Source: Georgenia sp. M64 (GTDB lineage Bacteria > Actinomycetota > Actinomycetes > Actinomycetales > Actinomycetaceae). From it: a stretch of 64,000 bases of DNA. The stretch covers positions 3,258,599 to 3,322,598 of the forward strand of contig NZ_CP145809.1 in assembly GCF_038049925.1 (NCBI RefSeq), read 5' to 3'. Positions 1-64,000 of the stretch are shown in pieces. The notes beneath the pieces are model-generated. The model searched no databases, was not told where the DNA came from, and saw nothing but the letters and a program-made list of their open reading frames with translations. Each line of letters starts with the position of its first letter. The stretch's first letter is position 1. The position numbers were made by a program, and so were the translations under genes.

Positions 1-752
1 ACCGAGGCCACATGCTCGGCGATGAGCCGGAACGGCACCTCGCCGGGCATCCCGACCGCGATGCCGTCGGCCATCGTGTGCAGCTCGCGGCGCAGCACGG
101 GGTGCCCCTGGGCCAGCGACGCGGGGTAGGCCGCGGCCGCCGCCGCCTGAACGCCGACCACGGCCACGGTCGGGTCCACGGCGTGGACGGCGGCCGCGAC
201 GCCCGCGAGCAGCCCCCCTCCCCCGGTCGGGACGAGGATCGTGCGCACCCCGGGCACCTGCTCGAGGATCTCCAGCCCGATCGTGCCCTGACCGGCGACG
301 ATGTCGGGGTGGTCGTAGGGGTGGATGAGCACCCGGCCGGAGTCGTCCGCCGTCGCGGCGGCGAGGCACTCGGTGAGGTCGGCGCCGGTGAGCACCACCT
401 CGGCGCCGTACTGACGGGTCGCGGCGACCTTGGGCAGGGCGGCGTCGACCGGCATGAAGATCCGCGCGGAGATCCCCAGCTCCCGCGCGGCCAGCGCCAC
501 GCCCTGGGCGTGGTTGCCTGCGGACGCCGCCACGACGCCGCGGGCCTTCTCCTCGGCGGTCAGCCGGGACATGCGCACGTAGGCGCCGCGGACCTTGAAC
601 GAGCCGGTGCGCTGGAGGTTCTCGGCCTTGAGCCAGACCGGCGTCCCGACGAGGCGGGCCAGGGTGGTCGACTCCTCCACCGGGGTCACCCGGGCGACGG
701 CGGCGACGGTCCGCGCCGCCTCGCGGAAGGTCTCCAGGTCGAAGGCGCTCAT
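1..752 (-). CDS. ilvA: Threonine dehydratase, partial (3' end outside window)
   Basis: PLP-dependent deaminase that converts threonine to 2-oxobutanoate, the first step of isoleucine synthesis (or a catabolic paralogue). About 250 N-terminal codons are visible and the C-terminus lies outside the window. The translation shows the PLP-lysine motif GSFKVRGA with Lys near residue 53, the substrate loop SAGNHAQGVA from residue 77, and the glycine-rich phosphate loop PTGGGGLLAGVA. The ATG at 750-752 overlaps the stop of the upstream AI-2E gene as ATGA, which implies translational coupling. The catabolic and biosynthetic forms differ by a C-terminal regulatory domain, so the missing end prevents a firm choice. 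Confidence 0.9.
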   Translation of the reverse strand, partial: MSAFDLETFREAARTVAAVARVTPVEESTTLARLVGTPVWLKAENLQRTGSFKVRGAYVRMSRLTAEEKARGVVAASAGNHAQGVALAARELGISARIFMPVDAALPKVAATRQYGAEVVLTGADLTECLAAATADDSGRVLIHPYDHPDIVAGQGTIGLEILEQVPGVRTILVPTGGGGLLAGVAAAVHAVDPTVAVVGVQAAAAAAYPASLAQGHPVLRRELHTMADGIAVGMPGEVPFRLIAEHVAS

Positions 753-2221
753 CGTCCCGGCCCGTCCAGGCCGGCGTCGGTGCCGGGCCGGTCCCGTCGG
801 TCGCGGGGGTGGTCGTCGTGGGGTCGGTCGTGGGCGGCGCGGTCGTCGTGGGTGCGGTCGTGGGCCGTGGGGCGCCCGCCGCCCCCGGCCGTGGCGGTGG
901 CAGGGGTGACCGTCGCCGGGCGGCCCTCGTCGTCGACGACCGAGCCGTCCTCGGCGACCTGGAGGTCGACCTCGGGGTACGAGGCCTCGATGGCCTCGGT
1001 GACCGCGCCGGGCGGGCCACCGGGCCGGTTGAGGTCGTCGGCGATCTCGGGGTACTTGTCGTGGCCGTTGAGGTAGAGCAGCACGGTGTTGAGCACGGCC
1101 GCGACCGGCACCGCGAGGAGGGCGCCGAGGATGCCGGCGACGCCGGTGCCGGCGGTGACCGCCAGGAGGATGGCGATGGGGTGCAGCGAGAGCGCGTTGC
1201 CCTGGAGCCACGGCTGGAGGAGGTTGCCCTCGATCTGCTGGACGAGCAGGACGATGGCGAACATGATGAGGCCGGTCACCGGGCCCTGGTCCACGAGGGC
1301 GACGAGGACGGCGACGGCCCCGGTGAGGAAGGCGCCGACGATGGGGATGAACGCACCGAGGAAGACCAGCACACCGATCGGCAGGGCGAGCGGGACGCCG
1401 AGGATGAGCGCCCCGGCGGCGATGCCGACGGCGTCGACGAAGGCCACGAGGATCTGGGTGCGGGCGTAGCCGCCCACGGTTATCCAGGCCCGGATCCCGG
1501 ACTCGTTGATCCGCTCCCGCGCCGGCCGCGGCGCGAGCCGGACGAACCACTGCCAGATGCGCCGGCCCTCCTTGAGGAAGAAGAACAGGCAGAAGATGGC
1601 GATGACCGCACCGGTGAGGACCGACGTGAGCGAGCCGGTGGCGTTGACCACCCCGTTGATGAGGACGTCGGAGTTGTCGCGCACCTGACCGGTGACCTGC
1701 TCGAGGACCTGGTCGATCTGGGCCTCGTCGATGCCCAGCGGCCCGTCGGAGAGCCAGGCGAGGAGCTGGTCGAAGCCCGCCACGGCCTGCTCAGTCAGTG
1801 CCCCGAACCCGTCGACGATGGACCGGCCGGCGAGGACGAGCAGGGCGATGACCGCGGCGAGCGTCCCGACGATCGCCGTGAGCGAGGCGAGCGCACGCGG
1901 GAACCGCAGCACCCGGCGCAGCCAGGCCGCCAGGGGGTCGAGCAGCACCGCGATGATGATGGCGAGGAGGAACGCCACGACGATCGTCTGGAAGGTGATG
2001 ACGAGATAGCCGAGGATCGCCAGCGCCGCCGCGACGACGATGAACCGCCACGCCCACGCCGCCGAGGCCCGCAGACCGAACGGCACCACGCCGGAGGGGT
2101 CGGAGGCTGCCGAGGACGTCGCCACCGCACGTCCGGTGGTGACACCGCCCGGACGGCGACCGACCGGCCGGTCCGGCCGCGACGGGCTCAGGCGCGTGCG
2201 CCAGGTGCTCAGGTCCGGCAT
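749..2221 (-). CDS. AI-2E family transporter (PerM/YdiK type)
   Basis: Polytopic membrane protein of 490 aa. The family was named for the AI-2 exporter TqsA but includes Na+/H+ antiporters and many members with unknown substrate, so the cargo here is not known. Several hydrophobic helices are clear (for example around residues 55-95) and the family C-terminal signature is present ([18 protein letters not shown] followed by a Gly/Ala-rich helix). The start is supported by GAGGAG about 5 nt upstream of the ATG at 2221. The last 60 residues form a hydrophilic His/Asp/Arg tail with repeated HDR and HDD steps, probably cytoplasmic. The gene is coupled to the following threonine dehydratase gene by a 4-nt overlap. 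Confidence 0.88.
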
Positions 2222-2376
2222 GGTCTCCTCGCTCGCTGCGGCCGATCGTGCCGCTAGCGTACGGGCCGGGCGCGCCGCGTCCGGACGGGCCCCTCACGCC
2301 GCGCCGGGACGAACCGGACGGAACACGGCGGGGGGCGCACGGCGTTGAACCGTGCGAGACCAACACAGGAGGACCG

Positions 2377-3132
2377 ATGTTCGGACGCAAGACCGAGATG
2401 GTGACCCCGCACGAGGCGCTGCCGGGCCGCACCGGGTACCCGTTCCGGGTGCCCACCACCCACGAGGTGCTCGGCACGCCGCTGCAGGGTCCGTGGCCCG
2501 AGGGCGCCGAGGTCCTCTACGTGGCCATGGGCTGCTTCTGGGGCGCCGAGCGGATCTTCTGGCGTCAGGAGGGCGTGATCTCCACCGCCGCCGGTTATCT
2601 CGGCGGGTACACCCCGCACCCCACCTACGAGGAGGTCTGCTCGTCGCGGACGGGGCACACCGAGGCGGTGCAGGTCGTCTACGACCCGGCACGCACGGAC
2701 CCCGAGCTCCTGCTCAAGGCGTTCTGGGAGAACCACGACCCGACCACCGCGAACCGCCAGGGCAACGACGTCGGGACGCAGTACCGCTCCGGCATCTACT
2801 GGACCACCCCCGGCCAGGAGGCTGCGGCCCGCGCCACCCGCGACGCGTTCCAGGACGTGCTCACCGCGCACGGGCACGGCGCCATCGCCACTGAGCTGCG
2901 GCCGTTCGCGGACACGGCGGCGGACGGCGCGGTCGTGCCCGGCGCCGGACCGTTCTACTACGCCGAGGACTACCACCAGCAGTACCTCCACAAGAACCCG
3001 GGCGGGTACTGCAACCACGGGCCCAACGGCATGACGTGCCCGGTGGGCCTGGTCCGGCAGGATCAGGTTCCGGCCCAGGTCGACGTCGCACGGCCCGGCG
3101 CGCAGCCGGACGGCACGCGCGCCGAGGTGTGA
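2377..3132 (+). CDS. msrA: Peptide-methionine (S)-S-oxide reductase MsrA
   Basis: Cytosolic repair enzyme that reduces methionine-S-sulfoxide in oxidised proteins, using thioredoxin or a similar reductant. The 251-aa product carries the catalytic motif GCFWG with Cys53, the conserved [16 protein letters not shown] stretch, and a C-terminal recycling pair, Cys212 and Cys221, in [15 protein letters not shown]. The start is the ATG at 2377 because ACAGGAGGA ends 3 nt upstream; the reading frame stays open further upstream, but the upstream starts lack a ribosome-binding site. The gene stands alone, with its own promoter region between it and the divergent AI-2E gene. No MsrB is fused or adjacent. 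Confidence 0.95.
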
Positions 3133-3203
3133 TGGCAGCCAGACCTCTGACGCTGCGCCCCGCACGTGACCGCCCCGCCGCGCGGGGGCCCGGCGCGGCG
3201 CCG

Positions 3204-3209
3204 TACTGT
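3204..3209 (+). promoter_or_regulatory. Putative -10 box of the FKBP gene
   Basis: TACTGT lies about 50 nt upstream of the FKBP start in the gap after msrA. It fits the actinobacterial TANNNT pattern. No convincing -35 is visible, so this is a candidate only. Confidence 0.4.
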
Positions 3210-3259
3210 GGACCGCGGCCCCGGCTCCCCGGGTGACCGACCGGACGAGAGAGGACGCC

Positions 3260-3664
3260 ATGAGCAACGAGCTCCCCACCGCCACCGGCGGCTTCGGCGA
3301 CAAGCCCGAGCTGACCTTCCCCCCGACCGGGGCCCCGGAGGGTCTGCAGGTCAAGGTGCTCGAGCAGGGCGACGGCGCCGCCGTGGAGGCGGGCCAGACC
3401 ATCGTCGTGAACTACCTCGGCCAGACCTGGGGCGGCCACGTCTTCGACAACTCCTACGACCGGGGCAGCTCCATCTCCTTCCCCATCGGGATGGGCGTCG
3501 TCATCGGCGGCTGGGACGACGGGCTGGTGGGCCGCCAGATCGGCTCGCGCCTGCTGCTCTCGATCCCGCCGGAGGACGGCTACGGCCCGGCCGGCGTGCC
3601 GCAGGCCGGCATCAAGGGCGGCGACACCCTCGTCTTCGTCGTCGATATCCTCGGCGTCGAGTAG
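3260..3664 (+). CDS. FKBP-type peptidyl-prolyl cis-trans isomerase
   Basis: Small single-domain foldase of 134 aa that catalyses cis-trans isomerisation of Xaa-Pro bonds. There is no signal peptide, so it is cytosolic. The FKBP core is intact: VNYLGQTWGGHVFDNSYDRG, then FPIGMGVVIGGWDDGLVG, then SIPPEDGYGPAG, and a final LVFVVDILGVE strand. The start is the ATG at 3260, preceded by GAGAGAGG; an earlier GTG at 3233 would add nine residues with no better signal. A 13-bp-stem hairpin follows the stop codon, so the gene is probably monocistronic. Confidence 0.93.
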   Translation: MSNELPTATGGFGDKPELTFPPTGAPEGLQVKVLEQGDGAAVEAGQTIVVNYLGQTWGGHVFDNSYDRGSSISFPIGMGVVIGGWDDGLVGRQIGSRLLLSIPPEDGYGPAGVPQAGIKGGDTLVFVVDILGVE

Positions 3665-3683
3665 CCCCGCTCCGCACGAGCAC

Positions 3684-3715
3684 GACGGCGTCCGGTCACC
3701 CGACCGGGCGCCGTC
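3684..3715 (+). terminator. Hairpin terminator after FKBP gene
   Basis: A 13-bp inverted repeat (GACGGCGTCCGGT and its near-exact complement, one G-T pair) encloses a 6-nt loop about 20 nt after the FKBP stop. There is no U-tract, which is usual for high-GC actinobacterial terminators. A second copy of the right arm follows at about 3725-3739. Confidence 0.65.
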
Positions 3716-3760
3716 GGCGTCCCCCGACCGGGCGCCGTCGTCCCCGCGCTGGCCATCTGA

Positions 3761-3808
3761 TGCCCTGGCCCTCAGGTGCCCTGACCCTCAGGTGCCCCGG
3801 CCCTCAGG
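3761..3808. repeat. 16-bp tandem repeat, three copies
   Basis: Three head-to-tail copies of TGCCCTGGCCCTCAGG with single-base variation occupy 3761-3776, 3777-3792 and 3793-3808. The third copy contains the stop codon and last codons of the convergent GNAT gene, so the repeat joins the 3' ends of two genes. Confidence 0.85.
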
Positions 3809-4853
3809 CGGGCAGCACCGGGACGTCACGGTGCCACGACTCCGTCCGGTACGCCGTCTCCCAGCCGAGGGAGGCGTAGAGGCCGTCGGCCCCGGTGGGC
3901 GAGTCGGCGTCGACCTCGAGCCCCACCCTGTTGCGCCCGCGACTCGCGGCGTCGGCCACGACCGTGCTGAGCAGCGCCTTGGCCACGCCGCGCCCGCGGG
4001 CCCGGCGGTGCACGCCGATGTAGTCGACGTAGCTGCCCGCGGCGTCCCCGGTGACGGACCCGACGAGCGCGCCGGCGGGCACCTCCTCGCCGTCGATCTC
4101 GACGCTCGCGATCCACCAGTGGTCCCACCGGTGCCCCGGGTCCTGGCGGAGCCGCTGGACGAACTCCGGGAACGACTCGCGGTAGGAGTTGAAGTGGTCC
4201 TCGAAGGACTCCTCGAGGATGCGGTGGACGGTGCGCAGGTCGTCGGCGACCGGCATGCCGTCCTCGTGCTTGCCCACCGCCCGCACCCGGACACCGGGGC
4301 GCACCGCGCCGGGCAGGCCCTCGGCGTCGGCCGCGTCGACCGGCCTGCTCATCTGGAGCCACGTGCGCACGTGGCGGTACCCGGCGTCGGCGAGCCACCG
4401 GCGCTGTCGCTCGTCGTCGGCGTACGCCCCGGCGTCGAGCTGGGTCTCGGCCAGGCCCCGGTGGGACGCGGCGACGACGGCGGCCCGCTCGGCCCACGAG
4501 AGGAGGGCGGCGGCGAGCGCGCCGGCGCCGTCCGCCTCGGGGTGCACCGTCACCGCGACGACCGCACGACCCGCGGCGCGGTCGTGCACGCTCGCCCAGG
4601 CACGGACGCCACCGGCGGCGTCGAGGACCAGCAGGTGGGTGCGGGTCCACGACCCCTCCCCCACGAGCTCGGCCGTCAGCGACTGCTCGTCCACCGACGC
4701 GACGCCGCGGGCGGCCCGCTGGTGCGCGCGCAGAAGGTCCGCGACGGACGGGACGTCGGCGGGGAGCGGGGGGCCGCCCGCGGTCCACCCGGGAGGCAGC
4801 TGTGCCGCCAGGGTCGCGCCGGTGACGTCGGGCAGGTCCGAGGAGGTGCTCAC
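3804..4853 (-). CDS. GNAT-family N-acetyltransferase, tandem domains
   Basis: 349-aa protein with two GNAT folds in tandem. The C-terminal copy is the clear catalytic one: YIGVHRRARGRGVAKALL is the acetyl-CoA pyrophosphate-binding motif A and GLYASLGWE is the usual motif B end. The N-terminal copy is degenerate (AVTVHPEADGAGALAAALL). Two-domain architecture is shared with mycothiol synthase MshD and with aminoglycoside-acetylating Eis relatives, but I see no residues that decide the substrate. The gene is on its own between a divergent short gap and the BI-1 gene terminator. The start ATG at 4853 is the first in frame. Confidence 0.8.
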   Translation of the reverse strand: MSTSSDLPDVTGATLAAQLPPGWTAGGPPLPADVPSVADLLRAHQRAARGVASVDEQSLTAELVGEGSWTRTHLLVLDAAGGVRAWASVHDRAAGRAVVAVTVHPEADGAGALAAALLSWAERAAVVAASHRGLAETQLDAGAYADDERQRRWLADAGYRHVRTWLQMSRPVDAADAEGLPGAVRPGVRVRAVGKHEDGMPVADDLRTVHRILEESFEDHFNSYRESFPEFVQRLRQDPGHRWDHWWIASVEIDGEEVPAGALVGSVTGDAAGSYVDYIGVHRRARGRGVAKALLSTVVADAASRGRNRVGLEVDADSPTGADGLYASLGWETAYRTESWHRDVPVLPA

Positions 4854-4877
4854 CCGACCAGTCTCCCAAACAACGAC

Positions 4878-4914
4878 GACGGCGGCCGTCCCTGGGGGGA
4901 GGACGGCCGCCGTC
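4878..4914 (-). terminator. Hairpin terminator after BI-1 gene
   Basis: A perfect 14-bp inverted repeat (arms 4878-4891 and 4901-4914) with a 9-nt loop lies just past the stop of the BI-1 family gene on the minus strand and upstream of the GNAT gene start. Confidence 0.75.
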
Positions 4915-4931
4915 GGGTCAGGGCTGCGGGG

Positions 4932-5840
4932 TCAGTCGCTGCCGCGCAGGATGGCCAGGAGCCGGAGGAACTCGATGTAGAGCCACACCAGCGTCACCGC
5001 GAGCCCGAAGGCGGCGGACCAGGCGAAGCGGGCCGGGACGCCGGCGTCGACGCCGCGCTTGATGGCGTCGAAGTCCATGATGAGGCTCAGCGCGGCGAGG
5101 CCCACGGCGAAGATGCCGAGGAAGACGCCCAGCGGGATGCCCATGATCTCCACGCCGGTGCGCAGGCCCCACGCGTCGTCCGACACGCCGGTGAGCATGA
5201 GGACGACGTTGACGAGCGAGAACAGCGCGTAGCCCACGAGGGCGATGAGGAAGAAGCGGGTCAGCTTGGGCGTGACGCGCACCGTGCCGGACTTGTAGAG
5301 GAACAGGGCGGCGACGAACGTCGCGGTGGTGCCGAGCACCGCCTGGAGGACGATGCCCTCGTACATCGCGCCGAAGACGGCGGAGATGCCACCGAGGAAG
5401 AGGCCCTCGGCCGCGGCGTAGGCCAGGATCAGGGCCTTGGACGGCTCCTTCTTGAAGGCGTTGACCAGGCCGAGCACGAGGCCGACGATCGCACCGCCGA
5501 AGGTCAGCAGCGGGTTGGCCCCCATGACGACCCAGTTGAAGGCGGCGGCCACGACGATGACGCCCAGGACCAGGCCGGTCTTGACGATGACGTCGTCGTA
5601 GGTCATCCGCCCGGTGTCCGCGGGCGCGGCCGCCGGACCGCCGTAGGCGCGCTCGAGGTCCTCGACGCCGCCGGGCCGGCCGTAGCCCTGCTGGGGCTGG
5701 CCGTAGCCCTGCTGCGGCTGGGCGTAGGTGGTGCCCGAGCCCGGCGTGTAGCCGGGGTAGGTCGGGTAGCCCGCCGGGGTACGTCCGCCCTTGCGGTTCT
5801 CCCCGAAGTACGGGCTGTTCTGGAAGACGGGGTTGGTCAC
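4932..5840 (-). CDS. Bax inhibitor-1 / YccA family membrane protein
   Basis: 302-aa membrane protein with about seven hydrophobic helices starting near residue 95, ending in the family-typical FAVGLAALSLIMDFDAIKRGVDAGVP and VTLVWLYIEFLRLLAILRG segments. Bacterial members are TMBIM-like proteins implicated in Ca2+ leak or membrane protein quality control; the function here is not known. The start is the GTG at 5840, because AGGAGG sits 6 nt upstream; the open frame continues upstream but without signal. The cytoplasmic N-terminus is Gly/Tyr/Pro/Gln-rich, with a repeated QPQQGYG unit, resembling intrinsically disordered heads of other actinobacterial membrane proteins. Confidence 0.9.
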   Translation of the reverse strand: MTNPVFQNSPYFGENRKGGRTPAGYPTYPGYTPGSGTTYAQPQQGYGQPQQGYGRPGGVEDLERAYGGPAAAPADTGRMTYDDVIVKTGLVLGVIVVAAAFNWVVMGANPLLTFGGAIVGLVLGLVNAFKKEPSKALILAYAAAEGLFLGGISAVFGAMYEGIVLQAVLGTTATFVAALFLYKSGTVRVTPKLTRFFLIALVGYALFSLVNVVLMLTGVSDDAWGLRTGVEIMGIPLGVFLGIFAVGLAALSLIMDFDAIKRGVDAGVPARFAWSAAFGLAVTLVWLYIEFLRLLAILRGSD

Positions 5841-6000
5841 GTGGTGCCTCCTGGTCGCGGCGTCCGGCCATCGTGTGGTGCCGGGCCGATGTCGCTGGCC
5901 TGTCGCCCATCCTAGGGGTGCCCGGTCGGGCGGTCCCGGGAAGGGTCGCTGCCATGTCCAACGCGGCGGAGCCGGCGGGTGTTCCACCCGGACGTCGGAT

Positions 6001-6018
6001 CTCATCCCCGGGGATGAG
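6001..6018. promoter_or_regulatory. 18-bp perfect palindrome upstream of ABC/two-component operon
   Basis: CTCATCCCC followed directly by its exact complement GGGGATGAG. It lies 128 nt before the ABC ATPase start and about 77 nt before a TAGCGT box at 6095-6100 that could be the operon -10. A zero-spacer palindrome of this length in an otherwise unstructured leader is a plausible operator, possibly for the response regulator encoded at the end of the same operon. Confidence 0.45.
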
Positions 6019-6145
6019 GCCCTCGGCCGGACGGTGGAGCCGGGACAGCTCGCGGCTCGGCCTGGGCGCCGATCCCCCCAGTCCCGTCCGCCCGTAGCGT
6101 CGAGGACGTCCCCAGCCGCACGCAGGCACCATCGAGAGGTTCACC

Positions 6146-7084
6146 ATGATCGAGGCACGCGGCCTCACCAAGCGTTACGGCAGCACCACCGCCGTCGACG
6201 GCATCAGCTTCACGATCCCCCCGGGCACCGTCACCGGCTTCCTCGGCCCCAACGGTGCCGGGAAGTCGACGACGATGCGGATGATCGTCGGCCTCGACCG
6301 GCCGACGGCGGGCACCGTCACCGTCAACGGGCGACCCTACGCCGAGCACCGCTCACCCCTGCGCGAGGTCGGCATCCTCCTCGACGCCAAGGCCGTGCAC
6401 CCCGGGCGCACCGCCCGCTCGCACCTGCGCACCATGGCCGCCACCCACGGCATCGCCGGCAGCCGGGTGGACGAGGTCATCGAGATGACCGGGCTGTCCG
6501 CCGTCGCCGGCAAGCGGGTGGGTGGCTTCTCCCTGGGCATGGGCCAGCGGCTGGGCATCGCGTCGGCCATGCTCGGCGACCCGCAGACCCTCATCCTCGA
6601 CGAGCCCGTCAACGGGCTCGACCCCGAGGGGGTCATGTGGGTGCGCAACCTCGTGCGCTACCTGGCGAGCGAGGGCCGCACCGTCTTCATCTCCTCCCAC
6701 CTCATGAGCGAGATGGCCCAGACGGCCGACCACCTCCTCGTCATCGGCCGCGGTCGCATCATCACCGCCGGGCCGGTGCAGGACGTCGTCGACTCCGTCC
6801 AGGACACCACCGTGCTGGTCCGCTCCCCCCGCGCCGGCGAGCTGGCCGACCTCGTCACCGGCGTCGGCGGCCGGGTCACCTCCGACGAGGCCGGGGTCCT
6901 GCGGGTCCACGGCCTCGCCGCCGAGCAGATCGGCGACGCGGCCGCCGCCGCGGGCATCGCCCTGCACGAGCTGAGCCCCCGCCGGGCCAGCCTCGAGGAG
7001 GCCTACATGACCTTGACGCAGGACGCCGTCGAGTACCGCTCCGACTCCTTCCACCCCACCGCCCAGGAGGGCGAGAACCGATGA
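6146..7084 (+). CDS. ABC transporter ATP-binding protein (drug/bacitracin export type)
   Basis: 312-aa ATPase subunit that pairs with the permease encoded immediately downstream. Walker A is GPNGAGKST (residues 34-42), the signature is FSLGMGQRLGIA, Walker B is LILDEPVNGLDP, and the H-loop lies in FISSHLMSEM. The C-terminal about 90 residues are the extension seen in multidrug and lantibiotic exporters such as BcrA or CcmA-like proteins. The start ATG is preceded by GAGAGG. The stop overlaps the permease start (ATGA). Context with a histidine kinase and response regulator in the same operon suggests export or sensing of a cell-envelope stressor; the substrate is not known. Confidence 0.9.
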   Translation: MIEARGLTKRYGSTTAVDGISFTIPPGTVTGFLGPNGAGKSTTMRMIVGLDRPTAGTVTVNGRPYAEHRSPLREVGILLDAKAVHPGRTARSHLRTMAATHGIAGSRVDEVIEMTGLSAVAGKRVGGFSLGMGQRLGIASAMLGDPQTLILDEPVNGLDPEGVMWVRNLVRYLASEGRTVFISSHLMSEMAQTADHLLVIGRGRIITAGPVQDVVDSVQDTTVLVRSPRAGELADLVTGVGGRVTSDEAGVLRVHGLAAEQIGDAAAAAGIALHELSPRRASLEEAYMTLTQDAVEYRSDSFHPTAQEGENR

Positions 7085-7932
7085 GCACCGTCACCACCGA
7101 AACCCCCGCGACCAGCACCCACCGTTCCGCCGTCGCCGCCGACCTCCGCTTCACCGGGGTCCTGCGCGGGGAGTGGATCAAGATGTTCTCGCTGCGCTCG
7201 ACGTGGTGGACCCTGGGCACCACCGTCGCCGTCATGGTCCTCTTCGCGCTCCTCCAGGCGACGTCCGTGCAGCTCCTCATCGACCAGCCCGAGATGGCGG
7301 GCCTGGAGGAGTTCAGCATGCACGGCGCCGAGATCGTCAGCGCCGGGTACCAGTTCGGCATGGTGACGATCGGTGTCCTCGGCGCCCTGCTCGTCACCGG
7401 CGAGTACGCCACCGGCATGATCCGCTCGACCCTGTCCGCGGTCCCCACCCGGCTGCCGGTCCTCGCCGCCAAGGCGATCGCGCTGACCGGAGTGACGGTC
7501 GCCGTCTCGGCGGTCTCGCTGGCCCTGGCCTACCTCGTCACGACGCCGGTGCTCTCGCGCCACGACCTCGTCCCGGACCTCGCGGACGCACAGACGTGGC
7601 AGGTCTTCGGCGGCATGGTGTACTTCCTGGTCATGGTGGCTCTTCTCGCCCTGGGGCTCGGCACGGTGCTGCGGCACTCGGCCGGCACCATCACCGGCGT
7701 GCTGGGGCTCCTGCTGCTCCTGCCGATCGCGCTGCAGTTCGTCAACCTCGACTGGGTGCAGGACGTCATGACGTACCTGCCCCTCCCGGCCGCCACCGCG
7801 TTCCTCGCGGTCAACCCGGAGTACTCGATGGCCGGCGGCCTCACCGCCGGGCAGGGCGCCGCCGTCGTGGCGGCCTACAGCGTGGTGGCGCTCACCGCGG
7901 GCGCCGTGGCGCTGCGCCGCCGGGACGCCTGA
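7081..7932 (+). CDS. ABC transporter permease (ABC-2 type)
   Basis: 283-aa integral membrane partner of the preceding ATPase. It begins with a hydrophilic head, then KMFSLRSTWWTLGTTVAVMVL (helix 1), and has about six helices in total, with the ABC-2 signature GALLVTGEYATGMIRSTLSAVPTR in the middle. The family includes permeases exporting lantibiotics, daunorubicin and bacitracin. The ATG at 7081 overlaps the ATPase stop by 4 nt, and the sensor kinase start follows the permease stop by 2 nt, so all four genes are likely one translationally coupled operon. Confidence 0.88.
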   Translation: MSTVTTETPATSTHRSAVAADLRFTGVLRGEWIKMFSLRSTWWTLGTTVAVMVLFALLQATSVQLLIDQPEMAGLEEFSMHGAEIVSAGYQFGMVTIGVLGALLVTGEYATGMIRSTLSAVPTRLPVLAAKAIALTGVTVAVSAVSLALAYLVTTPVLSRHDLVPDLADAQTWQVFGGMVYFLVMVALLALGLGTVLRHSAGTITGVLGLLLLLPIALQFVNLDWVQDVMTYLPLPAATAFLAVNPEYSMAGGLTAGQGAAVVAAYSVVALTAGAVALRRRDA

Positions 7933-7934
7933 GC

Positions 7935-9302
7935 ATGACCGTCCACCCGGGCCGTGCGGTGCACGGCCCGGGTGCGCCCGCAGGGGCGGACGCGCCGGCC
8001 ACTCCCGACGGCACGGGTGAGGCGTGGCTGCGCCCAGGGCCGGTCTCCCGGCTCATGCGCGCGCACCCGTGGTGGGTGGACGGCCTGCTGGCCGCCGCCT
8101 ACCTCGCCCTGGGGGTGGGCGACTGGCTGGTCCAGGCGGAGCTGCTCGACGCCCCCCGTCCCCGCGGCGAGCTCGCGCTCACCGCCGTCTTCACCGCCTT
8201 CGTCCTCCTGCGCCGGCACGCGGCCGTCCTGGGGGTCGCGGTGGTCGCCGTCGCGGTCCCGCTCCACCGGTACCTCGTGGCCGGCCTCGAGCGCAACGGC
8301 CTCGAGCCGGGATTCGAGGACGCCACCCTCCGGCTCGGCCTCAACGTCACCGCGTACGACGCCGGCACCATGGCCCTGCTGCTCTACGCCGTCGCGGTCT
8401 ACCGCACCGCGCGGACCGCGTGGGTAACCATGGCCGGCGCGATCGTCGCGGTGACGGTGAGCGTCCTGACCTTCGCCGACTCCTGGGCCTGGGTCACCGA
8501 GATCGTCGTGTCGTCCGCGCTCCTCGTCGTCGCCACGGTGGTCGGCCTGCAGGTCCGGGCCCGCCGGCGACGCATGCTCGAGATGACCGACCGCGCGCGC
8601 CAGCTCGCGCTCGAGCGGGACCAGCGCGAGCAGCTGGCCGTCTCCGCCGAGCGCACCCGTATCGCGCGCGAGATGCACGACGTCGTCGCGCACTCCCTCA
8701 CCGTCATGGTCACCCTCGCCGAGGGTGCCGCGGCGAGCCTGGAGCGCAGCCCCGACCAGGCGCGCCGCGCGCTGGCGGAGCTCGCCGAGACGGGCCGCAC
8801 GGCGCTGACCGACACGCGCCGGATCGTGGGGGTCCTGCGGGCCGACCTGCCCGCACCGTCGGACGGGATCACCGGACCGGCCGGGGTCGGCGAGTCACCC
8901 CTGGCCCCGCAGCCGGGGCAGCACGACGTCGCGGGGCTCGTCGACCGGTTCCGCAGCGCCGGCCTGCCGGTGCGGCTGGCGGAGCAGGGGCCTGCGCTGC
9001 CCGACGAGGCCGGGCTCCAGCTCGCCGTCTACCGGATCGTGCAGGAGGCCCTGACGAACGTGCTGCGCTACGCCCGCCTCTCGCCGCGGATCGACGTCTC
9101 CCTCGTGCGTTCGGCAGGGTCGGTGGTGATCGAGGTGGACAATGACGCCGGCGGTGCGGGGACCGCCGCGGCCGGCAGCGGCCACGGCCTCATCGGCATC
9201 CGGGAGCGCGCGGCCGTCTACGGCGGGACCGTGGACGCCGGTCCGACGCCCCACGGGTGGCAGGTGCGGGCGACACTGCGGTGGGACGAGGAGGACGGGT
9301 GA
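7935..9302 (+). CDS. Sensor histidine kinase, NarL/DesK type (HisKA_3)
   Basis: 455-aa sensor kinase. The N-terminal half has about five membrane helices with little extracellular sequence, so the ligand is probably sensed in or near the membrane. The dimerisation/phosphoacceptor domain reads RTRIAREMHDVVAHSLTVMV, with His248 the phosphorylation site. The ATPase domain has the N-box EALTNVLRYA and the G-box GHGLIGIRERAAVYGG. The start ATG at 7935 lies 2 nt after the permease stop and has no ribosome-binding site of its own, which indicates coupling. The stop overlaps the response regulator start as GTGA. This HK/RR/ABC arrangement is typical of envelope-stress detoxification modules. Confidence 0.92.
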   Translation: MTVHPGRAVHGPGAPAGADAPATPDGTGEAWLRPGPVSRLMRAHPWWVDGLLAAAYLALGVGDWLVQAELLDAPRPRGELALTAVFTAFVLLRRHAAVLGVAVVAVAVPLHRYLVAGLERNGLEPGFEDATLRLGLNVTAYDAGTMALLLYAVAVYRTARTAWVTMAGAIVAVTVSVLTFADSWAWVTEIVVSSALLVVATVVGLQVRARRRRMLEMTDRARQLALERDQREQLAVSAERTRIAREMHDVVAHSLTVMVTLAEGAAASLERSPDQARRALAELAETGRTALTDTRRIVGVLRADLPAPSDGITGPAGVGESPLAPQPGQHDVAGLVDRFRSAGLPVRLAEQGPALPDEAGLQLAVYRIVQEALTNVLRYARLSPRIDVSLVRSAGSVVIEVDNDAGGAGTAAAGSGHGLIGIRERAAVYGGTVDAGPTPHGWQVRATLRWDEEDG

Positions 9303-9343
9303 GCGACCGACGGGTGAGCGACCGACGGGTGACCGACCGACGG
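9299..9343. repeat. 15-bp tandem repeat containing alternative GTG starts
   Basis: GTGAGCGACCGACGG is repeated three times in tandem (9299-9313, 9314-9328, and 9329-9343 with one change); a partial copy begins at 9344. Each unit starts with an in-frame GTG of the response regulator gene. Confidence 0.9.
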
Positions 9344-10075
9344 GTGAGCGACGAGGGCCGACCGGTCAGCGAGACGGACCCCGTGGCACCGGGACGGTCG
9401 GACCGACCGGTCCGCGTGCTCCTGGCCGACGACCAGTCCCTCCTACGCATGGGCTTCCGGATGGTGCTCGAGGCCGAGGACGGGATCTCGGTCGTGGGCG
9501 AGGCCGCCGACGGCGCCGCCGCCGTCACCATGGCCGAGGCCCTGCACCCGGACGTCATCCTCATGGACGTGCGCATGCCCGGGATGGACGGCATCGCCGC
9601 GACCGAGCGGATCGTCGCCCGCCGGCCCGAGAGCCGCGTCCTCATCCTCACGACCTTCGACCTCGACGAGTACGCCTTCGCGGGGCTGCGGGCGGGCGCC
9701 AGCGGGTTCCTCCTCAAGGACACCCGGCCCGCCGACCTTGTCCAGGCGATCCGGACCCTCGCTGCCGGCGACGCCGTCGTCTCCCCGCGCATCACGCGGC
9801 GCATGCTGGAGATGTTCGGCTCCCACCTGCCGGCCGGTGCGCCCGAGGGCCCACCGGGCCAGGACCCCCGCCTGGGCGGGCTCACCGCCCGCGAGCTCGA
9901 GGTCCTCACCCTCGTGGCCGAGGGCCTGTCCAACGCCGAGATCGCGGGCCGGCTCTTCGTCTCGGAGACGACGGTGAAGACCCACGTGGGCAACCTGCTG
10001 GCCAAGCTGGACCTGCGTGACCGGGTGCAGGCGGTGGTCCTCGCCTACGAGACGGGGCTCGTCCGGCCCGGCTGA
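9299..10075 (+). CDS. Response regulator, NarL/FixJ family
   Basis: 258-aa DNA-binding response regulator, partner of the overlapping kinase. The receiver has the acidic pair LLADDQSLL and the phosphoacceptor Asp90 in DVILMDVRMPGMDG; the output is a LuxR-type helix-turn-helix (LTARELEVLTLVAEGLSNAEIAGRLFVSETTVKTHV). The start assigned is GTG 9299, overlapping the kinase stop as GTGA. Three further in-frame GTGs at 9314, 9329 and 9344 arise from a 15-bp tandem repeat, so the true start is uncertain. The product therefore has a charged, repetitive head (SDRRV units) about 30 residues longer than usual before the receiver. Confidence 0.92.
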   Translation: MSDRRVSDRRVTDRRVSDEGRPVSETDPVAPGRSDRPVRVLLADDQSLLRMGFRMVLEAEDGISVVGEAADGAAAVTMAEALHPDVILMDVRMPGMDGIAATERIVARRPESRVLILTTFDLDEYAFAGLRAGASGFLLKDTRPADLVQAIRTLAAGDAVVSPRITRRMLEMFGSHLPAGAPEGPPGQDPRLGGLTARELEVLTLVAEGLSNAEIAGRLFVSETTVKTHVGNLLAKLDLRDRVQAVVLAYETGLVRPG

Positions 10076-10086
10076 GCCCTGCCGCC

Positions 10087-11589
10087 CTACTGCGTGCCCG
10101 AGGGCTGCTTCCCGCCGGGCAGGGCGGCCGCCCGGTCCCGCGCGGGGTCGCCGTCGGTCGCCGCCGCGGCCTCGAACGCCGCGCGGGGGTCGTGCATCGC
10201 ACCGAGGGAGACGAGCTCGCGACGGAAGAACAGCGCCTCGGTCCAGTCGGCGAGGATGCGGACCTTGCGCTCGAACGAGGGCATCGCGAGCACGTGGTAG
10301 CTGCGGTGCATGAACCACGCGAGCGGCCCGCGGAACTTGTAGCCCTTGAGCTGGGCGACGCCCTTGTACAGCCCGAGCGACGCCACGGTGCCGATGTTCT
10401 CGTGGCGGTACTCCTCGGGTGCCTCGCCGCGCAGGACGAGCGCGAGGTTCTTGCCGAGCTGCTTGCCCTGGCGGACGGCGTGCTGGGCGGTGGGGGCGGT
10501 CGTGGCCCCGGGGTCCTGGGTCAGGTCGGGCACGGCGGCGCAGTCACCGGCCGCCCACGCGTCGGGCACGACGTCGCCCTCGGCGTCGGCGACCTGGAGG
10601 GTGGCGAGGGTGCGGACCCGGCCGCGCTCGTCCAGCGGCAGGTCGGTGCGGGCCAGGACCGGGTTCGCCTTGACCCCGGCGGTCCACACGATGGTGTCCG
10701 CCTCGAACGACTCGCCCGTGGAGAGCTCGACCTTCCCGTCGACGCACGACTGCAGGAACGTGTTGAGGTGGATCTCCACGCCGCGGTCGCGCAGCTGCTC
10801 CAGGGCGTACCCGCCGAGCTCCTCGCCGAGCTCGGGCAGGATCCGCCCCGCCCCCTCGACGATGACGAAGCGCAGGTCCTCCGGCTCGAGGGAGGAGTAC
10901 TCCTTCGTGGCCGCGCGCGCCATGTCCTCGACCTCGCCGATGGCCTCGATGCCGGCGAAGCCGCCACCGACGAAGACGAACGTGAGCATCCGGCGCCGCT
11001 TGTCTGGGTCCCACGTGGAGTCGGCCAGGGCCATGGTGTTGAGGACCTGGTTGCGCAGCGCCGTGGCCTCCTCGATGTGCTTGAAGCCGATGGCGTTCTC
11101 CGCGAGCCCGGGGATGGGCAGCGTGCGCGCGACCGAGCCGAGCCCGACCACGAGGTGGTCGTAGGTGACCTCGTACGGCTCGTCGCCGTTGACGGGCGCG
11201 ATGACGGCCTTGCGCTCCGCGTGGCGGATCGAGGTGATGTTCCCTGTCAGGACGGTGGTGCCCCTGAGCTCGCGGCGCAGCGACGTCACGACGTGGCGCG
11301 GCTCGATGGAGCCCGCCGCCGCCTCCGGGAGGAAGGGCTGGTAGGTCATGTAGGGACGCGGGTCGACGACGGCGATCTCGGCGTCCGCACGGCCGAGCTT
11401 CTTGCGCAGGGTAAAGGCGGTGTAGAGGCCGATGTACCCGCCGCCGGCGATGAGGATGCGCGGGGTCCGGCCCTGGACCGGGCGCAGCTCCTCGGCGCGC
11501 CGGCCGGCGGTCCGGGCGGCGACGGCGCCGGCACCCGCGACGGCGGCGGCAGTGGCGGTGACGGCGAGGGAACGCGCGAAGGAGGCCAT
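10087..11589 (-). CDS. ndh: Type II NADH:quinone oxidoreductase (NDH-2)
   Basis: Single-subunit, non-proton-pumping NADH dehydrogenase that feeds electrons into menaquinone. The 500-aa protein has two Rossmann dinucleotide folds: ILIAGGGYIGLYTAFTL (FAD) near residue 45 and FVFVGGGFAGIEAIGE (NADH) mid-protein. A C-terminal FAD contact WAAGDCAAVPD and an amphipathic tail for membrane attachment follow. A short hydrophobic Ala-rich N-terminus precedes the first fold. The ATG at 11589 has no ribosome-binding site but a TACCAT box ends 6 nt upstream, consistent with a leaderless mRNA; the frame is open further upstream to 11661. The gene ends 12 nt from the convergent response regulator gene. Confidence 0.93.
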   Translation of the reverse strand: MASFARSLAVTATAAAVAGAGAVAARTAGRRAEELRPVQGRTPRILIAGGGYIGLYTAFTLRKKLGRADAEIAVVDPRPYMTYQPFLPEAAAGSIEPRHVVTSLRRELRGTTVLTGNITSIRHAERKAVIAPVNGDEPYEVTYDHLVVGLGSVARTLPIPGLAENAIGFKHIEEATALRNQVLNTMALADSTWDPDKRRRMLTFVFVGGGFAGIEAIGEVEDMARAATKEYSSLEPEDLRFVIVEGAGRILPELGEELGGYALEQLRDRGVEIHLNTFLQSCVDGKVELSTGESFEADTIVWTAGVKANPVLARTDLPLDERGRVRTLATLQVADAEGDVVPDAWAAGDCAAVPDLTQDPGATTAPTAQHAVRQGKQLGKNLALVLRGEAPEEYRHENIGTVASLGLYKGVAQLKGYKFRGPLAWFMHRSYHVLAMPSFERKVRILADWTEALFFRRELVSLGAMHDPRAAFEAAAATDGDPARDRAAALPGGKQPSGTQ

Positions 11590-11595
11590 GCGTTC

Positions 11596-11601
11596 ATGGT
11601 A
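11596..11601 (-). promoter_or_regulatory. Leaderless-type -10 box of ndh
   Basis: TACCAT on the minus strand, separated by 6 nt from the ndh ATG. Transcription starting about 7 nt after this box would begin at the start codon. Confidence 0.5.
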
Positions 11602-11750
11602 GGAGCGCCGGACTGGACACTCCACGCGAGAGGGACTATTCGACCCCGTGATACCGGACACGGGGCCTACCAGACGGTGACGCGGCGATGGCGGGACCGA
11701 CGTCCCGGCACTGCCGGCGCCGCCTGGACGGCCACCGCCGGCTGCCGGCG

Positions 11751-11824
11751 TGCCCCCAACGGGATTCGAACCCGTACTGCGCCGGGTTTAAGCCGGCTGC
11801 CTCTGCCAGTTGGGCTATGGGGGC
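11751..11824 (-). tRNA. tRNA with anticodon UAA (Leu codon UUA) and a short variable loop
   Basis: The minus strand folds as a full cloverleaf of 74 nt. The acceptor is GCCCCCA with TGGGGGC and discriminator A73. The D arm has only three clear pairs. The anticodon stem is GCCGG/CCGGC around loop CTTAAAC, and the T arm is ACGGG-TTCGAAT-CCCGT. U33 and the loop geometry fix the anticodon as UAA, which reads UUA. The variable loop is only 5 nt (GCAGT), whereas bacterial leucine tRNAs are class II with a long variable arm. The 3' CCA is not encoded. It could be an atypical tRNA-Leu, a degenerate copy, or a tRNA charged with something else; identity cannot be settled here. Confidence 0.8.
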
Positions 11825-11973
11825 GCGGCCGGGCCTGACGGGCTCCGGCGGCCCCATCCTGCCGCACGAGCGTGGGCACGGACGCGTCGGGCCGGTCAGG
11901 CACGCGACCACACATGCAGGGCCGCGCCGGCGGCAACCTCCGGCAACGGTGCGGCCCTTCCCGTGGACGCAAC

Positions 11974-11979
11974 TATTCT
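11974..11979 (+). promoter_or_regulatory. Putative -10 box of nhaA
   Basis: TATTCT, an unusually AT-rich hexamer for this region, lies 62 nt before the nhaA GTG start in the 217-nt gap after the tRNA gene. No clear -35 is visible. Confidence 0.45.
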
Positions 11980-12041
11980 GGGCGGCGAGCGTCCGGCGCC
12001 GGCACGACGGCGGACCCCTCTCCGCCGTCGTAGGGAGCACC

Positions 12042-13304
12042 GTGAGCGCACAGCCGAGGACCGTCCGCGGGACGCACCACCACGGCGCACGTGTCGGCCC
12101 GCTGGGCCGGTACCGGCACCGGCTCCAGGACGAACGGTTCGCCGGTCTGGTCCTCATCCTCGGCGCGGCCGTCGCGCTGGTGTGGGCGAACTCTCCCTGG
12201 CGCGCCTCCTACGAGGCGCTGTCGTCCTACGTCGTGGGCCCGGAGTCGCTGCACCTCGACCTCGCGCTGCACTCGTGGGCCTCCGACGGGCTGCTCGCCC
12301 TCTTCTTCTTCGTCGTCGGCCTGGAGCTGAAGACCGAGTTCGTCACCGGGTCCCTGAGGGATGTGCGACGGGCGCTCGTGCCGATCCTCGCCGCCGTCTT
12401 CGGCATGGCCGGCCCGGCCCTGGTCAACACCGTCGTCCAGGTGGTCTCTGGCTCCGGCGTCTACAACGGCTGGGCGATCCCCGTCGCCACCGACATCGCG
12501 TTCGCCGTCGCCGTGCTGGGGATCTTCGGTCGGGGCTTCCCGCCCGCGGTCCGGACCTTCCTGCTGACCCTGGCCGTGGTCGACGACCTCCTCGGCATCA
12601 CGGTGATCGCGATCTTCTACACCGAGCGGATCGACGCCCTCGCCCTGGCCGGATCGCTGGCCCTCATCGCCCTCTTCGGCCTGCTCGTCCGGCGCCGACT
12701 CACCCACTGGTGGCTGCTCGTGCCGGTCGCACTCGGCGCCTGGGGCCTCATGCACGCGTCCGGCGTGCACGCGACGATCGCCGGCGTGCTGCTCGGGATG
12801 ACCGTGCCGGCGCTGACCGCGCACGGCGAGCACGAGGCACTCACGCACCGCTTCGTCAGCCTCATCCAGCCATGGTCAGCCGGGCTGGTCCTGCCGGTGT
12901 TCGCCTTCTTCGCCTCCGGCGTCAACGTCGTCGACACCGGCGGCATCGGTGAGATGCTCACCGACCCGGTCGCGGTCGGCGTCTACCTCGGCCTGCCGCT
13001 CGGGAAGCTGGTGGGCATCTGGGGCGGGGTGGCCCTGCTGGTCACGTTCACCCGGCTGAGGCTGGGCAACGGGGTCGACCTGGCGGACATCATGCCGGTC
13101 TCGCTCGTCGCCGGCATCGGGTTCACCGTGTCGCTCCTCATCGCGTCGCTGTCCTTCGACGACGGCGACCCGCACTCCGCCCACGCCCGCATCGCCGTCA
13201 TCCTCGGCTCGCTCGTGGCGGCGGTCCTCGGTGCGGTCGCGCTGCGGGTGCGCGCGTCGGTGCGGATCCGCGGCCGGGCCGCGCACACCCACCACGAGGA
13301 CTGA
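12042..13304 (+). CDS. nhaA: Na+/H+ antiporter NhaA
   Basis: Electrogenic sodium/proton antiporter in the cytoplasmic membrane, used for pH and Na+ homeostasis. The 420-aa protein shows the NhaA signatures LFFFVVGLELKTEFVTGSL, ATDIAFAVAVLGIFG and the ion-binding aspartate pair Asp181-Asp182 in LAVVDDLLGI (equivalent to D163/D164 of the E. coli protein). Eleven or twelve helices are predicted. The start is the GTG at 12042 with AGGGAG about 5 nt upstream. The N-terminal head is longer than in E. coli and carries a HHH stretch. The gene is monocistronic and convergent with ppx. Confidence 0.95.
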   Translation: MSAQPRTVRGTHHHGARVGPLGRYRHRLQDERFAGLVLILGAAVALVWANSPWRASYEALSSYVVGPESLHLDLALHSWASDGLLALFFFVVGLELKTEFVTGSLRDVRRALVPILAAVFGMAGPALVNTVVQVVSGSGVYNGWAIPVATDIAFAVAVLGIFGRGFPPAVRTFLLTLAVVDDLLGITVIAIFYTERIDALALAGSLALIALFGLLVRRRLTHWWLLVPVALGAWGLMHASGVHATIAGVLLGMTVPALTAHGEHEALTHRFVSLIQPWSAGLVLPVFAFFASGVNVVDTGGIGEMLTDPVAVGVYLGLPLGKLVGIWGGVALLVTFTRLRLGNGVDLADIMPVSLVAGIGFTVSLLIASLSFDDGDPHSAHARIAVILGSLVAAVLGAVALRVRASVRIRGRAAHTHHED

Positions 13305-13358
13305 GAGGCTCAACCAGCCGGTCGGCGGCCGGCCCGGCCCCGCGCCTGCCGGTCGGGG

Positions 13359-14357
13359 TCAGGCCTCCGCGACCGACAGGGCGATGCCGTCGAGGATGTC
13401 GTGCTCGCTCGTGACGACCGTGGACAGCTCACCGCCCGCGTCGGCCACGTCGCGGCGCACCCGCTCGACGACCTCGGACCACACGAGCGCACCCGCGCCG
13501 ATGACGTCGACCCGGCCCGGGTGCATGAAGCCCATCGCGGCCCGCTCGGCGCGGGTCGCGTGGAGCAGCGCCCGGCAGGAGGCGAGGACCTCCGGCACGC
13601 CCAGCACCGCACCGTCGATCGCGGTCGGGTCGTAGGCCGGCAGCGCCAGGGCGTGCGCCGTGACCGTGGTGACCGAGCCCGCGAGCCCGACCAGGGTCCG
13701 GGCCTTGCCCAGCGGCACGGCGGCGGCCGCCTCGTCCAGCAGCCGGCGCACGTCCGCGCGCGCCGCCTCCTCCTCCTCGGCGGTCGGCGGGTCACCGAGG
13801 AGGTGTCGCTCGGTGAGCCGGACGCAGCCCATGTCCATGGAGTACGACGCCACCGGGGTGCGCTGGCCCAGGACCAGCTCGGTGGAGCCGCCACCGATGT
13901 CGACCACGAGGTGTGGGCCGCCGTGGACGTCGGTGTCCAGGACGCTCGCCGCACCGCGGAAGCTCAGCTCCGCCTCCTCCTCGCCGCTGATGACCTCGGG
14001 CTCGACCCCGAGCGCCGTGCGCACGCCGTCGACGAAGTCCTGGACGTTCTCCGCGTCCCGGGTGGCCGAGGTCGCCACGAACCGGATCCGTTCGACGCCG
14101 TGCACCTCGCACAGGTCGGCGTAGGCGCGGGCGGCCGTGAGCGTGCGCTCGAGGGCGACCGGGTCGAGGCGGCCGGTACGGTCCACGCCCTGCCCGAGGC
14201 GCACCACCTCCATCCGGCGCTCGACGTCGCGCAGGCGCAGGACGGGCTCCCCGCCCGTGCCGGTGCAGGCCGTGGCGCCGGTCCCGGCGCCGTCGGTGTC
14301 GGCGATGAGGAGCCGGATGGAGTTCGTCCCGCAGTCGATGGCAGCCACTCGAGTCAC
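13359..14357 (-). CDS. ppx: Ppx/GppA family exopolyphosphatase / pppGpp phosphatase
   Basis: 332-aa actin-like ATPase-fold phosphatase that releases phosphate from polyphosphate and/or converts pppGpp to ppGpp. It keeps the phosphate-1 motif AIDCGTNSIRLLIAD at the N-terminus, the GEEEAELSFRG loop, and the phosphate-2 motif LVVDIGGGSTELVLG. It is about the size of the short actinobacterial Ppx proteins (M. tuberculosis Ppx1/2-like) and lacks the C-terminal HD domain of long forms. In related genomes ppx follows DUF501 and divIC; here a ybaK-type gene is inserted on the opposite strand. The GTG at 14357 has CAGGGT 6 nt upstream, suggesting a leaderless start. Confidence 0.9.
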   Translation of the reverse strand: MTRVAAIDCGTNSIRLLIADTDGAGTGATACTGTGGEPVLRLRDVERRMEVVRLGQGVDRTGRLDPVALERTLTAARAYADLCEVHGVERIRFVATSATRDAENVQDFVDGVRTALGVEPEVISGEEEAELSFRGAASVLDTDVHGGPHLVVDIGGGSTELVLGQRTPVASYSMDMGCVRLTERHLLGDPPTAEEEEAARADVRRLLDEAAAAVPLGKARTLVGLAGSVTTVTAHALALPAYDPTAIDGAVLGVPEVLASCRALLHATRAERAAMGFMHPGRVDVIGAGALVWSEVVERVRRDVADAGGELSTVVTSEHDILDGIALSVAEA

Positions 14358-14469
14358 GGGACAACCCTGCCACGTGGGACCGACACCGCCTCCCGGGCGG
14401 GCGACGGTGCGGGAGGGGACGACGACGGGACGGTGACCGGGCCGAGCCCCGTGCGCGGCGGGCTCGGCC

Positions 14470-14475
14470 TACGCT
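14470..14475 (+). promoter_or_regulatory. Leaderless-type -10 box of ybaK-like gene
   Basis: TACGCT is separated by 7 nt from the ATG at 14483. No ribosome-binding site is present between them. Confidence 0.5.
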
Positions 14476-14482
14476 GGCGGGC

Positions 14483-14959
14483 ATGGACCCCCACGACGAC
14501 GGCGAGACGCGCGCCCTGGCGGCGCTGGAGGCCGCCGGGATCGGCTTCACCATCACCAGGCACGGCCGGGTCTCGAGCCTGGCGGAGGCGGCCGCCGCGC
14601 GCGGGCTCGCGCCGTCGGCGCTCATCAAGACCCTCGTGGTCCGCCGCGGGGAGGGCGACCACCTCCTCGTCCTCGTCCCGGGCGGCCGGACGATCTCCTG
14701 GCCCAAGCTCCGGGCCCTGCTGGGCGTGAGCCGGCTGTCGATGCCTGACGCGGCGGCCGCGCGGGACGCCACCGGCTACGAGCGGGGCACCATCACCCCG
14801 TTCGGCTCGCTCACCGCCTGGCCGGTCGTCGCCGACGCGTCGATCAGCGGGACGGTCTCCATCGGTGCGGGCGCGCACGGCGTCGCGGCGACCGTGTCGG
14901 CAGCCGAGCTCGTCGCCGCGCTCGACGCCCAGGTCGCCGACGTCACCGAGCCGGAGTAG
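14483..14959 (+). CDS. YbaK/aminoacyl-tRNA deacylase family protein
   Basis: 158-aa protein of the YbaK/ProRS-INS superfamily, which hydrolyses mischarged tRNAs such as Cys-tRNA(Pro) or Ala-tRNA(Pro). The fold-defining stretches are present: ALIKTLVVRRGEGDHLLVLVPGGRTISWPKLRALLG with the conserved Lys, and the substrate-pocket loop TGYERGTITPFG. The sequence looks like a free-standing trans-editing factor, since no synthetase is attached. It is divergent from ppx, with only about 125 nt between, so the two genes share a promoter region. Which aminoacyl-tRNA it clears cannot be read from sequence. Confidence 0.85.
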   Translation: MDPHDDGETRALAALEAAGIGFTITRHGRVSSLAEAAAARGLAPSALIKTLVVRRGEGDHLLVLVPGGRTISWPKLRALLGVSRLSMPDAAAARDATGYERGTITPFGSLTAWPVVADASISGTVSIGAGAHGVAATVSAAELVAALDAQVADVTEPE

Positions 14960-15009
14960 CTGCCGCGAGGTCCGCTGCGGCGGTCACCCGGACCTGGTCG
15001 GCCGAGCTG

Positions 15010-15501
15010 TCAGCAGGTGCAGCGGTCGGGGCTCCAGACCCCGGCGAGGAGCTCCAGCGTCCGGTCACCCATCGGGTTGACGCCCGGGCCGACGGCGAGG
15101 GTGTGGCCGAGCAGCGCGTGCAGGCACTTGACGCGCGTCGGCATCCCCCCGGCCGAGACGCCGGCGATCTCCGGGACCTCACCCAGCTCGGACCGCCGGG
15201 CGAGGTAGTCCTCGTGGGCGGCGAGGTACGCCGCTCGCAGGTCGGCGTCCTCGGCCAGGGCCTCGTTCATGCTCACCATCGCCCCCTCGGCCTCGAGGGT
15301 GCTCACCGCCTTCACCGCCCCCGGGGAGGTGAGGTAGTACGTCGTCGGGAACGGGGTGCCGTCGTCCAGCCGGGGTGCCGTCCGCACGACGGTCGGCCGG
15401 CCGCACACGCACCGGGCGGCCACGGCGACGACGCCGCGCGGGACCCGGCCGAGCTGCTCGGCGAGGACCTCGAGGTCCCGGTCGGTGACGGTGGTGTCCA
15501 C
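15010..15501 (-). CDS. DUF501 domain-containing protein
   Basis: 163-aa protein of unknown function, conserved across actinobacteria in the order divIC - DUF501 - ppx; that order holds here apart from an inserted exchanger gene and the ybaK gene. It has an N-terminal Cys pair (ARCVCGRPTVVRTAPRL) and a C-terminal CTC end, plus the conserved TYYLTSPGAVKAVSTLEAEGAM and SAGGMPTRVKCLHALLGHTLAVG segments, suggesting a metal site shared by Cys and His residues. The start is the GTG at 15501 with GGAGAGGGG upstream. There is no signal peptide or membrane segment. Confidence 0.88.
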   Translation of the reverse strand: MDTTVTDRDLEVLAEQLGRVPRGVVAVAARCVCGRPTVVRTAPRLDDGTPFPTTYYLTSPGAVKAVSTLEAEGAMVSMNEALAEDADLRAAYLAAHEDYLARRSELGEVPEIAGVSAGGMPTRVKCLHALLGHTLAVGPGVNPMGDRTLELLAGVWSPDRCTC

Positions 15502-15688
15502 TGAGCCCCTCTCCGCCCGCTCCCCCGGGTGGGCGCGGTCTGCACGAAGCACGATATCCGGGATCGCCGGGGGTCCGGCGTCACCGGACAGGGCCGGCAC
15601 GGACAGAACATGGGCCTGCCACCGCGGCAGGTCACGCCGACCACGACCTCCACCGGACCCTGACCGACCTCGGGACGACCGGCGCAGC

Positions 15689-16690
15689 TCAGGGCCGGAC
15701 CGACCACACCGCGAAGAGCGCACCGACGTAGCCGAGAAGGAGGAGCACCGCGTCCGGCTCCAGCCGGCGAACCCGCGTCTCGACCCCGTGCACGATCGCC
15801 GCGAGCGCCAGGGCCATGAGGAGCACGGCCCCGGTCCCGGCGACGGCCTGGCTGGGGTCCGCGGCGGCGAGCACCGGGCCCTCGAGGTAGGCGGCGTCGA
15901 CGATCACCAGGGCGAGCATGTTGAAGGCGTTGCTGCCGAAGAGGTTCCCCACGGCGAGGTCGTGCGAGCCGATCCGGGCGGCGGCCACGGACGCGACGAG
16001 CTCGGGGAGCGAGGTGGTGACGGCGAGGAGGACCGCCCCGACGAAGGTCTGGCCCAGCCCGGTGAGCCCCGCGATCCGCTGGCCGGACACGGCCAGCGCG
16101 GGTGCGGCCACGAGGATGGCGCCCGCGGCGACGGCGAACCGCACGACGGCGGGCCGCAGCTCGCCGCGCGCCGGACGCGTCCACCCGGTCGGCACGGGGA
16201 GCAGCTCGTCCCGTCCGAAGCGGCCCTGCGGGGAGCGCCGCATCCAGGCCACGGCCGCCACGTACGCCGCCGCCACCCCCAGCGTGTCCAGGCCCACCCA
16301 CCCGACGGCGAGCCCGGTCGGGGTGAGGATGCCGAGGACCGCGAGCGCGGTCAGCGCGATCGCCACCGAGGCGACCCGGGCGTGGCCCACCTCCACGGCG
16401 GGCCAGACGCGGTGCCGGTGGAGCAGGTCGACGACGGCGAGGATCGCCATGTTGGCCATGGAGCTGCCGAAGAGGTCGCCGAGGGCGAGGTCGGGGGCGT
16501 CGGCGAGCGCCGCGGCCACGTCGGTGACGATCTCCGGCAGGGACGTCGCCGCCGCCATGAGCAGCATCCCGACCAGGAGCTTGGACAGGTGGGCGCGCTC
16601 GGCGATCTCGTCGCCCGCCCGGGCCAGGCGTACCCCCGCCCCCGTCACCACGGCGGCGGTGACGAGGAAGACGGCGGCCCAGCCGGTCAT
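15689..16690 (-). CDS. Calcium/cation antiporter (CaCA) family, YrbG-like
   Basis: 333-aa inner-membrane exchanger with ten or so helices arranged as two inverted alpha-repeats. Both ion-binding motifs are visible: LLMAAATSLPEIVTDVAAAL in the first half with the following GDLFGSSMANM, and LLAVTTSLPELVASVAAARIG with GNLFGSNAFNM in the second. These match Na+/Ca2+ or K+-dependent exchangers of the YrbG/YfkE type. The start is the ATG at 16690 preceded by GGTGGGGTGGGG. It is inserted between DUF501 and ftsB, which are usually adjacent, so it looks like a later insertion into the conserved block. Confidence 0.88.
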   Translation of the reverse strand: MTGWAAVFLVTAAVVTGAGVRLARAGDEIAERAHLSKLLVGMLLMAAATSLPEIVTDVAAALADAPDLALGDLFGSSMANMAILAVVDLLHRHRVWPAVEVGHARVASVAIALTALAVLGILTPTGLAVGWVGLDTLGVAAAYVAAVAWMRRSPQGRFGRDELLPVPTGWTRPARGELRPAVVRFAVAAGAILVAAPALAVSGQRIAGLTGLGQTFVGAVLLAVTTSLPELVASVAAARIGSHDLAVGNLFGSNAFNMLALVIVDAAYLEGPVLAAADPSQAVAGTGAVLLMALALAAIVHGVETRVRRLEPDAVLLLLGYVGALFAVWSVRP

Positions 16691-16835
16691 CCCCACCCCA
16701 CCAGCCTGGCACCGGCAGGCACGCGTCCTGCGGGACCGGGGACCCGGTCGCCGGCGCTCACCCGGACGCCGAGCGCGCCGTGGACTCACGCCGGGTTGCC
16801 CGCGGGATGTCGCCGAAGGAGCGTCGCCGTCCGGG

Positions 16836-17489
16836 TCAGGGGGTCGCGGGGTCGGCGGGGACGGTCAGCCCCGAGGGGTCCTCCTCGCCCGGGCCCGCGT
16901 ACCCGGCCACCTGCACCGAGTCCCACATCCGCAGGTACCAGGGGGTCGCCGACGCCACCGCGGCGGCCCGTTCGGCGGCCTCGGCCTCGGCCGGGTTCTC
17001 CCCGCCCGTGACCGTCTCCGGGTCGACGACGACGTACGGCGTCTCCCCGGGCATGACGTAGCCCAGCCGGTCACGCGCCTGCGCCTGCACGTAGGCGGGG
17101 TCCTGCCAGCGCTCGAGCTGGTCCTCGAGCTCGTCCTTGCGCACCTGCGCGTCGGCGACCCGGGCGTTGAGGGCGCGCAGCTCCTCCTGCTGGGCCACGG
17201 CGTAGCGCAGCGTCGGGGCGAGCACGGCGAAGGCGACGAGCGCGACGAGGGAGAGGATGAGGGCACGCAGGCTGACGGTCGGGCGGGGCTCCCCCCGCCG
17301 TCCCGGACGACCCCACGCCAGGGCCCGGCCCGCCCGGGGCCCGCGGGGGTTGCCGGCCTCGTCCCGGCCTGCACCGGCTGCCGGTGCCGCCTCCGCCCGC
17401 GCGGCCGCGGTCCGGGCCGTCGTCCGCCCCCGACCACGGGCCTGTCCCGGGGTTCCCGCGCGCGGCGCGGTGGGACGGCGGCTGCTCAT
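16836..17489 (-). CDS. Septum formation initiator DivIC/FtsB family protein
   Basis: 217-aa bitopic divisome protein. A long basic, Ala/Arg/Pro-rich cytoplasmic head (about 70 residues) precedes one membrane helix (LRALILSLVALVAFAVLAPTLRYAV), then a coiled coil (QQEELRALNARVADAQVRKDELEDQLERW), the family hallmark DPAYVQAQARDRLGYVMPGETPYVVV, and an acidic periplasmic tail. It acts with FtsL and FtsQ in septal peptidoglycan synthesis. Position directly downstream of eno is the usual actinobacterial location. The ATG at 17489 is chosen with GAGG close upstream; an in-frame ATG at 17507 is the alternative. Confidence 0.88.
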   Translation of the reverse strand: MSSRRPTAPRAGTPGQARGRGRTTARTAAARAEAAPAAGAGRDEAGNPRGPRAGRALAWGRPGRRGEPRPTVSLRALILSLVALVAFAVLAPTLRYAVAQQEELRALNARVADAQVRKDELEDQLERWQDPAYVQAQARDRLGYVMPGETPYVVVDPETVTGGENPAEAEAAERAAAVASATPWYLRMWDSVQVAGYAGPGEEDPSGLTVPADPATP

Positions 17490-17571
17490 GACCTCATGTT
17501 CTCCCATGGGACGAGCGAACGCCGGGAGCCGTCGACGTGAGTCGTGGCCCCCGGCGTCCGGGGCGGTACAC

Positions 17572-17597
17572 CGCTGACGGGCGCGCGCCCGTCAGTG
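17572..17597 (-). terminator. Hairpin terminator after eno
   Basis: CTGACGGGC and GCCCGTCAG pair exactly around a 4-nt loop, extendable by two pairs, 15 nt after the enolase stop on the minus strand. Confidence 0.7.
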
Positions 17598-17611
17598 GCC
17601 GGCGGTGCGGG

Positions 17612-19606
<1,995 letters not shown>

Positions 19607-19657
19607 TCACCGACCATCGTAGGGGGAACGGGGCGGCGCTCCGACCCACCTGCCGCG

Positions 19658-22600
19658 CTATCCCTGGGCGCCGACGTTCGCCGCGGCCGCCACCGACCCG
19701 GCGAGCACGGCGTCGACGAGCTCCTCCACCCACGCCATGAGCGCGAGGTCCTTGAGGGGCTTGCCGGCGAGCTTCGCGGTCATGGGGTACGGCACGAGGA
19801 TCGTGCGCACGGCGGGCTTGAGCACCGTGCCGGGGTAGAGCCGCTTGAGGCGCAGCTGCGCCGACTCCGGCAGGTCCACCGGGGCGAAGCGGACGTAGCG
19901 CCCCTGGCCGGTGATGTCGGTCAGGCCGACCCCGCGGGCCTTCTCCCGCAGTGCCGCGACGGCGAAGAGCCGCAGCACCGGCTCGGGCACCGGGCCGTAC
20001 CGGTCGGTGAGCTCCTCGCGGATCGCCTGGATCGACGCCTCGTCGCCGGCCGCGGCGATCTTCGCGTAGGCCTCCAGCCGCAGCCGCTCGTGGGCGATGT
20101 AGTCGTGCGGGACGTGGGCGTCGATGGGCAGCTCGATCTTGACGTCCGCCTTCTCGGTCTCCTTCTCCCCCCGGTACTCCGCGACGGCGTCGGAGACCAT
20201 CCGCACGTACAGGTCGAAACCCACCCCCGCGATGTGCCCGGACTGCTCCCCGCCGAGGAGGTTGCCCGCGCCGCGGATCTCGAGGTCCTTCATCGCCACC
20301 TGGATGCCGGCGCCGAGGTCGGTGTGCGCGGCGATCGTGGCGAGCCGGTCGTGCGCCGTCTCGGTCAGGGGCTTCTCCGGCGGGTAGAGGAAGTAGGCGT
20401 AGGCGCGCTCGCGCCCGCGGCCCACGCGCCCGCGCAGCTGGTGCAGCTGGGACAGGCCGAGCTGGTCGGCCCGCTCGACGACGAGGGTGTTGGCGTTGGA
20501 GATGTCCAGGCCGGTCTCGACGATCGTCGTGGTCACCAGGACGTCGTACTCCTTGTTCCAGAAGTCCTGGATGACCTTCTCGAGCTGGTGCTCGTTCATC
20601 TTGCCGTGCGCGACGGCGACCCTCGCCTCGGGCACGAGCTCGCCGAGGTGGGCGGCCACCTTGTTGATCGACTGGACCCGGTTGTGGACGTAGAAGACCT
20701 GCCCCTCCCGCAGGAGCTCGCGCCGGATCGCCGCGGCGATCTGCTTCTCCTCGTAGGGCCCGACGAAGGTGAGGATGGGGTGGCGCTCCTCGGGCGGCGT
20801 CGCCAGGGTCGACATCTCCCGGATCCCGGTGATGGCCATCTCCAGGGTGCGCGGGATCGGGGTCGCCGACATCGCCAGGACGTCGACGTCGGTGCGCATC
20901 TGCTTGAGCGTCTCCTTGTGCTCGACGCCGAAGCGCTGTTCCTCGTCGACGATCACCAGGCCCAGGTCCTTGAACCGCACCTCGCCGGTGATGAGGCGGT
21001 GGGTGCCGATGACGACGTCGACCGCGCCGGTGCGGGCGCCCTCGCGCACGGCCTCGGCCTCGGCGTCGCTCTGGAAGCGCGACAGGGCCCGGACCGTCAC
21101 CGGGAACCCGGCGTACCGCTCGGTGAAGGTGTCCAGGTGCTGCTGGACGAGCAGGGTGGTGGGCACGAGGACCGCGACCTGCTTGCCGTCCTGGACGGCC
21201 TTGAACGCCGCCCGGACGGCGATCTCGGTCTTGCCGTAGCCGACGTCGCCGCTGATGAGGCGGTCCATCGGGGTGGGCTTCTCCATGTCCGCCTTGACCT
21301 CGTCGATGGTGACGAGCTGGTCGGCGGTCTCGGTGTAGGGGAAGGCGTCCTCGAGCTCGCGCTGCCACGGGGTGTCGGGGGCGAAGGCGTGGCCCTGGGT
21401 GGACATGCGCGCCGCGTAGAGCCGGATGAGCTCGCTCGCGATCTTCTTGACGGCCCTCTTCGCGCTGGCCTTGGTCCTCGCCCAGTCCCCGCCGCCCATC
21501 CGGCTCAGCGTGGGCGACTCGCCACCGGTGTACTTCGTGACCTGGTCGAGCGAGTCGGTGGGGACGAAGAGCCGGTCGCCGGGCTGGCCGCGCTTGGACG
21601 AGGCGTACTCGATGACCATGTACTCGCGGGTCGTGGCGTCCGCGCCGGTGCCCACGGTGCGCTGGACGAGCTCGACGAACCGACCCACCCCGTGCTGCTC
21701 GTGCACGACGTGGTCGCCGGTGCGCAGCGCGAGGGGGTCGACGACGTTGCGCCGCCGCGAGGGCATCTTGCGCATGTCGCGGGTGGAGGTGCCGGCGCGC
21801 CCGGTGATGTCGGACTCGGTGAGCATCGCCAGCCTCAGCGCGGGCGCGACGAACCCGCGGCCGCTGCTCGCCGTCGTCACCAGCACGACGGCGGCCGGCG
21901 GCTCCTCCGCGACCTCGGCGACGAGCCGGGCGGGGACGTCCGCGGCGGCGAGCTGCTCGCTCATGCGCCGGGCGGGGCCGGGGCCCTCCGTGGTCAGCAC
22001 GAGCCGCCAGCCCTCACGGACGAGGTCGACGAGGTCCTTCAGCGCCCGCTCGACGTCGCCCTGGTAGCGCTCGACCTCCCGCGCGCCGACGACCAGGGCG
22101 CCGTCGTCGTCGAGGAGCTCGGCGTCGGTGGGCAGGGCCGTCAGCGACCACCAGCCCAGCCCCCGGGTCAGCGCCAGGGCGCGGGCCTCGGCGAGGTCGG
22201 CGAAGGACGCGGCCCGCAGGTCCAGCGGGACCTTGCCGCCCTGCGCGGCGGAGGTCCAGGCGGCGGCGAGGAACTCCTCGGTGGTGGCGGCGAGGTCGTG
22301 GGCGCGGCGGCGCACCCGCTCGGGGTCGGACAGCACGAGGAGCGTGCCGTCGGGGACGAGGTCGAGGACCGGCTGCATCCGCTCGGTGAGGACCGGCGCG
22401 AGGGACTCCATGCCCTCCACGGCGATGCCCTCGGAGAGCTTCTCGAGCATGTCGACGGCGCCGGGGAGGTCGGCCACGAGGGCCCTGGCCCGGGCGCGGA
22501 CGGGCTCGGTGAGCAGCAGCTCGCGGCACGGCGGCGCCCACAGGCCCTGCTCGGCGATCTCGAGGGAGCGCTGGTCGGCGACGGCGAACCAGCGGATCTC

Positions 22601-23281
22601 CTCGACGTCGTCGCCCCAGAACTCGATCCGCAGGGGGTGGTCCTCCGTCGGCGGGAAGACGTCGAGGATGCCGCCGCGGACGGCGAACTCCCCGCGCCGC
22701 TCGACCATGTCGACCCGGGTGTAGGCGGCCGCGGCGAGGCGCGCGGCGATCTCCTCGAGGTCGGCCTGCTGGCCGATCCGCAGCGACACGGGCTCGAGGT
22801 CGCCCAGCCCCTCGACGACCGGCTGGAGGAGGGCTCGCACCGGCATGACGAGCACCCGGATGGGGCCGGCCTGGCCGCCGTCGGGGTCGGGGTGGGTCAG
22901 GCGGCGCAGCACCGCGAGGCGGCGGGCGACCGTGTCGCTGCGGGGGGAGAGCCGCTCGTGCGGGAGGGTCTCCCACGCGGGGAAGACCGCGACGTCGTCG
23001 TCGGGCAGGAAGTTGCGCAGCGCGCTCGCCGCCTCGTCGGCCTCCCGGCCGGTGGCGGTGACGACGACCACCGGGCGGCCGGCCCGCGACCCGGACGCCG
23101 GGGGCGTCGCGCCGTCGGGCGCGCCGTCCGCACCGGCGAGCTGGGCCACGAGCGGTGCGCGCACGCCGAGCGGGACGTCGACGGAGACCATCGGCGCGAG
23201 GACCGGCTCGCGGGCGAGCTCGACGGCGGAGGCGACGGCGGGGTCGGTGCGCAGCAGCGGGAGCAGTCCGGTGAGCTTCAT
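19658..23281 (-). CDS. mfd: Transcription-repair coupling factor
   Basis: 1207-aa DNA translocase that removes stalled RNA polymerase at lesions and recruits UvrA. The N-terminal third is the UvrB-like module; the RNA polymerase interaction domain reads ALRTGDHVVHEQHGVGRFVELVQ; the translocase has Walker A in DVGYGKTEIAVRAAFKAV, DEEQ box VIVDEEQRFGV, and motif SATPIPRTLEMA; the C-terminal TRCF domain closes the protein. The start is the ATG at 23281 with GAAGGA upstream, and a TAGACT box at 23372-23377 is a candidate -10. Nothing is missing. mazG, often downstream of mfd in actinobacteria, is absent. Confidence 0.97.
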   Translation of the reverse strand: MKLTGLLPLLRTDPAVASAVELAREPVLAPMVSVDVPLGVRAPLVAQLAGADGAPDGATPPASGSRAGRPVVVVTATGREADEAASALRNFLPDDDVAVFPAWETLPHERLSPRSDTVARRLAVLRRLTHPDPDGGQAGPIRVLVMPVRALLQPVVEGLGDLEPVSLRIGQQADLEEIAARLAAAAYTRVDMVERRGEFAVRGGILDVFPPTEDHPLRIEFWGDDVEEIRWFAVADQRSLEIAEQGLWAPPCRELLLTEPVRARARALVADLPGAVDMLEKLSEGIAVEGMESLAPVLTERMQPVLDLVPDGTLLVLSDPERVRRRAHDLAATTEEFLAAAWTSAAQGGKVPLDLRAASFADLAEARALALTRGLGWWSLTALPTDAELLDDDGALVVGAREVERYQGDVERALKDLVDLVREGWRLVLTTEGPGPARRMSEQLAAADVPARLVAEVAEEPPAAVVLVTTASSGRGFVAPALRLAMLTESDITGRAGTSTRDMRKMPSRRRNVVDPLALRTGDHVVHEQHGVGRFVELVQRTVGTGADATTREYMVIEYASSKRGQPGDRLFVPTDSLDQVTKYTGGESPTLSRMGGGDWARTKASAKRAVKKIASELIRLYAARMSTQGHAFAPDTPWQRELEDAFPYTETADQLVTIDEVKADMEKPTPMDRLISGDVGYGKTEIAVRAAFKAVQDGKQVAVLVPTTLLVQQHLDTFTERYAGFPVTVRALSRFQSDAEAEAVREGARTGAVDVVIGTHRLITGEVRFKDLGLVIVDEEQRFGVEHKETLKQMRTDVDVLAMSATPIPRTLEMAITGIREMSTLATPPEERHPILTFVGPYEEKQIAAAIRRELLREGQVFYVHNRVQSINKVAAHLGELVPEARVAVAHGKMNEHQLEKVIQDFWNKEYDVLVTTTIVETGLDISNANTLVVERADQLGLSQLHQLRGRVGRGRERAYAYFLYPPEKPLTETAHDRLATIAAHTDLGAGIQVAMKDLEIRGAGNLLGGEQSGHIAGVGFDLYVRMVSDAVAEYRGEKETEKADVKIELPIDAHVPHDYIAHERLRLEAYAKIAAAGDEASIQAIREELTDRYGPVPEPVLRLFAVAALREKARGVGLTDITGQGRYVRFAPVDLPESAQLRLKRLYPGTVLKPAVRTILVPYPMTAKLAGKPLKDLALMAWVEELVDAVLAGSVAAAANVGAQG

Positions 23282-23371
23282 GGGTCCTTCGCAGGTCGGC
23301 GACCGGTGCGCGCTCCCCGGTCCGGGCAGCACGCAGGCCCCGCATCCGTGAGGGCTGCGGGGGCCGCGGAC

Positions 23372-23377
23372 AGTCTA
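23372..23377 (-). promoter_or_regulatory. Putative -10 box of mfd
   Basis: TAGACT on the minus strand, about 90 nt upstream of the mfd ATG in the gap before the DUF2231 gene. Confidence 0.4.
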
Positions 23378-23458
23378 CGTTTCGGCCCTCGCGGGGCGCG
23401 CGGGGGCGGTCCGGTCAGGTCGGGGCCGGTCGGTCGAGGCGTGGAGGGACTCTTCCGG

Positions 23459-24031
23459 TCAGCCCGCCTGGCTCGTGCCCACGCCGCCCCACACCGACCG
23501 GGCGCCGCTCTCCCCCACCCGGTAGACCTGGAAGCCCGCGACGAGCGCCGCGACCACCGCCAGCGCGGCCACCACCGTCACGGCCCCACCGGCGGTGCGG
23601 GTCTCGCGCGCCGTCGTCGCCGCCATCGCCCCCACGCCGCGCCGCGGGGCGGGGCGCCCGTCGCCGGCCGCGCGCCGGCCCGTGCCGGCCGCTCGCGGAG
23701 CGTCCGCCGGGACCGCGCGCCGGTCCAGCGCGACGAGCGCCCACAGCAGGAGCGTCATCGGCAGGGCGAACCAGAGCAGCTGCCCGCCGAGCACCTGGTG
23801 GTCGCCCGCCGGGGCACCGACCCGTGCCACGAGGGCGTCGCCGCTCTGCGTCGCGACGGGCACCAGCGCGGTGCCGGCGGTCGCGACGAGCGCGGCGAGG
23901 GGCCCGAACGTCCGGCGCCACCGGGGCACGACGGCGACGGCGAGCGTGCCGGCCACCGCGAGCGGCAGCAGGACCACGACCGCATGCACGACGAGGGGGT
24001 GCAGGGGCAGGCCCTGGATGGTGTCGAACAT
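23459..24031 (-). CDS. DUF2231 membrane protein
   Basis: 190-aa membrane protein whose first 100 residues match the DUF2231 pattern LPLHPLVVHAVVVLLPLAVAG, with four helices and conserved His residues facing the membrane, sometimes discussed as a heme- or metal-associated fold. A basic, Pro/Ala/Arg-rich linker follows and one more helix lies near the C-terminus (VVAALAVVAALVAGFQVYRVGESGA). The start is the ATG at 24031 with AAGGAG 7 nt upstream. No function is known, and the neighbours (mfd, an ABC exporter) do not suggest one. Confidence 0.82.
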   Translation of the reverse strand: MFDTIQGLPLHPLVVHAVVVLLPLAVAGTLAVAVVPRWRRTFGPLAALVATAGTALVPVATQSGDALVARVGAPAGDHQVLGGQLLWFALPMTLLLWALVALDRRAVPADAPRAAGTGRRAAGDGRPAPRRGVGAMAATTARETRTAGGAVTVVAALAVVAALVAGFQVYRVGESGARSVWGGVGTSQAG

Positions 24032-24180
24032 CTGTCGCTCCTTCGTCGGTGCGTCCCTCCCACGCCGCGCCCGGGCGGGCACCGTGGCCTGTGTGGGATA
24101 CGGCCGACACCGCGCCCGGGATTGCCGGTCCCTCGCGCGGGGACCGCCCGACCGGACGTCGGCCGACCGAGATCGCCCGA

Positions 24181-24225
24181 GCACCCGAAGCACCCGAAGC
24201 ACCCGAAGCACCCGAAGCACCCGAA
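24181..24225. repeat. 9-bp tandem repeat, five copies
   Basis: GCACCCGAA is repeated five times without variation, followed by a broken copy GCAGAAG. It lies in the roughly 290-nt gap between the start of the DUF2231 gene and the end of the ABC exporter gene. Perfect repetition suggests recent slippage. No gene is seen in this gap. Confidence 0.95.
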
Positions 24226-24323
24226 GCAGAAGACTCCGTCAGGCATGACCTGACAAAGTCTCCTGCTTCCTGGAGGGCGGGCCGCCACACGCACGCCAGG
24301 CCCGGGCCGCGCGCCTGTGTACG

Positions 24324-26321
24324 TCAGGCGTGCTGGTGCGAGAACTGCGTCTCGTACAGCTCGGCGTACAGGCCGCCGGCGGCGAGCAGCTCGGCGTGCG
24401 TGCCCTGCTCGACGATCCGGCCCCGGTCGACGACCGCGATGGAGTCGGCCTTGCGCACCGTGGAGAGCCGGTGGGCGATGACGATGGACGTCCGTCCGGC
24501 CATGGCGCTGTCCAGCGCCTGCTGCACGGCGGCCTCGGACTCGGAGTCCAGGTGCGCCGTCGCCTCGTCCAGGACGACGATGCGCGGCGAGCGCAGGAGG
24601 AGGCGCGCGATGGCCACGCGCTGCTTCTCCCCGCCGGAGAGGCGGTGCCCACGCTCGCCGACCACCGTGTCGAGCCCCTCGGGCAGGCGCTGGACGAGCG
24701 GCTCGACGTGGGCGGCGCGCAACGCGTCGAAGAGCTCCTCCCCGCTGGCGTCCGGGCGGGCGTAGAGGAGGTTGGCCCGGACGGTGTCGTGGAAGAGGTG
24801 CGCGTCCTGGGTGACCACGCCGACGGCGCGGTGGAGCGAGGCCTGGCGGACCCGGCGCACGTCCAGCCCGCCGATGCGCACGGCGCCCGTGGTGGGGTCG
24901 TACAGGCGGGCCACCATCGTGGACAGGGTGGTCTTGCCGGCACCCGAGGGCCCGACGAGCGCGAGCATCGTGCCCGGCTCGACCCGCAGGGTGATGCCCT
25001 TGAGGACCTCCTCGGAGGCGTCGCCGTCGGCCTCGCCCGCCTCGGCGCCGTCGGGTCCCGCAGCGGGGTCGGCCGCCCCGACCGCCACGGCCGCGGCGGG
25101 CTCGCCGCCGTCGGCGAGGGCCTCGGCGCTCCGGCTGGGCTCGCCCTCGAGCGAGACGATGGAGACCTGGTCCGCCCGCGGGTAGGCGAACCGGACGTCG
25201 TCCAGCTCGACGTCGAGGGGCCCCGCGGGCAGGTCGACGGCGTCCTCGGCGTCGGTGATCATCGGCCGGAGGTCGAGCACCTCGAAGACGCGCTCGAAGC
25301 TGACGAGCGCGCTCATGACGTCGACCTGGACGTTGCTCAGGGCGGTCACGGGACCGTAGAGACGCCCGAGAAGCCCGGCGAAGGCGACGAGGGTGCCGAT
25401 GGTCACCACACCGTCGATGGCCAGGACGCCGCCGACGCCGTAGACCAGCGCGGTCGCGAGGGAGGCCATCGCGCCGAGCGCGGCGAAGAAGACCCGAGAG
25501 CTCATCGCCGTCCGCACACCGATCTCACGGACCCGGGCGGCCCGCTCGGCGAACTCGGCGTCCTCCCGCTCGGGGTCGCCGAAGAGCTTGACGAGCAGGG
25601 CACCGGCGACGTTGAAGCGCTCGGTCATCCGGTTTCCCAGCTCGGCGTTGAGCTCCATGCCACGCCGACGCAGGCCCGCCAGGCGCCGCCCGACGCGCCG
25701 GGCGGGCAGCAGCAGGGCCGGGACGACGAGCAGCGCCACCACGGTGATCTGCCAGGACAGGGCCATCATCGTGGCCAGGACGACCGTGACGGAGATGACG
25801 TTGGAGACCACCCCCGACAGGGTGGAGGTGAAGGCCTGCTGCGCCCCGATGACGTCGGAGTTCAGCCGGGTGACGAGGGAGCCGGTCTGTGTGCGGGTGA
25901 AGAAGGCGACCGACTGCCGCTGGACGTGCCCGAAGACGTCGGTGCGCAGGTCGTAGATGAGGCCCTCGCCGATCCGGGAGGAGAACCACCGCTGAAGGAG
26001 GTTGAGGACCGCCTCGGCCACGGCCACGACCGCGACGAGACCGGCGAGGATCACGACGAGGCGCCGGTCACCGTTCGCCACGCCGTCGTCGATGATCCGC
26101 TGGAGGAGAAGCGGGGTCGCGACCACCATGAGCGAGCCGACCACCACCAGGACGAGGAAGGCGACGATGTACCGGCGGTGCGGCGCCGCGTAGGCGAGCA
26201 CGCGCTTGGTGGTGCCGGGCCGCAGGCGGTGGTCCTTGACGGAGTCGTCCTGGCGCAGCGTGCGGCCGAAGCCGCCGGGCCCGCCCATGCCGCCGCCCAT
26301 GCCGCCGTGGCCCATGCTCAT
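24324..26321 (-). CDS. ABC exporter, fused permease and ATPase
   Basis: 665-aa half-transporter of the MDR/MsbA type. A Gly/Met-rich head ([17 protein letters not shown]) precedes six membrane helices (about residues 45-330) and a nucleotide-binding domain with Walker A GPSGAGKTT, Q-loop VTQDAHLF, signature RLSGGEKQRVAIARLL, and Walker B IVVLDEATAHLDSES. An acidic Ala/Gly/Glu/Asp insert of about 60 residues separates the first strands of the ATPase domain from the VLKGITL strand; it is not part of the normal fold. The start overlaps the pth stop by one base (TGATG), so the two genes are coupled. Substrate unknown. Confidence 0.9.
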   Translation of the reverse strand: MSMGHGGMGGGMGGPGGFGRTLRQDDSVKDHRLRPGTTKRVLAYAAPHRRYIVAFLVLVVVGSLMVVATPLLLQRIIDDGVANGDRRLVVILAGLVAVVAVAEAVLNLLQRWFSSRIGEGLIYDLRTDVFGHVQRQSVAFFTRTQTGSLVTRLNSDVIGAQQAFTSTLSGVVSNVISVTVVLATMMALSWQITVVALLVVPALLLPARRVGRRLAGLRRRGMELNAELGNRMTERFNVAGALLVKLFGDPEREDAEFAERAARVREIGVRTAMSSRVFFAALGAMASLATALVYGVGGVLAIDGVVTIGTLVAFAGLLGRLYGPVTALSNVQVDVMSALVSFERVFEVLDLRPMITDAEDAVDLPAGPLDVELDDVRFAYPRADQVSIVSLEGEPSRSAEALADGGEPAAAVAVGAADPAAGPDGAEAGEADGDASEEVLKGITLRVEPGTMLALVGPSGAGKTTLSTMVARLYDPTTGAVRIGGLDVRRVRQASLHRAVGVVTQDAHLFHDTVRANLLYARPDASGEELFDALRAAHVEPLVQRLPEGLDTVVGERGHRLSGGEKQRVAIARLLLRSPRIVVLDEATAHLDSESEAAVQQALDSAMAGRTSIVIAHRLSTVRKADSIAVVDRGRIVEQGTHAELLAAGGLYAELYETQFSHQHA

Positions 26322-26920
26322 CAGCGCGCCCCGGCGGTGTGCAGCTGCTGCTGCGCCTTCTCCAGACCCAGGACGACGACGTCCTCGACGGCGTCGGCCG
26401 CCTCCTCCAGGGTGACGCCGAGGCCCGGCCGCTCGGCGACGGGAAAGTCACGCAGGACGAAGTCGGCCGCGTCCATCCGTCCCGGGGGCCGACCGATGCC
26501 CACGCGCAGCCGGACGTAGTCCTTCGTGCCCAGCGCGGACGAGATCGACCGGAGGCCGTTGTGGCCGCCCTCGCCGCCGTCGCGCTTGAGGCGGAGGGTC
26601 TCCACCGGCAGGTCGAGCTCGTCGTGGACGACGAGCAGACGCTCGGGCGCGACGTCGTAGAAGCGCGTCAGCGCGGCGACCGAGGCCCCCGAGACGTTCA
26701 TGTACGACGACGGCTTGGCCAGGACGACGCGCGGGCCCGGAGCCCCGCCTGGCAGGGTGCCGAGACGTCCGTCGAGCACCAGCGCACGGGCCTTGTGGGT
26801 GGTGAACGTGCCGCCGATCCGGCCCGCGAGCACGTCGAGCACCATCTGCCCCACGTTGTGGCGGTTACCGGCGTACTGCGGTCCCGGGTTCCCCAGGCCG
26901 ACGACGAGCCACGGATTCAT
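26321..26920 (-). CDS. pth: Peptidyl-tRNA hydrolase
   Basis: 199-aa essential enzyme that recycles tRNA from prematurely released peptidyl-tRNA. The signatures are all present: [21 protein letters not shown] with catalytic His, [41 protein letters not shown], and [10 protein letters not shown]. The start is the ATG at 26920 after a GAGAGAGGGAGAG purine tract. It follows rplY in the usual actinobacterial order, but a strong hairpin separates them, so pth has its own promoter and is co-transcribed with the ABC exporter. Confidence 0.96.
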
Positions 26921-27161
26921 GCTCTCCCTCTCTCCGGCGCCACGGACCGCCGCACCACGAACCTCCGGCGCCACCTCCGGCTCCACGGACGTCAGGGGCG
27001 CCGCCGCCCCATCCTCTCGCGGGCAGCGCGCCCGTGCAGCATCCGTCCGCGGCAGGCGGACGTCGCCCACCTCGAGCAGGCACCCCTGGCACCCCCGTCG
27101 CGGCGACGCACGGCACCGACGCGCGGCACCCGCGTCACGACGAGCACCGCCTGTGGAACAA

Positions 27162-27194
27162 CGCGCGCCCAGGCCGGGACGGCCTGGGCGCGCG
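27162..27194 (-). terminator. Hairpin terminator after rplY
   Basis: A perfect 14-bp stem (arms 27162-27175 and 27181-27194) with a 5-nt loop lies 16 nt past the rplY stop on the minus strand. Confidence 0.8.
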
Positions 27195-27210
27195 GGTGGT
27201 GCGGGGAGGC

Positions 27211-27846
27211 TCAGGCCTCCTCGGACCCCTCGGACTCCTCGGCGGCCGGGGCGGCGGCGGGAGCCTCGCCCTCGGCGGCCTCGGTCTCCTCTTCCTCCTC
27301 CTCGGCGCGCGGGGTGGAGATGAGGACGACGATCGTCTCGTCGTCGGCGTCGATCGTGGCGCCCTCGGGGCGCGGGATGTCGGCGACGCGGACCTGTGCG
27401 CCGTCCTCGAGACCCTCGACCGAGATGACGATCTGCTCGGGGATGGACGTCGCCGGGACCGTGATGGTCAGGGTCTGCTGCTCGAGCTGGTGGATGGTCC
27501 CGGGGGCCGACTCGCCCTCGACGTGGACCGGGATGTCGACGGTGACGCGCTCGCCCTTGCGCACGACCACGAAGTCGATGTGCTCGATGGTGCGACGGAC
27601 CGGGTCGCGCTGGATGTCCTTGGCGAGAGCGAGCTGCTCCCCACCCTCGATGTCGAGGTTGATGAGTGCGTTGGCGTGCCCCTTGACCGCGAGGAACGTC
27701 TCGTGGGACGGCAGCGCGAGGTGCTTCGGCTCGGTGCCGTGCCCGTACAGGACGGCCGGGATGAGGCCGCTACGGCGGGCGCGGCGGGCGGCACCCTTGC
27801 CGAACTCGGATCGAATGGTCGCAGAGAGCTTGATCTGGTCAGCCAC
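27211..27846 (-). CDS. rplY: 50S ribosomal protein L25/general stress protein Ctc
   Basis: 211-aa ribosomal protein that binds 5S rRNA. The N-terminal L25 domain ([31 protein letters not shown]) is followed by the TL5/Ctc beta domain (about residues 100-180) and an acidic Glu/Ala/Pro tail of 30 residues, common in actinobacterial versions. The start is a GTG at 27846 with GAGGAG upstream. A long untranslated leader of about 165 nt is implied if the promoter at 28021-28050 is used. The next gene is pth, the conserved neighbour. Confidence 0.95.
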
Positions 27847-28020
27847 GGGGGTCTCCTCGGGGGCGTTCGGTTTCTCGATGGGCGGTGGGCCTCAGCGTGG
27901 GACGTCGTACGGACGGCGCAACGGGGCACCACCGCGTCGATCACGGAACCGGGGGCTCCGCAGGTGCGGTGCCCGGAGCCTGCTGGCCCGTCCGGCGTCC
28001 CTCGCCGAGGCAACCTGTAC

Positions 28021-28050
28021 ATCTTAGCCGCTCCCCGCCGGGGTCGGTAA
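28021..28050 (-). promoter_or_regulatory. Putative rplY promoter
   Basis: On the minus strand TTACCG (28045-28050) and TAAGAT (28021-28026) are spaced by 18 nt, a fair match to a housekeeping promoter. It lies in the 372-nt divergent gap between rplY and the dienelactone hydrolase gene, in which I see no other gene. The implied leader of about 165 nt may hold regulatory structure. Confidence 0.45.
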
Positions 28051-28218
28051 CCGGACGTTGTGGGGGCGACCCCAGGAGCCTCCCCACGATCTCCGCGACC
28101 GCGAACGAGCGGGTCCCGACCGTGGAGGAACGATGCGGGAACGACCCGGGAGCGCCTGGGCGAGATCGGCGCCAGACTGTGGCACTGGGCGGGCGCCGGC
28201 CCGCGTGAAGGAGCCCCG

Positions 28219-28920
28219 ATGACCGACCAGCCGACGAGCGTGACGATCCCCACAGCAGACGGCGACATGCCGGGCCACCTCTGGCTCCCGCCGTCGGGCA
28301 CCGGACCCGGCCTCGTGGTCCTGCAGGAGATCTTCGGCGTGAGCGACTACATCCGGTCACGGTCGGCCGACCTCGCCGCGCTGGGGTACGTCGTCCTCGC
28401 GCCGGAGATCTACTGGCGCCTCGACGAGGCCGGGCTCGACGAGTCGGGGGACGACTTCCTCGAGCGCGCGATGGGTCTCGTCGCCCGGGTCGACTGGCCG
28501 CGCGCCGTCGCCGACGCCGTCGCCGCGCTGGGGGCGCTGCGCGGCCGTGCGGAGGTCACCGCCGGTACCGGCGTGCTGGGGTTCTGCTTCGGCGGAGGCC
28601 TGGCGTTCGAGGTCGCCGCCCACGCGGACCCGGACGCCCTGGTCGCGTACTACGGCTCCGCCCTGCCGCAGCTGCTCGACCTCGCGCCTGCCGTGCGCGC
28701 GCCGAGCCTGCACCACTTCGGCACCGAGGACGCCTACATCCCGATGGAGACCGTCGAGCGGATCCGCGAGGCCGTGGCAGGTCCGGAGGTCGAGTTCCGG
28801 CTGCACGAGGGCGCCGGTCACGCCTTCGACAACCCCCACCCGATGTTCCACCACGCCGCCGCGAGCGCCGAGGCGTGGGCGCAGACGACCGACTTCCTGG
28901 CCCGCCGGCTGCCGGTCTAG
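28219..28920 (+). CDS. Dienelactone hydrolase family protein
   Basis: 233-aa alpha/beta hydrolase with a cysteine nucleophile. The nucleophile elbow is GFCFGGG, the acid is in FGTEDAYIP, and the His is in GAGHAFDNPHPMFHH; the oxyanion segment VVLQEIFGVSDYIRSRSADLAALGY is typical of carboxymethylenebutenolidase-like enzymes. No aromatic-degradation genes are nearby, so the physiological ester is unknown and the enzyme may be a general hydrolase. The start is the ATG at 28219 with GAAGGAG 5 nt upstream. Codon use is like that of the neighbours. Confidence 0.88.
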   Translation: MTDQPTSVTIPTADGDMPGHLWLPPSGTGPGLVVLQEIFGVSDYIRSRSADLAALGYVVLAPEIYWRLDEAGLDESGDDFLERAMGLVARVDWPRAVADAVAALGALRGRAEVTAGTGVLGFCFGGGLAFEVAAHADPDALVAYYGSALPQLLDLAPAVRAPSLHHFGTEDAYIPMETVERIREAVAGPEVEFRLHEGAGHAFDNPHPMFHHAAASAEAWAQTTDFLARRLPV

Positions 28921-28968
28921 GCGCGCCCACCTCGGGGCCACCGCACACGGGAGCCCGCGGAGGCGATG

Positions 28969-29931
28969 TCAGCGGGGTACCACGCCGGCGCGGGCCATGA
29001 CGGCACGGAAGCGGTCGACGTCCCAGGCGTCCACCCACGTCCACCGGACGACGCCGCCGACCACCAGCCGGAGCCGGTCCTCCCGCTGCTTCTCCCGCCA
29101 CAGGGCCTCGGCTCCGCCGGCCCCGTACTTCGTCCGGCCGTCGAACTCGCCGGCGAGGCGCAGGTTCTCCCACCGGAAGTCGGTCCGGGCCACGAAGCCT
29201 TCGGCGTCCCTGAACTCGCGCTGGAGGTCGGGCAGAGGAAGGCCGAGCTCCATCATGCGCGCACGGCTGACGGACTCCCCCACCGACTCCGACCGGCCGT
29301 CGGCGGCCAGCACCACCGCCCGTGCGCGTCGCGCGCCCCTGGCACCGCTGACCTGGTCGAGCTCGACCATGAGGTCCTCGTGCGTCGCGGCGCCCGTGCG
29401 GAGCGCATGGTCCGCAGCAGGCAGCGCCGAGGCCAGTGGTCGACCGCGCGCGAGGTCGACGACGGTCCGGGCGACGGATGTGACGAGCACGCCGCCGATC
29501 GAGATCACGGTGGGGATCGTCCGCACGCGGTGCCGCCGGATCCCGGCGGACGACCGCCCGCCACGCGCAGCGTCGGAGGTGACGTGCACCTGCTGCGGAG
29601 CCGGCCCGACGATCGGTAGCCCGTGGAGCACAGCGGCCGACTCGTGCGACAGCACAGCGGGGCCGCGCAGCCCGTCCACCGTGGCCAGGACGAGGTACCT
29701 GTGCCGCTCGGACACGGTTGCCGCCCGCCACTGCTCACGCTCGATGTACGTCCCTCGCCGCACCCGGAGCAGGTCCGGCCGTCTGGACGCCCTGTCGCGC
29801 GGGACCGCCGTGGCGGAGTCCGGCCGACCGAGACGGACCAGCTCGACGAGGTACGTGCGTCGTCGCCATGCGGAGGAGGCTCGCAGACCGGAGCCACGGC
29901 TGGTGCCGGCACTGTGGACAATCACAGCCAT
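28969..29931 (-). CDS. AbiEi-like winged-helix / nuclease-fold protein
   Basis: 320-aa protein of a family common in Micrococcales. The N-terminal half resembles the AbiEi antitoxin (type IV toxin-antitoxin): a winged helix followed by LLRVRRGTYIEREQW and SHESAAVLHGLP. The C-terminal half resembles the DUF559/Vsr PD-(D/E)XK fold: Asp251, then GEFDGRTKYG with Glu262, Asp264 and Lys268, then REKQREDRLR and a conserved final Trp. No AbiEii nucleotidyltransferase toxin is adjacent, so this is an orphan and a role in toxin control is not supported. The ATG at 29931 lacks a ribosome-binding site; a GTG at 29961 is an alternative. The open frame continues upstream through repeats, which I do not count as coding. 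Confidence 0.7.
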   Translation of the reverse strand: MAVIVHSAGTSRGSGLRASSAWRRRTYLVELVRLGRPDSATAVPRDRASRRPDLLRVRRGTYIEREQWRAATVSERHRYLVLATVDGLRGPAVLSHESAAVLHGLPIVGPAPQQVHVTSDAARGGRSSAGIRRHRVRTIPTVISIGGVLVTSVARTVVDLARGRPLASALPAADHALRTGAATHEDLMVELDQVSGARGARRARAVVLAADGRSESVGESVSRARMMELGLPLPDLQREFRDAEGFVARTDFRWENLRLAGEFDGRTKYGAGGAEALWREKQREDRLRLVVGGVVRWTWVDAWDVDRFRAVMARAGVVPR

Positions 29932-29984
29932 CGCAACCCGGGGGTTGCCGGTTGTGCTCACGCTCGGCTCGCCAGTGCTCCCGC

Positions 29985-30040
29985 GGTGACCGAACGATCC
30001 CCTGGTGACCGAACGATCCCCTGGTGACCGAACGATCCCC
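29985..30040. repeat. 19-bp tandem repeat, three copies (repeat family A)
   Basis: GGTGACCGAACGATCCCCT is repeated at 29985-30003, 30004-30022 and 30023-30040 (last base missing). Its reverse complement matches 43248-43264 in the second locus with a single mismatch over 17 bases. Confidence 0.92.
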
Positions 30041-30057
30041 GCACACCGCTCTAACTC

Positions 30058-30284
30058 GGCAACGGAGGGATCGCTCGCACGCAGGACCCCCTGCCCATGG
30101 CAACAAAGGGATCGCTCGCACGCAGGACCCCCCTGCCCATGGCAACAAAGGGATCGCTCGCACGCAGGACCCCCCTGCCCATGGCAATAAAGGGATCGCT
30201 CGCACGCAGGACCCCCGGCCACCGGCGACAGAGGGATCACTCCCGCGGGCAACCGGCTCTCAGTGGCCGCACAGGGATCGCTCA
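30058..30284. repeat. 41-42 bp periodic array with AGGGATCGCTCG core
   Basis: The 12-mer AGGGATCGCTCG or a close variant begins at 30066, 30107, 30149, 30191, 30232 and 30273, spacing 41, 42, 42, 41 and 41. Units one to four are nearly identical over their whole length, including the flank CGCACGCAGGACC and CCCATGGCAA; the last two keep the core and the period but diverge between. The array fills the 389-nt gap between the prs stop and the start of the AbiEi-like gene. No gene is seen within it. Confidence 0.93.
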
Positions 30285-30320
30285 CGCGCCGGCCCCCGAG
30301 CCCCCGAGCACCCGGTCGAG

Positions 30321-31301
30321 TCAGGCGTTGCCCTCGAACAGCGAGGTGACGGAGCCGTCGTCGAACACCTCACGGATCGCGCGAGCGAGCAGCGGGGCGA
30401 TCGGCAGCACCGTCAGCTGGGGGAAGTGCTTGTCCGCGCTGATCGGGAGCGTGTCGGTCACGACCACCTCGCGCGCGCCGGACTCGGAGAGCCGCTGCGC
30501 CGCGGGGTCGGACAGCACCCCGTGCGTCGCGGCGACGATGACGTCGGAGGCGCCGGCGGCGAGGACCACCTTGACGGCCTCGGCGATCGTCCCACCGGTG
30601 TCGATCATGTCGTCCACGAGCACCGCGGTGCGGCCCTTGACGTCACCGACCACCCGGTTGGCCACCGACTGGTTCGGCCGGCTGATGTCGCGGGTCTTGT
30701 GCACGAACGCCAGCGGCACCCCGCCCAGGCGTGCGGCCCACTGCTCGGCCACACGGATGCGGCCGGCGTCCGGGGAGACCATCGCGGCGTTGGAGGTGTC
30801 GATCCGGGTGCGCACGTAGTCGGTGAGGATCGGCATGGCCCAGAGGTGGTCCACCGGACCGTCGAAGAAGCCCTGCGACTGCGCGGCGTGCATGTCGATG
30901 CTCAGCAGCCGGTCCGCCCCCGCGGTCTTGAACAGGTCGGCCACGAGACGGGCGGAGATCGGCTCGCGCCCGCGGTGCTTCTTGTCCTGCCGGGCGTAGG
31001 GGTAGAAGGGCGCCACCACCGTGATCCGCTTGGCCGAGCCGCGCTTGAGGGCGTCGACCATGAGCAGCTGTTCCATGAGCCACTGGTTGATCGGCGAGGT
31101 GTGCGACTGCAGGACGAACACGTCCGAGCCACGCACCGACTCGTTGAAGCGGACGTAGATCTCGCCGTTGGCGAAGTCGTACGCCGAGGTCGGCAGCAGG
31201 TCGATGCCCAGCTCCTGCGCGACGTCCGCCGCGAGCTGAGGGTGGGCGCGGCCGCTCACCAGGACCAGCCGCTTCTCACCCTGGGTGATGATGCCCGTCA
31301 T
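30321..31301 (-). CDS. prs: Ribose-phosphate pyrophosphokinase
   Basis: 326-aa class I PRPP synthase that supplies PRPP for purines, pyrimidines, histidine, tryptophan and, in actinobacteria, arabinogalactan precursors. Motifs: [16 protein letters not shown], the catalytic flexible loop [22 protein letters not shown], the [11 protein letters not shown] segment and the PRPP-binding loop [13 protein letters not shown]. The ATG at 31301 overlaps the glmU stop as ATGA, the standard glmU-prs arrangement. The gene is followed by the 41-42 bp repeat array rather than a simple terminator. Confidence 0.97.
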
Positions 31302-32947
31302 CGGACGCTGTCTCCTTCTGCCGAGGTACCCGGGGCCGTGCGGTCCCGCGGGGTCGTGGAACTGCCCTGGGCGCGGCGCGCGCGCTCGGCCCGAGCCTGG
31401 GGGGAGAGCCCGCCCGGGGCGACACCGGCGTCCGCGTCGGCCTCGGACATCCCGAGCGCGCGAGCGGCCGCGCGCGCGGCGGCCGTGCCGGGCCGGCGCC
31501 GGAAGACCCAGCCCTCGATGATGCGCTGCGAGGCGCCCGTGACGGAGAGCGCGCCCGGCGGCACGTCCTCGCGCACCGTCGTACCCGCGCCGGTGTAGGC
31601 GCCGTCGCCGACGGTCACCGGCGCGACGAACATGTTGTCCGAGCCGGTGCGGGCGTGCGCGCCGATCCGGGTGCGGTGCTTCTCCACGCCGTCGTAGTTG
31701 ACGAACACGGAGGAGGCGCCGATGTTCGTGCCCTCACCGATGTCGGCGTCACCGACGTAGGTCAGGTGCGGCACCTTGGCGCCGGCGCCGATCCGGGCGT
31801 TCTTCACCTCGACGAAGGTGCCGATCTTGCCGCCGCTGGCCAGGTGGGTCCCCGGCCGCAGGTAGGCGAACGGCCCGACGTCGACGCCGTCCTCGAGGAC
31901 CGCCGACGAGCCGTGCGTGCGGCAGACGGTCGCCCCGGCGCCGACGGTGACGTCGGTGAGCGTCGTCTCGGGCCCGAGGGTCGAGCCCTCGCCGACGCTC
32001 GTCGACCCGTGCAGCTGGGTACCGGGCAGGAGGGTCACGTCGCGCGCGAGCTCGACGTCGACGTCGACCCAGGTCGTCGCGGGGTCCACGACCGTCACGC
32101 CCGCCCGCATCCACTCCTCCACGGTGCGCCGGTTGAGCTCGACGCCGAGCGCCGCGAGCTGGGCGCGGTCGTTGACCCCCTCGACGAGCCAGGAGTCCTC
32201 CACGGAGATGGCCTGGACCCGCAGCCCCTTGCCGTGGGCGAGCGCGACGACGTCGGTGAGGTAGACCTCGCCCTGGTCGTTGGCGCGGCCGACGCCGCCG
32301 AGCGCCTCGCGCAGGACCGCGGCGTCGAAGACGTAGGTGGAGGTGTTGATCTCGCGGATCTCCCGCTGGGCGTCCGTGGCGTCGCGCTCCTCGACCACGC
32401 CGACGACGGCGCCCGTGCCCTCCTCGCGCAGGATCCGCCCGTAGCCGTACGGGTCCTCGACCGTCGTCGTGAGCACCGTGACGGCGTTGGCGTCCTCGGT
32501 GTGGGCGCGCAGGAGCTCACCGAGGGTGTCCGCGTCGAGCAGGGGCGTGTCGCCCGCCATGACGACGACGGCGCCGGACAGCACCGGCGACTCCGCGGAG
32601 TGGTCAGGGACGCCCGGACCCTGGTGCCCGGCGACCGCGGCGCCGAGCGTGACGGCGTCGAGCGCCCCGAGCGCCACCTGGACGGCCCGTCCGGTGCCCG
32701 GCACGGCGTCCTGGTCGACGATCATGACGCCGGGGTCGACCTCACGGGCGTGGGCGGCGACGGCGTCGCGGCCGTGCCGCACGACCACGGCCAGGCGCGC
32801 CGGCGCCAGGCCGCGCGCGGCGGTGAGGGCGTGGCCCAGGAGGCTGCGGCCCCCGATCCGGTGCAGCACCTTGGGGGTGCGCGACTTCATGCGGGTGCCC
32901 TCACCTGCGGCGAGGACGATGACGGCAGCAGGTTGGGTCGGGCTCAC
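31298..32947 (-). CDS. glmU: Bifunctional UDP-GlcNAc pyrophosphorylase / glucosamine-1-phosphate acetyltransferase
   Basis: Makes UDP-N-acetylglucosamine for peptidoglycan. The N-terminal uridyltransferase has [21 protein letters not shown] and [11 protein letters not shown]; the C-terminal left-handed beta-helix acetyltransferase has hexapeptide repeats, [34 protein letters not shown] and [17 protein letters not shown]. At 549 aa it is longer than the usual 450-495. It has an insert of about 25 residues before GDTP ([20 protein letters not shown]) and a basic, disordered tail of about 50 residues. The start is the GTG at 32947 with GAGGGAG upstream. It overlaps prs by 4 nt. Confidence 0.96.
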
Positions 32948-33027
32948 GCCGGCTCCCTCGGTTGTCTCCGCCCGTGATCGCCCCGGGCGTCGTGCACGGA
33001 TCACTCTAGCGGCGTCCGGACGACCGG

Positions 33028-33099
33028 CTCCGCCCCCAGGATTCGAACCCGGACCGCAAGGCACCAAAGGCCTGCGTGCTGCCGTTACACCAGGGCGGA
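33028..33099 (-). tRNA. tRNA-Gln (anticodon UUG)
   Basis: The minus strand forms a 72-nt cloverleaf: acceptor TCCGCCC/GGGCGGA with discriminator G73, T arm CCGGG-TTCGAAT-CCTGG, and anticodon loop CTTTGGT giving UUG. G73 and the UUG anticodon agree with glutamine identity. The 3' CCA is not encoded. It lies upstream of glmU on the same strand. Confidence 0.93.
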
Positions 33100-33202
33100 C
33101 CGCGCGTGCGCGCCCGACAAGTGTGCCAGCACCGGGCGCTCTCACCGCCTGCCGCGGGCTCGTTCCGGCCTGCCCCTTGCCGCGCACGGCATGATGGGGG
33201 GC

Positions 33203-33994
33203 ATGTCCGAGCCGCGCCGCGCCCCGCGGGTGCGCATGACCGGGAGCCAGCGGCGTGAGCAGCTGGTCACGGTCGGGCGCGCGCTCTTCGCCGAGAAGGG
33301 CTTCGAGGGCACCTCGGTGGAGGAGATCGCCGCCCGGGCGGACGTCTCCAAGCCGGTCGTGTACGAGCACTTCGGCGGCAAGGAGGGCATCTACGCCGTC
33401 GTGGTCGACCGCGAGGTGCAGCGCCTGCTGGGCATGCTCACCGAGCAGCTCAGCTCCGGCGGCCACCCCAAGGACGTCGTCGAGCGGGCGGCGCTGGCCC
33501 TGCTGGACTACATCGAGGACAACACCGACGGCTTCCGCATCCTCGTGCGCGACTCCCCGGTCGCGCAGGCGACCGGGACGTTCTCCTCGCTCATCGGCGA
33601 CGTCGCGAGCCAGGTCGAGCACCTCCTCGGCGCCCAGTTCCGCGGACGCGGTCTCGACCCGGAGGCCGCCCCCATGTACGCGCAGATGCTGGTCGGCCTC
33701 ATCGCGCTCACCGGGCAGTGGTGGCTCGAGGCGCGCCACCCGGCCAAGCGGGACGTCGCGGCCCACATCGTCAACCTCGCCTGGAACGGGCTCTCCGGTC
33801 TGCAGCGCGACCCGCGCCTGCGTTCGCCGGAGTCCGGCCCCCGGGCGCAGCGGCCGCCGCGGGTGGCGACTCCCGGTGAGGCGACGCCGAGCCCCTCGAC
33901 GCCGAGCCCCTCGTCGCCCAGCCCCTCGACACCGAGCACGTCGACGACACACGAGCCGAGATCCACACCACCGACGCCGTCCGTGCCGGCCTAG
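33203..33994 (+). CDS. TetR family transcriptional regulator
   Basis: 263-aa one-component repressor. The N-terminal helix-turn-helix is canonical ([49 protein letters not shown]). The ligand-binding domain runs to about residue 200. The C-terminus is a Ser/Pro/Thr-rich tail of about 45 residues encoded by a 15-bp tandem repeat (33883-33942), not part of the TetR fold. A tetR gene beside glmU is conserved in actinobacteria (for example Rv1019 beside Rv1018c). The ATG at 33203 is chosen because CATGAT lies 7 nt upstream (leaderless pattern); ATG 33191 is an alternative. Target and ligand are unknown. Confidence 0.9.
33883..33942. repeat. 15-bp tandem repeat in tetR 3' end
   Basis: Four consecutive 15-bp units based on GACGCCGAGCCCCTC, progressively diverged, encode the Thr-Pro-Ser-Pro-Ser repeats of the TetR tail. 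The frame is preserved. Confidence 0.85.
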
Positions 33995-33998
33995 CCCC

Positions 33999-34346
33999 TC
34001 AGGCCAGCGTCCACCCCGGGACGAGCGTGTGGTAGTCGAAGAACCGGCTCGCCACCACGTGCAGGGCCACGTAGTACGCGGCCACCGCCAGGTACGTCAG
34101 CACCAGCTTGGGCAGCGTCGCCTGCAGGAGGACCAGCATGAGCAGGGCCGCCGCCACCAGCGGGACGGCGATCACGGCCGTGGCCGAGCCGCCCAGCATG
34201 GTCGTCACGACCCCGAGCGTGACGACGGCGAAGCCGACGGCGGCCGCCTCGAACCAGCGCAGGCGACGGAACAGCGAGCGGTCACCGAGGAAGACGCTCA
34301 GGGCCGTCAGCGCCACGGCCACCGCGTACACGACGAGGTCCGGCAT
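33999..34346 (-). CDS. Small membrane protein of unknown function
   Basis: 115-aa protein with four predicted helices covering nearly its whole length ([55 protein letters not shown] and [19 protein letters not shown]). I do not recognise the family. It ends 4 nt from the convergent tetR stop. The ATG at 34346 lacks a ribosome-binding site but CATGAT ends 6 nt before it, matching the leaderless pattern seen repeatedly here; a GTG two codons upstream (34352) is the alternative. Codon usage (strong GC at third positions) supports that it is a real gene. Confidence 0.65.
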
Positions 34347-34458
34347 GGGCACATCATGTCCGCGACAGCCGTCGCCGTGGGGGACGTTCGGCTCAAGATT
34401 TCGGCAAGAACCCCGCCCTCCCACCGGGGCGCACCCCACAAGGTCTCTCGACGTCAAG

Positions 34459-34464
34459 TAATCT
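34459..34464 (+). promoter_or_regulatory. Leaderless-type -10 box of marR-family gene
   Basis: TAATCT is separated by exactly 6 nt from the ATG at 34471. Upstream lie TCGACGTCAAG and CTCAAGATTTC, AT-richer than the surroundings and possible autoregulatory sites. Confidence 0.55.
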
Positions 34465-34470
34465 TCGGGG

Positions 34471-35112
34471 ATGAGCGCAGCGCAGCCGAACGGGATCGCC
34501 GTCCCTGAGGGCGCCCGTCCCGCGGCGGCCGAGGCACCCGCGCCCACGGAGGGGCCTGCTGTCCCTGGTGACGTCCGGCCCGCCGCCACGGACGAGGTCG
34601 ACCGGATCGTGGCGGCCTGGCAGCGCGAGCGCCCGGACCTCCAGCCGCTGCCGCTGCACATCTTCTCCCGTGTCACCCGCCTCGCCCGGCACCTCGACCT
34701 CGCCCGGCGGGCGGCCTTCGCCCGCCACGGCATCGAGGCGTGGGAGTTCGACGTGCTCTCGGCGCTGCGCCGCGCCGGCGAGCCCTACGAGCTCACCCCG
34801 GGCCGCCTCATCGCCGAGACGCTCGTCTCGTCCGGGACCATGACCAACCGGATCGACCGGATGGTCGACCACGGCCTCGTCGTGCGAGCTGCGGACACCC
34901 AGGACCGCCGGGTGGTCAAGGTCCGCCTCACCGCCGAGGGCCGCTCCCGGGTCGACGCGGCGATGTCCGCGCTCCTGGCGTCCGAGCGAGAGCTCCTCGC
35001 CGGGCTGTCCGCGGAGGACCACGACCGGCTGCGCGACCTGCTGCGCGCGGTCCTGCTGCCCTTCGACCGCGGCCCCGTCCCGCCGGCACGGCCCGGCGGC
35101 CCGTCCGTCTGA
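34471..35112 (+). CDS. MarR family transcriptional regulator
   Basis: 213-aa winged-helix regulator. A disordered Ala/Pro-rich head of about 45 residues precedes the MarR domain: LPLHIFSRVTRLARHLDLARRAAFARHGIEAWEFDVLSALRRAGEPYELTPGRLIAETLVSSGTMTNRIDRMVDHGLVVR is helix-turn-helix, and ADTQDRRVVKVRLTAEG is the wing with the conserved DxRxxxV. It belongs to the group that regulates stress or small-molecule responses; the target is unknown. The convergent ABC-F gene and the divergent small membrane gene are possible targets. The ATG is preceded by a -10 box rather than a ribosome-binding site. Confidence 0.9.
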   Translation: MSAAQPNGIAVPEGARPAAAEAPAPTEGPAVPGDVRPAATDEVDRIVAAWQRERPDLQPLPLHIFSRVTRLARHLDLARRAAFARHGIEAWEFDVLSALRRAGEPYELTPGRLIAETLVSSGTMTNRIDRMVDHGLVVRAADTQDRRVVKVRLTAEGRSRVDAAMSALLASERELLAGLSAEDHDRLRDLLRAVLLPFDRGPVPPARPGGPSV

Positions 35113-35140
35113 CCGGGCCCGCGGCCCGTCCTGGCGGGTG

Positions 35141-37051
35141 CTACCCCGCCGCCTCGGCGGCGAGCAGCCACTCCTCCTCGAGGCTCTCGTGCTCGGCCTC
35201 GGCCGCCCGCGTCTCGGCGGAGAGGGTGGTCAGCCCGTCGACGTCGCCCGCGGCCGAGGCGGCGGCGAGCCGGTGGTGCAGGTCGTCGATGCGCGCGGAC
35301 ACCTTCGCGAGCTGGCGCTCGAGCCGTGCCATCTCCTTGCGGGCGGCCCGCTGCTCCGCGGGCGTGAGGCCGCCGGCGCCGGTGTCGCTCCCGGCGGTGC
35401 GGTCCTCGGCGACCGGGGCCGGCGCCGCGGCCGACTGCCGCTCGAGCCGGTGGCGCAGCTGCAGGTACTGGTCGATGCCGCCCGGCAGGTCGCGGACCGA
35501 GCCGTCGCCGAGCAGCGCGACCTGGTGGTCGGTGACCCGCTCGAGGAGGTAGCGGTCGTGGCTGACGACGACGAGGGTCCCCGGCCACCCGTCGAGGAGG
35601 TCCTCGACGGCGGCGAGGGTGTCGGTGTCGAGGTCGTTGGTGGGCTCGTCGAGCAGGAGCACGTTGGGCTCGGCGACGAGCAGCCGGAGCAGCTGCAGGC
35701 GCCGCCGTTCCCCGCCCGAGAGGTCGGCGACGCGCGTCCAGGCGCGTTCACGGGTGAAGCCCAGGCGCTCGACGAGCTGGCCGGCGGTCAGCTCCTTCCC
35801 GCCGACCTCGACCCGGCCGCGGACCTCCTCGACCGCCTCGATGACCCGCAGGTGCGCGACGTCGTCGAGCTCGCGGGTCTCCTGCGACAGCTGGGAGACC
35901 TGCACCGTCTTGCCACGCCGCACCCGGCCCGCCGTGGGGTGCTGGGTCCCGGCGAGCAGGCGCAGCAGCGTGGACTTGCCGGCGCCGTTGACCCCGACGA
36001 CGCCCACCCGCTCCCCCGGCGCGAGGCGCCAGGTGACGTGGTCGAGCACGACGCGCGTGCCGGTGCCGGTGCCGGTGCCGGTGCCGGTGCCGGTGCCGGT
36101 GCCGACATCCTCGCCCGGGCGCAGCGGGTAGGTGACGGTGACGTCCTCGAGGTCGAGGACGTCCTTGCCCAGCCGGGCGGTGGCCAGCCGGGTCAGCTCG
36201 AGGGGGTCGCGCGGGGGCGGCTCGTCGGCGATGAGCGCGGCGGCGGCGTCCAGCCGGAACTTCGGCTTCGAGGTCCGCGCCGGCGCACCGCGGCGCAGCC
36301 AGGCGAGCTCCTTGCGCACGAGGTTGACGCGCTTGTCCTCCATGACGGCGGCGGTGCGGGCCCGTTCGGCGCGCGCGAGCATGTACGCGGCGTACCCGCC
36401 GTCGTAGGTCTCGACCCGGCCGGCGACGGGCGAGCGACCGCCCGCGCCGTCGTGGCCGGGCACGACCTCCCAGACCCGGGTGCAGACGGCGTCGAGGAAC
36501 CACCGGTCGTGGGTGACGACCACGAGGGCACCGGTGCCGCGCGAGTACCGCTCCTGCACGTGCCGGGCGAGCCAGTCCACGCCCTCGACGTCGAGGTGGT
36601 TGGTCGGCTCGTCGAGGATGAGGACCTCGGCCGGGGTGGTCAGGACGCGGGCCAGGGCCACCCGCCGCCGCTGGCCGCCGGAGAGGGTGCCGACGTCGGC
36701 GTCGAGCCCGACGTCGGCGAGGAGGCCCTCGTGGATGTCGCGGACGGACGCCTGGGAGGCCCAGACGTGCTCGTCGACGCCGGGGTGGACGACGTCACGC
36801 ACGCGGGTGCCGGGCGTCAGGTCGTCGGCCTGGACCAGGACGACCACGCGGGTGCCGCCCGCGCGGGTGACCCGGCCGGTGTCCGGGGTCGTCTCCCCTG
36901 CCAGGACGCGCAGCAGGGTGGACTTCCCCGCGCCGTTGCGCCCGAGCACCCCCACGAGCATCCCGTCGTCCAGGCCCAGCGTGATGTCGCCGAGCAGCGG
37001 GCGCGAGCCCACGACGACGCCCACGCCCTCGATCCCGAGCAGGTGCGCCAT
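35141..37051 (-). CDS. ABC-F family ATPase (Uup-like)
   Basis: 636-aa soluble protein with two ATP-binding cassettes and no membrane segments; ABC-F proteins act on the ribosome as translation factors or antibiotic-protection proteins. First cassette: Walker A GRNGAGKST near residue 38, LSGGQRRRVALARVL, LDEPTNHLD. Second: GVNGAGKST, LSGGERRRLQLLRLL, LDEPTNDLD. The linker between them is interrupted by (Gly-Thr)8 from a hexanucleotide repeat. The C-terminal coiled coil (EQRAARKEMARLERQLAKVSARIDDLHHRL) is typical of Uup, which also binds DNA. It is convergent with marR, 28 nt apart, with a short GC hairpin between. Role in resistance cannot be judged from sequence. Confidence 0.92.
   Translation of the reverse strand: MAHLLGIEGVGVVVGSRPLLGDITLGLDDGMLVGVLGRNGAGKSTLLRVLAGETTPDTGRVTRAGGTRVVVLVQADDLTPGTRVRDVVHPGVDEHVWASQASVRDIHEGLLADVGLDADVGTLSGGQRRRVALARVLTTPAEVLILDEPTNHLDVEGVDWLARHVQERYSRGTGALVVVTHDRWFLDAVCTRVWEVVPGHDGAGGRSPVAGRVETYDGGYAAYMLARAERARTAAVMEDKRVNLVRKELAWLRRGAPARTSKPKFRLDAAAALIADEPPPRDPLELTRLATARLGKDVLDLEDVTVTYPLRPGEDVGTGTGTGTGTGTGTGTRVVLDHVTWRLAPGERVGVVGVNGAGKSTLLRLLAGTQHPTAGRVRRGKTVQVSQLSQETRELDDVAHLRVIEAVEEVRGRVEVGGKELTAGQLVERLGFTRERAWTRVADLSGGERRRLQLLRLLVAEPNVLLLDEPTNDLDTDTLAAVEDLLDGWPGTLVVVSHDRYLLERVTDHQVALLGDGSVRDLPGGIDQYLQLRHRLERQSAAAPAPVAEDRTAGSDTGAGGLTPAEQRAARKEMARLERQLAKVSARIDDLHHRLAAASAAGDVDGLTTLSAETRAAEAEHESLEEEWLLAAEAAG
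36057..36104. repeat. Hexanucleotide repeat, eight copies, in ABC-F gene
   Basis: GTGCCG is repeated eight times without error; on the coding (minus) strand it encodes alternating Gly and Thr just before the second ATP-binding cassette. Loss or gain of units keeps the reading frame. Confidence 0.97.
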
Positions 37052-37190
37052 CTAGCGGATCTCCCTCGTCGTCATGGCACCAGTGTCCCAGGGCCGCGCG
37101 GGCGTGGACGACGGGCGGGGCCGGCCCGGCCCGGCGGGCGCCGGGCAGCCGCCCGATCCTCCCCGGACCCGGGCGCAGCCCGGGCCCGGC

Positions 37191-37628
37191 TCAGCGGTGC
37201 CGGAGACGCTCGGTCAGACGTGCCAGGTCCTTGGTCATCGCGCGCCTCATCGCCGTCGCCATGACGGGGGCGGCGACCTTGGCGAAGCCGCTGGGCGCGC
37301 CTCGGTTGCGCAGCCGCATCCGGGTCCCGCCGGGCACCGGTTCCCAGGTGTAGGTGGTCTCCATCGGGAACGGACCGTCGGCGGTGCGCATGACCAGCCG
37401 CCGTCCCGGCTCGAGCGCGACCACCTCGTAGGTGTAGCTCAGCCGGCGTCCCAGGAACGTGGCCACGAAGTCCATCCGCGAGCCCAGCGCCAGCGGCGGC
37501 GGCGTGCGCCGGTCGACGGAGACGATGTTGGCGTACCACGTCGGCGCGTTCCCCGGGTCGCCGGCGTAGGCCGCGACCACCTCGGGCGGGTACGGGATGA
37601 CGGCCTCCACCTCGACGTCGACCTCCAT
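37191..37628 (-). CDS. SRPBCC family protein (polyketide cyclase/START-like)
   Basis: 145-aa single-domain helix-grip protein of the SRPBCC superfamily. The pattern VEAVIPYPPEVVAAYAGDPGNAPTWYANIVSVDRRTP at the N-terminus, central strands and a long C-terminal amphipathic helix (MTKDLARLTERLRHR) match the polyketide cyclase/dehydrase group, which binds hydrophobic ligands; many members have no known activity. The start is the ATG at 37628. CATACT ends 7 nt upstream, suggesting a leaderless mRNA. It is in the same direction as the ABC-F gene but separated by about 140 nt. Confidence 0.85.
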   Translation of the reverse strand: MEVDVEVEAVIPYPPEVVAAYAGDPGNAPTWYANIVSVDRRTPPPLALGSRMDFVATFLGRRLSYTYEVVALEPGRRLVMRTADGPFPMETTYTWEPVPGGTRMRLRNRGAPSGFAKVAAPVMATAMRRAMTKDLARLTERLRHR

Positions 37629-37821
37629 GCCACCGAGTATGCGCCCGAGCCTCGGGGCCGAGCACACCCGGGGCATCCGAGCAGCACCCGCGCCGGGACG
37701 CCTCGCCGCGCCCTGCGGGCCGCACCGAGGCGCCGAAGGTCGCCGGGCCACCGATATGCGCCGGTCCGCCAGTCGCGACGGAGCGAGCTCCGCCCGACGC
37801 CCCGGGCACGCGGACTCGCGG

Positions 37822-37843
37822 TAGGGTGCGGAAAGCGCTCGCC
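37822..37843 (+). promoter_or_regulatory. Candidate promoter and LacI-type operator upstream of arabinofuranosidase gene
   Basis: TAGGGT (37822-37827) is followed at once by GGAAAGCGCTCGCC (37830-37843), whose AGCGCT centre and flanks resemble LacI-family operators of actinobacterial glycoside hydrolase genes. It lies about 100 nt before the arabinofuranosidase start, in the 312-nt gap after the SRPBCC gene; nothing else was recognised in that gap. Confidence 0.4.
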
Positions 37844-37940
37844 AGCCACGGCTTGACCGGACAAACTCGGGCGCGGACCGTTTCATCCTGTGTGGCGGAC
37901 ACCGCCCCCGCCCAGCCCAGCCGCAGACGAAGGAGTCCCC

Positions 37941-39536
37941 TTGGCCAGCTCGACCGCCGCGACCACCGGTACCGCAGACGTTCCCGCCGACGACGCCCCC
38001 GGCGCCGCCGCGGCAGCCGCGGACCGGGCCGCCACCCTCGTCCTCGACCCGGCCTTCAGCGTCGGTCCCGTCCGCCGGCGGACCTTCGGCGCCTTCGTCG
38101 AGCACCTGGGTCGCTGCGTCTACACCGGCATCCACGACCCCGGTCACCCCACCGCCGACGAGGACGGCTTCCGTGGCGACGTCATCGACCTCACGCGCGA
38201 GCTCGGCGTCTCCACGGTGCGCTACCCGGGCGGCAACTTCGTCTCGGGCTACCGGTGGGAGGACGGCATCGGGCCGGTCGACCAGCGCCCGGCCCGGCTC
38301 GACCTCGCCTGGCACTCCACCGAGCCGAACACCGTGGGGGTCGACGAGTTCATGCGCTGGGCCAGGAAGGCCGGCGTCGAGCCCATGATGGCGGTCAACC
38401 TCGGCACGCGCGGCGTCCAGGAGGCCCTGGACCTCCTCGAGTACTGCAACATCGCGTCGGGCACCGCGTGGTCGGACCTGCGCCGGACCAACGGCACCGA
38501 GGAGCCGCACGGCGTGCGGATGTGGTGCCTGGGCAACGAGATGGACGGCCCCTGGCAGATCGGGCACAAGACCGCCGAGGAGTACGGCCGCCTCGCCACC
38601 GAGACGGCCCGAGCGATGCGCATGGTCGACCCGGGCCTCGAGCTCGTCGCGTGCGGCAGCTCCAGCACCTCGATGCCGACGTTCGGCGAGTGGGAGCGCA
38701 TCGTCCTCACGGAGGCGTACGAGGACGTCGACCTCATCTCGGCCCACGCGTACTACTGGGAGGAGGACGGCGACCTCGCCAGCTTCCTCGCCTCGGCGGT
38801 GAACATGGACGGGTTCATCGACGACGTCGTGGCCACCGCCGACGCCGTCCGCGCCGCCCGCAAGCTCACCAAACGGATCCACATCTCCTTCGACGAGTGG
38901 AACGTCTGGTACCTCAACGCGTCCCCGTCCCAGGCACCGAAGGACGACTGGCCGGTCGCCCCGCCCCTGCTCGAGGACCACTACTCGGTGGCCGACGCCG
39001 TCGTCGTGGGCGGTCTGCTCATCTCGTTGCTCCGGCACACCGACCGGGTGCACTCGGCCAGCCTGGCCCAGCTCGTCAACGTCATCGCCCCGATCATGAC
39101 CGAGCCGGGCGGGCGGGTGTGGCGGCAGACGACGTTCCACCCCTTCGCCCTGACGTCGCGGCACGCGGCCGGGGAGGTCCTGCGGGTCAAGCTCGACTCC
39201 CCCACGCACGAGACCGCCAAGTTCGGCGAGACCCCCCTCGTCGACGCCGTCGCCACGCACGACGCCGACTCGGGCGAGGTCGTCGTCTTCGCGGTGAACC
39301 GGCACACCACCGAGCCGGTCACCGTCGAGGTGGACGTGCGAGCCTTCGGCGCCCTCGGCGTGACCGAGGCGCTGACCCTGTCCGCTGACGACCCCTACGC
39401 CCGGGCGAGCGCCGACGACGACACCTCTCTGGCGCCTCGGCCGAACGAGACCGCCACGGCCGAGGGCGGCACCGTCCGCATCGAGCTCCCGCCGGTGTCG
39501 TGGAGCGTGCTGCGACTCGCGCCGGCCGGCGCCTGA
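37941..39536 (+). CDS. abfA: Alpha-N-arabinofuranosidase, glycoside hydrolase family 51
   Basis: 531-aa retaining exo-enzyme that removes alpha-L-arabinofuranosyl groups from arabinan and arabinoxylan oligosaccharides. There is no signal peptide, so it acts inside the cell on imported oligosaccharides. The acid/base residue is Glu200 in WCLGNEMDGPW and the nucleophile Glu319 in ISFDEWNVWY; the (beta/alpha)8 barrel start STVRYPGGNFVSGYRWEDGIGP is intact, and a C-terminal beta domain follows. The start is a TTG at 37941 with AAGGAG at 37930-37935. No sugar transporter or regulator is adjacent: the gene sits alone inside the conserved housekeeping block, probably a lineage-specific insertion. 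Confidence 0.93.
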   Translation: MASSTAATTGTADVPADDAPGAAAAAADRAATLVLDPAFSVGPVRRRTFGAFVEHLGRCVYTGIHDPGHPTADEDGFRGDVIDLTRELGVSTVRYPGGNFVSGYRWEDGIGPVDQRPARLDLAWHSTEPNTVGVDEFMRWARKAGVEPMMAVNLGTRGVQEALDLLEYCNIASGTAWSDLRRTNGTEEPHGVRMWCLGNEMDGPWQIGHKTAEEYGRLATETARAMRMVDPGLELVACGSSSTSMPTFGEWERIVLTEAYEDVDLISAHAYYWEEDGDLASFLASAVNMDGFIDDVVATADAVRAARKLTKRIHISFDEWNVWYLNASPSQAPKDDWPVAPPLLEDHYSVADAVVVGGLLISLLRHTDRVHSASLAQLVNVIAPIMTEPGGRVWRQTTFHPFALTSRHAAGEVLRVKLDSPTHETAKFGETPLVDAVATHDADSGEVVVFAVNRHTTEPVTVEVDVRAFGALGVTEALTLSADDPYARASADDDTSLAPRPNETATAEGGTVRIELPPVSWSVLRLAPAGA

Positions 39537-39539
39537 GCC

Positions 39540-39583
39540 GTCGCCGCGCGCCAGGGCTCCTCCTTGCCCGGGCGCGCGGCGAC
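39540..39583. terminator. Bidirectional hairpin terminator between abfA and ispE
   Basis: A perfect 13-bp inverted repeat (GTCGCCGCGCGCC and its complement; arms 39540-39552 and 39571-39583) lies between the two convergent stop codons and can serve both strands. Confidence 0.75.
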
Positions 39584-39606
39584 CACCACGGCGCGGTCCG
39601 TCCGCC

Positions 39607-40542
39607 CTACGGCCGGCGGCTGTGCACGTGCTCGAGCACCCGCGCACCCGGCACCGGTCCGGTGACGAGGAGGATCTCCCCGGCCACCTCCGCGGCCCGC
39701 ATGACCCCGGCGACGCTGACGGCGTGGGCGTGGTCCAGGGCCAGCGCGGCGACCGTCGGCCCCGACCCGGACACCAGGGCGGCGAGCGCACCCGCGCGGT
39801 CGGCGGCGGCCAGGACGTCGCCGAGCTCGGGCCGCAGCTCCAGCGCCGCCTCCTGCAGGTCGTTGCCCAGCTGGCGGGAGAGCTGGATCGGGTCCCCGGA
39901 GAGGAGCGCGGCGAGGACGGCGTCGTCCAGGCGGGGGGCGGGGCCGTCGTCGAGGTCCAGGGGCTGCAGGCGGTCGTGCTCGCGGAACACCTCGGGAGTC
40001 GAGAGGCCCTCGTCCTGCACCGCGAGGACCCAGTGGTAGGTGCCCCGGCTCATGACCGGGGTGATGAGGTCCCCGCGGCCGGTCCCCATCGCGGACATGC
40101 CGGTCAGGGCGAACGGGACGTCCGCGCCGAGCTCGGACGCCAGCTCGGCGAGCTCGTCACGCGAGAGCCCGGTCCCCCACAGCTGGTCGCAGGCGAGGAG
40201 GGTGGCGGCGGCGTCGGCCGAGCCGCCGGCCATGCCGCCGGCGACCGGGACCTGCTTGGTCAGGCTCAGGTGTGCCCCGGCGCGCGTGCCCGAGGTCTCG
40301 CGCAGGAGGACGGCGGCCCGGACGGCGAGGTTCGTGGCGTCGACCGGCAGGTCCTCCCCGCGGCCGTGGATCTCCAGGCTGATGCCGTCGGCGCGGGTGG
40401 CGACGACGTCCTCGTAGAGGGAGACGGCCTGGAAGACGGTGGCGAGGGGGTGGTAGCCGTCCGGGCGCGGGGCGCCGACGCGCAGGGCGAGGTTGATCTT
40501 GCCCGGCGCGCGGACCTGGACCGCGATGGGGGTGGCCGTCAC
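39607..40542 (-). CDS. ispE: 4-diphosphocytidyl-2-C-methyl-D-erythritol kinase
   Basis: GHMP kinase of the MEP isoprenoid pathway, which phosphorylates CDP-ME at the 2-hydroxyl. The 311-aa protein has [32 protein letters not shown] at the N-terminus, the ATP loop [24 protein letters not shown] and the C-terminal [11 protein letters not shown] motif. The start is a GTG that overlaps the rsmA stop as GTGA, so translation is coupled. rsmA-ispE is the standard actinobacterial pair next to rpfB. Confidence 0.96.
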
Positions 40543-41447
40543 GTGGCCAGCGTGCCAGAGGGGCCCCCGGGTCCGCGCGGGGAGGGCCGGTGCTCGGCGA
40601 TCCTGGCGAAGTCAGCGATGGCGAGCTTCTCCCCCCGTTCGGACGGCTCGACCCCCGCGGCACGGAGCGCCTCCTCCGCCGCCGCGGGCGACCCGGCCCA
40701 CCCGGCGAGGGCGGCTCGGAGCGTCTTGCGGCGCTGGGCGAAGGCGGCGTCGACGACGGCGAAGACCTCCTCGCGGGTCGCCGTCGTCGACGGTGCCGGA
40801 CGCCGGTGCAGCCGCACGAGGGCGGAGTCGACGTTGGGCACCGGCCAGAAGACCGTCCGGGAGATCGTGCCGGCGCGCTCGGCAGAGGCGTACCAGGCGG
40901 CCTTGGCGGAGGGGACGCCGTAGGTGCGCGAGCCGGGCGGGGCGGCGAGCCGGTCGGCGACCTCGGCCTGGACCATGACCAGGACGTCGGTGACGCTCGG
41001 CAGGTTGCGCAGGAGCGTGAGCAGCACGGGCACGGCGACGTTGTAAGGCAGGTTCGCCACGAGGCGGGTGGGCGCCGCGGGCCCGGGCAGGTCGTCGGGC
41101 CCGGTGATGGTCATGGCGTCCGCGGCGAGGACGTCGAGGCGGTCGGCGGCGTCGGGCAGCCGCGCGGCGACCGTCTCGGCGAGGGCCCGCGCGAGCGGCG
41201 GGTCGATCTCGACGGCGACGACGTGCGCGCCCGTCTCGAGCAGGGCGAGGGTGAGGGAGCCGAGCCCGGGACCGACCTCGAGGACGACGTCGCCGGGGCT
41301 CACCCCGCCGGCCCGCGCGATCCGCCGGACGGTGCCCGCGTCGTGGACGAAGTTCTGCCCGAGCGTCTTGGTGGGCCGGACACCGAGGGCGGCGGAGAGC
41401 CGGCGCACGTCGGCGGGGCCGAGGAGGCCGGAGTCGGAGGCGGGCAC
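40539..41447 (-). CDS. rsmA: 16S rRNA dimethyladenosine transferase RsmA/KsgA
   Basis: 302-aa SAM-dependent enzyme that dimethylates two adjacent adenines in helix 45 of 16S rRNA during small-subunit maturation. Motifs: [17 protein letters not shown], the SAM-binding loop [17 protein letters not shown], the catalytic [12 protein letters not shown] and the C-terminal helical domain ([14 protein letters not shown]). The start is the GTG at 41447. No ribosome-binding site is present, but TAGGCT ends 6 nt upstream, so a leaderless transcript is likely. The stop overlaps ispE. Confidence 0.96.
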
Positions 41448-41453
41448 GCCGCG

Positions 41454-41459
41454 AGCCTA
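41454..41459 (-). promoter_or_regulatory. Leaderless-type -10 box of rsmA
   Basis: TAGGCT on the minus strand, 6 nt before the rsmA GTG. Confidence 0.5.
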
Positions 41460-41486
41460 CTGGGGCCGGGATGGCCGGACGCACGA

Positions 41487-41516
41487 CGGCGGCGCCCCCC
41501 TGTGGGGACGCCGCCG
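41487..41516 (-). terminator. Hairpin terminator after rpfB
   Basis: CGGCGGCG and CGCCGCCG pair around an inner CCCC/GGGG segment, 20 nt after the rpfB stop on the minus strand. It separates rpfB from rsmA, which has its own -10 box. Confidence 0.65.
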
Positions 41517-41535
41517 GTGGTCGTGCGCGAGGTGC

Positions 41536-42765
41536 CTAGAGAAGCCCGAGCGTGGACGCGCAGTGCGGCCACTGGCCCCAGCCGGAACGGGCCTGGAGCG
41601 TCTGGGCGCGCATGGTCTGCTCGGCCGGGGACGCCTGGGAGGGCAGGCCGGAGCCGCCCACGGACGCCCAAGTGCTCAGCGAGAACTGGTACAGGCCGTA
41701 GTACAGGCCGTTCGCGCTCACGGCCGTGGGGTTGCCGCCGGACTCGCACTGGGCGAGCGCGGCCCACACGCCGGACGTCGGCGCGGCCGGGGCCGACGGC
41801 GCGGGGGCCGCTGCGGGCGCAGGCGCCGACGACGTGGCAGGCGCGGGCGCCGGCTCGGGAGCGGGTGCCGGGGCGGGACGCTCCTTGGTGCCCACGGCGA
41901 TGACCTTGTCCACCGGCGCGGTGGTGACCTCGTCGCCGGTCTGGGCGGAGTGCACCTCCTTGCCGTCGACGGTCACGACGGAGAAGGTGAGGGTCCGCAC
42001 GCCGGCCTGGCCCTCCTGGACCACCTTCGTCTGGCCCTCGTACAGCGCGTCGTCCGCGCGCTCGACGGTCGCGAAGTCGACCGGCTGCTCCTCGGTCCGC
42101 TCCCCCCGCACGACGCGGGTGACGACGACCTCGGGGGTGCCGTCCTCGGCGGTGCCGATGACGACGCGGTCGATGCGCGAGACCTCGACCCCGGCGGCCT
42201 CGAGGGCGTCCGCGAGGTAGGCCTCACCCTCGAGGGTGACGCGCTCGGTGGTGCCGTCGGCGACGACGTCGACCTCCCCGTCGATGACGAGCGGGAGGTC
42301 GAGTGCGTCGCGGGCCAGCGAGCGGGACGCCGCGACGGTGACGTCGCGACCCGACTCGAACATGCTCCGGACGAGCTCACCCTGGGTCTGCGCGGTCGTC
42401 CACACGTCCTCGGGCTTGCCGTCGACGTCGACCGTGACCTGCCGGGCCGTGCGGAAGACGATGTCGGCGCCGTCGCGCAGTGCGGTGTCGGCGGCCGGCG
42501 CGAGGAGGTCGTGGCCGCGGACCTCGATGCCCTGCTCGTCGAGCAGGCCCTGGACCGAGCCGGCGAACGTGGTGAGGGTGTGGCTCTGGCCGTTGATCTC
42601 GAGATCGATGCTCTTGTGGGCCTGGGCCGCGACGGCGGAGCCGGCGACGAGGACCGGGACGATGCCCAGCGCCAGCCAGCCGAGGCGGCGCCTGCGGGGG
42701 GCCTCGACGCTCGTGGCGGAGGCGGGGGTGGTGTGCTGCGGGTTCTGGGGGCTCTTGGCGCTCAC
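41536..42765 (-). CDS. rpfB: Resuscitation-promoting factor RpfB
   Basis: 409-aa exported muralytic enzyme that cleaves peptidoglycan and stimulates resuscitation of dormant cells. Order: basic head, one membrane helix (LGWLALGIVPVLVAGSAVAAQA), two or three DUF348 repeats (ALDLPLVIDGEVDVVADGTTERVTLEG and others), a G5 domain (TRVVRGERTEEQPVDFATV to VVTVDGKEV), a Pro/Ala linker, and the C-terminal Rpf domain WAALAQCESGGNPTAVSANGLYYGLYQFSLSTW with catalytic Glu and paired Cys. The start is a GTG at 42765 with GAAGGA upstream. A 19-bp sequence at 42939-42957 recurs before the paralogue at 44573. rpfB followed by rsmA and ispE is the conserved order. Confidence 0.94.
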   Translation of the reverse strand: MSAKSPQNPQHTTPASATSVEAPRRRRLGWLALGIVPVLVAGSAVAAQAHKSIDLEINGQSHTLTTFAGSVQGLLDEQGIEVRGHDLLAPAADTALRDGADIVFRTARQVTVDVDGKPEDVWTTAQTQGELVRSMFESGRDVTVAASRSLARDALDLPLVIDGEVDVVADGTTERVTLEGEAYLADALEAAGVEVSRIDRVVIGTAEDGTPEVVVTRVVRGERTEEQPVDFATVERADDALYEGQTKVVQEGQAGVRTLTFSVVTVDGKEVHSAQTGDEVTTAPVDKVIAVGTKERPAPAPAPEPAPAPATSSAPAPAAAPAPSAPAAPTSGVWAALAQCESGGNPTAVSANGLYYGLYQFSLSTWASVGGSGLPSQASPAEQTMRAQTLQARSGWGQWPHCASTLGLL

Positions 42766-42938
42766 GGGGTTCCTTCGACGCGCTGCCCGGTCACAGAGCG
42801 ACGTCGGTGCTCGGCTCGCACCTCGGCGCGGCCGGCCGACCCCGGGGGCGGGGCGGCACGACGTGTCGGTCTGATCCGGCTGTCGGGCGGGCCGGAGGAG
42901 GCCCACGGTGCGGCCCGAGCTGGCGAGCCGAACGCAAC

Positions 42939-42957
42939 CGTAACCGATTCGTTATCT
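42939..42957 (-). promoter_or_regulatory. 19-bp motif shared with the SLT paralogue (copy 1)
   Basis: CGTAACCGATTCGTTATCT, identical to 44616-44634. It lies about 172 nt before the rpfB start. The minus-strand reading contains TTACGG and ATAACG half-sites, a layout like that of MtrA or similar OmpR-type regulators that control rpf genes in relatives. Confidence 0.55.
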
Positions 42958-43187
42958 TCCGGTCTACGTGCGTTGCGCCACACGAGCGGACGCGCGCTCG
43001 CCTCGTCCGGCGGACGCTCGTCCGTGCACCGGCGTCCAGCGACTGCACGGCCGACGGCGATGCCGCCCAATGCCCCGGACTCCACACCGGCCCGGCGCAC
43101 GCACGCCCGGCGGCGTGCCCGCCCACCGCTGAGCCGCCCAGCGGCAGGACCGCCGGCCCATCGCTCGTTCTCCGGCCGTGGCCTCGC

Positions 43188-43365
43188 GCGCGAGCGATCC
43201 CTCCGTCGCCGAGTGAGAGCGCCGTTGCCGAGCGAGAGTGGTGTGCGGGGATCGCTCGGTCACCGAGGGATCGCTCGCGCGAGCGATCCCTCCGTTGCCG
43301 AGCGAGAGCGCCGTTGCCGAGCGAGAGTGGCGTGCAGGGATCGCTCGGTCACCGAGGGATCGCCC
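43188..43365. repeat. 89-bp tandem duplication of repeat family A
   Basis: Two consecutive 89-bp units (43188-43276 and 43277-43365) differ at only a few positions. Each holds GCGAGCGATCCCT, two GCCGAG(T/C)GAGAG copies, GGGATCGCTCGGTCACC and GAGGGATCGC(T/C)C. 21 bases at 43279-43299 match 30058-30078 exactly in reverse complement. The 659-nt gap between the two muralytic genes holds this element and the 19-bp motif; no gene is seen in the remainder (about 42958-43187). Confidence 0.93.
43265..43292. repeat. Perfect 28-bp palindrome at the unit junction
   Basis: GAGGGATCGCTCGC is directly followed by its exact reverse complement with no spacer. It spans the junction of the two 89-bp units and could extrude as a cruciform or form a very stable RNA hairpin. 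Confidence 0.95.
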
Positions 43366-43424
43366 GGCAGTGATCAGTCAGCGACAGAGACCCATCACCA
43401 GGGCGCTCGGTCGCGCCCCGGCGC

Positions 43425-44573
43425 TCAGTACCAGTTGACCGCCTGCGAGTGGGACCAGGCCGCGCACGGGGTGCCGTACCGGCCGCCGATGTAGTTCAGG
43501 CCCCACGTGATCTGGGTGGCGGGGTTGGTGAGGTAGTCCGCACCGACAGTGGCCATCTTCGAGGCGGGCAGCGACTGGGGGATGCCGTAGGCGCCGGAGC
43601 TGGGGTTCTTCGCCAGCGGGTTCCAGTTGGACTCCTTGGTCCACAGCGCGTCGAGGCAGCTGAACTGGTCGGCGCCCCAGCCCCGGGCGGCGGCGAGCTC
43701 GCGACCGAGCGCGCGCGGGTCGCCGGAGTAGGTCGCCGCGGCGGGCGCAGGAGCGGAGCTGGCCGCGGCGGCGGGCGCCGGGGCCGGCTCGGGCTCGGGC
43801 TCGGGTGCCTTGGTGCCCACGCGCACGACCTCGTCGACCTTGACCGACGCAATGACGGAGGCGAGCAGCGTGCGGGAGAGCTCCTCGTCGCCGGCGCGGA
43901 GGATCTCGAAGGTGGACGTCGTGACGCCGTCGACGCCCTCGGTCTCGACCTCGCGCTCGCCCTCGGGCAGCGACGGGTCGTCCTTCTCCACGGTGGTGAA
44001 CGGCTCGACCGTCTCCTCGGTGACCGTCTCGCTGGTGACCCGGGTGATCTCGACGGTCTCCCCGGCCGGCACCGCGCCGGAGATTGGGGCGGACACACGG
44101 TCGTCGGCGCCGAGGACGATGCCGGCCTCGGCGAGCGCCTCGGCGAGCGTGGCCGCCGTCGTGGTGATCTTCCGCTCCTCGCCGTCAACCGCCACGGTGA
44201 AGGTCCGGGCGCCGTCCGCCTCGAGCGCCAGGCGCCCTGCGACCTCGGAGCGGGAGGCGACGTCGCCGGCCCGCAGCGCCAGCGTGCCGCTCTCGGCGGC
44301 CGCCACGTCGACGGCGTCGGCGGGCTCGGCCGCGACCTGGGTGAGGGTGAAGGCTCCGGTACCGGCGACGACGACGCCCAGCACACCCGCGCGCACGGCC
44401 TTGAGGGCGGCGCCCGGCATGCGGGACGACTGACCCGCGGGCGTCACGGGCAGGGCCTCGGTGGGGTGCTCCTGCGCGGCGCGCAGCGCACGACGGGAGC
44501 CGGGGGCGGGCTCGCCGAGGACGACGGTCGAGGACTTGTGGGCGCTGGCGCGCTCCGCGGTGTGACGGGGCAA
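43425..44573 (-). CDS. G5-domain transglycosylase-like muralytic protein (RpfB paralogue)
   Basis: 382-aa exported protein with the same architecture as the neighbouring RpfB but a different catalytic end. One membrane helix (AVRAGVLGVVVAGTGAFTLTQVAA), DUF348 repeats, a G5 domain (TRVTSETVTEETVEPFTTV), a Pro/Glu/Ala linker, then a lysozyme-like SLT domain: CLDALWTKESNWNPLAKNPSSGAYGIPQSLPASKM with the catalytic Glu in KESNW and GLNYIGGRYGTPCAAWSHSQ at the end. It probably cuts peptidoglycan glycan strands at the cell surface. The start is taken as the TTG at 44573, preceded by AGGAC, and is uncertain. The 19-bp motif lies 41 nt upstream. Confidence 0.88.
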   Translation of the reverse strand: MPRHTAERASAHKSSTVVLGEPAPGSRRALRAAQEHPTEALPVTPAGQSSRMPGAALKAVRAGVLGVVVAGTGAFTLTQVAAEPADAVDVAAAESGTLALRAGDVASRSEVAGRLALEADGARTFTVAVDGEERKITTTAATLAEALAEAGIVLGADDRVSAPISGAVPAGETVEITRVTSETVTEETVEPFTTVEKDDPSLPEGEREVETEGVDGVTTSTFEILRAGDEELSRTLLASVIASVKVDEVVRVGTKAPEPEPEPAPAPAAAASSAPAPAAATYSGDPRALGRELAAARGWGADQFSCLDALWTKESNWNPLAKNPSSGAYGIPQSLPASKMATVGADYLTNPATQITWGLNYIGGRYGTPCAAWSHSQAVNWY

Positions 44574-44615
44574 GGGTGGGTCCTGTCCTGGAGGGAGAGA
44601 CGGTCCGGGGTCGAC

Positions 44616-44634
44616 CGTAACCGATTCGTTATCT
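44616..44634 (-). promoter_or_regulatory. 19-bp motif shared with rpfB (copy 2)
   Basis: Identical to 42939-42957 and located 41 nt before the start of the SLT paralogue. Flanking bases diverge at once except for two on the left, so the motif itself is what is conserved. Confidence 0.55.
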
Positions 44635-44781
44635 GGAGGGAAGCCGTCGGGTGGACACCTGTTGATGTGATCTTCTCCACACACCTGCCGGACCAAGGTC
44701 CGTGGACATGCCCCGGACGGCCGGCGCCGGGTGTGCCACACGGCGCTGACCTGCAACGACACGAGGCTCCCACCGGCTCCG

Positions 44782-44898
44782 GAGCGGACGGTCGTCCGCG
44801 ACGAGCACCCGCGAGCCTCACGGGCACCTGCGGCGGTTCCGAGCGGACGGTCGTCCGCGACGAGCACCCGCGAGCCTCACGGGCACCTGCGGCGGTTC
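44782..44898. repeat. 59-bp tandem duplication with internal hairpin
   Basis: Two copies (44782-44840 and 44841-44898) are identical except at the last positions; a third, strongly diverged start follows at about 44900. Each carries GCGGAC-GGTC-GTCCGC, a 6-bp stem with a tetraloop. It lies in the 368-nt gap between the tatD stop and the SLT-paralogue start; no gene was recognised in that gap. Confidence 0.93.
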
Positions 44899-44941
44899 GG
44901 CGCGGACCGTCCTCGATGAACGCCGCCGCCGTCCCGCCGAT

Positions 44942-45877
44942 CTACCAGGTGCCGTACACGGCGTCGGTGTTGGCGGTGAGCACCCGGCAGGTCTCGCCGA
45001 CCGCGAGCCCGAGCTGGTCCGCGATCGCCCGCACGGTGATCGGCATGACGTACGGGGCGTTGGGCCGCCCCCGGTACGGGGTGGGCGTGAGGTAGGGCGC
45101 GTCCGTCTCGACGAGCACGAGCGAGGGCGGCAGTGCCCGGAGGGCCTCGCGCAGCGAGTCGTTGGCCTTGTGCGTGACCGGGCCGGCGAAGGAGGCGTAC
45201 CAGCCGTGCTCGGCGAGCACGGCTGCGAGCTCGGCGTCGCCGGAGAAGCAGTGGAAGACCGTGCGTTCGGGCGCACCGTCGGCGAGCAGCGTGGCCACGA
45301 CGTCGGCGTGCGCGTCGCGGTCGTGGATCTGCAGCGGCTTGCCGAGCTCCTTGGCCAGGGCGATGTGGTCGCGGAAGGCGCGCAGCTGGTGGGCTCGCCC
45401 CTCCTCACCGGTGCGGAAGTGGTCCAGCCCGGACTCCCCCACCGCCACGACGCGCTCGTCCCGCGCCAGCTCTGCCACGCGGGCGAACGCCTCTGAGAAC
45501 GACAGGGCGTGGTGCTCGCGGACCGCCGGGTCCAGGCCGTCCGGGGCGATCTCGCGCACCCCGGCGTGCAGCGGCGCCTCGTTGGGGTGGATGGCCAGCG
45601 CGGCGGCGATCTGCGGGTGGTCGTGGGCGAGACGGACCGAGCCGACGAGCGAGGGGACGTCGCACCCCACCGTGAGCACGCGCACCACGCCCGCCGTGGC
45701 CGCCCGCTCGAGCTGCTCGGCGGTGGTCAGCGGCGCCTCACCGGGCGGGAGGGCGACGTCGTCGTCGTCGACGGGCCTGCCGTCGTCGTCGAGGACGGGC
45801 AGGTGGGCGTGGTTGTCCACCACCGGGCCCGGCAGCGGCTCGGGCGGCTCCGGCCAGCCGCGGGACCCGCGCCCCAT
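44942..45877 (-). CDS. tatD: TatD family metal-dependent hydrolase
   Basis: 311-aa TIM-barrel hydrolase with a two-metal site; TatD proteins have DNase/exonuclease activity linked to DNA repair and, recently, to D-aminoacyl-tRNA or quality-control roles. Metal ligands are visible in VVDNHAHLPVL, the central VGESGLDHF, PLQIHDRDAH, HCFSG and VETDAPYLTP. A longer acidic loop near residue 30 (DDDGRPVDDDDVALPPG) is a lineage feature. The ATG overlaps the metG stop by one base (TGATG), so the two are coupled. metG-tatD-rpfB-rsmA-ispE is the conserved order. Confidence 0.93.
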   Translation of the reverse strand: MGRGSRGWPEPPEPLPGPVVDNHAHLPVLDDDGRPVDDDDVALPPGEAPLTTAEQLERAATAGVVRVLTVGCDVPSLVGSVRLAHDHPQIAAALAIHPNEAPLHAGVREIAPDGLDPAVREHHALSFSEAFARVAELARDERVVAVGESGLDHFRTGEEGRAHQLRAFRDHIALAKELGKPLQIHDRDAHADVVATLLADGAPERTVFHCFSGDAELAAVLAEHGWYASFAGPVTHKANDSLREALRALPPSLVLVETDAPYLTPTPYRGRPNAPYVMPITVRAIADQLGLAVGETCRVLTANTDAVYGTW

Positions 45878-47676
45878 CAGCCCTGGTCGCGCAGGCGCGC
45901 GAGCTCGTCGTCGACGACGGAGTCGTCCAGCTTGGTGAACACCGGTACGGGCTTGGCCACCGGCGTCCCGGGGGTCACCGGACGCGGGCCCCACGCCGGC
46001 ACGACGTCGCGGCCGTAGCTACCGGTGATGATCGGGTACGGGTCGCCGCCGTCGAGGTCCTCGACCTCCTCGATCCGCGGCATGGGCGCGACGTCGCCGG
46101 GCCCGCCGAGGACCCGGTCGACGGCGTTGGCCGCGTGCGGCAGGAACGGCGAGAGCATGACGTTGAGGTCGGAGACGGCCTGGGCGAGGGTGTGCAGGAC
46201 GGTGGCGAGGCGCTGACGCTGCTCGGGGGCCTTGAGCTTGAAGGGCTCGGTGCGGGTGACGTAGGTGTTCGCCTCCCCCACCAGTCGCATCGCCTCGGCC
46301 AGCGCGGCACGCTGGCGGTGGGAGCCGATGGACTCACCGACCGTCGCGAAACCCGCCCGGACCGTCGCGAGCAGCTCGGCGTCGATCGGCTCGAGCTCCC
46401 CGGGCGCGGGGATCTCGCCGAAGCTCTTCGCGATCATCGCCGCGGTGCGGTTGACGAGGTTGCCCCAGCCGGCGACGAGCTCGCCGTTGGTGCGCCGGAC
46501 GAACTCGGCCCAGGTGAAGTCGCTGTCCTGGTTCTCCGGGCCGGCCGCGGAGATGAAGTAGCGCAGCGCGTCGGGCTGGTAGCGCTCGAGGACGTCGCGG
46601 ACGTAGATGACGACGCCGCGGGAGGAGGAGAACTGCTTGCCCTCCATGGTGAGGAACTCGCTGGAGACGACCTCGGTGGGCAGGTTGAGGGTGCCGTAGG
46701 AGCCCGGCGCCCCGCCGCGGTCGCCCTCGCCGTTCTGCGCGAGGAGCTCGGCGGGCCAGATCTGGGAGTGGAAGACGATGTTGTCCTTGCCCATGAAGTA
46801 GTAGGACAGCGCCTCGGGGTCGTTCCACCACCGTCGCCACAGGTCGGGGTCGCCCTGGCGGCGCGCCCACTCGATCGAGGCGGAGAGGTAGCCGATGACG
46901 GCGTCGAACCACACGTACAGCCGTTTGGTGGGCTGGTCCTCCCAGCCCGGGACGGGGATGCCCCAGTCGATGTCGCGGCTCATCGCGCGGGGGCGGATCT
47001 CCTCGAGCAGGTGCTGCGAGAACTTGATGACGTTGGGGCGCCAGGTGCCCGAGGCGGCACGGTCCTCGAGCCACTTTCCGAGCGCGCCGGCGAGCGCCGG
47101 CAGGTCGAGGAACCAGTGGTTGGTCTCGACGAACTCGGGGGTCTCACCGTTGATCTTGCTGCGCGGGTCGATGAGGTCGGTGGGGTCGAGCTGGTTCCCG
47201 CAGTTGTCGCACTGGTCCCCGCGCGCCTCGGGGTAGGCGCAGATGGGGCACGTGCCCTCGATGTAGCGGTCGGGCAGGGTGCGCCCGGTCGACGGGCTGA
47301 TCGCGGCCTGGGTGGTCTTCTCGACCATGTAGCCGTTGTCGCGCACGGTGCGGAACATCTCCTGCACGACGGCGTAGTGGTTGCGCGTCGTCGTGCGGGT
47401 GAACAGGTCGTAGCTCAGGCCCAGCGCGACGAGGTCCTCGACGATGAGGCGGTTGTTGCGGTCGGCGAGCTCCTTGGCGCTGACCCCGGCGGCGTCGGCG
47501 GCGACGAGGATCGGCGTGCCGTGCTCGTCGGTGCCCGAGACCATGAGGACGTCGTGCCCGGCCATGCGCATGTAGCGGGAGAAGACGTCGGAGGGCACGC
47601 CGAAACCGGCGACGTGGCCGATGTGGCGAGGCCCGTTGGCGTACGGCCAGGCCACGGCGGAGAGGATGCGCGTCAT
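45877..47676 (-). CDS. metG: Methionyl-tRNA synthetase
   Basis: 599-aa class I synthetase that charges initiator and elongator tRNA(Met). It has the HIGH motif in [16 protein letters not shown], a zinc knuckle with four cysteines ([20 protein letters not shown]), the KMSKS-type loop [11 protein letters not shown] and the anticodon-binding alpha bundle. The C-terminal dimerisation domain of some MetRS is absent, as usual in actinobacteria. The ATG at 47676 has no ribosome-binding site but TAGGCT ends 7 nt upstream (leaderless pattern). It is co-translated with tatD. Confidence 0.97.
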
Positions 47677-47683
47677 GGCGACC

Positions 47684-47689
47684 AGCCTA
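47684..47689 (-). promoter_or_regulatory. Leaderless-type -10 box of metG
   Basis: TAGGCT on the minus strand, 7 nt before the metG ATG; the same hexamer precedes rsmA. Confidence 0.5.
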
Positions 47690-47730
47690 GTTGCGGCGGG
47701 GCGGCCCACCCGCCGTGGCCCGTCCGCCCG

Positions 47731-48657
47731 TCAGAAGACCGGCTTGCCGCCGGTGACGCCCAGGACGGTCGCCGAGACGTAGCTCGCCTCCGAGGGTGAG
47801 GCGAGGAACACGAACGCCGGCGCGAGCTCCGCCGGCTGGCCGGCGCGGCCCAGCGGGGTGTCCCCGCCGAACGACTCCAGGTGCTCGCCCTCCTGCGTCG
47901 CGGGCTGCAGCGGCGTCCAGATCGGCCCCGGCGCCACGGCGTTCACCCGGATCCCGCGCTCGCCCACCTCGGCGGCGAGGTTGACCGTGAAGTTGTTGAT
48001 CGCCGCCTTCGTGGACGCGTAGTCCAGCAGCGTCTGGGAGGGCTGGTAGGCCTGGATGGAGGACACGTTGATGATGCTGGCGCCCCTGCCCAGGTGCGGC
48101 AGGACGGCCCTGGTCAGCCAGAACATGGCGTAGAGGTTGGTCTTGAAGACCCGGTCCATGTCCTCGGTGCGGAGCTCCTCGAGACCGGTCGTGCGGGCCA
48201 TCTGGAAGCCGGCGTTGTTGACGAGCACGTCGAGGCCGCCGAGCTCGGCGACGGCCCGCGCCGCGACGTCGGCGCACGTCTGCTCCTCGCGCAGGTCCCC
48301 GGGCAGGAGGACGGCGCGGCGCCCGGCCCGGCGGACCCACTCGGCCGTCTCGTCGGCGTCCTCCTGCTCCTCGGGCAGGTAGGAGATGGCGACGTCGGCA
48401 CCCTCGCGGGCGAAGGCGATGGCGACGGCACGCCCGATGCCGGAGTCACCACCGGTGATGAGGGCTCGCAGTCCGGCCAGCCGGCCGTGGCCGACGTAGG
48501 TCTCCTCGCCGTGGTCCGGCCGCGGGTTCATCGCGCCGGTCAGGCCCGGCGGCTGCTGCTCCTGGGCGGGAAAGCCGCCCTGGTCGTTCGTCAGGGCTGC
48601 CGCCCGCTCGGCGACGACGGACGTCGTGGGGTCCTGCTTCGAGGTCTTCTCGTCCAT
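47731..48657 (-). CDS. SDR family oxidoreductase (YhdF/YghA stress-type)
   Basis: 308-aa short-chain dehydrogenase of the long general-stress group (B. subtilis YhdF, YdaD; E. coli YghA), recognised by the N-terminal QDPTTSVV...PPGLTGAMNPRPDHGEETYVGHGRLAG leader before the Rossmann fold. The cofactor motif is TGGDSGIG, the structural motif NNAG and the catalytic YASTK. It likely uses NADP(H); the substrate is not known. The start ATG at 48657 has TACGTT 6 nt upstream. A GGAAC-N16-CGTT arrangement overlapping this box resembles an ECF sigma promoter, which would fit a stress gene, but this is weak evidence. Confidence 0.9.
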   Translation of the reverse strand: MDEKTSKQDPTTSVVAERAAALTNDQGGFPAQEQQPPGLTGAMNPRPDHGEETYVGHGRLAGLRALITGGDSGIGRAVAIAFAREGADVAISYLPEEQEDADETAEWVRRAGRRAVLLPGDLREEQTCADVAARAVAELGGLDVLVNNAGFQMARTTGLEELRTEDMDRVFKTNLYAMFWLTRAVLPHLGRGASIINVSSIQAYQPSQTLLDYASTKAAINNFTVNLAAEVGERGIRVNAVAPGPIWTPLQPATQEGEHLESFGGDTPLGRAGQPAELAPAFVFLASPSEASYVSATVLGVTGGKPVF

Positions 48658-48663
48658 CTGTTG

Positions 48664-48669
48664 AACGTA
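48664..48669 (-). promoter_or_regulatory. Leaderless-type -10 box of SDR gene, overlapping a possible ECF promoter
   Basis: TACGTT on the minus strand, 6 nt before the ATG. GGAAC lies 16 nt upstream of CGTT within it. Confidence 0.4.
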
Positions 48670-48878
48670 TCCCCGTGGTCGCGGTTCCTCATCCGGAGAG
48701 ACGTCGCGGACCGGTTCAGACCGGGCGGGCGCAGCACCTCCGCACCCGAACAGGCACGGTCACTCTCGTTCCTCGCAGAGCCACCGCTCCCGTTTCTGGG
48801 GCACTGTTCGTGCGTCTCGTCGCGCCCTCGCCGTCACGCCCGGGACAATGGGGTAGGTCGAGATCGAGGAGGCACCCC

Positions 48879-49457
48879 ATGTCCAGCAGCACCCGCGCCC
48901 TGATCGTCGTCGACGTCCAGCCCACGTTCTGCGAGGGCGGCGCCCTGCCGAGCCCGGGCGCGAACGCCGTCGCCGAGCGTGTGGCGCGATACGTGGAGCA
49001 GCACGGCGGCGACTACGCCGCCGTCGTCACCACGCAGGACTGGCACGTCGACCCCGGCGCACACTTCTCGGACGAGCCCGACTTCGTCGACACCTGGCCG
49101 CCGCACGGTGTGGCCGGCACCGCCGAGGCGGAGCTCCACCCGGCCCTGGCCGGGCTGGACTTCGATGCGTCCGTCAAGAAGGGCATGTACGCCGCCGCCT
49201 ACTCCGGCTTCGAGGGCGTCGACGACGAGGGCCGGTCACTGGAGGACGTCCTGCGCGGACGCGGCGTCACCGCCGTCGACGTCGTCGGCCTGGTGGAGTC
49301 GCACTGCGTCAAGGAGACGGCGCTGGACGCCCGGCGTCGGGGGCTGGAGGCACGGGTGTTCACCGATCTCACCGTGCCGGTCACGCCCGAGCTGGGGGCC
49401 CAGGCGCGCACGGTGATGGCCGCGGCCGGCGTGGAGCTCGCCGAGTCCGGCACCTGA
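48879..49457 (+). CDS. pncA: Nicotinamidase / isochorismatase-like hydrolase
   Basis: 192-aa cysteine hydrolase of the isochorismatase fold, most similar in layout to nicotinamidases that convert nicotinamide to nicotinate for NAD salvage. The catalytic triad is visible: Asp12 in IVVDVQPTFCEGG, a Lys at 100/101 in DASVKKGMYAAAYSGFEG, and Cys143 in LVESHCVKETALDARRRG. The metal ligands fall in TTQDWHVDPGAHF. The start is the ATG at 48879 with GAGGAGG 6 nt upstream. It is a single gene convergent with rsmI. Substrate assignment (nicotinamide or another amide) is likely but not proven. Confidence 0.88.
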   Translation: MSSSTRALIVVDVQPTFCEGGALPSPGANAVAERVARYVEQHGGDYAAVVTTQDWHVDPGAHFSDEPDFVDTWPPHGVAGTAEAELHPALAGLDFDASVKKGMYAAAYSGFEGVDDEGRSLEDVLRGRGVTAVDVVGLVESHCVKETALDARRRGLEARVFTDLTVPVTPELGAQARTVMAAAGVELAESGT

Positions 49458-49478
49458 CGCGGCCCGGAGCCGCCACCC

Positions 49479-50594
49479 TCAGGTGGTGCGGCGCTCCAGG
49501 GCGGCCTGGTAGAGCTCGCGGCGCCCCAGGCCGGTCTCGGCGGCGACCGTGGCCGCGGCGTCCTTGAGCCTGGCTCCGCCGTCGGCGAGGGCGACGACGC
49601 GGTCGACGTGGTCCTCGACGCTGGCGGCGACCGGTGTCGCCCCCGCGACGACGAGGGTGATCTCCCCGCGGACCCGCTCGGCGGCCCAGTCCGCGAGCGC
49701 GGCGAGCCCGCCGCGCCGGACCTCCTCGTAGGTCTTGGTCAGCTCCCGGCAGACAGCGGCGGGCCGGTCGGGGCCGAAGGCGGCGGCCATGTCCGTCAGG
49801 GTGGCGGCGAGCCGGTGCGGGGACTCGAAGAAGACCATGGTGCGCGGCTCGGACGCGAGCGCCGTCAGCGCCCGCGCCCGGTCGCCGCCCTTGCGCGGGA
49901 CGAACCCCTCGAAGCAGAAGCGGTCGGTCGCCAGCCCCGAGATCGCCAGGGCCGTGAGGACCGCCGACGGGCCGGGCAGCACACTGACGGGCACCCCGGC
50001 GTCGGTGGCCGTGCGGACGAGGCGGTACCCCGGGTCCGAGACGGACGGCATGCCCGCGTCGGAGACGACGAGGACGCGGCCGCCGTCACGGGCCACCGCG
50101 ACGAGGTCGCCCGCACGCTCGCCCTCGTTGTGCTCGTGGAAGCTCAGCACGCGTCCGGTCACGCGGACGCCGATGCGTGCCGCGAGGGCGCGGAGACGGC
50201 GGGTGTCCTCGGCGGCGACGACGTCGGCCTCGGCCAGCGCCCGGCGCAGACGTGGCGGGGCGTCGCCGGCGTCGCCGATGGGGGTGGCGGCGAGGAGGAT
50301 GACGCCGGGCGTCATGGGGCGCGCGCCGGGCTTGTCGGTGCCGTCCACGTCGGGCACGTGGTCGGCGGTGCGGTCCACGTCGGGCACGTCGTCGGCGTCG
50401 GGTACGGCGTCGGCCTCGGTGTCGGTGTCGGGTACGTCGTCGGCGTCGACCGCACCGTCCGCATCCGGTGCGCCGTCGTCCGTCTCCATATCGCGCTCGA
50501 GGCCGGGACCCAGGTGGTCGCCGGCTGCGTGCTCGACGGCTCCGTGCTCGACGGCTCCGTGCTCGACGACGTCCGGCCTCTCCTCGGTGCTCAC
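49479..50594 (-). CDS. rsmI: 16S rRNA (cytidine-2'-O-)-methyltransferase RsmI with acidic N-terminal extension
   Basis: SAM-dependent enzyme that 2'-O-methylates C1402 of 16S rRNA. The catalytic protein starts near residue 94 ([41 protein letters not shown]) and has the tetrapyrrole-methylase fold motifs [28 protein letters not shown] and FFESPHRL. Upstream, in frame, 93 residues of repetitive acidic sequence ([12 protein letters not shown], then VPDVD/VPDAD units) lead back to the GTG at 50594. If translation starts at the ATG at 50315 instead, the protein is normal length. Neither start has a clear ribosome-binding site. rsmI is divergent from pmt, the conserved arrangement. Confidence 0.9.
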
Positions 50595-50658
50595 CGGCCC
50601 AGTCTTCCCCACGGCACGCGGACCCGCGGCTCCGGCCCCCGCGCCGGGCGCACCGACC

Positions 50659-50664
50659 TAGACT
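50659..50664 (+). promoter_or_regulatory. Leaderless-type -10 box of pmt
   Basis: TAGACT is separated by exactly 6 nt from the pmt GTG start at 50671 in the 76-nt divergent gap with rsmI. Confidence 0.55.
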
Positions 50665-50670
50665 CACCGC

Positions 50671-52521
50671 GTGACCGAGCCGGGGACCGACCACCGCGAG
50701 CCGCCGGGCGAGCCCGGCAGGTCCGAGGTCCGCCGGGTCCAGCTCAGGGACCGGCTCGCGAGGATGGCCGCGCCCGGCCCAGCCGGAGGGAACCACGCGC
50801 TCGCCACGTCACCGGACGCGCCCATCGATGCGGCGGACGACGCGGCGTCGGAGCCCGGCTCGGGGCCCGGCAGCGCCGGGTCGGCGGCGCCGCCGACCGA
50901 GGACGGGCTCCGAGTGCGCCTGGGGCTCCTCCCCCTCGCCGCCAGGCTCGATCCCGCGACGCTGCTGTGGGGGTGGGTGGGCCCGCTCGCCGTCGCCACG
51001 CTCGCCGCGGTCGTGCGCCTGGTGGGGCTGACGCACCCCGGGCGCCTCATCTTCGACGAGACCTACTACGTCAAGGAGGCCTTCTCCCTCCTCACGCTCG
51101 GCTACGAGGGCGACTGGCCCGCCGAGGACGCCAACACGCGCTTCCTCGCCGGCGACTACTCGGCGCTGTCCACCGAGGCCGACTACGTCGTCCACCCGGC
51201 GGTCGGGAAGTGGATGATCGCGCTCGGGATCCAGCTGTTCGGCGCCGACAACGGGGTGGGGTGGCGGTTCTCGGGCGCCGTCGTCGGTGCGCTCTCGGTG
51301 CTGCTCCTCGCCCGCATCGCGACGCGGATGTTCCGCTCGCCGCTGCTGGGCACCACCGCGGGTCTGCTCCTCGCCCTCGACGGCATCCACCTCACCCTGT
51401 CCCGCACCGCCCTGCTCGACGTGTTCCTCAGCTTCTGGGTGCTCGTCGGGCTGTGGTTCGTCCTGCGCGACCGCGAGTCCAGCCGCGCCGTCCTCGCCCG
51501 TCGCGTGGCCGCCGAGACCGCGTCGGGCCGCACCCTGAGCGCGTGGGGCCCTCGCGTGGGTCCGCGCTGGTGGCTCGTGGGCGCCGGCGTCGCCCTCGGC
51601 CTCGCGTGCGGGGTGAAGTGGTCGGGGATCTACGCCGTCGCGGTCCTCGGCGTGCTGGCCTTCGCCTGGGACGTCGCCGCCCGTCGCGCGGTGGGCACGC
51701 GGCTGTGGCTGGGGTCGGGGGTCTTCCGGGGCGGTCTGCCCGCGTTCGTCGCGCTCGTGCCGACGGCGGCCCTGACCTACGTCGCCGGCTGGTTCTCGTG
51801 GTTCGCCCAGCCCGACGCCTATCGCCGGCAGTGGGCGGCGGACCTGCGCGCCGCCGGCGACGTCGTCCCGCGCGGGTGGCTGCCCGACGTCGTCAACTCC
51901 TGGTGGGAGTACCACCTGGTGATGTGGCAGTTCCACAACAACCTCGACTCCGAGCACACGTACGAGGCGCACCCGGCGGGCTGGCTGCTCCAGCTGCGGC
52001 CGACGTCGATGTACTGGCCCGACCCGGCACCGCCGCCCGAGGCCTGCGGGGCCGCGCGGTGCGTCGAGGCGATCGTCGCCCTGGGCAACCCGGCGGTGTG
52101 GTGGGCCGGTGCAGCGGCGCTGCTCGTCGTCGTCTACCTCGCGGCCCGGCGGGACTGGCGGGCCTGGGCGGTCCTGGCCGGGTACGGCGCGATGTACGTG
52201 CCGTGGCTGTTCTACTCCCACCGCACGATCTTCACCTTCTACTCCGTCGCCTTCGTCCCCTACGTCGTCCTCGGCCTGGTCATGGCGCTCGGCTGGGTCA
52301 TGGGAATCGTCCGCCCGCCCGGCGCGGCGCCCGCCCGGCCCGAGGACGACGACGCGGGCGTCGTCGCCACCGGCTCGCCCTCACCGCTCGCCTGGGTCGT
52401 TCTCGCGCTCGTCGTCGGGCTCACGGTGGCGCTCTTCGTCTTCTTCTGGCCGGTGTGGACCGGCCAGACCATCGCCTACGACGCCTGGCACCTGCGCATG
52501 TGGCTGCCCCGCTGGGTGTGA
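50671..52521 (+). CDS. pmt: Protein O-mannosyltransferase (dolichyl/polyprenyl-phosphate-mannose dependent)
   Basis: 616-aa integral membrane GT39 enzyme that transfers mannose from polyprenyl-phosphomannose to Ser/Thr of exported proteins; the mycobacterial orthologue (Rv1002c) lies in the same place next to rsmI. After a disordered head of about 90 residues come ten or so helices. The first extracytoplasmic loop has the catalytic acidic pair in LIFDETYYVKEAF, and a second motif HPAVGKWMIALGIQLFG follows. GTG start without ribosome-binding site but with a TAGACT box 6 nt upstream. Ser/Thr-rich exported proteins such as that at 57845-58408 are natural candidate substrates. Confidence 0.94.
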   Translation: MTEPGTDHREPPGEPGRSEVRRVQLRDRLARMAAPGPAGGNHALATSPDAPIDAADDAASEPGSGPGSAGSAAPPTEDGLRVRLGLLPLAARLDPATLLWGWVGPLAVATLAAVVRLVGLTHPGRLIFDETYYVKEAFSLLTLGYEGDWPAEDANTRFLAGDYSALSTEADYVVHPAVGKWMIALGIQLFGADNGVGWRFSGAVVGALSVLLLARIATRMFRSPLLGTTAGLLLALDGIHLTLSRTALLDVFLSFWVLVGLWFVLRDRESSRAVLARRVAAETASGRTLSAWGPRVGPRWWLVGAGVALGLACGVKWSGIYAVAVLGVLAFAWDVAARRAVGTRLWLGSGVFRGGLPAFVALVPTAALTYVAGWFSWFAQPDAYRRQWAADLRAAGDVVPRGWLPDVVNSWWEYHLVMWQFHNNLDSEHTYEAHPAGWLLQLRPTSMYWPDPAPPPEACGAARCVEAIVALGNPAVWWAGAAALLVVVYLAARRDWRAWAVLAGYGAMYVPWLFYSHRTIFTFYSVAFVPYVVLGLVMALGWVMGIVRPPGAAPARPEDDDAGVVATGSPSPLAWVVLALVVGLTVALFVFFWPVWTGQTIAYDAWHLRMWLPRWV

Positions 52522-52568
52522 GGGCCCACAATGGGACGCCCACCCGAGCCAGCTCCCTGGAGGACCGT

Positions 52569-53393
52569 GTGACCCCGACCGTGCGCGGAGCACGCATCCT
52601 CATCACCGGCGCGAGCCGCGGCATGGGCCGCCTCTTCGCCGAGCGCGCCGCCGCCGAGGGGGCTGCCGCGCTCGCCCTGTGGGGCCGCGACGCGGACGCC
52701 CTCGCCGAGGTCGCGGCAAGCATCGCCCGGCCGGGTCTGCGCGTGCGCACCGACGTCGTCGACCTGGAGGACCTGGCCGGCCTCGACGCCGCGGCCGAGG
52801 CGGTGCTCGCGGACCTCGGCGGCCTCGACGTCCTCGTCAACAACGCCGGGGTCATCACGGGCAACCGCTACTACTGGGAGCTCGAGCCGGCTGCGGTGAG
52901 CCACACCCTGCGGGTCAATACCCTGGCCCCCATGCACCTCGTCTCCCGCCTGCTGCCCGCGATGCTGGCGGAGCCCGGCCGGGCCAAGCGCATCCTCAAC
53001 GTGGCCTCGGCCGCGGGCATCGTGCCCAACCCGCGGATGTCGGTCTACGCGGCGTCCAAGGCGGCGATGCTGAGCTGGTCCGACACGCTGCGGCTCGAGC
53101 TCGAGCAGGCCGGTCACCGCCACGTCAGCGTGACGACGTTCAGCCCGTCGTATGTCGCCACCGGGATGTTCTCGGGCACCAGGCCCGTAGCGCTCACCCC
53201 GGTCCTGACGCCCGAACGGGCCGTGGACCGCGCCTGGCGCGGGATGCTCGCCGGCCGGGCGCACGTGGTCACCCCGGCCATGGTCCTCGTCGCGCGGGCC
53301 GCCCGGGGCGCGCTGCCGACGCGTGCCTGGGACCGGCTGGCACGGACCTTCGGGGTCCACCGGTCGATGGACGGGTTCGCCGGCCGCCACTGA
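52569..53393 (+). CDS. SDR family oxidoreductase
   Basis: 274-aa classical short-chain dehydrogenase. Cofactor motif TGASRGMG, NNAG at mid-protein, catalytic serine in LNVASAAGIV and YAASK. The C-terminal extension (residues about 215-274) has a hydrophobic segment PAMVLVARAARGALPTRAWDRLARTFGV, typical of actinobacterial SDRs acting on lipids or steroid-like substrates, so it may be membrane-associated. The start is the GTG at 52569 with GGAGG 5 nt upstream. It follows pmt by 47 nt in the same direction, with a CACAAT box in the gap, so it may or may not share the pmt transcript. Confidence 0.88.
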   Translation: MTPTVRGARILITGASRGMGRLFAERAAAEGAAALALWGRDADALAEVAASIARPGLRVRTDVVDLEDLAGLDAAAEAVLADLGGLDVLVNNAGVITGNRYYWELEPAAVSHTLRVNTLAPMHLVSRLLPAMLAEPGRAKRILNVASAAGIVPNPRMSVYAASKAAMLSWSDTLRLELEQAGHRHVSVTTFSPSYVATGMFSGTRPVALTPVLTPERAVDRAWRGMLAGRAHVVTPAMVLVARAARGALPTRAWDRLARTFGVHRSMDGFAGRH

Positions 53394-53436
53394 CCGCTCC
53401 GCGGGGGCACCACCGGGTCGACGTCCCGCGGCCGCC

Positions 53437-53542
53437 CCACGGGGTCAACCGGCGACACCCATCACCGCGTCAACCGGCTCCCCCACGAGGTCACCTGCCA
53501 CCCACACGGGTCAGCCGGCTCCACCCACACGGGTCACCCAGA
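53437..53542. repeat. Degenerate GTCAACCGGC repeats between convergent genes
   Basis: GTCA(A/G)CCGGC-like decamers recur at 53444, 53469, 53490, 53510 and 53533 with spacing of 20-25 nt and intervening CCACCCACAC-like spacers. The run extends into the last codons of the dtxR gene. Confidence 0.6.
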
Positions 53543-54188
53543 CGGCGCCGGCCGCGGGCAGGCCGATCTCGGCGGGAGCGCCGCCGTCCACCCGGACGCT
53601 GACCGTGCCGGCGAACTCCCGGCGCTCGAGCACCTCGAGCTCGGTGTCGAGGGCGACCCCGAGGTCGGCGAAGTAGCGCAGCACCTGGGGGTCGTCGTCG
53701 GAGATCCGCGCCACCCGCACCAGTGAGCCGTCGGGCGCGCGGTCGAGCGGGGCGGCGGGCGGTGCGGGCACGGTGCCGTCCGCCGTCGGGATCGGGTCGC
53801 CGTGCGGGTCGCGCTCGGGATGACCGAGCCGGGCGTCGAGGGCGTCCACGAGGCGGTCGGAGACGGCGTGCTCGAGCACCTCGGCCTCGTCGTGCACCTC
53901 GTCCCAGGCGTAGCCGAGCTCGGCGACGAGGAAGGTCTCGAGGATCCGGTGCCGTCGCACCATCCCCAGGGCGGCGGTCCGGCCGGCCGCCGTCAGCTGG
54001 ATCGAGCCGTACCGGGCATGGGTGAGCAGGCCCTGCGCGGTGAGCTTCTTGACCGCCTCGGAGACGGTGGAGGGCGAGTTGCCGAGCTTGCGGGCGAGCA
54101 TGGTGGTGGTCACCGGGTCGTCGGACCACTCCTGGGCGGACCAGATGACCTTGAGGTAGTCCTCGGTGGCAGGCGTGAGCTCGGGCAC
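53511..54188 (-). CDS. DtxR/MntR family metal-dependent regulator
   Basis: 225-aa iron- or manganese-dependent repressor. N-terminal winged helix (TPATEDYLKVIWSAQEWSDDPVTTTMLARKLGNSPSTVSEAVKKLTAQGLLTHARYGSIQLTAAG), then the metal-binding/dimerisation domain with RRHRILETFLVAELGYAWDEVHDEAEVLEHAVSD and HPERDPHGDPIP, and a C-terminal SH3-like FeoA domain. It is divergent from mntH, whose promoter carries a palindromic site, so it is probably the manganese regulator MntR. GTG start at 54188; TAGCGT ends 6 nt upstream, so the mRNA is probably leaderless. Confidence 0.93.
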   Translation of the reverse strand: MPELTPATEDYLKVIWSAQEWSDDPVTTTMLARKLGNSPSTVSEAVKKLTAQGLLTHARYGSIQLTAAGRTAALGMVRRHRILETFLVAELGYAWDEVHDEAEVLEHAVSDRLVDALDARLGHPERDPHGDPIPTADGTVPAPPAAPLDRAPDGSLVRVARISDDDPQVLRYFADLGVALDTELEVLERREFAGTVSVRVDGGAPAEIGLPAAGAVWVTRVGGAG

Positions 54189-54194
54189 GACGCC

Positions 54195-54200
54195 ACGCTA
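54195..54200 (-). promoter_or_regulatory. Leaderless-type -10 box of dtxR-family gene
   Basis: TAGCGT on the minus strand, 6 nt before the GTG start at 54188. Confidence 0.5.
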
Positions 54201-54274
54201 CGCGAACCGGACATCACCGGGCCCTCCCGCTCGGGTTCGCTCGACCGCGGCCTTGCCGCAGCGCACCGAGTGTG

Positions 54275-54315
54275 ACGTTGTTGCGGCCCCGAGGCCTCCG
54301 GAACAACAACAACGT
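54275..54315. repeat. Inverted repeat with CAA-rich arms
   Basis: ACGTTGTTG (54275-54283) and CAACAACGT (54307-54315) are exact complements around a 23-nt GC-rich centre that itself pairs (CGG...CCG). It lies in the 289-nt divergent dtxR-mntH gap and stands out by AT content. Confidence 0.75.
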
Positions 54316-54344
54316 CCCACTCGGCGGGCTGGGCGCAACAGCAC

Positions 54345-54414
54345 GCCGGGCGCGACAGCGGGCCGGGCGCGACAGCGGGCCGGGCGCGACGGCGGACCGG
54401 GCGCGCGACAGCGG
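54345..54414. repeat. 17-bp tandem repeat, four copies
   Basis: GCCGGGCGCGACAGCGG at 54345-54361 and 54362-54378, with one change at 54379-54395 and a 2-bp insertion in the fourth copy (54396-54414). It lies upstream of the mntH promoter. Confidence 0.9.
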
Positions 54415-54441
54415 GTCCCACCGCGCCTGCTCGTGGTTCAC

Positions 54442-54461
54442 TAGGGTTTCGGCGAGCCGAA
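54442..54461 (+). promoter_or_regulatory. mntH -10 box and overlapping palindromic operator
   Basis: TAGGGT (54442-54447) abuts TTCGGCGAGCCGAA (54448-54461), a 14-bp palindrome with 2-nt centre. Position at the transcription start and similarity in layout to DtxR/MntR boxes make it the likely site for the divergently encoded regulator. Confidence 0.6.
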
Positions 54462-54477
54462 CTTCAACCAGAGGGGT

Positions 54478-55716
54478 ATGCGAAACATGGTGACCGACGT
54501 CCGAGCACGTCCCCGCCGGACGCTGCCTCTTCTCGGGCCCGCGTTCGTCGCGGCGGTGGCCTACGTCGACCCCGGGAACGTCGCGGCCAACATCACCGCC
54601 GGCGCCCGTTACGGCTTCCTCCTCGTGTGGGTGATCGTCGTCGCGAACGCCATGGCCGTCCTCGTCCAGTACCAGTCGGCGAAGCTGGGACTCGTCACGG
54701 GCCGGACCATGCCCGAGCTGCTCGGGGAGCGGCTGCGCCGCCCGGCTCGACTGGCCTTCTGGGGGCAGGCCGAGCTCGTCGCGGCCGCCACGGACCTCGC
54801 GGAGATCATCGGCGGCGCCATCGCCCTGTACCTGCTGTTCGGGACGCCGCTGCTCGTCGGCGGGGTGATCGTCGGCGCGGTCTCCATGCTGCTCCTGGCT
54901 GTCCAGACCTACTTCGGCCAGCGCCGCTACGAGTTCGTCATCATCGCTTTCCTCCTCGTCATCACCGCGGGCTTCCTCTCCGGTCTGATCGCCGACCCGC
55001 CGTCGGCCGCCGACGTCGCCGGCGGCCTGGTCCCCCGCTTCGCCGGCACCGACTCCGTCCTGCTCGCCGCCAGCATGCTCGGGGCCACGGTCATGCCCCA
55101 CGCCATCTACGTGCACTCCGACCTCGTGCGCGAGCGCCACCTCGTCGAGGGCCCGCCCACCGAGACCGTCCACCTCCTGCGCGCCACCCGCGTGGACGTC
55201 CTCGCCGCCCTCGTCCTGGCCGGCGCGGTCAACCTCGCGATGCTCCTCCTGGCCGCGACCAGCCTGCGGGGGGTGCCCGGGACGGACAGCATCGAGGGCG
55301 CGCACGGCGCGATCGTCGCCGCGCTCGGGCCGGGGATCGGCCTGGTCTTCGCCATCGGGCTGCTCGCCTCGGGGCTCGCGTCGACGTCGGTGGGCAGCTA
55401 CGCCGGGTCGACCATCATGGCCGGGCTGCTGCGGCGCCGGATCCCCATCGCCCTGCGCCGGGCGATCACGATGATCCCGGCCCTGGTCCTCCTCGGCCTC
55501 GACGTCGACCCGACCTGGGCGCTGGTCATCAGCCAGGTCGTCCTCAGCTTCGGCATCCCCTTCGCCCTCGTGCCGCTCCTGCGCCTGACCTCCGACCGGT
55601 CCCTCATGGGCGCCGCCGCGAACACCGCGCTCATGCGCTGGGCGATGACGGTCGTCGTCCTGCTCATCTCGGCGCTCAACGTCACGCTGGTCGTGCTCAC
55701 CGTCAGGGGGTCGTGA
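54478..55716 (+). CDS. mntH: Nramp family divalent metal transporter MntH
   Basis: 412-aa proton-coupled Mn2+ (Fe2+) importer with eleven helices. The metal-binding motifs are present: AYVDPGNVAANI in helix 1 and LGATVMPHAIYVHSDLV in helix 6. The ATG at 54478 is only 1 nt after GAGGGG; the next in-frame ATG at 54487 gives a more normal spacing and may be the true start. Transcription is likely repressed at high Mn by the neighbouring DtxR-family protein through the palindrome at 54448-54461. The 3' end overlaps the convergent P-type ATPase gene by 14 nt. Confidence 0.94.
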   Translation: MRNMVTDVRARPRRTLPLLGPAFVAAVAYVDPGNVAANITAGARYGFLLVWVIVVANAMAVLVQYQSAKLGLVTGRTMPELLGERLRRPARLAFWGQAELVAAATDLAEIIGGAIALYLLFGTPLLVGGVIVGAVSMLLLAVQTYFGQRRYEFVIIAFLLVITAGFLSGLIADPPSAADVAGGLVPRFAGTDSVLLAASMLGATVMPHAIYVHSDLVRERHLVEGPPTETVHLLRATRVDVLAALVLAGAVNLAMLLLAATSLRGVPGTDSIEGAHGAIVAALGPGIGLVFAIGLLASGLASTSVGSYAGSTIMAGLLRRRIPIALRRAITMIPALVLLGLDVDPTWALVISQVVLSFGIPFALVPLLRLTSDRSLMGAAANTALMRWAMTVVVLLISALNVTLVVLTVRGS

Positions 55717-57718
55717 GCGCGGGCGTCCGCGCACCGGGTGCCGCGTGGTCGCCGGCGGGCAGGAGCTCCTCCTCGGCCCGCTCGGCGGCGCCCGGGCGCG
55801 AGGCGAGGAGCGCCCACAGGATGCACGCGAGGTCGACCCCCTCCTGGGTCCACGCCCCGACGATCGCCGGGAGCAGCCCGACCGCGGCGACCACCATGAG
55901 CCCCACGGAGAGCGCCACGCCCAGGCCGATGGCCTGCCACGCCACTCGCATCGTGCGGCGCCCGATCTGGACCGCACGGACGGTGCGGGCGAGGTCGTCG
56001 AGCATGATGACGACGTCGGCGGACTCGCTCGCCGCCGTCGAGCCCCGCGCCCCCATGGCCACGCCGACGTCGGCGACGGCGAGCACCGGGGCGTCGTTGA
56101 CCCCGTCGCCGACCATCATCACCGGCCGGTCGCGCAGCCCGCGGACCGCCTCGACCTTGTGCTCGGGGAGGAGCTCGGCGCGGACGTCGTCGATCCCGAT
56201 CGCCGCGCCGATGTGCCGGGCGGTGGCCTCGGCGTCACCGGTGAGCATGACGGTGGTCCGGACGCCGGCGCGGTGCAGGGCGGCGAGGGTCGCCGGGGTC
56301 TCACCGCGCACCCGGTCGGCGAGCCAGACCGTTCCCGCGTACCGCCCGTCGACGCCGACGTGCACCGCGGTGCGGCCGGGCGCCAGAGTGCTCCCGGGCG
56401 CGGACCCGGGACCGGGCGCCGACCCAGCACCCAGCGCGGACCCGGAACCGGGCGCGGACCCGGGACCGATCGCGGACCCGTTCTCGGGCGCACGTGCCAC
56501 AGGACGATCGGTGACCTCGGCCGCGACGAAGGCCTCCTTCCCGACGACGACCCGCCGGCCCGCCACCGTGGCCCGGACCCCGTGGGCGGTGGTCTCCTCG
56601 ACCTCGGTCGCGTGGCGCAGAGGCAGCCCGCGCTCCCGGGCCGCGGCCACGACGGCGGCCGCCAACGGGTGGGTGGAGTACTGCTCGACGGCGGCGACGA
56701 GCCCGAGGAGCTCGTCCGGCCCGAGCCATGGCCCGGGGAGCACGGCGGCCACCTCGGGCCTGCCGTAGGTGAGGGTGCCGGTCTTGTCGAAGGCGGCCGT
56801 GCGTACCCGGGACAGCTGCTCGAGGGTGCCGCCGTTCTTGACGATGATGCCGCCCAGCGCCGCCCGGGACATGCCGGCCATGAACGCCACCGGCGCGGCG
56901 ATGATGAGCGGGCAGGGGGTGGCGACGACGAGCACCTCGGCGAACCGCACCGGGTCCCCGGACACCGCCCACGCCGTCGCCGCGATGCCCAGGCTCACGA
57001 GGGTGAAGGGGACGGCGACCCGGTCGGCGAGGCGGACGAACGGCGCCTTCGAGCCCTGCGCCTGGCGGACCAGCTCGATGATGCGCTGGTACTGGGAGTC
57101 GGCAGCCGCGGCCGTGGCACGCATGCGCACCACCTCGCGCCCGTTGACCGAGCCGGAGAGGAGCGAGTCACCGCGACCATGCTCCACCGGCAGCGACTCG
57201 CCCGTGAGGGACGACTCGTCGAGGTACGCACCGGCGGAGGTGAGCACGCCGTCGACGGGGACGATCTCGCCGGGCTTGACGAGCAGCTCGTCACCGGCGT
57301 GGACGCGCGCGACGGGCACGTCGGCCACCGAGCCGTCGGCGGCGACGAGGTGGGCGATGACGGGTGCCCGCTCGAGGAGGGCGGACAGCTCACGCCGCGC
57401 GCGGCCGGCGGCGTAGTCCTCCAGCGCCTCGCCGCCCGCGAGCATGAGGCACACGACCAGGGCCGCCCAGTGCTCCCCCACCGCGACGGTCGCGCCGATC
57501 GCGGTGACCGCCAGCACGTCGACGCCGTACGTGCCGGCGCGCAGGTCGGCCACCATCGCGCGGGCCTGCCGCAGGGCGACGGCGACGGCGAAGACGGTGA
57601 GGAGCCAGCGGGCGAGGAGTGGCTGGCCACCGACCTCGAGCACCGCGCCGACGGCACCGACGGCGACCGTCGCGGCGACGAGCGGGTAGCCCCGGAAGAA
57701 CCGCACGAGCGGGCCCAT
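55703..57718 (-). CDS. Heavy-metal translocating P1B-type ATPase
   Basis: 671-aa metal pump. There is no N-terminal heavy-metal-associated domain; the protein starts directly with two helices. Actuator motif SSLTGESLPVEHG, transmembrane metal motif ATPCPLIIAAPVAFMAGMSRAA, phosphorylation site DKTGTLTYG with Asp311, and hinge GDGVNDAPVLAVADVGVAMG are intact. The TPCP motif replaces the usual CPC, so the specificity is not the classical Cu/Zn type. A low-complexity Gly/Ser/Ala/Pro insert of about 35 residues, made of GSAPG-like repeats, lies in the nucleotide-binding domain (DNA about 56385-56485). Neighbouring mntH and the DtxR regulator suggest a manganese or related efflux role, but this is inference. 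Confidence 0.9.
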   Translation of the reverse strand: MGPLVRFFRGYPLVAATVAVGAVGAVLEVGGQPLLARWLLTVFAVAVALRQARAMVADLRAGTYGVDVLAVTAIGATVAVGEHWAALVVCLMLAGGEALEDYAAGRARRELSALLERAPVIAHLVAADGSVADVPVARVHAGDELLVKPGEIVPVDGVLTSAGAYLDESSLTGESLPVEHGRGDSLLSGSVNGREVVRMRATAAAADSQYQRIIELVRQAQGSKAPFVRLADRVAVPFTLVSLGIAATAWAVSGDPVRFAEVLVVATPCPLIIAAPVAFMAGMSRAALGGIIVKNGGTLEQLSRVRTAAFDKTGTLTYGRPEVAAVLPGPWLGPDELLGLVAAVEQYSTHPLAAAVVAAARERGLPLRHATEVEETTAHGVRATVAGRRVVVGKEAFVAAEVTDRPVARAPENGSAIGPGSAPGSGSALGAGSAPGPGSAPGSTLAPGRTAVHVGVDGRYAGTVWLADRVRGETPATLAALHRAGVRTTVMLTGDAEATARHIGAAIGIDDVRAELLPEHKVEAVRGLRDRPVMMVGDGVNDAPVLAVADVGVAMGARGSTAASESADVVIMLDDLARTVRAVQIGRRTMRVAWQAIGLGVALSVGLMVVAAVGLLPAIVGAWTQEGVDLACILWALLASRPGAAERAEEELLPAGDHAAPGARTPALTTP

Positions 57719-57844
57719 GCCCTCAGTGTCCGGCGGGGCGGGGCGGCGGTCCAGCAAGGAGAGGCTGCCCTTGGCTCCGGCACAGCAGGAAGGCGGGCCG
57801 TGAGCTCGCGCTCACGGCCCGCCCTGTGGGGGTGCTGAGCTGCC

Positions 57845-58408
57845 TCAGTCGTCGCTGTCGTCGGCGGACGGGGCCGAGGCTGCGGACCCGGTCGAGGCGG
57901 CGGACCTCGCTGACTTCGCGGACGCCGCGGACTGCATCGAGGCGGCTGACGGCATCGAGACTGCGGACCGCGCGGACGGCGCGGAGACCGTGCTCGGGGC
58001 GGAGGCGGGCGACGGCCCGCTCGGCGCGGAGTGCGGCGCGGTGGTGGCGGCCGTCGACGTTGTCGACGCGACGTCGGCCGTGGCGGCGGAGCCGACGGTT
58101 GCTGCCGAGCCGGACGTGGCGGCGGAGCCGGAGGTGACCGCCGAGCCGGTGGTCGTCGCCGATCCCGCGGTGAGGGAGGCAGGGTCGGTGGCGCGCTCGT
58201 CGGTCGCAGCGACGACGTCGACAGGCCCGGTGATGGGCGCCTTGCCGGGGAGCACGAGCTCCTGCTTGGTCACCGGCGCCGCGATGGACACCGGTGCGAT
58301 GGCGTCGGAGTCGTCCGTGGCCGGGTTCGCGGCGGCGACTCCGAGCCCACCGACCACGCCGAGGGCTCCGAGAGTGCCGCCTGCGATCCAGAGCCGTCTC
58401 GTGTCCAT
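57845..58408 (-). CDS. Ser/Ala-rich exported protein of unknown function
   Basis: 187-aa protein. A short basic start and one hydrophobic segment (LWIAGGTLGALGVVGGLGVAAA) form a signal peptide or anchor. After about 50 ordinary residues the protein turns into Ser/Ala/Thr/Gly repeats (GSAATSGSAATVGSAAT, then PSAASMQSAASAKSARSAAS), ending in SADDSDD. I do not recognise a family. The composition is that of a wall-spanning stalk or O-mannosylated surface protein. ATG at 58408 with AGGAG 6 nt upstream supports translation. It lies between the metal ATPase and the aldehyde dehydrogenase on the same strand with separate spacing, so an operon is not obvious. Confidence 0.72.
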   Translation of the reverse strand: MDTRRLWIAGGTLGALGVVGGLGVAAANPATDDSDAIAPVSIAAPVTKQELVLPGKAPITGPVDVVAATDERATDPASLTAGSATTTGSAVTSGSAATSGSAATVGSAATADVASTTSTAATTAPHSAPSGPSPASAPSTVSAPSARSAVSMPSAASMQSAASAKSARSAASTGSAASAPSADDSDD

Positions 58409-58578
58409 GACCTTCTCCTGATGACGACCGCACCGGGCCGGCCCCCTGCGCCGGCCCGGTGCGGTCATTGGTGATGGGAACACTGTGGGGCACCCAGGTG
58501 AGAGCTGAAGGAACGCTTCATGAGGAAGTTCTCATCCGCCCCGAGCACGGGTGGCACGGCGCGGTCGTGGCGCGATCC

Positions 58579-60072
58579 TCAGGCGTACGGGTCGGCGATC
58601 CCGACGTAGACCGTCTCGAGGTACTCCTCGATGCCCTCGTGCGAGCCCTCCCGACCCAGACCGGACTGCTTGACGCCGCCGAAGGGCGCCGCGGGGTTGG
58701 AGATGACGCCGGAGTTGAGCCCGAGCATGCCCGTCTCGAGGACCTCGGCCATCCGGAGCCCGGTGTCCAGGCTCCTGGCGAAGACGAAGGAGATCAGGCC
58801 GAGCTCGGTGTCGTTGGCCATGGTCACCGCCTCCTCCTCGGTGGTGAAGGAGGTGATGGAGACGACCGGGCCGAAGATCTCCTCGCGGTGCAGCCGCGCC
58901 CGCGGACCGGCACCGGTGAGCACCGTGGGCGGGTAGAACCAGCCGGGCCCGTCGGGCACGGTGCCGCCGAGCAGCACACGGGCACCGTTGGCGACGGCGT
59001 CGTCGACGAGCTCGGCGACCTTGCTGCGCTGCTTCTCCTCGACCAGGGCACCGAGGGTGACGCCCTCCTGCACGCCGGGTCCGAGCCGGATCTCGCGCAC
59101 CTTGGCCACGAGCTTCTCGGTGAACTCCTCGACGAGCGAGCTGTGCACGAGGAACCGGTTGGCGGCGGTGCAGGCCTCGCCACCGTTGCGGAACTTCGCC
59201 GCCATCGCGCCGGCGACCGCGGCGTCGACGTCGGCGTCCTCCAGCACGAGGAACGGGGCGTTGCCGCCGAGCTCCATCGAGGTGCGCAGCACCTGGTCGG
59301 CCGCAGCGGCGAGCAGGTGCCGCCCGACCTCCGTGGAGCCGGTGAACGACAGCTTCCGGGTGCGGGGGTCCGTGAGCAGCGGACCGGTCGTCCCCCCCGC
59401 CTGTGAGGTGGGGATGACGTTGACGACGCCGGCCGGCACACCCGCCTCCGCGAGGATGTCGGCGAGGAGGAGGGACGTCAGCGGGGTGAGCCGGGCCGGC
59501 TTGAGCACCACCGTGCAGCCGGCCGCGAGCGCGGGGCCGATCTTGCGGGTGCCCATCGCCAGCGGGAAGTTCCACGGGGTGATGAGGACCGACGGGCCCA
59601 CGGGCCGCTTGGTCACCAGGACCCTGGAGCGACCGTCGGGGGCGATGGAGTACCGGCCCGGGGTGCGGACCGCCTCCTCGGCGAACCAGCGGAGGAACTC
59701 CGCCCCGTACGTCGCCTCCGCCCTGGCCTCGGCGAGGGGCTTGCCCATCTCGAGGGTCATGAGGAGCGCGAGGTCGTCGGCGCGGGCCGTGACCGTCTCG
59801 AACGCGCGCCGCAGGATCTCCGAGCGCTCGCGCGGGGCCGTGCGAGCCCAGGAGGCCTGGGCGCGGTGGGCGGCGTCGAGCGCGGCCAGGGCGTCGTCGG
59901 CGGTGGCGTCCGCGACCGTGGTGAGCACCTCGCCCGTCGCCGGGTCCTCGACGGCGAAGCGCCGTCCGCTGCTCGCGTCCCGCCAGGCGCCGTCGATGTA
60001 CAGGCCGGTGTTCAGGGACCCGAGCAGCGTCTCCGTGCGCCGGGTGATCTCCTGGGCGGTCGTCGTCGTCAT
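58579..60072 (-). CDS. Aldehyde dehydrogenase, succinate-semialdehyde dehydrogenase type
   Basis: 497-aa NAD(P)+-dependent aldehyde dehydrogenase, complete. Catalytic Glu267 is in SMELGGNAPF and the nucleophile Cys301 in NGGEACTAANRF; the cofactor loop FTGSTEVG and ITPWNFPLAM are present. The GabD-like pattern (KPLAEARAEATYGAEFLRWFAEEAVR) favours succinate semialdehyde, as in the GABA shunt, but no GABA aminotransferase is nearby, so substrate assignment is moderate. The ATG is preceded by GAGGAG. The gene is divergent from the MFS gene across a 273-nt G-rich gap. Confidence 0.9.
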   Translation of the reverse strand: MTTTTAQEITRRTETLLGSLNTGLYIDGAWRDASSGRRFAVEDPATGEVLTTVADATADDALAALDAAHRAQASWARTAPRERSEILRRAFETVTARADDLALLMTLEMGKPLAEARAEATYGAEFLRWFAEEAVRTPGRYSIAPDGRSRVLVTKRPVGPSVLITPWNFPLAMGTRKIGPALAAGCTVVLKPARLTPLTSLLLADILAEAGVPAGVVNVIPTSQAGGTTGPLLTDPRTRKLSFTGSTEVGRHLLAAAADQVLRTSMELGGNAPFLVLEDADVDAAVAGAMAAKFRNGGEACTAANRFLVHSSLVEEFTEKLVAKVREIRLGPGVQEGVTLGALVEEKQRSKVAELVDDAVANGARVLLGGTVPDGPGWFYPPTVLTGAGPRARLHREEIFGPVVSITSFTTEEEAVTMANDTELGLISFVFARSLDTGLRMAEVLETGMLGLNSGVISNPAAPFGGVKQSGLGREGSHEGIEEYLETVYVGIADPYA

Positions 60073-60263
60073 CGTGGGCTCCTCTCGTCCCCCTCGAGGC
60101 TAGCCGCGGGCGTCCGTGCGAGCAGGGCGAGCGGCGGCAGGGCGGGGAAGGGCGAGGGGCGGCGGGGCGGGAACGACGAGGGCGGGGCGGCCGGTGAGGG
60201 GACGATCAGGGCGAGAGACGGGCGCAGGCGGCGTCACCGCGGCAGGTCGACGCCGTTCCGCGC

Positions 60264-60269
60264 TACGGT
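60264..60269 (+). promoter_or_regulatory. Putative -10 box of MFS transporter gene
   Basis: TACGGT, 76 nt before the MFS start. The rest of the 273-nt divergent gap (60073-60345) is G-rich on the plus strand with several GGCGGGG runs; no gene is seen in it. Confidence 0.4.
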
Positions 60270-60345
60270 GACGGCGGCGGCCGTCCGGAACGCCCGACAT
60301 GTCCCGCCCGCCGCCGCACCGCCGCGGCACGACCCAGGAGAGGCG

Positions 60346-61695
60346 ATGTCGCGCGCGAACCGTCCGCTCGGCCCGGCGATCCTGCTGGCCGGGATCGTGC
60401 TCGTCGCCGTCAACATGCGCCCGGTCATCACCGCCGTCGGACCGGTGCTCCCCCAGGTCGGCGACGACGTCGGCCTCGGCGCCGCCGCGCTCGGGACGCT
60501 CGGCGCCGTGCCCGTCCTCGCGTTCGCCGTCGTCTCCCCGTTGGTGCACCCGCTCCTGAGGCGCTTCGGCCTGGAGCGCACCGTGCTCGTGGCGCTGCTC
60601 GTGCTGGGTCTGGGCACCGTGCTGCGCTCCCTGCCCGGTCCGGCCGCCAACCTGTGGGTGGGGACGGCGGTCATCGGGGCCACGGTCGCCGTGGGGAACG
60701 TCGCCCTCCCCGTCGCGGTGAAACGGGACTTTCCGCTCCAGGTGCCGCGTACGACCGGGACCTACGTGGCCACCCAGACGGTGTTCGCGGCCCTGGCCTC
60801 CGGGCTGGCGGTCCCGCTCGCCGGTCTGGGCACGTGGCGGCTGTCGTTGGGGATCTGGGTGGTGGCGATCGCCGCTGCGGTGGCGCTCTGGCTGCCCCGG
60901 CTCCGCCATGGCACGTCCGGCGCCAGGACCGATGGCGTTCGGGCGGACGGCCGTGCGCCCGACGACGCCGCACGCGGGCCGGCGGACGGTGCCGCGCGGC
61001 GCGACGCGCCCGGAGCCGCTCGGCGCGACGGGCCCGGGGCCTCGCGGGGCGGGGTGCGCGCGGGCGCCACGCGAGGCGAGGTGCCCGGCGGCATCGGGTC
61101 GGACGTCCAGCGGCACCGTTCCGTGTGGCGGGCACCGCTGGCCTGGCAGGTCGCGGCCTACATGGGCCTGCAGTCGACGCCGTTCTACGTCCTCATCACG
61201 TGGCTGCCGAGCATCGAGCAGGACCTGGGGATCGGCGCCGCCGAGGCGGGGTGGCACCTGTTCGGCTACCTGGCCGCAGCCATCGTGGCGAACCTCCTCG
61301 CGCCGTCGCTCATGCGCATCGGCAAGGACCAGCGCTTCGCCGCCGTCGCCGTCGCCGCCCTCATGGTGGTCGCCACGCTCGGCGTGACGCTGTGGCCCGG
61401 CGGCATCGTGCTCTGGGTGGTCGTCATGGGTCTGAGCAGCGGGGCGGCGCTCGTCGTCACCCTGTCGCTGGTGGGCCTGCGCTCCTACGACCACCGCACC
61501 GCGAGCCAGCTTTCCGCGATGTCGCAGTCGCTCGGCTACGCGCTCGCCGGTTCGGCCCTCGTCCTGGCGGGGCTCCTGCGCGACGCGACCGGTCCCGGCC
61601 CCCTGCTCCTGGTGTGCCTCGCCGGGGTCGCCCTCGCCCAGCTCGCGCTCGGCGTGCTCGTGGGCCGGCACCAGGTGCTCCTCAGCGGCGCCTGA
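60346..61695 (+). CDS. MFS transporter, CynX/NimT family
   Basis: 449-aa major facilitator of the CynX (cyanate) / NimT (2-nitroimidazole) family. Family pattern: AGIVLVAVNMRPVITAVGPVLPQV at the N-terminus, then twelve helices. The cytoplasmic loop between helices 6 and 7 is expanded to about 75 residues of Ala/Gly/Arg/Asp-rich repeats (ARRDAPGAARRDGPGASRG), which is unusual for the family. No cyanase or related enzyme is adjacent, so the substrate is unknown. The start is the ATG at 60346 with AGGAGAGG upstream. Confidence 0.88.
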   Translation: MSRANRPLGPAILLAGIVLVAVNMRPVITAVGPVLPQVGDDVGLGAAALGTLGAVPVLAFAVVSPLVHPLLRRFGLERTVLVALLVLGLGTVLRSLPGPAANLWVGTAVIGATVAVGNVALPVAVKRDFPLQVPRTTGTYVATQTVFAALASGLAVPLAGLGTWRLSLGIWVVAIAAAVALWLPRLRHGTSGARTDGVRADGRAPDDAARGPADGAARRDAPGAARRDGPGASRGGVRAGATRGEVPGGIGSDVQRHRSVWRAPLAWQVAAYMGLQSTPFYVLITWLPSIEQDLGIGAAEAGWHLFGYLAAAIVANLLAPSLMRIGKDQRFAAVAVAALMVVATLGVTLWPGGIVLWVVVMGLSSGAALVVTLSLVGLRSYDHRTASQLSAMSQSLGYALAGSALVLAGLLRDATGPGPLLLVCLAGVALAQLALGVLVGRHQVLLSGA

Positions 61696-61725
61696 CCGGC
61701 GTCCGTGCCGGGCGCGCGCGGCGCC

Positions 61726-62772
61726 TCAGGGCCCCGCGAAGAACGACACCGGGCCCGCCACGACGAGGCCGACCTCCTCCTCCGACGGCAGCGGCCCCTG
61801 GGTGCGGCACAGCACCGGCACGCTCATGCCGTCCGCACCGGCGACGGACAGCCGCACCGACGCATCGTGGCCGTAGAAGGTCGTCCCGAGCACCTTGGCG
61901 GTGACTCCCCCGCGGCCCGAGCGCACGATGTGCACCTGCTCGGGCCGCACCGCGACCAGCCCGTGACCGTCGCTGACCTGGTCGCCGCGCAGCAGCGGCA
62001 GCCGGCCGAGCGCGGTCGTCGCGACCCCGCCCGCGACGTCGGCGGGGAGGATGACGGCCTCACCGACGAACGTGGCGACGTCGAGGTCGGCCGGGGCGCG
62101 GTAGAGCTGCTCGGGCGCCGCGGCCTGGACCACCTGGCCCGCACGGACGACGGCGACGACGTCGGCGATGCTCAGCGCCTCCTCCTGGTCGTGGGTGACC
62201 AGGACGCCGGTGGCGCCGGAGCTGTGCAGCGCGTCGCGCACGTCCTCGCGCACCGACGCGCGCAGCCCGGCGTCGAGCGCGGAGAAGGGCTCGTCGAGGA
62301 GGACGACGTCGGGGTCCGGGGCGAGGGCGCGGGCGAGCGCCACCCGCTGCTGCTGCCCGCCGGAGAGCTCGGCGGGCATGCGGGAGCCGAGGTCCGCCAG
62401 ACCCACGAGCGCGAGGAGCTCACGCACCCGTTCCCGCCGGCGCGCGCCCTCACGGCGCGGCATGCCGAACGCGACGTTGGCCGCGACCGACAGGTGCGGG
62501 AAGAGCGCGCCCTCCTGGGGGACGACGGCGACCCGGCGGCGCTCGGGCGGCAGGCCCTGACGCCCGGTGGCGACGACACGGTTGCCGATGCGGACCTGAC
62601 CGGCGTCGGCGTCCTCGAACCCGGCGATGACGCGCAGGAGGGTGGTCTTGCCGCACCCGGAGGGGCCCAGGACCGCGGCGAGCGCCCCGGAGGGGACGTC
62701 GAGGTCGAGCCCGCGCAGGACCTCGGTGCTCCCGAAGGACTTGCGCAGCCCCGTGATCTGGAGTCGCTTCAC
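61726..62772 (-). CDS. ABC importer ATP-binding protein, Fe3+/FbpC type
   Basis: 348-aa ATPase of a CUT/ferric-type importer. Walker [11 protein letters not shown]-loop [11 protein letters not shown], signature [15 protein letters not shown], Walker [13 protein letters not shown], then a TOBE-like C-terminal domain (residues about 240-348). It pairs with the two-repeat permease encoded upstream, an architecture typical of FbpB/FbpC iron systems (thiamine or sulfate importers also share it). The GTG at 62772 overlaps the permease stop as GTGA. The solute-binding protein gene must lie beyond the window edge. Confidence 0.88.
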
Positions 62773-64000
62773 GTCTCCCCTCCCGTCTCCTCCACCACCC
62801 GCGTGGCGGCGTCGTCCGACACCAGTGAAGCCTGTACGCGCGACAGAACAAAGGTGGGCACCGCCGCGAGCAGGACCAGCGCGACGGCGTAGGGGGCCGC
62901 GGCCGCGTAGGCGCCGACCCCCGTCTCGGTCCACAGCCGGGTGGCGAGGGTGTCCATGCCCGTGGGCCGCAGCAGCAGCGTGGCGGGCAGCTCCTTCATC
63001 ACCGTGAGCATCACCAGCGCGAACCCGGCGGCGATGCCGGGCCCGGCGAGCGGCAGGGTGACGTCGCGCAGGACCCCCAGCGGGCTGCGGCCGAGCGAGC
63101 GGGCGATCTCGCCCATGCTGCGCGGGCTCTGGGCGACGGCGGCGCGCACCGACCCGATCGCCGCCGGCATGAACAGCACCGTGTAGGCCAGCACGAGCAG
63201 CGGCGTGCGCTGGTAGATCGGCTGGGCGTAACGGGCGCCGAAGAAGACGAGCGCGAGCGCGACGACGATCCCCGGCAGGGCGTGGCCGGCGTAGGTGGCG
63301 TGCTCGATGAACCGGCCGCCGCCGCGGGGGAACCGGGCGGCGATGATGCCCACCGGCACGGCGAGCGCCGTCGCGGCGAGCGCGCCGAGCAGGGCCACCC
63401 ACAGCGTGGACACGCCCGCGGGGAGGAGCCGCTCCCACTCCACGCCGGCGGAGCTGCCGCGGCTGACCCAGTAGCCGAGCACCGCCGCGGGGTAGCCCAG
63501 CGCGACGGCGGCGACCCCGCCGGTGACGAGCAGGGCGAGGGGCTTGCCCCGCCCGAGCCGGACCGTGCGCAGGGCGCGCGCGCTGCCGCCGCCCACCCGG
63601 GCGTGCTCGGCCCGGCCCCGGCTGCGGGACTCAGCGACGGTGATCGCCACGGTCACCGCCACCAGGACGAGGGACAGCACAGCCGCCGGGGTGCGGTCGA
63701 AGGAGGCCTGGTAGGAGGTGTGGATGACGCGGGTGAAGACGTCGTAGCGCAGGAGGGACGGGGTGCCGAAGTCGCTGAGCGAGTACAGCGCCACCAGCAG
63801 CGCCCCGGCGGCGACGGCGGGGCGCACCTGCCGCGCGGTGACGGTGAGGTGGGTCTGCCACGGGCCACGTCCGAGGGAGCGGGAGACCTCCTCCAGCGCC
63901 GGGTCGACCCGGCGCAGGGCCGCCGCGACGGGGAGGAACACGTACGGGTAGGTGCTCATGGTCAGCACCAGCCAGGTGCCCAGGAAGCCCGAGACCTCCG
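62769..64000 (-). CDS. ABC importer permease, Fe3+/FbpB type (5' end outside window)
   Basis: At least 410 aa of an integral membrane permease; the frame is still open at the window edge and reads EVSGFLGTWLVLTMSTYPYVFLPVAAALR, so the N-terminal part is missing. Two inner-membrane permease repeats are visible, each with an EAA-type loop: LEEVSRSLGRGPWQTHLTVTARQVRPAV and MGEIARSLGRSPLGVLRDVTLPLAGPG. Fused two-repeat permeases are typical of FbpB. The stop overlaps the ATPase start by 4 nt. A 5' gene for the periplasmic iron-binding protein is expected upstream. Confidence 0.88.
   Translation of the reverse strand, partial: EVSGFLGTWLVLTMSTYPYVFLPVAAALRRVDPALEEVSRSLGRGPWQTHLTVTARQVRPAVAAGALLVALYSLSDFGTPSLLRYDVFTRVIHTSYQASFDRTPAAVLSLVLVAVTVAITVAESRSRGRAEHARVGGGSARALRTVRLGRGKPLALLVTGGVAAVALGYPAAVLGYWVSRGSSAGVEWERLLPAGVSTLWVALLGALAATALAVPVGIIAARFPRGGGRFIEHATYAGHALPGIVVALALVFFGARYAQPIYQRTPLLVLAYTVLFMPAAIGSVRAAVAQSPRSMGEIARSLGRSPLGVLRDVTLPLAGPGIAAGFALVMLTVMKELPATLLLRPTGMDTLATRLWTETGVGAYAAAAPYAVALVLLAAVPTFVLSRVQASLVSDDAATRVVEETGGET

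Follow-up and report, generated by a model that had tools for sequence, protein, structure and literature searches.

The Arrays and Their Surroundings

The window is a stretch of 64,000 nucleotides from the genome of Georgenia sp. M64, in which two arrays of related repeats lie between genes (Table 1). Array 1 is found between a gene that we take to be prs and an orphan gene encoding an AbiEi-like protein, which has no match in Pfam or NCBIfam and is 36% identical to a plasmid-borne protein that carries the annotation AbiEi-family antitoxin. Array 2 separates two muralytic genes of the DUF348-G5-SLT and DUF348-G5-Transglycosylas type, the second of which is presumably Rpf-like. An earlier note on this DNA described the same modules at both places in opposite orientation, and this is correct: all 21 bases of 30058-30078 recur as the reverse complement at 43279-43299, a single difference separates 43248-43264 from the 19-bp unit at 29985, and each array lies 3' of a minus-strand gene, as claimed. 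Array 1 contains a 19-bp tandem (29985-30040, 2.9 copies) and a 42-bp tandem (30058-30216, 3.8 copies), the opposite-orientation units of the latter part being set apart by a spacer specific to that locus. Array 2 contains an 89-bp tandem (43187-43363, 2.0 copies, 95%), and its units span 43186-43385, slightly past the end of the stretch given in the earlier note.

TABLE 1. Genes and repeat units at the two arrays (window coordinates).
Feature	Position	Strand	Remarks
AbiEi-like gene	28969..29931	-	Orphan; start uncertain; array 1 in upstream region
Array 1, three perfect outward units GGGATCGTTCGGTCAC	29986..30039	-	19-bp steps (29986-30001, 30005-30020, 30024-30039); unit score 23.2 each
Array 1, core CCGAGTTAGAGCGGTGTGC	30041..30059	-	Variant inner unit, one mismatch to family core
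Array 1, opposite-orientation units	30067..30289	+	41-42-bp steps (30067, 30108, 30150, 30192, weaker 30233, 30274)
prs (presumed)	30321..31301	-	Reading-frame call; array 1 just 3' of gene
DUF348-G5-Transglycosylas gene	41536..42765	-	Downstream of array 2
Array 2 copy a, left-pointing unit	43186..43201	-	
Array 2 copy a, core-type variant unit GCTCTCACTCGGCGAC	43205..43220	-	One step outside core; low score 3.0
Array 2 copy a, core CCGAGCGAGAGTGGTGTGC	43228..43246	+	
Array 2 copy a, two right-pointing units	43248..43282	+	At 43248, 43267
Array 2 copy b, left-pointing units	43275..43309	-	43275-43290; low-scoring variant 43294-43309
Array 2 copy b, core CCGAGCGAGAGTGGCGTGC	43317..43335	+	
Array 2 copy b, right-pointing units	43337..43385	+	At 43337, 43356, 43370
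DUF348-G5-SLT muralytic gene	43425..44573	-	Array 2 just 3' of gene

Structure of the Element

The repeat unit is a 16-bp site, GKGATCGYTCGGYNAC, with a period of 19 bp. The element consists of two units pointing leftward, a short center and two units pointing rightward, where the inner left-pointing unit is a conserved variant, the core CCGAGYGAGAGYGGTSTRC, and extra units are often added outward at 19-bp steps. This palindromic four-site anatomy with its conserved core is new relative to the earlier note. In 35 clusters, same-strand steps measure exactly 19 bp in 97 of 134 cases and divergent pairs stand exactly 28 bp apart between unit anchors in 32 of 37. Since a 19-bp step corresponds to about 1.8 helical turns, neighboring sites do not lie on the same side of the helix. 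The consensus palindrome is near-perfect, and the consensus drawn from 42 copies (43 rows of the core list less a spurious one, L083 4794, with three mismatches) has invariant positions. Outside the clusters the unit profile gave, over 456 kb, 112 matches that stood alone or in pairs; these were taken as background.

Distribution Among Genomes

Many intergenic copies were predicted from the two in the window, and GGGATCGYTCG indeed occurs 73 times in the genome of Georgenia sp. M64 (38 plus, 35 minus; 1 and 0 for the backward-read control) against 8.7 expected from base composition, with 68 matches in arrays; four of the 23 clusters, holding 5 of the 73 matches (185.9, 417.0, 1563.0, and 3799.8 kb), were judged chance or coding. 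AGGGATCGCTCG is found 13 times on the plus and 14 times on the minus strand of the whole genome (control 0). Including core-only copies there are 19 loci, the arrays at 931 and 934 kb being one locus split by an IS21-type element; a core match with two mismatches at 3,330,171 has no units around it. The 10-mer alone, in a one-mismatch scan of the window, is not above chance (17 vs. 14.4 expected), so that the signal lies in clustering and length.

One sister species contains GGGATCGYTCG 45 times, each of seven other genus members only 2 to 6 times, and the tandem pattern is present in none of 211 other genomes of the family. Within the genomes searched the repeat family is restricted to one clade, another point beyond the earlier note, and because it is missing from seven other members of the genus, no general genus function depends on it. 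A chance origin was rejected on the whole-genome counts against controls together with the result for the 211 family genomes. No match was obtained in other named genomes (genome_contigs, which may omit this genome and near ones). A phage or plasmid origin was rejected, with no match for two patterns in viral_contigs, for array 2 against plasmids or for array 1 against phages, and so was a comparable family in G. ruanii, whose CGGACGTGAMGCGTC motif occurs at one place. A literature search found nothing describing such a repeat family.

Conservation Between Sister Species

The arrays are inherited vertically, and their consensus is conserved in excess of the surroundings. In 13 orthologous pairs, 41 of 550 strong consensus columns have changed compared to 48 of 190 weak columns (Fisher p 1.3e-9; column strength judged from other loci only), and identity between orthologues is 0.879 in the element vs. 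0.745 in the flanks. This set omits L082, which is identical to L074 (identical 154-base rows were collapsed), and includes L073, of which the right half has been shifted by an insertion in Georgenia sp. M64. The nearest copy in the other sister genome is the orthologue at 10 of the 13 loci, so that recent spread is not indicated. The consensus could also be kept by gene conversion among copies.

Five of the 19 loci, array 2 among them, are without element in the sister species, and single sites are thus dispensable. Where filled and empty sites are compared, the indel edges lie away from the element edges and there is no consistent target duplication; the three cleanest empty sites have overlaps of 5-7 bases, which are also expected of deletions.

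Neighboring Genes and Chromosomal Position

Gene ends were assessed at 21 loci with gene calls from our own script, without use of annotation; the locus interrupted by an insertion sequence was classed by its unbroken sister orthologue L093, and L078/L183 were added. At least one gene 3' end is adjoined at 17 of these loci, while four lie between divergent genes, one of them beside a WhiB gene. A bias toward 3' ends, which the earlier note proposed to look for, is suggestive at co-directional loci, 8 of 10 being nearer the 3' end, but it reaches only p 0.055, and gaps between convergent genes show no enrichment (7 of 21, p 0.14). The array-bearing gaps themselves form part of the null for gene-end bias. 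An excess of convergent gaps (8 of 20, p 0.044) was an artefact of taking the insertion sequence gene as neighbor and is withdrawn.

The genes adjoining the arrays share no function and belong mostly to unrelated, large and common families. A recurrent partner gene was rejected, as no gene family lies beside more than two of the arrays: the sole repeated neighbors in Georgenia sp. M64 are MFS transporters (L058, L066) and FAD-linked oxidases (L063, L077), with two arrays each, and the AbiEi-like gene adjoins one array only. Along the chromosome there is a weak bias toward the origin half (15 of 19 loci, p 0.0096, tested after seeing the data), and no array occurs between 1.83 and 2.87 Mb, the terminus region. 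With respect to replication, the core points the same way at 9 of the 19 loci, that is, without preference.

Possible Nature of the Arrays

A role as mRNA 3' stabilizer, one of the options in the earlier note, is not borne out, and it is unlikely that the arrays act through their palindrome as an RNA-level hairpin of this kind or as a bidirectional terminator. Besides the co-directional loci, such a hairpin could draw on the very stable RNA folds of several copies (z below -3 in 7 of 12 folded elements, down to -6.8) and on ordinary-looking inverted repeats, judged by eye, behind prs in two named relatives (L098, L099) at the position that the array has in this clade, in a comparison for which eight of 80 loci were examined and the gaps read in five. 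However, the remaining 5 of the 12, among them copies a and b of array 2, have z values of -0.98 to -1.86, and no compensatory changes connect the arms. Among 38 elements (four rows without the first right unit removed), paired cells amount to 79.9% vs. 81.4% when shuffled, 497 of 500 shuffles being at least as high, RNAalifold finds a compensatory change in 0 of 13 pairs, and covariation is absent both in the register of left unit with first right unit and in that of the symmetric full palindrome. Pairing below the shuffled level argues against selection for a hairpin, whether of RNA or cruciform; each arm tracks the unit motif instead. The unenriched convergent gaps, the four divergent loci, the lack of a U tract by eye and the lack of any Rfam match near gathering score in the stretches scanned within the window also speak against it. 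The divergent loci, the WhiB neighbor, the position of array 1 upstream of the AbiEi-like gene and the repeated transporters and oxidases could instead point to operator sites of a specialized regulon, but the prevalence of gene 3' ends, the mostly unrelated neighbors and the five loci that differ between the sisters make this very improbable.

It is possible, if somewhat unlikely, that the arrays are a REP/BIME-like or MITE-like mobile family, dispersed in the common ancestor of both species by an enzyme since lost or unrecognized, with later local tandem duplication and a secondary role for the host. They are dispersed intergenic palindromic repeats in inverted pairs, and dimers and clusters of this kind are part of the account of REPs in PMC3733652, which also describes CGTC-type REPs without dedicated transposase. 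Their phylogenetic distribution is sporadic, their presence differs between the sister species and insertion sequences interrupt two of them, as REPs are targets for some insertion sequences according to PMC2817692. For the same reason the arrays are not part of an insertion sequence, and copies inside one, which the earlier note had considered, were not found. Against a mobile family stands a search for Y1_Tnp (PF01797, RAYT-type, the only transposase family tested; E<=0.001), which gave no match in nine of nine genus genomes, several of them drafts, while E. coli was one of the 5 genomes, among 14 named ones, in which the control search was positive. A classical REP/REPIN system driven by RAYT is therefore not supported. 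Nor do the elements have a tag in common: of 42, only 4 contain GTAG at any position, and in 13 the core starts with CGTC. The empty-site edges, the lack of recent spread and the conserved consensus positions do not fit well either. The roughly 20 loci are also fewer than the more than 100 copies that are usual for REPs.

Of the three options in the earlier note, a protein-binding site fits best, although the protein itself remains putative. The arrays combine fixed site spacing with a consensus conserved beyond its surroundings, as an array of protein sites would. From these sequence features we infer with moderate confidence that the repeats constitute a family of duplex-DNA sites peculiar to one clade, to which a sequence-specific protein most likely binds. 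This protein would occupy every unit, in a cooperative manner along the 19-bp ladder, and the bound units would form a nucleoprotein node in intergenic DNA, which may serve in architecture, in segregation or as a roadblock to transcription, and not as the operator of one pathway; unit number would be altered by local tandem duplication. The independent variation of the two arms, the lack of a preferred core orientation, the mixed neighbors and the excess of loci in the origin half agree with this reading. The dispensability of single sites, the seven genus members without the family, the very stable RNA folds of several copies, the weakness of the origin and 3'-end biases, the helical offset of neighboring sites and the possible part of gene conversion weigh against it. 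It is quite doubtful whether the arrays are the chromosomal sites of a putative, undescribed chromosome-organizing protein of one Georgenia clade, centromere-like or nucleoid-occlusion-like, enriched in the origin half, free from the terminus and selected as a set though single sites are dispensable.

Relation to Known Repeats and Sites

Mycobacterial interspersed repetitive units (MIRU) consist of direct repeats, about 40-100 bp long, and are not known to have a palindromic four-site arrangement. Like the Georgenia arrays they are actinobacterial, intergenic, dispersed and variable in tandem copy number, but the four-site palindrome is a feature of the latter. The sites of parS, Noc and SlmA type are also dispersed, short, conserved duplex sites enriched near the origin; their sequences are to our knowledge unrelated to the Georgenia unit, which in contrast forms long arrays, occurs in one clade only and has a binding protein that is no more than putative. 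REP, BIME and REPIN sequences with RAYT, known from Gammaproteobacteria and others, share with the arrays the short palindromic intergenic repeats in inverted pairs and clusters, the uneven distribution among species and the interruption by insertion sequences. In Georgenia, however, RAYT was not found, the GTAG tag is not consistent, loci are few, and there is a 19-bp ladder with an asymmetric conserved core and arms without covariation. CGTC-type REPs of Alphaproteobacteria and others are likewise palindromic dimers without dedicated transposase, with stems of 8-9 bp, loops of 4-5 bases and mostly CCA tails (PMC3733652), whereas each arm of the Georgenia elements holds two 19-bp units, and CGTC is present in 13 of the 42 copies.

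It is common to class small palindromic repeats of dispersed occurrence as REP relics or RNA hairpins. Here the tests for RAYT, tag and covarying stem were negative, yet two species have retained the consensus, which makes the family well suited to the question of whether repeats of this kind are DNA-level protein sites. The nearly identical neighborhoods with and without array in two sister species provide a natural comparison.

Copy Number and Clade Restriction

Read directly from the sequence, the repeats of the window are as the earlier note described them, and its expectation of many further copies in the genome was borne out, with AGGGATCGCTCG matching 27 times in the 4.18-Mb genome of Georgenia sp. 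M64 vs. 0 for the control. The window covers positions 3,258,599–3,322,598 of that genome. The motif GGGATCGYTCG occurs 73 times in this genome (control 1), 45 times in the sister species, 2–6 times in seven other members of the genus and 0 to 20 times in 50 further relatives. Its tandem form GGGATCGYTCG-N8-GGGATCGYTCG was found 23 times in M64 and eight times in the sister species, and in none of the other 211 of the 213 family genomes scanned. The core, the conserved variant inner unit, lies at 26 places in M64 and 20 in the sister species (up to two mismatches), while the seven other genus members have 0–4 places vs. 0–3 for the backward control. When the following GGGATC is required as well, again with up to two mismatches, one of 396 order genomes matches, namely M64, the sole member of its genus in that sample. 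A literature search found no report of a GGGATCGYTCG repeat family. The family is real and clade-specific, and tests showed departures from REPs, whose features were taken from two sources (PMC3733652; PMC2817692).

Element Anatomy

When 42 copies are aligned at the core, the consensus comes to about 70 bases and reads CCGARCGATCCC-TYC-GTYGCCGAGYGAGAGYGGTSTGC-N-GGGATCGYTCGGYNAC-RGA-GKGATCGTTCGG. In units of 19 bp it comprises two that point left, the second being the variant core, then the centre, then two that point right. A 16-bp profile scan of 456 kb of fetched stretches yielded 222 units in 35 clusters of at least three units each, and 112 scattered matches beyond them. Same-strand units follow each other at 19 bp in 97 of 134 steps and at 40–42 bp in 15, and of the 37 left-to-right steps over the centre, 32 measure 28 bp. 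Repeats of 40–42, 89, 138, and 144 bp within single arrays have locus-specific spacers and therefore reflect local tandem duplication; unit number also differs between orthologous arrays of the two species. Arrays with 40–42-bp steps and locus-specific spacers are found at loci L058, L061, L071, and L081, and this step length recurs at unrelated loci, although L071 and L081 are orthologous.

Inheritance and Conservation

At 14 of 19 M64 loci an element occupies the orthologous place in the sister species; the five others, which have no element there, are L067, L069, L072 (window array 2), L076, and the second array at L061. Conversely, two sister-species loci lack an element in M64: L094, and L090, in whose place M64 has other DNA. 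The indel edges of the empty sites inspected lie tens to more than 100 bases from the element, and three sites have 5–7-base overlaps, as in deletions between short repeats. By eye, no array was seen in the SLT–Rpf gap of four named Georgenia or behind prs in two (L097, L099). Elements of 13 aligned orthologous pairs differ on average at 11 of 78 positions, vs. 23 for non-orthologous copies, and the nearest cross-genome copy is the orthologue in 10 of these pairs.

With column strength computed for each pair after leaving out both of its loci, 41 of 550 comparisons were changed at strong columns, 54 of 274 at middle and 48 of 190 at weak ones. Identity is 0.879 within the element (1000 positions) vs. 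0.745 in the flanks (1765 aligned positions, about 85 bases per side), and is higher in the element in 12 of 13 pairs, in one barely so. Such conservation of consensus positions and elements is the pattern to be expected if the consensus were under selection; it could alternatively arise by gene conversion between copies.

Genomic Context and Insertions

With the IS-split locus classed by its unbroken sister-species orthologue (L093) and L078/L183 added, 21 loci could be compared, of which 10 lie between co-directional, seven between convergent and four between divergent genes. The bias toward 3′ ends proposed from the window persists as a tendency among co-directional loci (8 of 10 nearer a 3′ end, p 0.055) and fails as an excess of convergent pairs (7 of 21, p 0.14). 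The contig starts near the origin, since dnaA is at position 257, and the origin half holds 15 of 19 loci (p 0.0096; KS p 0.027); these tests were chosen post hoc with the map already seen. Whole-genome pattern and core searches found no loci from 1.83 to 2.87 Mb. Neighbouring genes encode, among others, transporters, a penicillin-binding protein, argininosuccinate synthase, ornithine carbamoyltransferase, photolyase, WhiB, and UreD; MFS transporters stand beside two arrays, as do FAD-linked oxidases.

Two M64 arrays with unbroken sister-species orthologues (L093, L181) are split by insertion sequences. One, at 931/934 kb, is interrupted by an IS21-type element (IstB, E 2.7e-75); in the other, at 3,545.8 kb, about 1.54 kb with two reading frames that look IS3-like by eye sits at the core end, with GTGTGCG on both sides. 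Elements of this family may be preferred insertion targets.

Insertions and neighbouring features
Feature	Position	Remarks
IS21-type element	L065:5350-7510 (M64 931.6-933.8 kb)	IstB + Mu-type transposase
~1.54-kb insertion	L073:3450-4986 (M64 3545.8-3547.4 kb)	IS3-like, family by eye
Orphan AbiEi-like gene	window 28969-29931	between prs and dienelactone hydrolase gene; also in sister species, N-terminal reading frame differs
TTGTCCACA	window 29913-29921, minus strand	at AbiEi-like gene start; also in sister species
Palindrome	window 43252-43305	formed where the two 89-bp copies join; abutting arms of 27 bases each, 89% complementary; a palindrome of such length would be expected to be unstable
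59-bp tandem repeat	window 44774-44911	2.3 copies, 93%; upstream of SLT gene
SLT–Rpf gap, G. ruanii	L099:7233-7833	short repeated motifs unrelated to GGGATCGYTCG family; not dispersed
SLT–Rpf gap, Georgenia sp. SYP-B2076	L100:5660-6252	short repeated motifs unrelated to GGGATCGYTCG family

No relative of the AbiEi-like protein was found in the loci examined from eight named relatives. We take TTGTCCACA to be a DnaA-box-like 9-mer.

Duplex Sites or RNA Hairpins

The consensus is a long palindrome, in which in-register pairing reaches 79.9% of cells vs. 30–44% when slid, and single-copy RNA folds can be very stable (12 elements, z −0.98 to −6.81). This stability follows from the inverted units and is not in itself evidence of function. 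Within single copies, however, one arm does not follow the other at the variable positions: the shuffled arms paired no worse than the observed ones in 497 of 500 shuffles, the number of pairs altered on both sides was equal or higher in all 500, and RNAalifold found no compensatory pairs on the 38 rows of the shuffle test (energy −6.1 kcal/mol). The other register, left unit with first right unit, had the same outcome; the three spacer positions, taken by themselves, show a slight tendency in the opposite direction (block p 0.06). The gene-end count weakens the RNA explanation and that of protein sites equally, and so leaves the odds between them unchanged. We give about an even chance to the prediction that the arrays are duplex protein sites, to be bound by a putative protein with an equally putative task.
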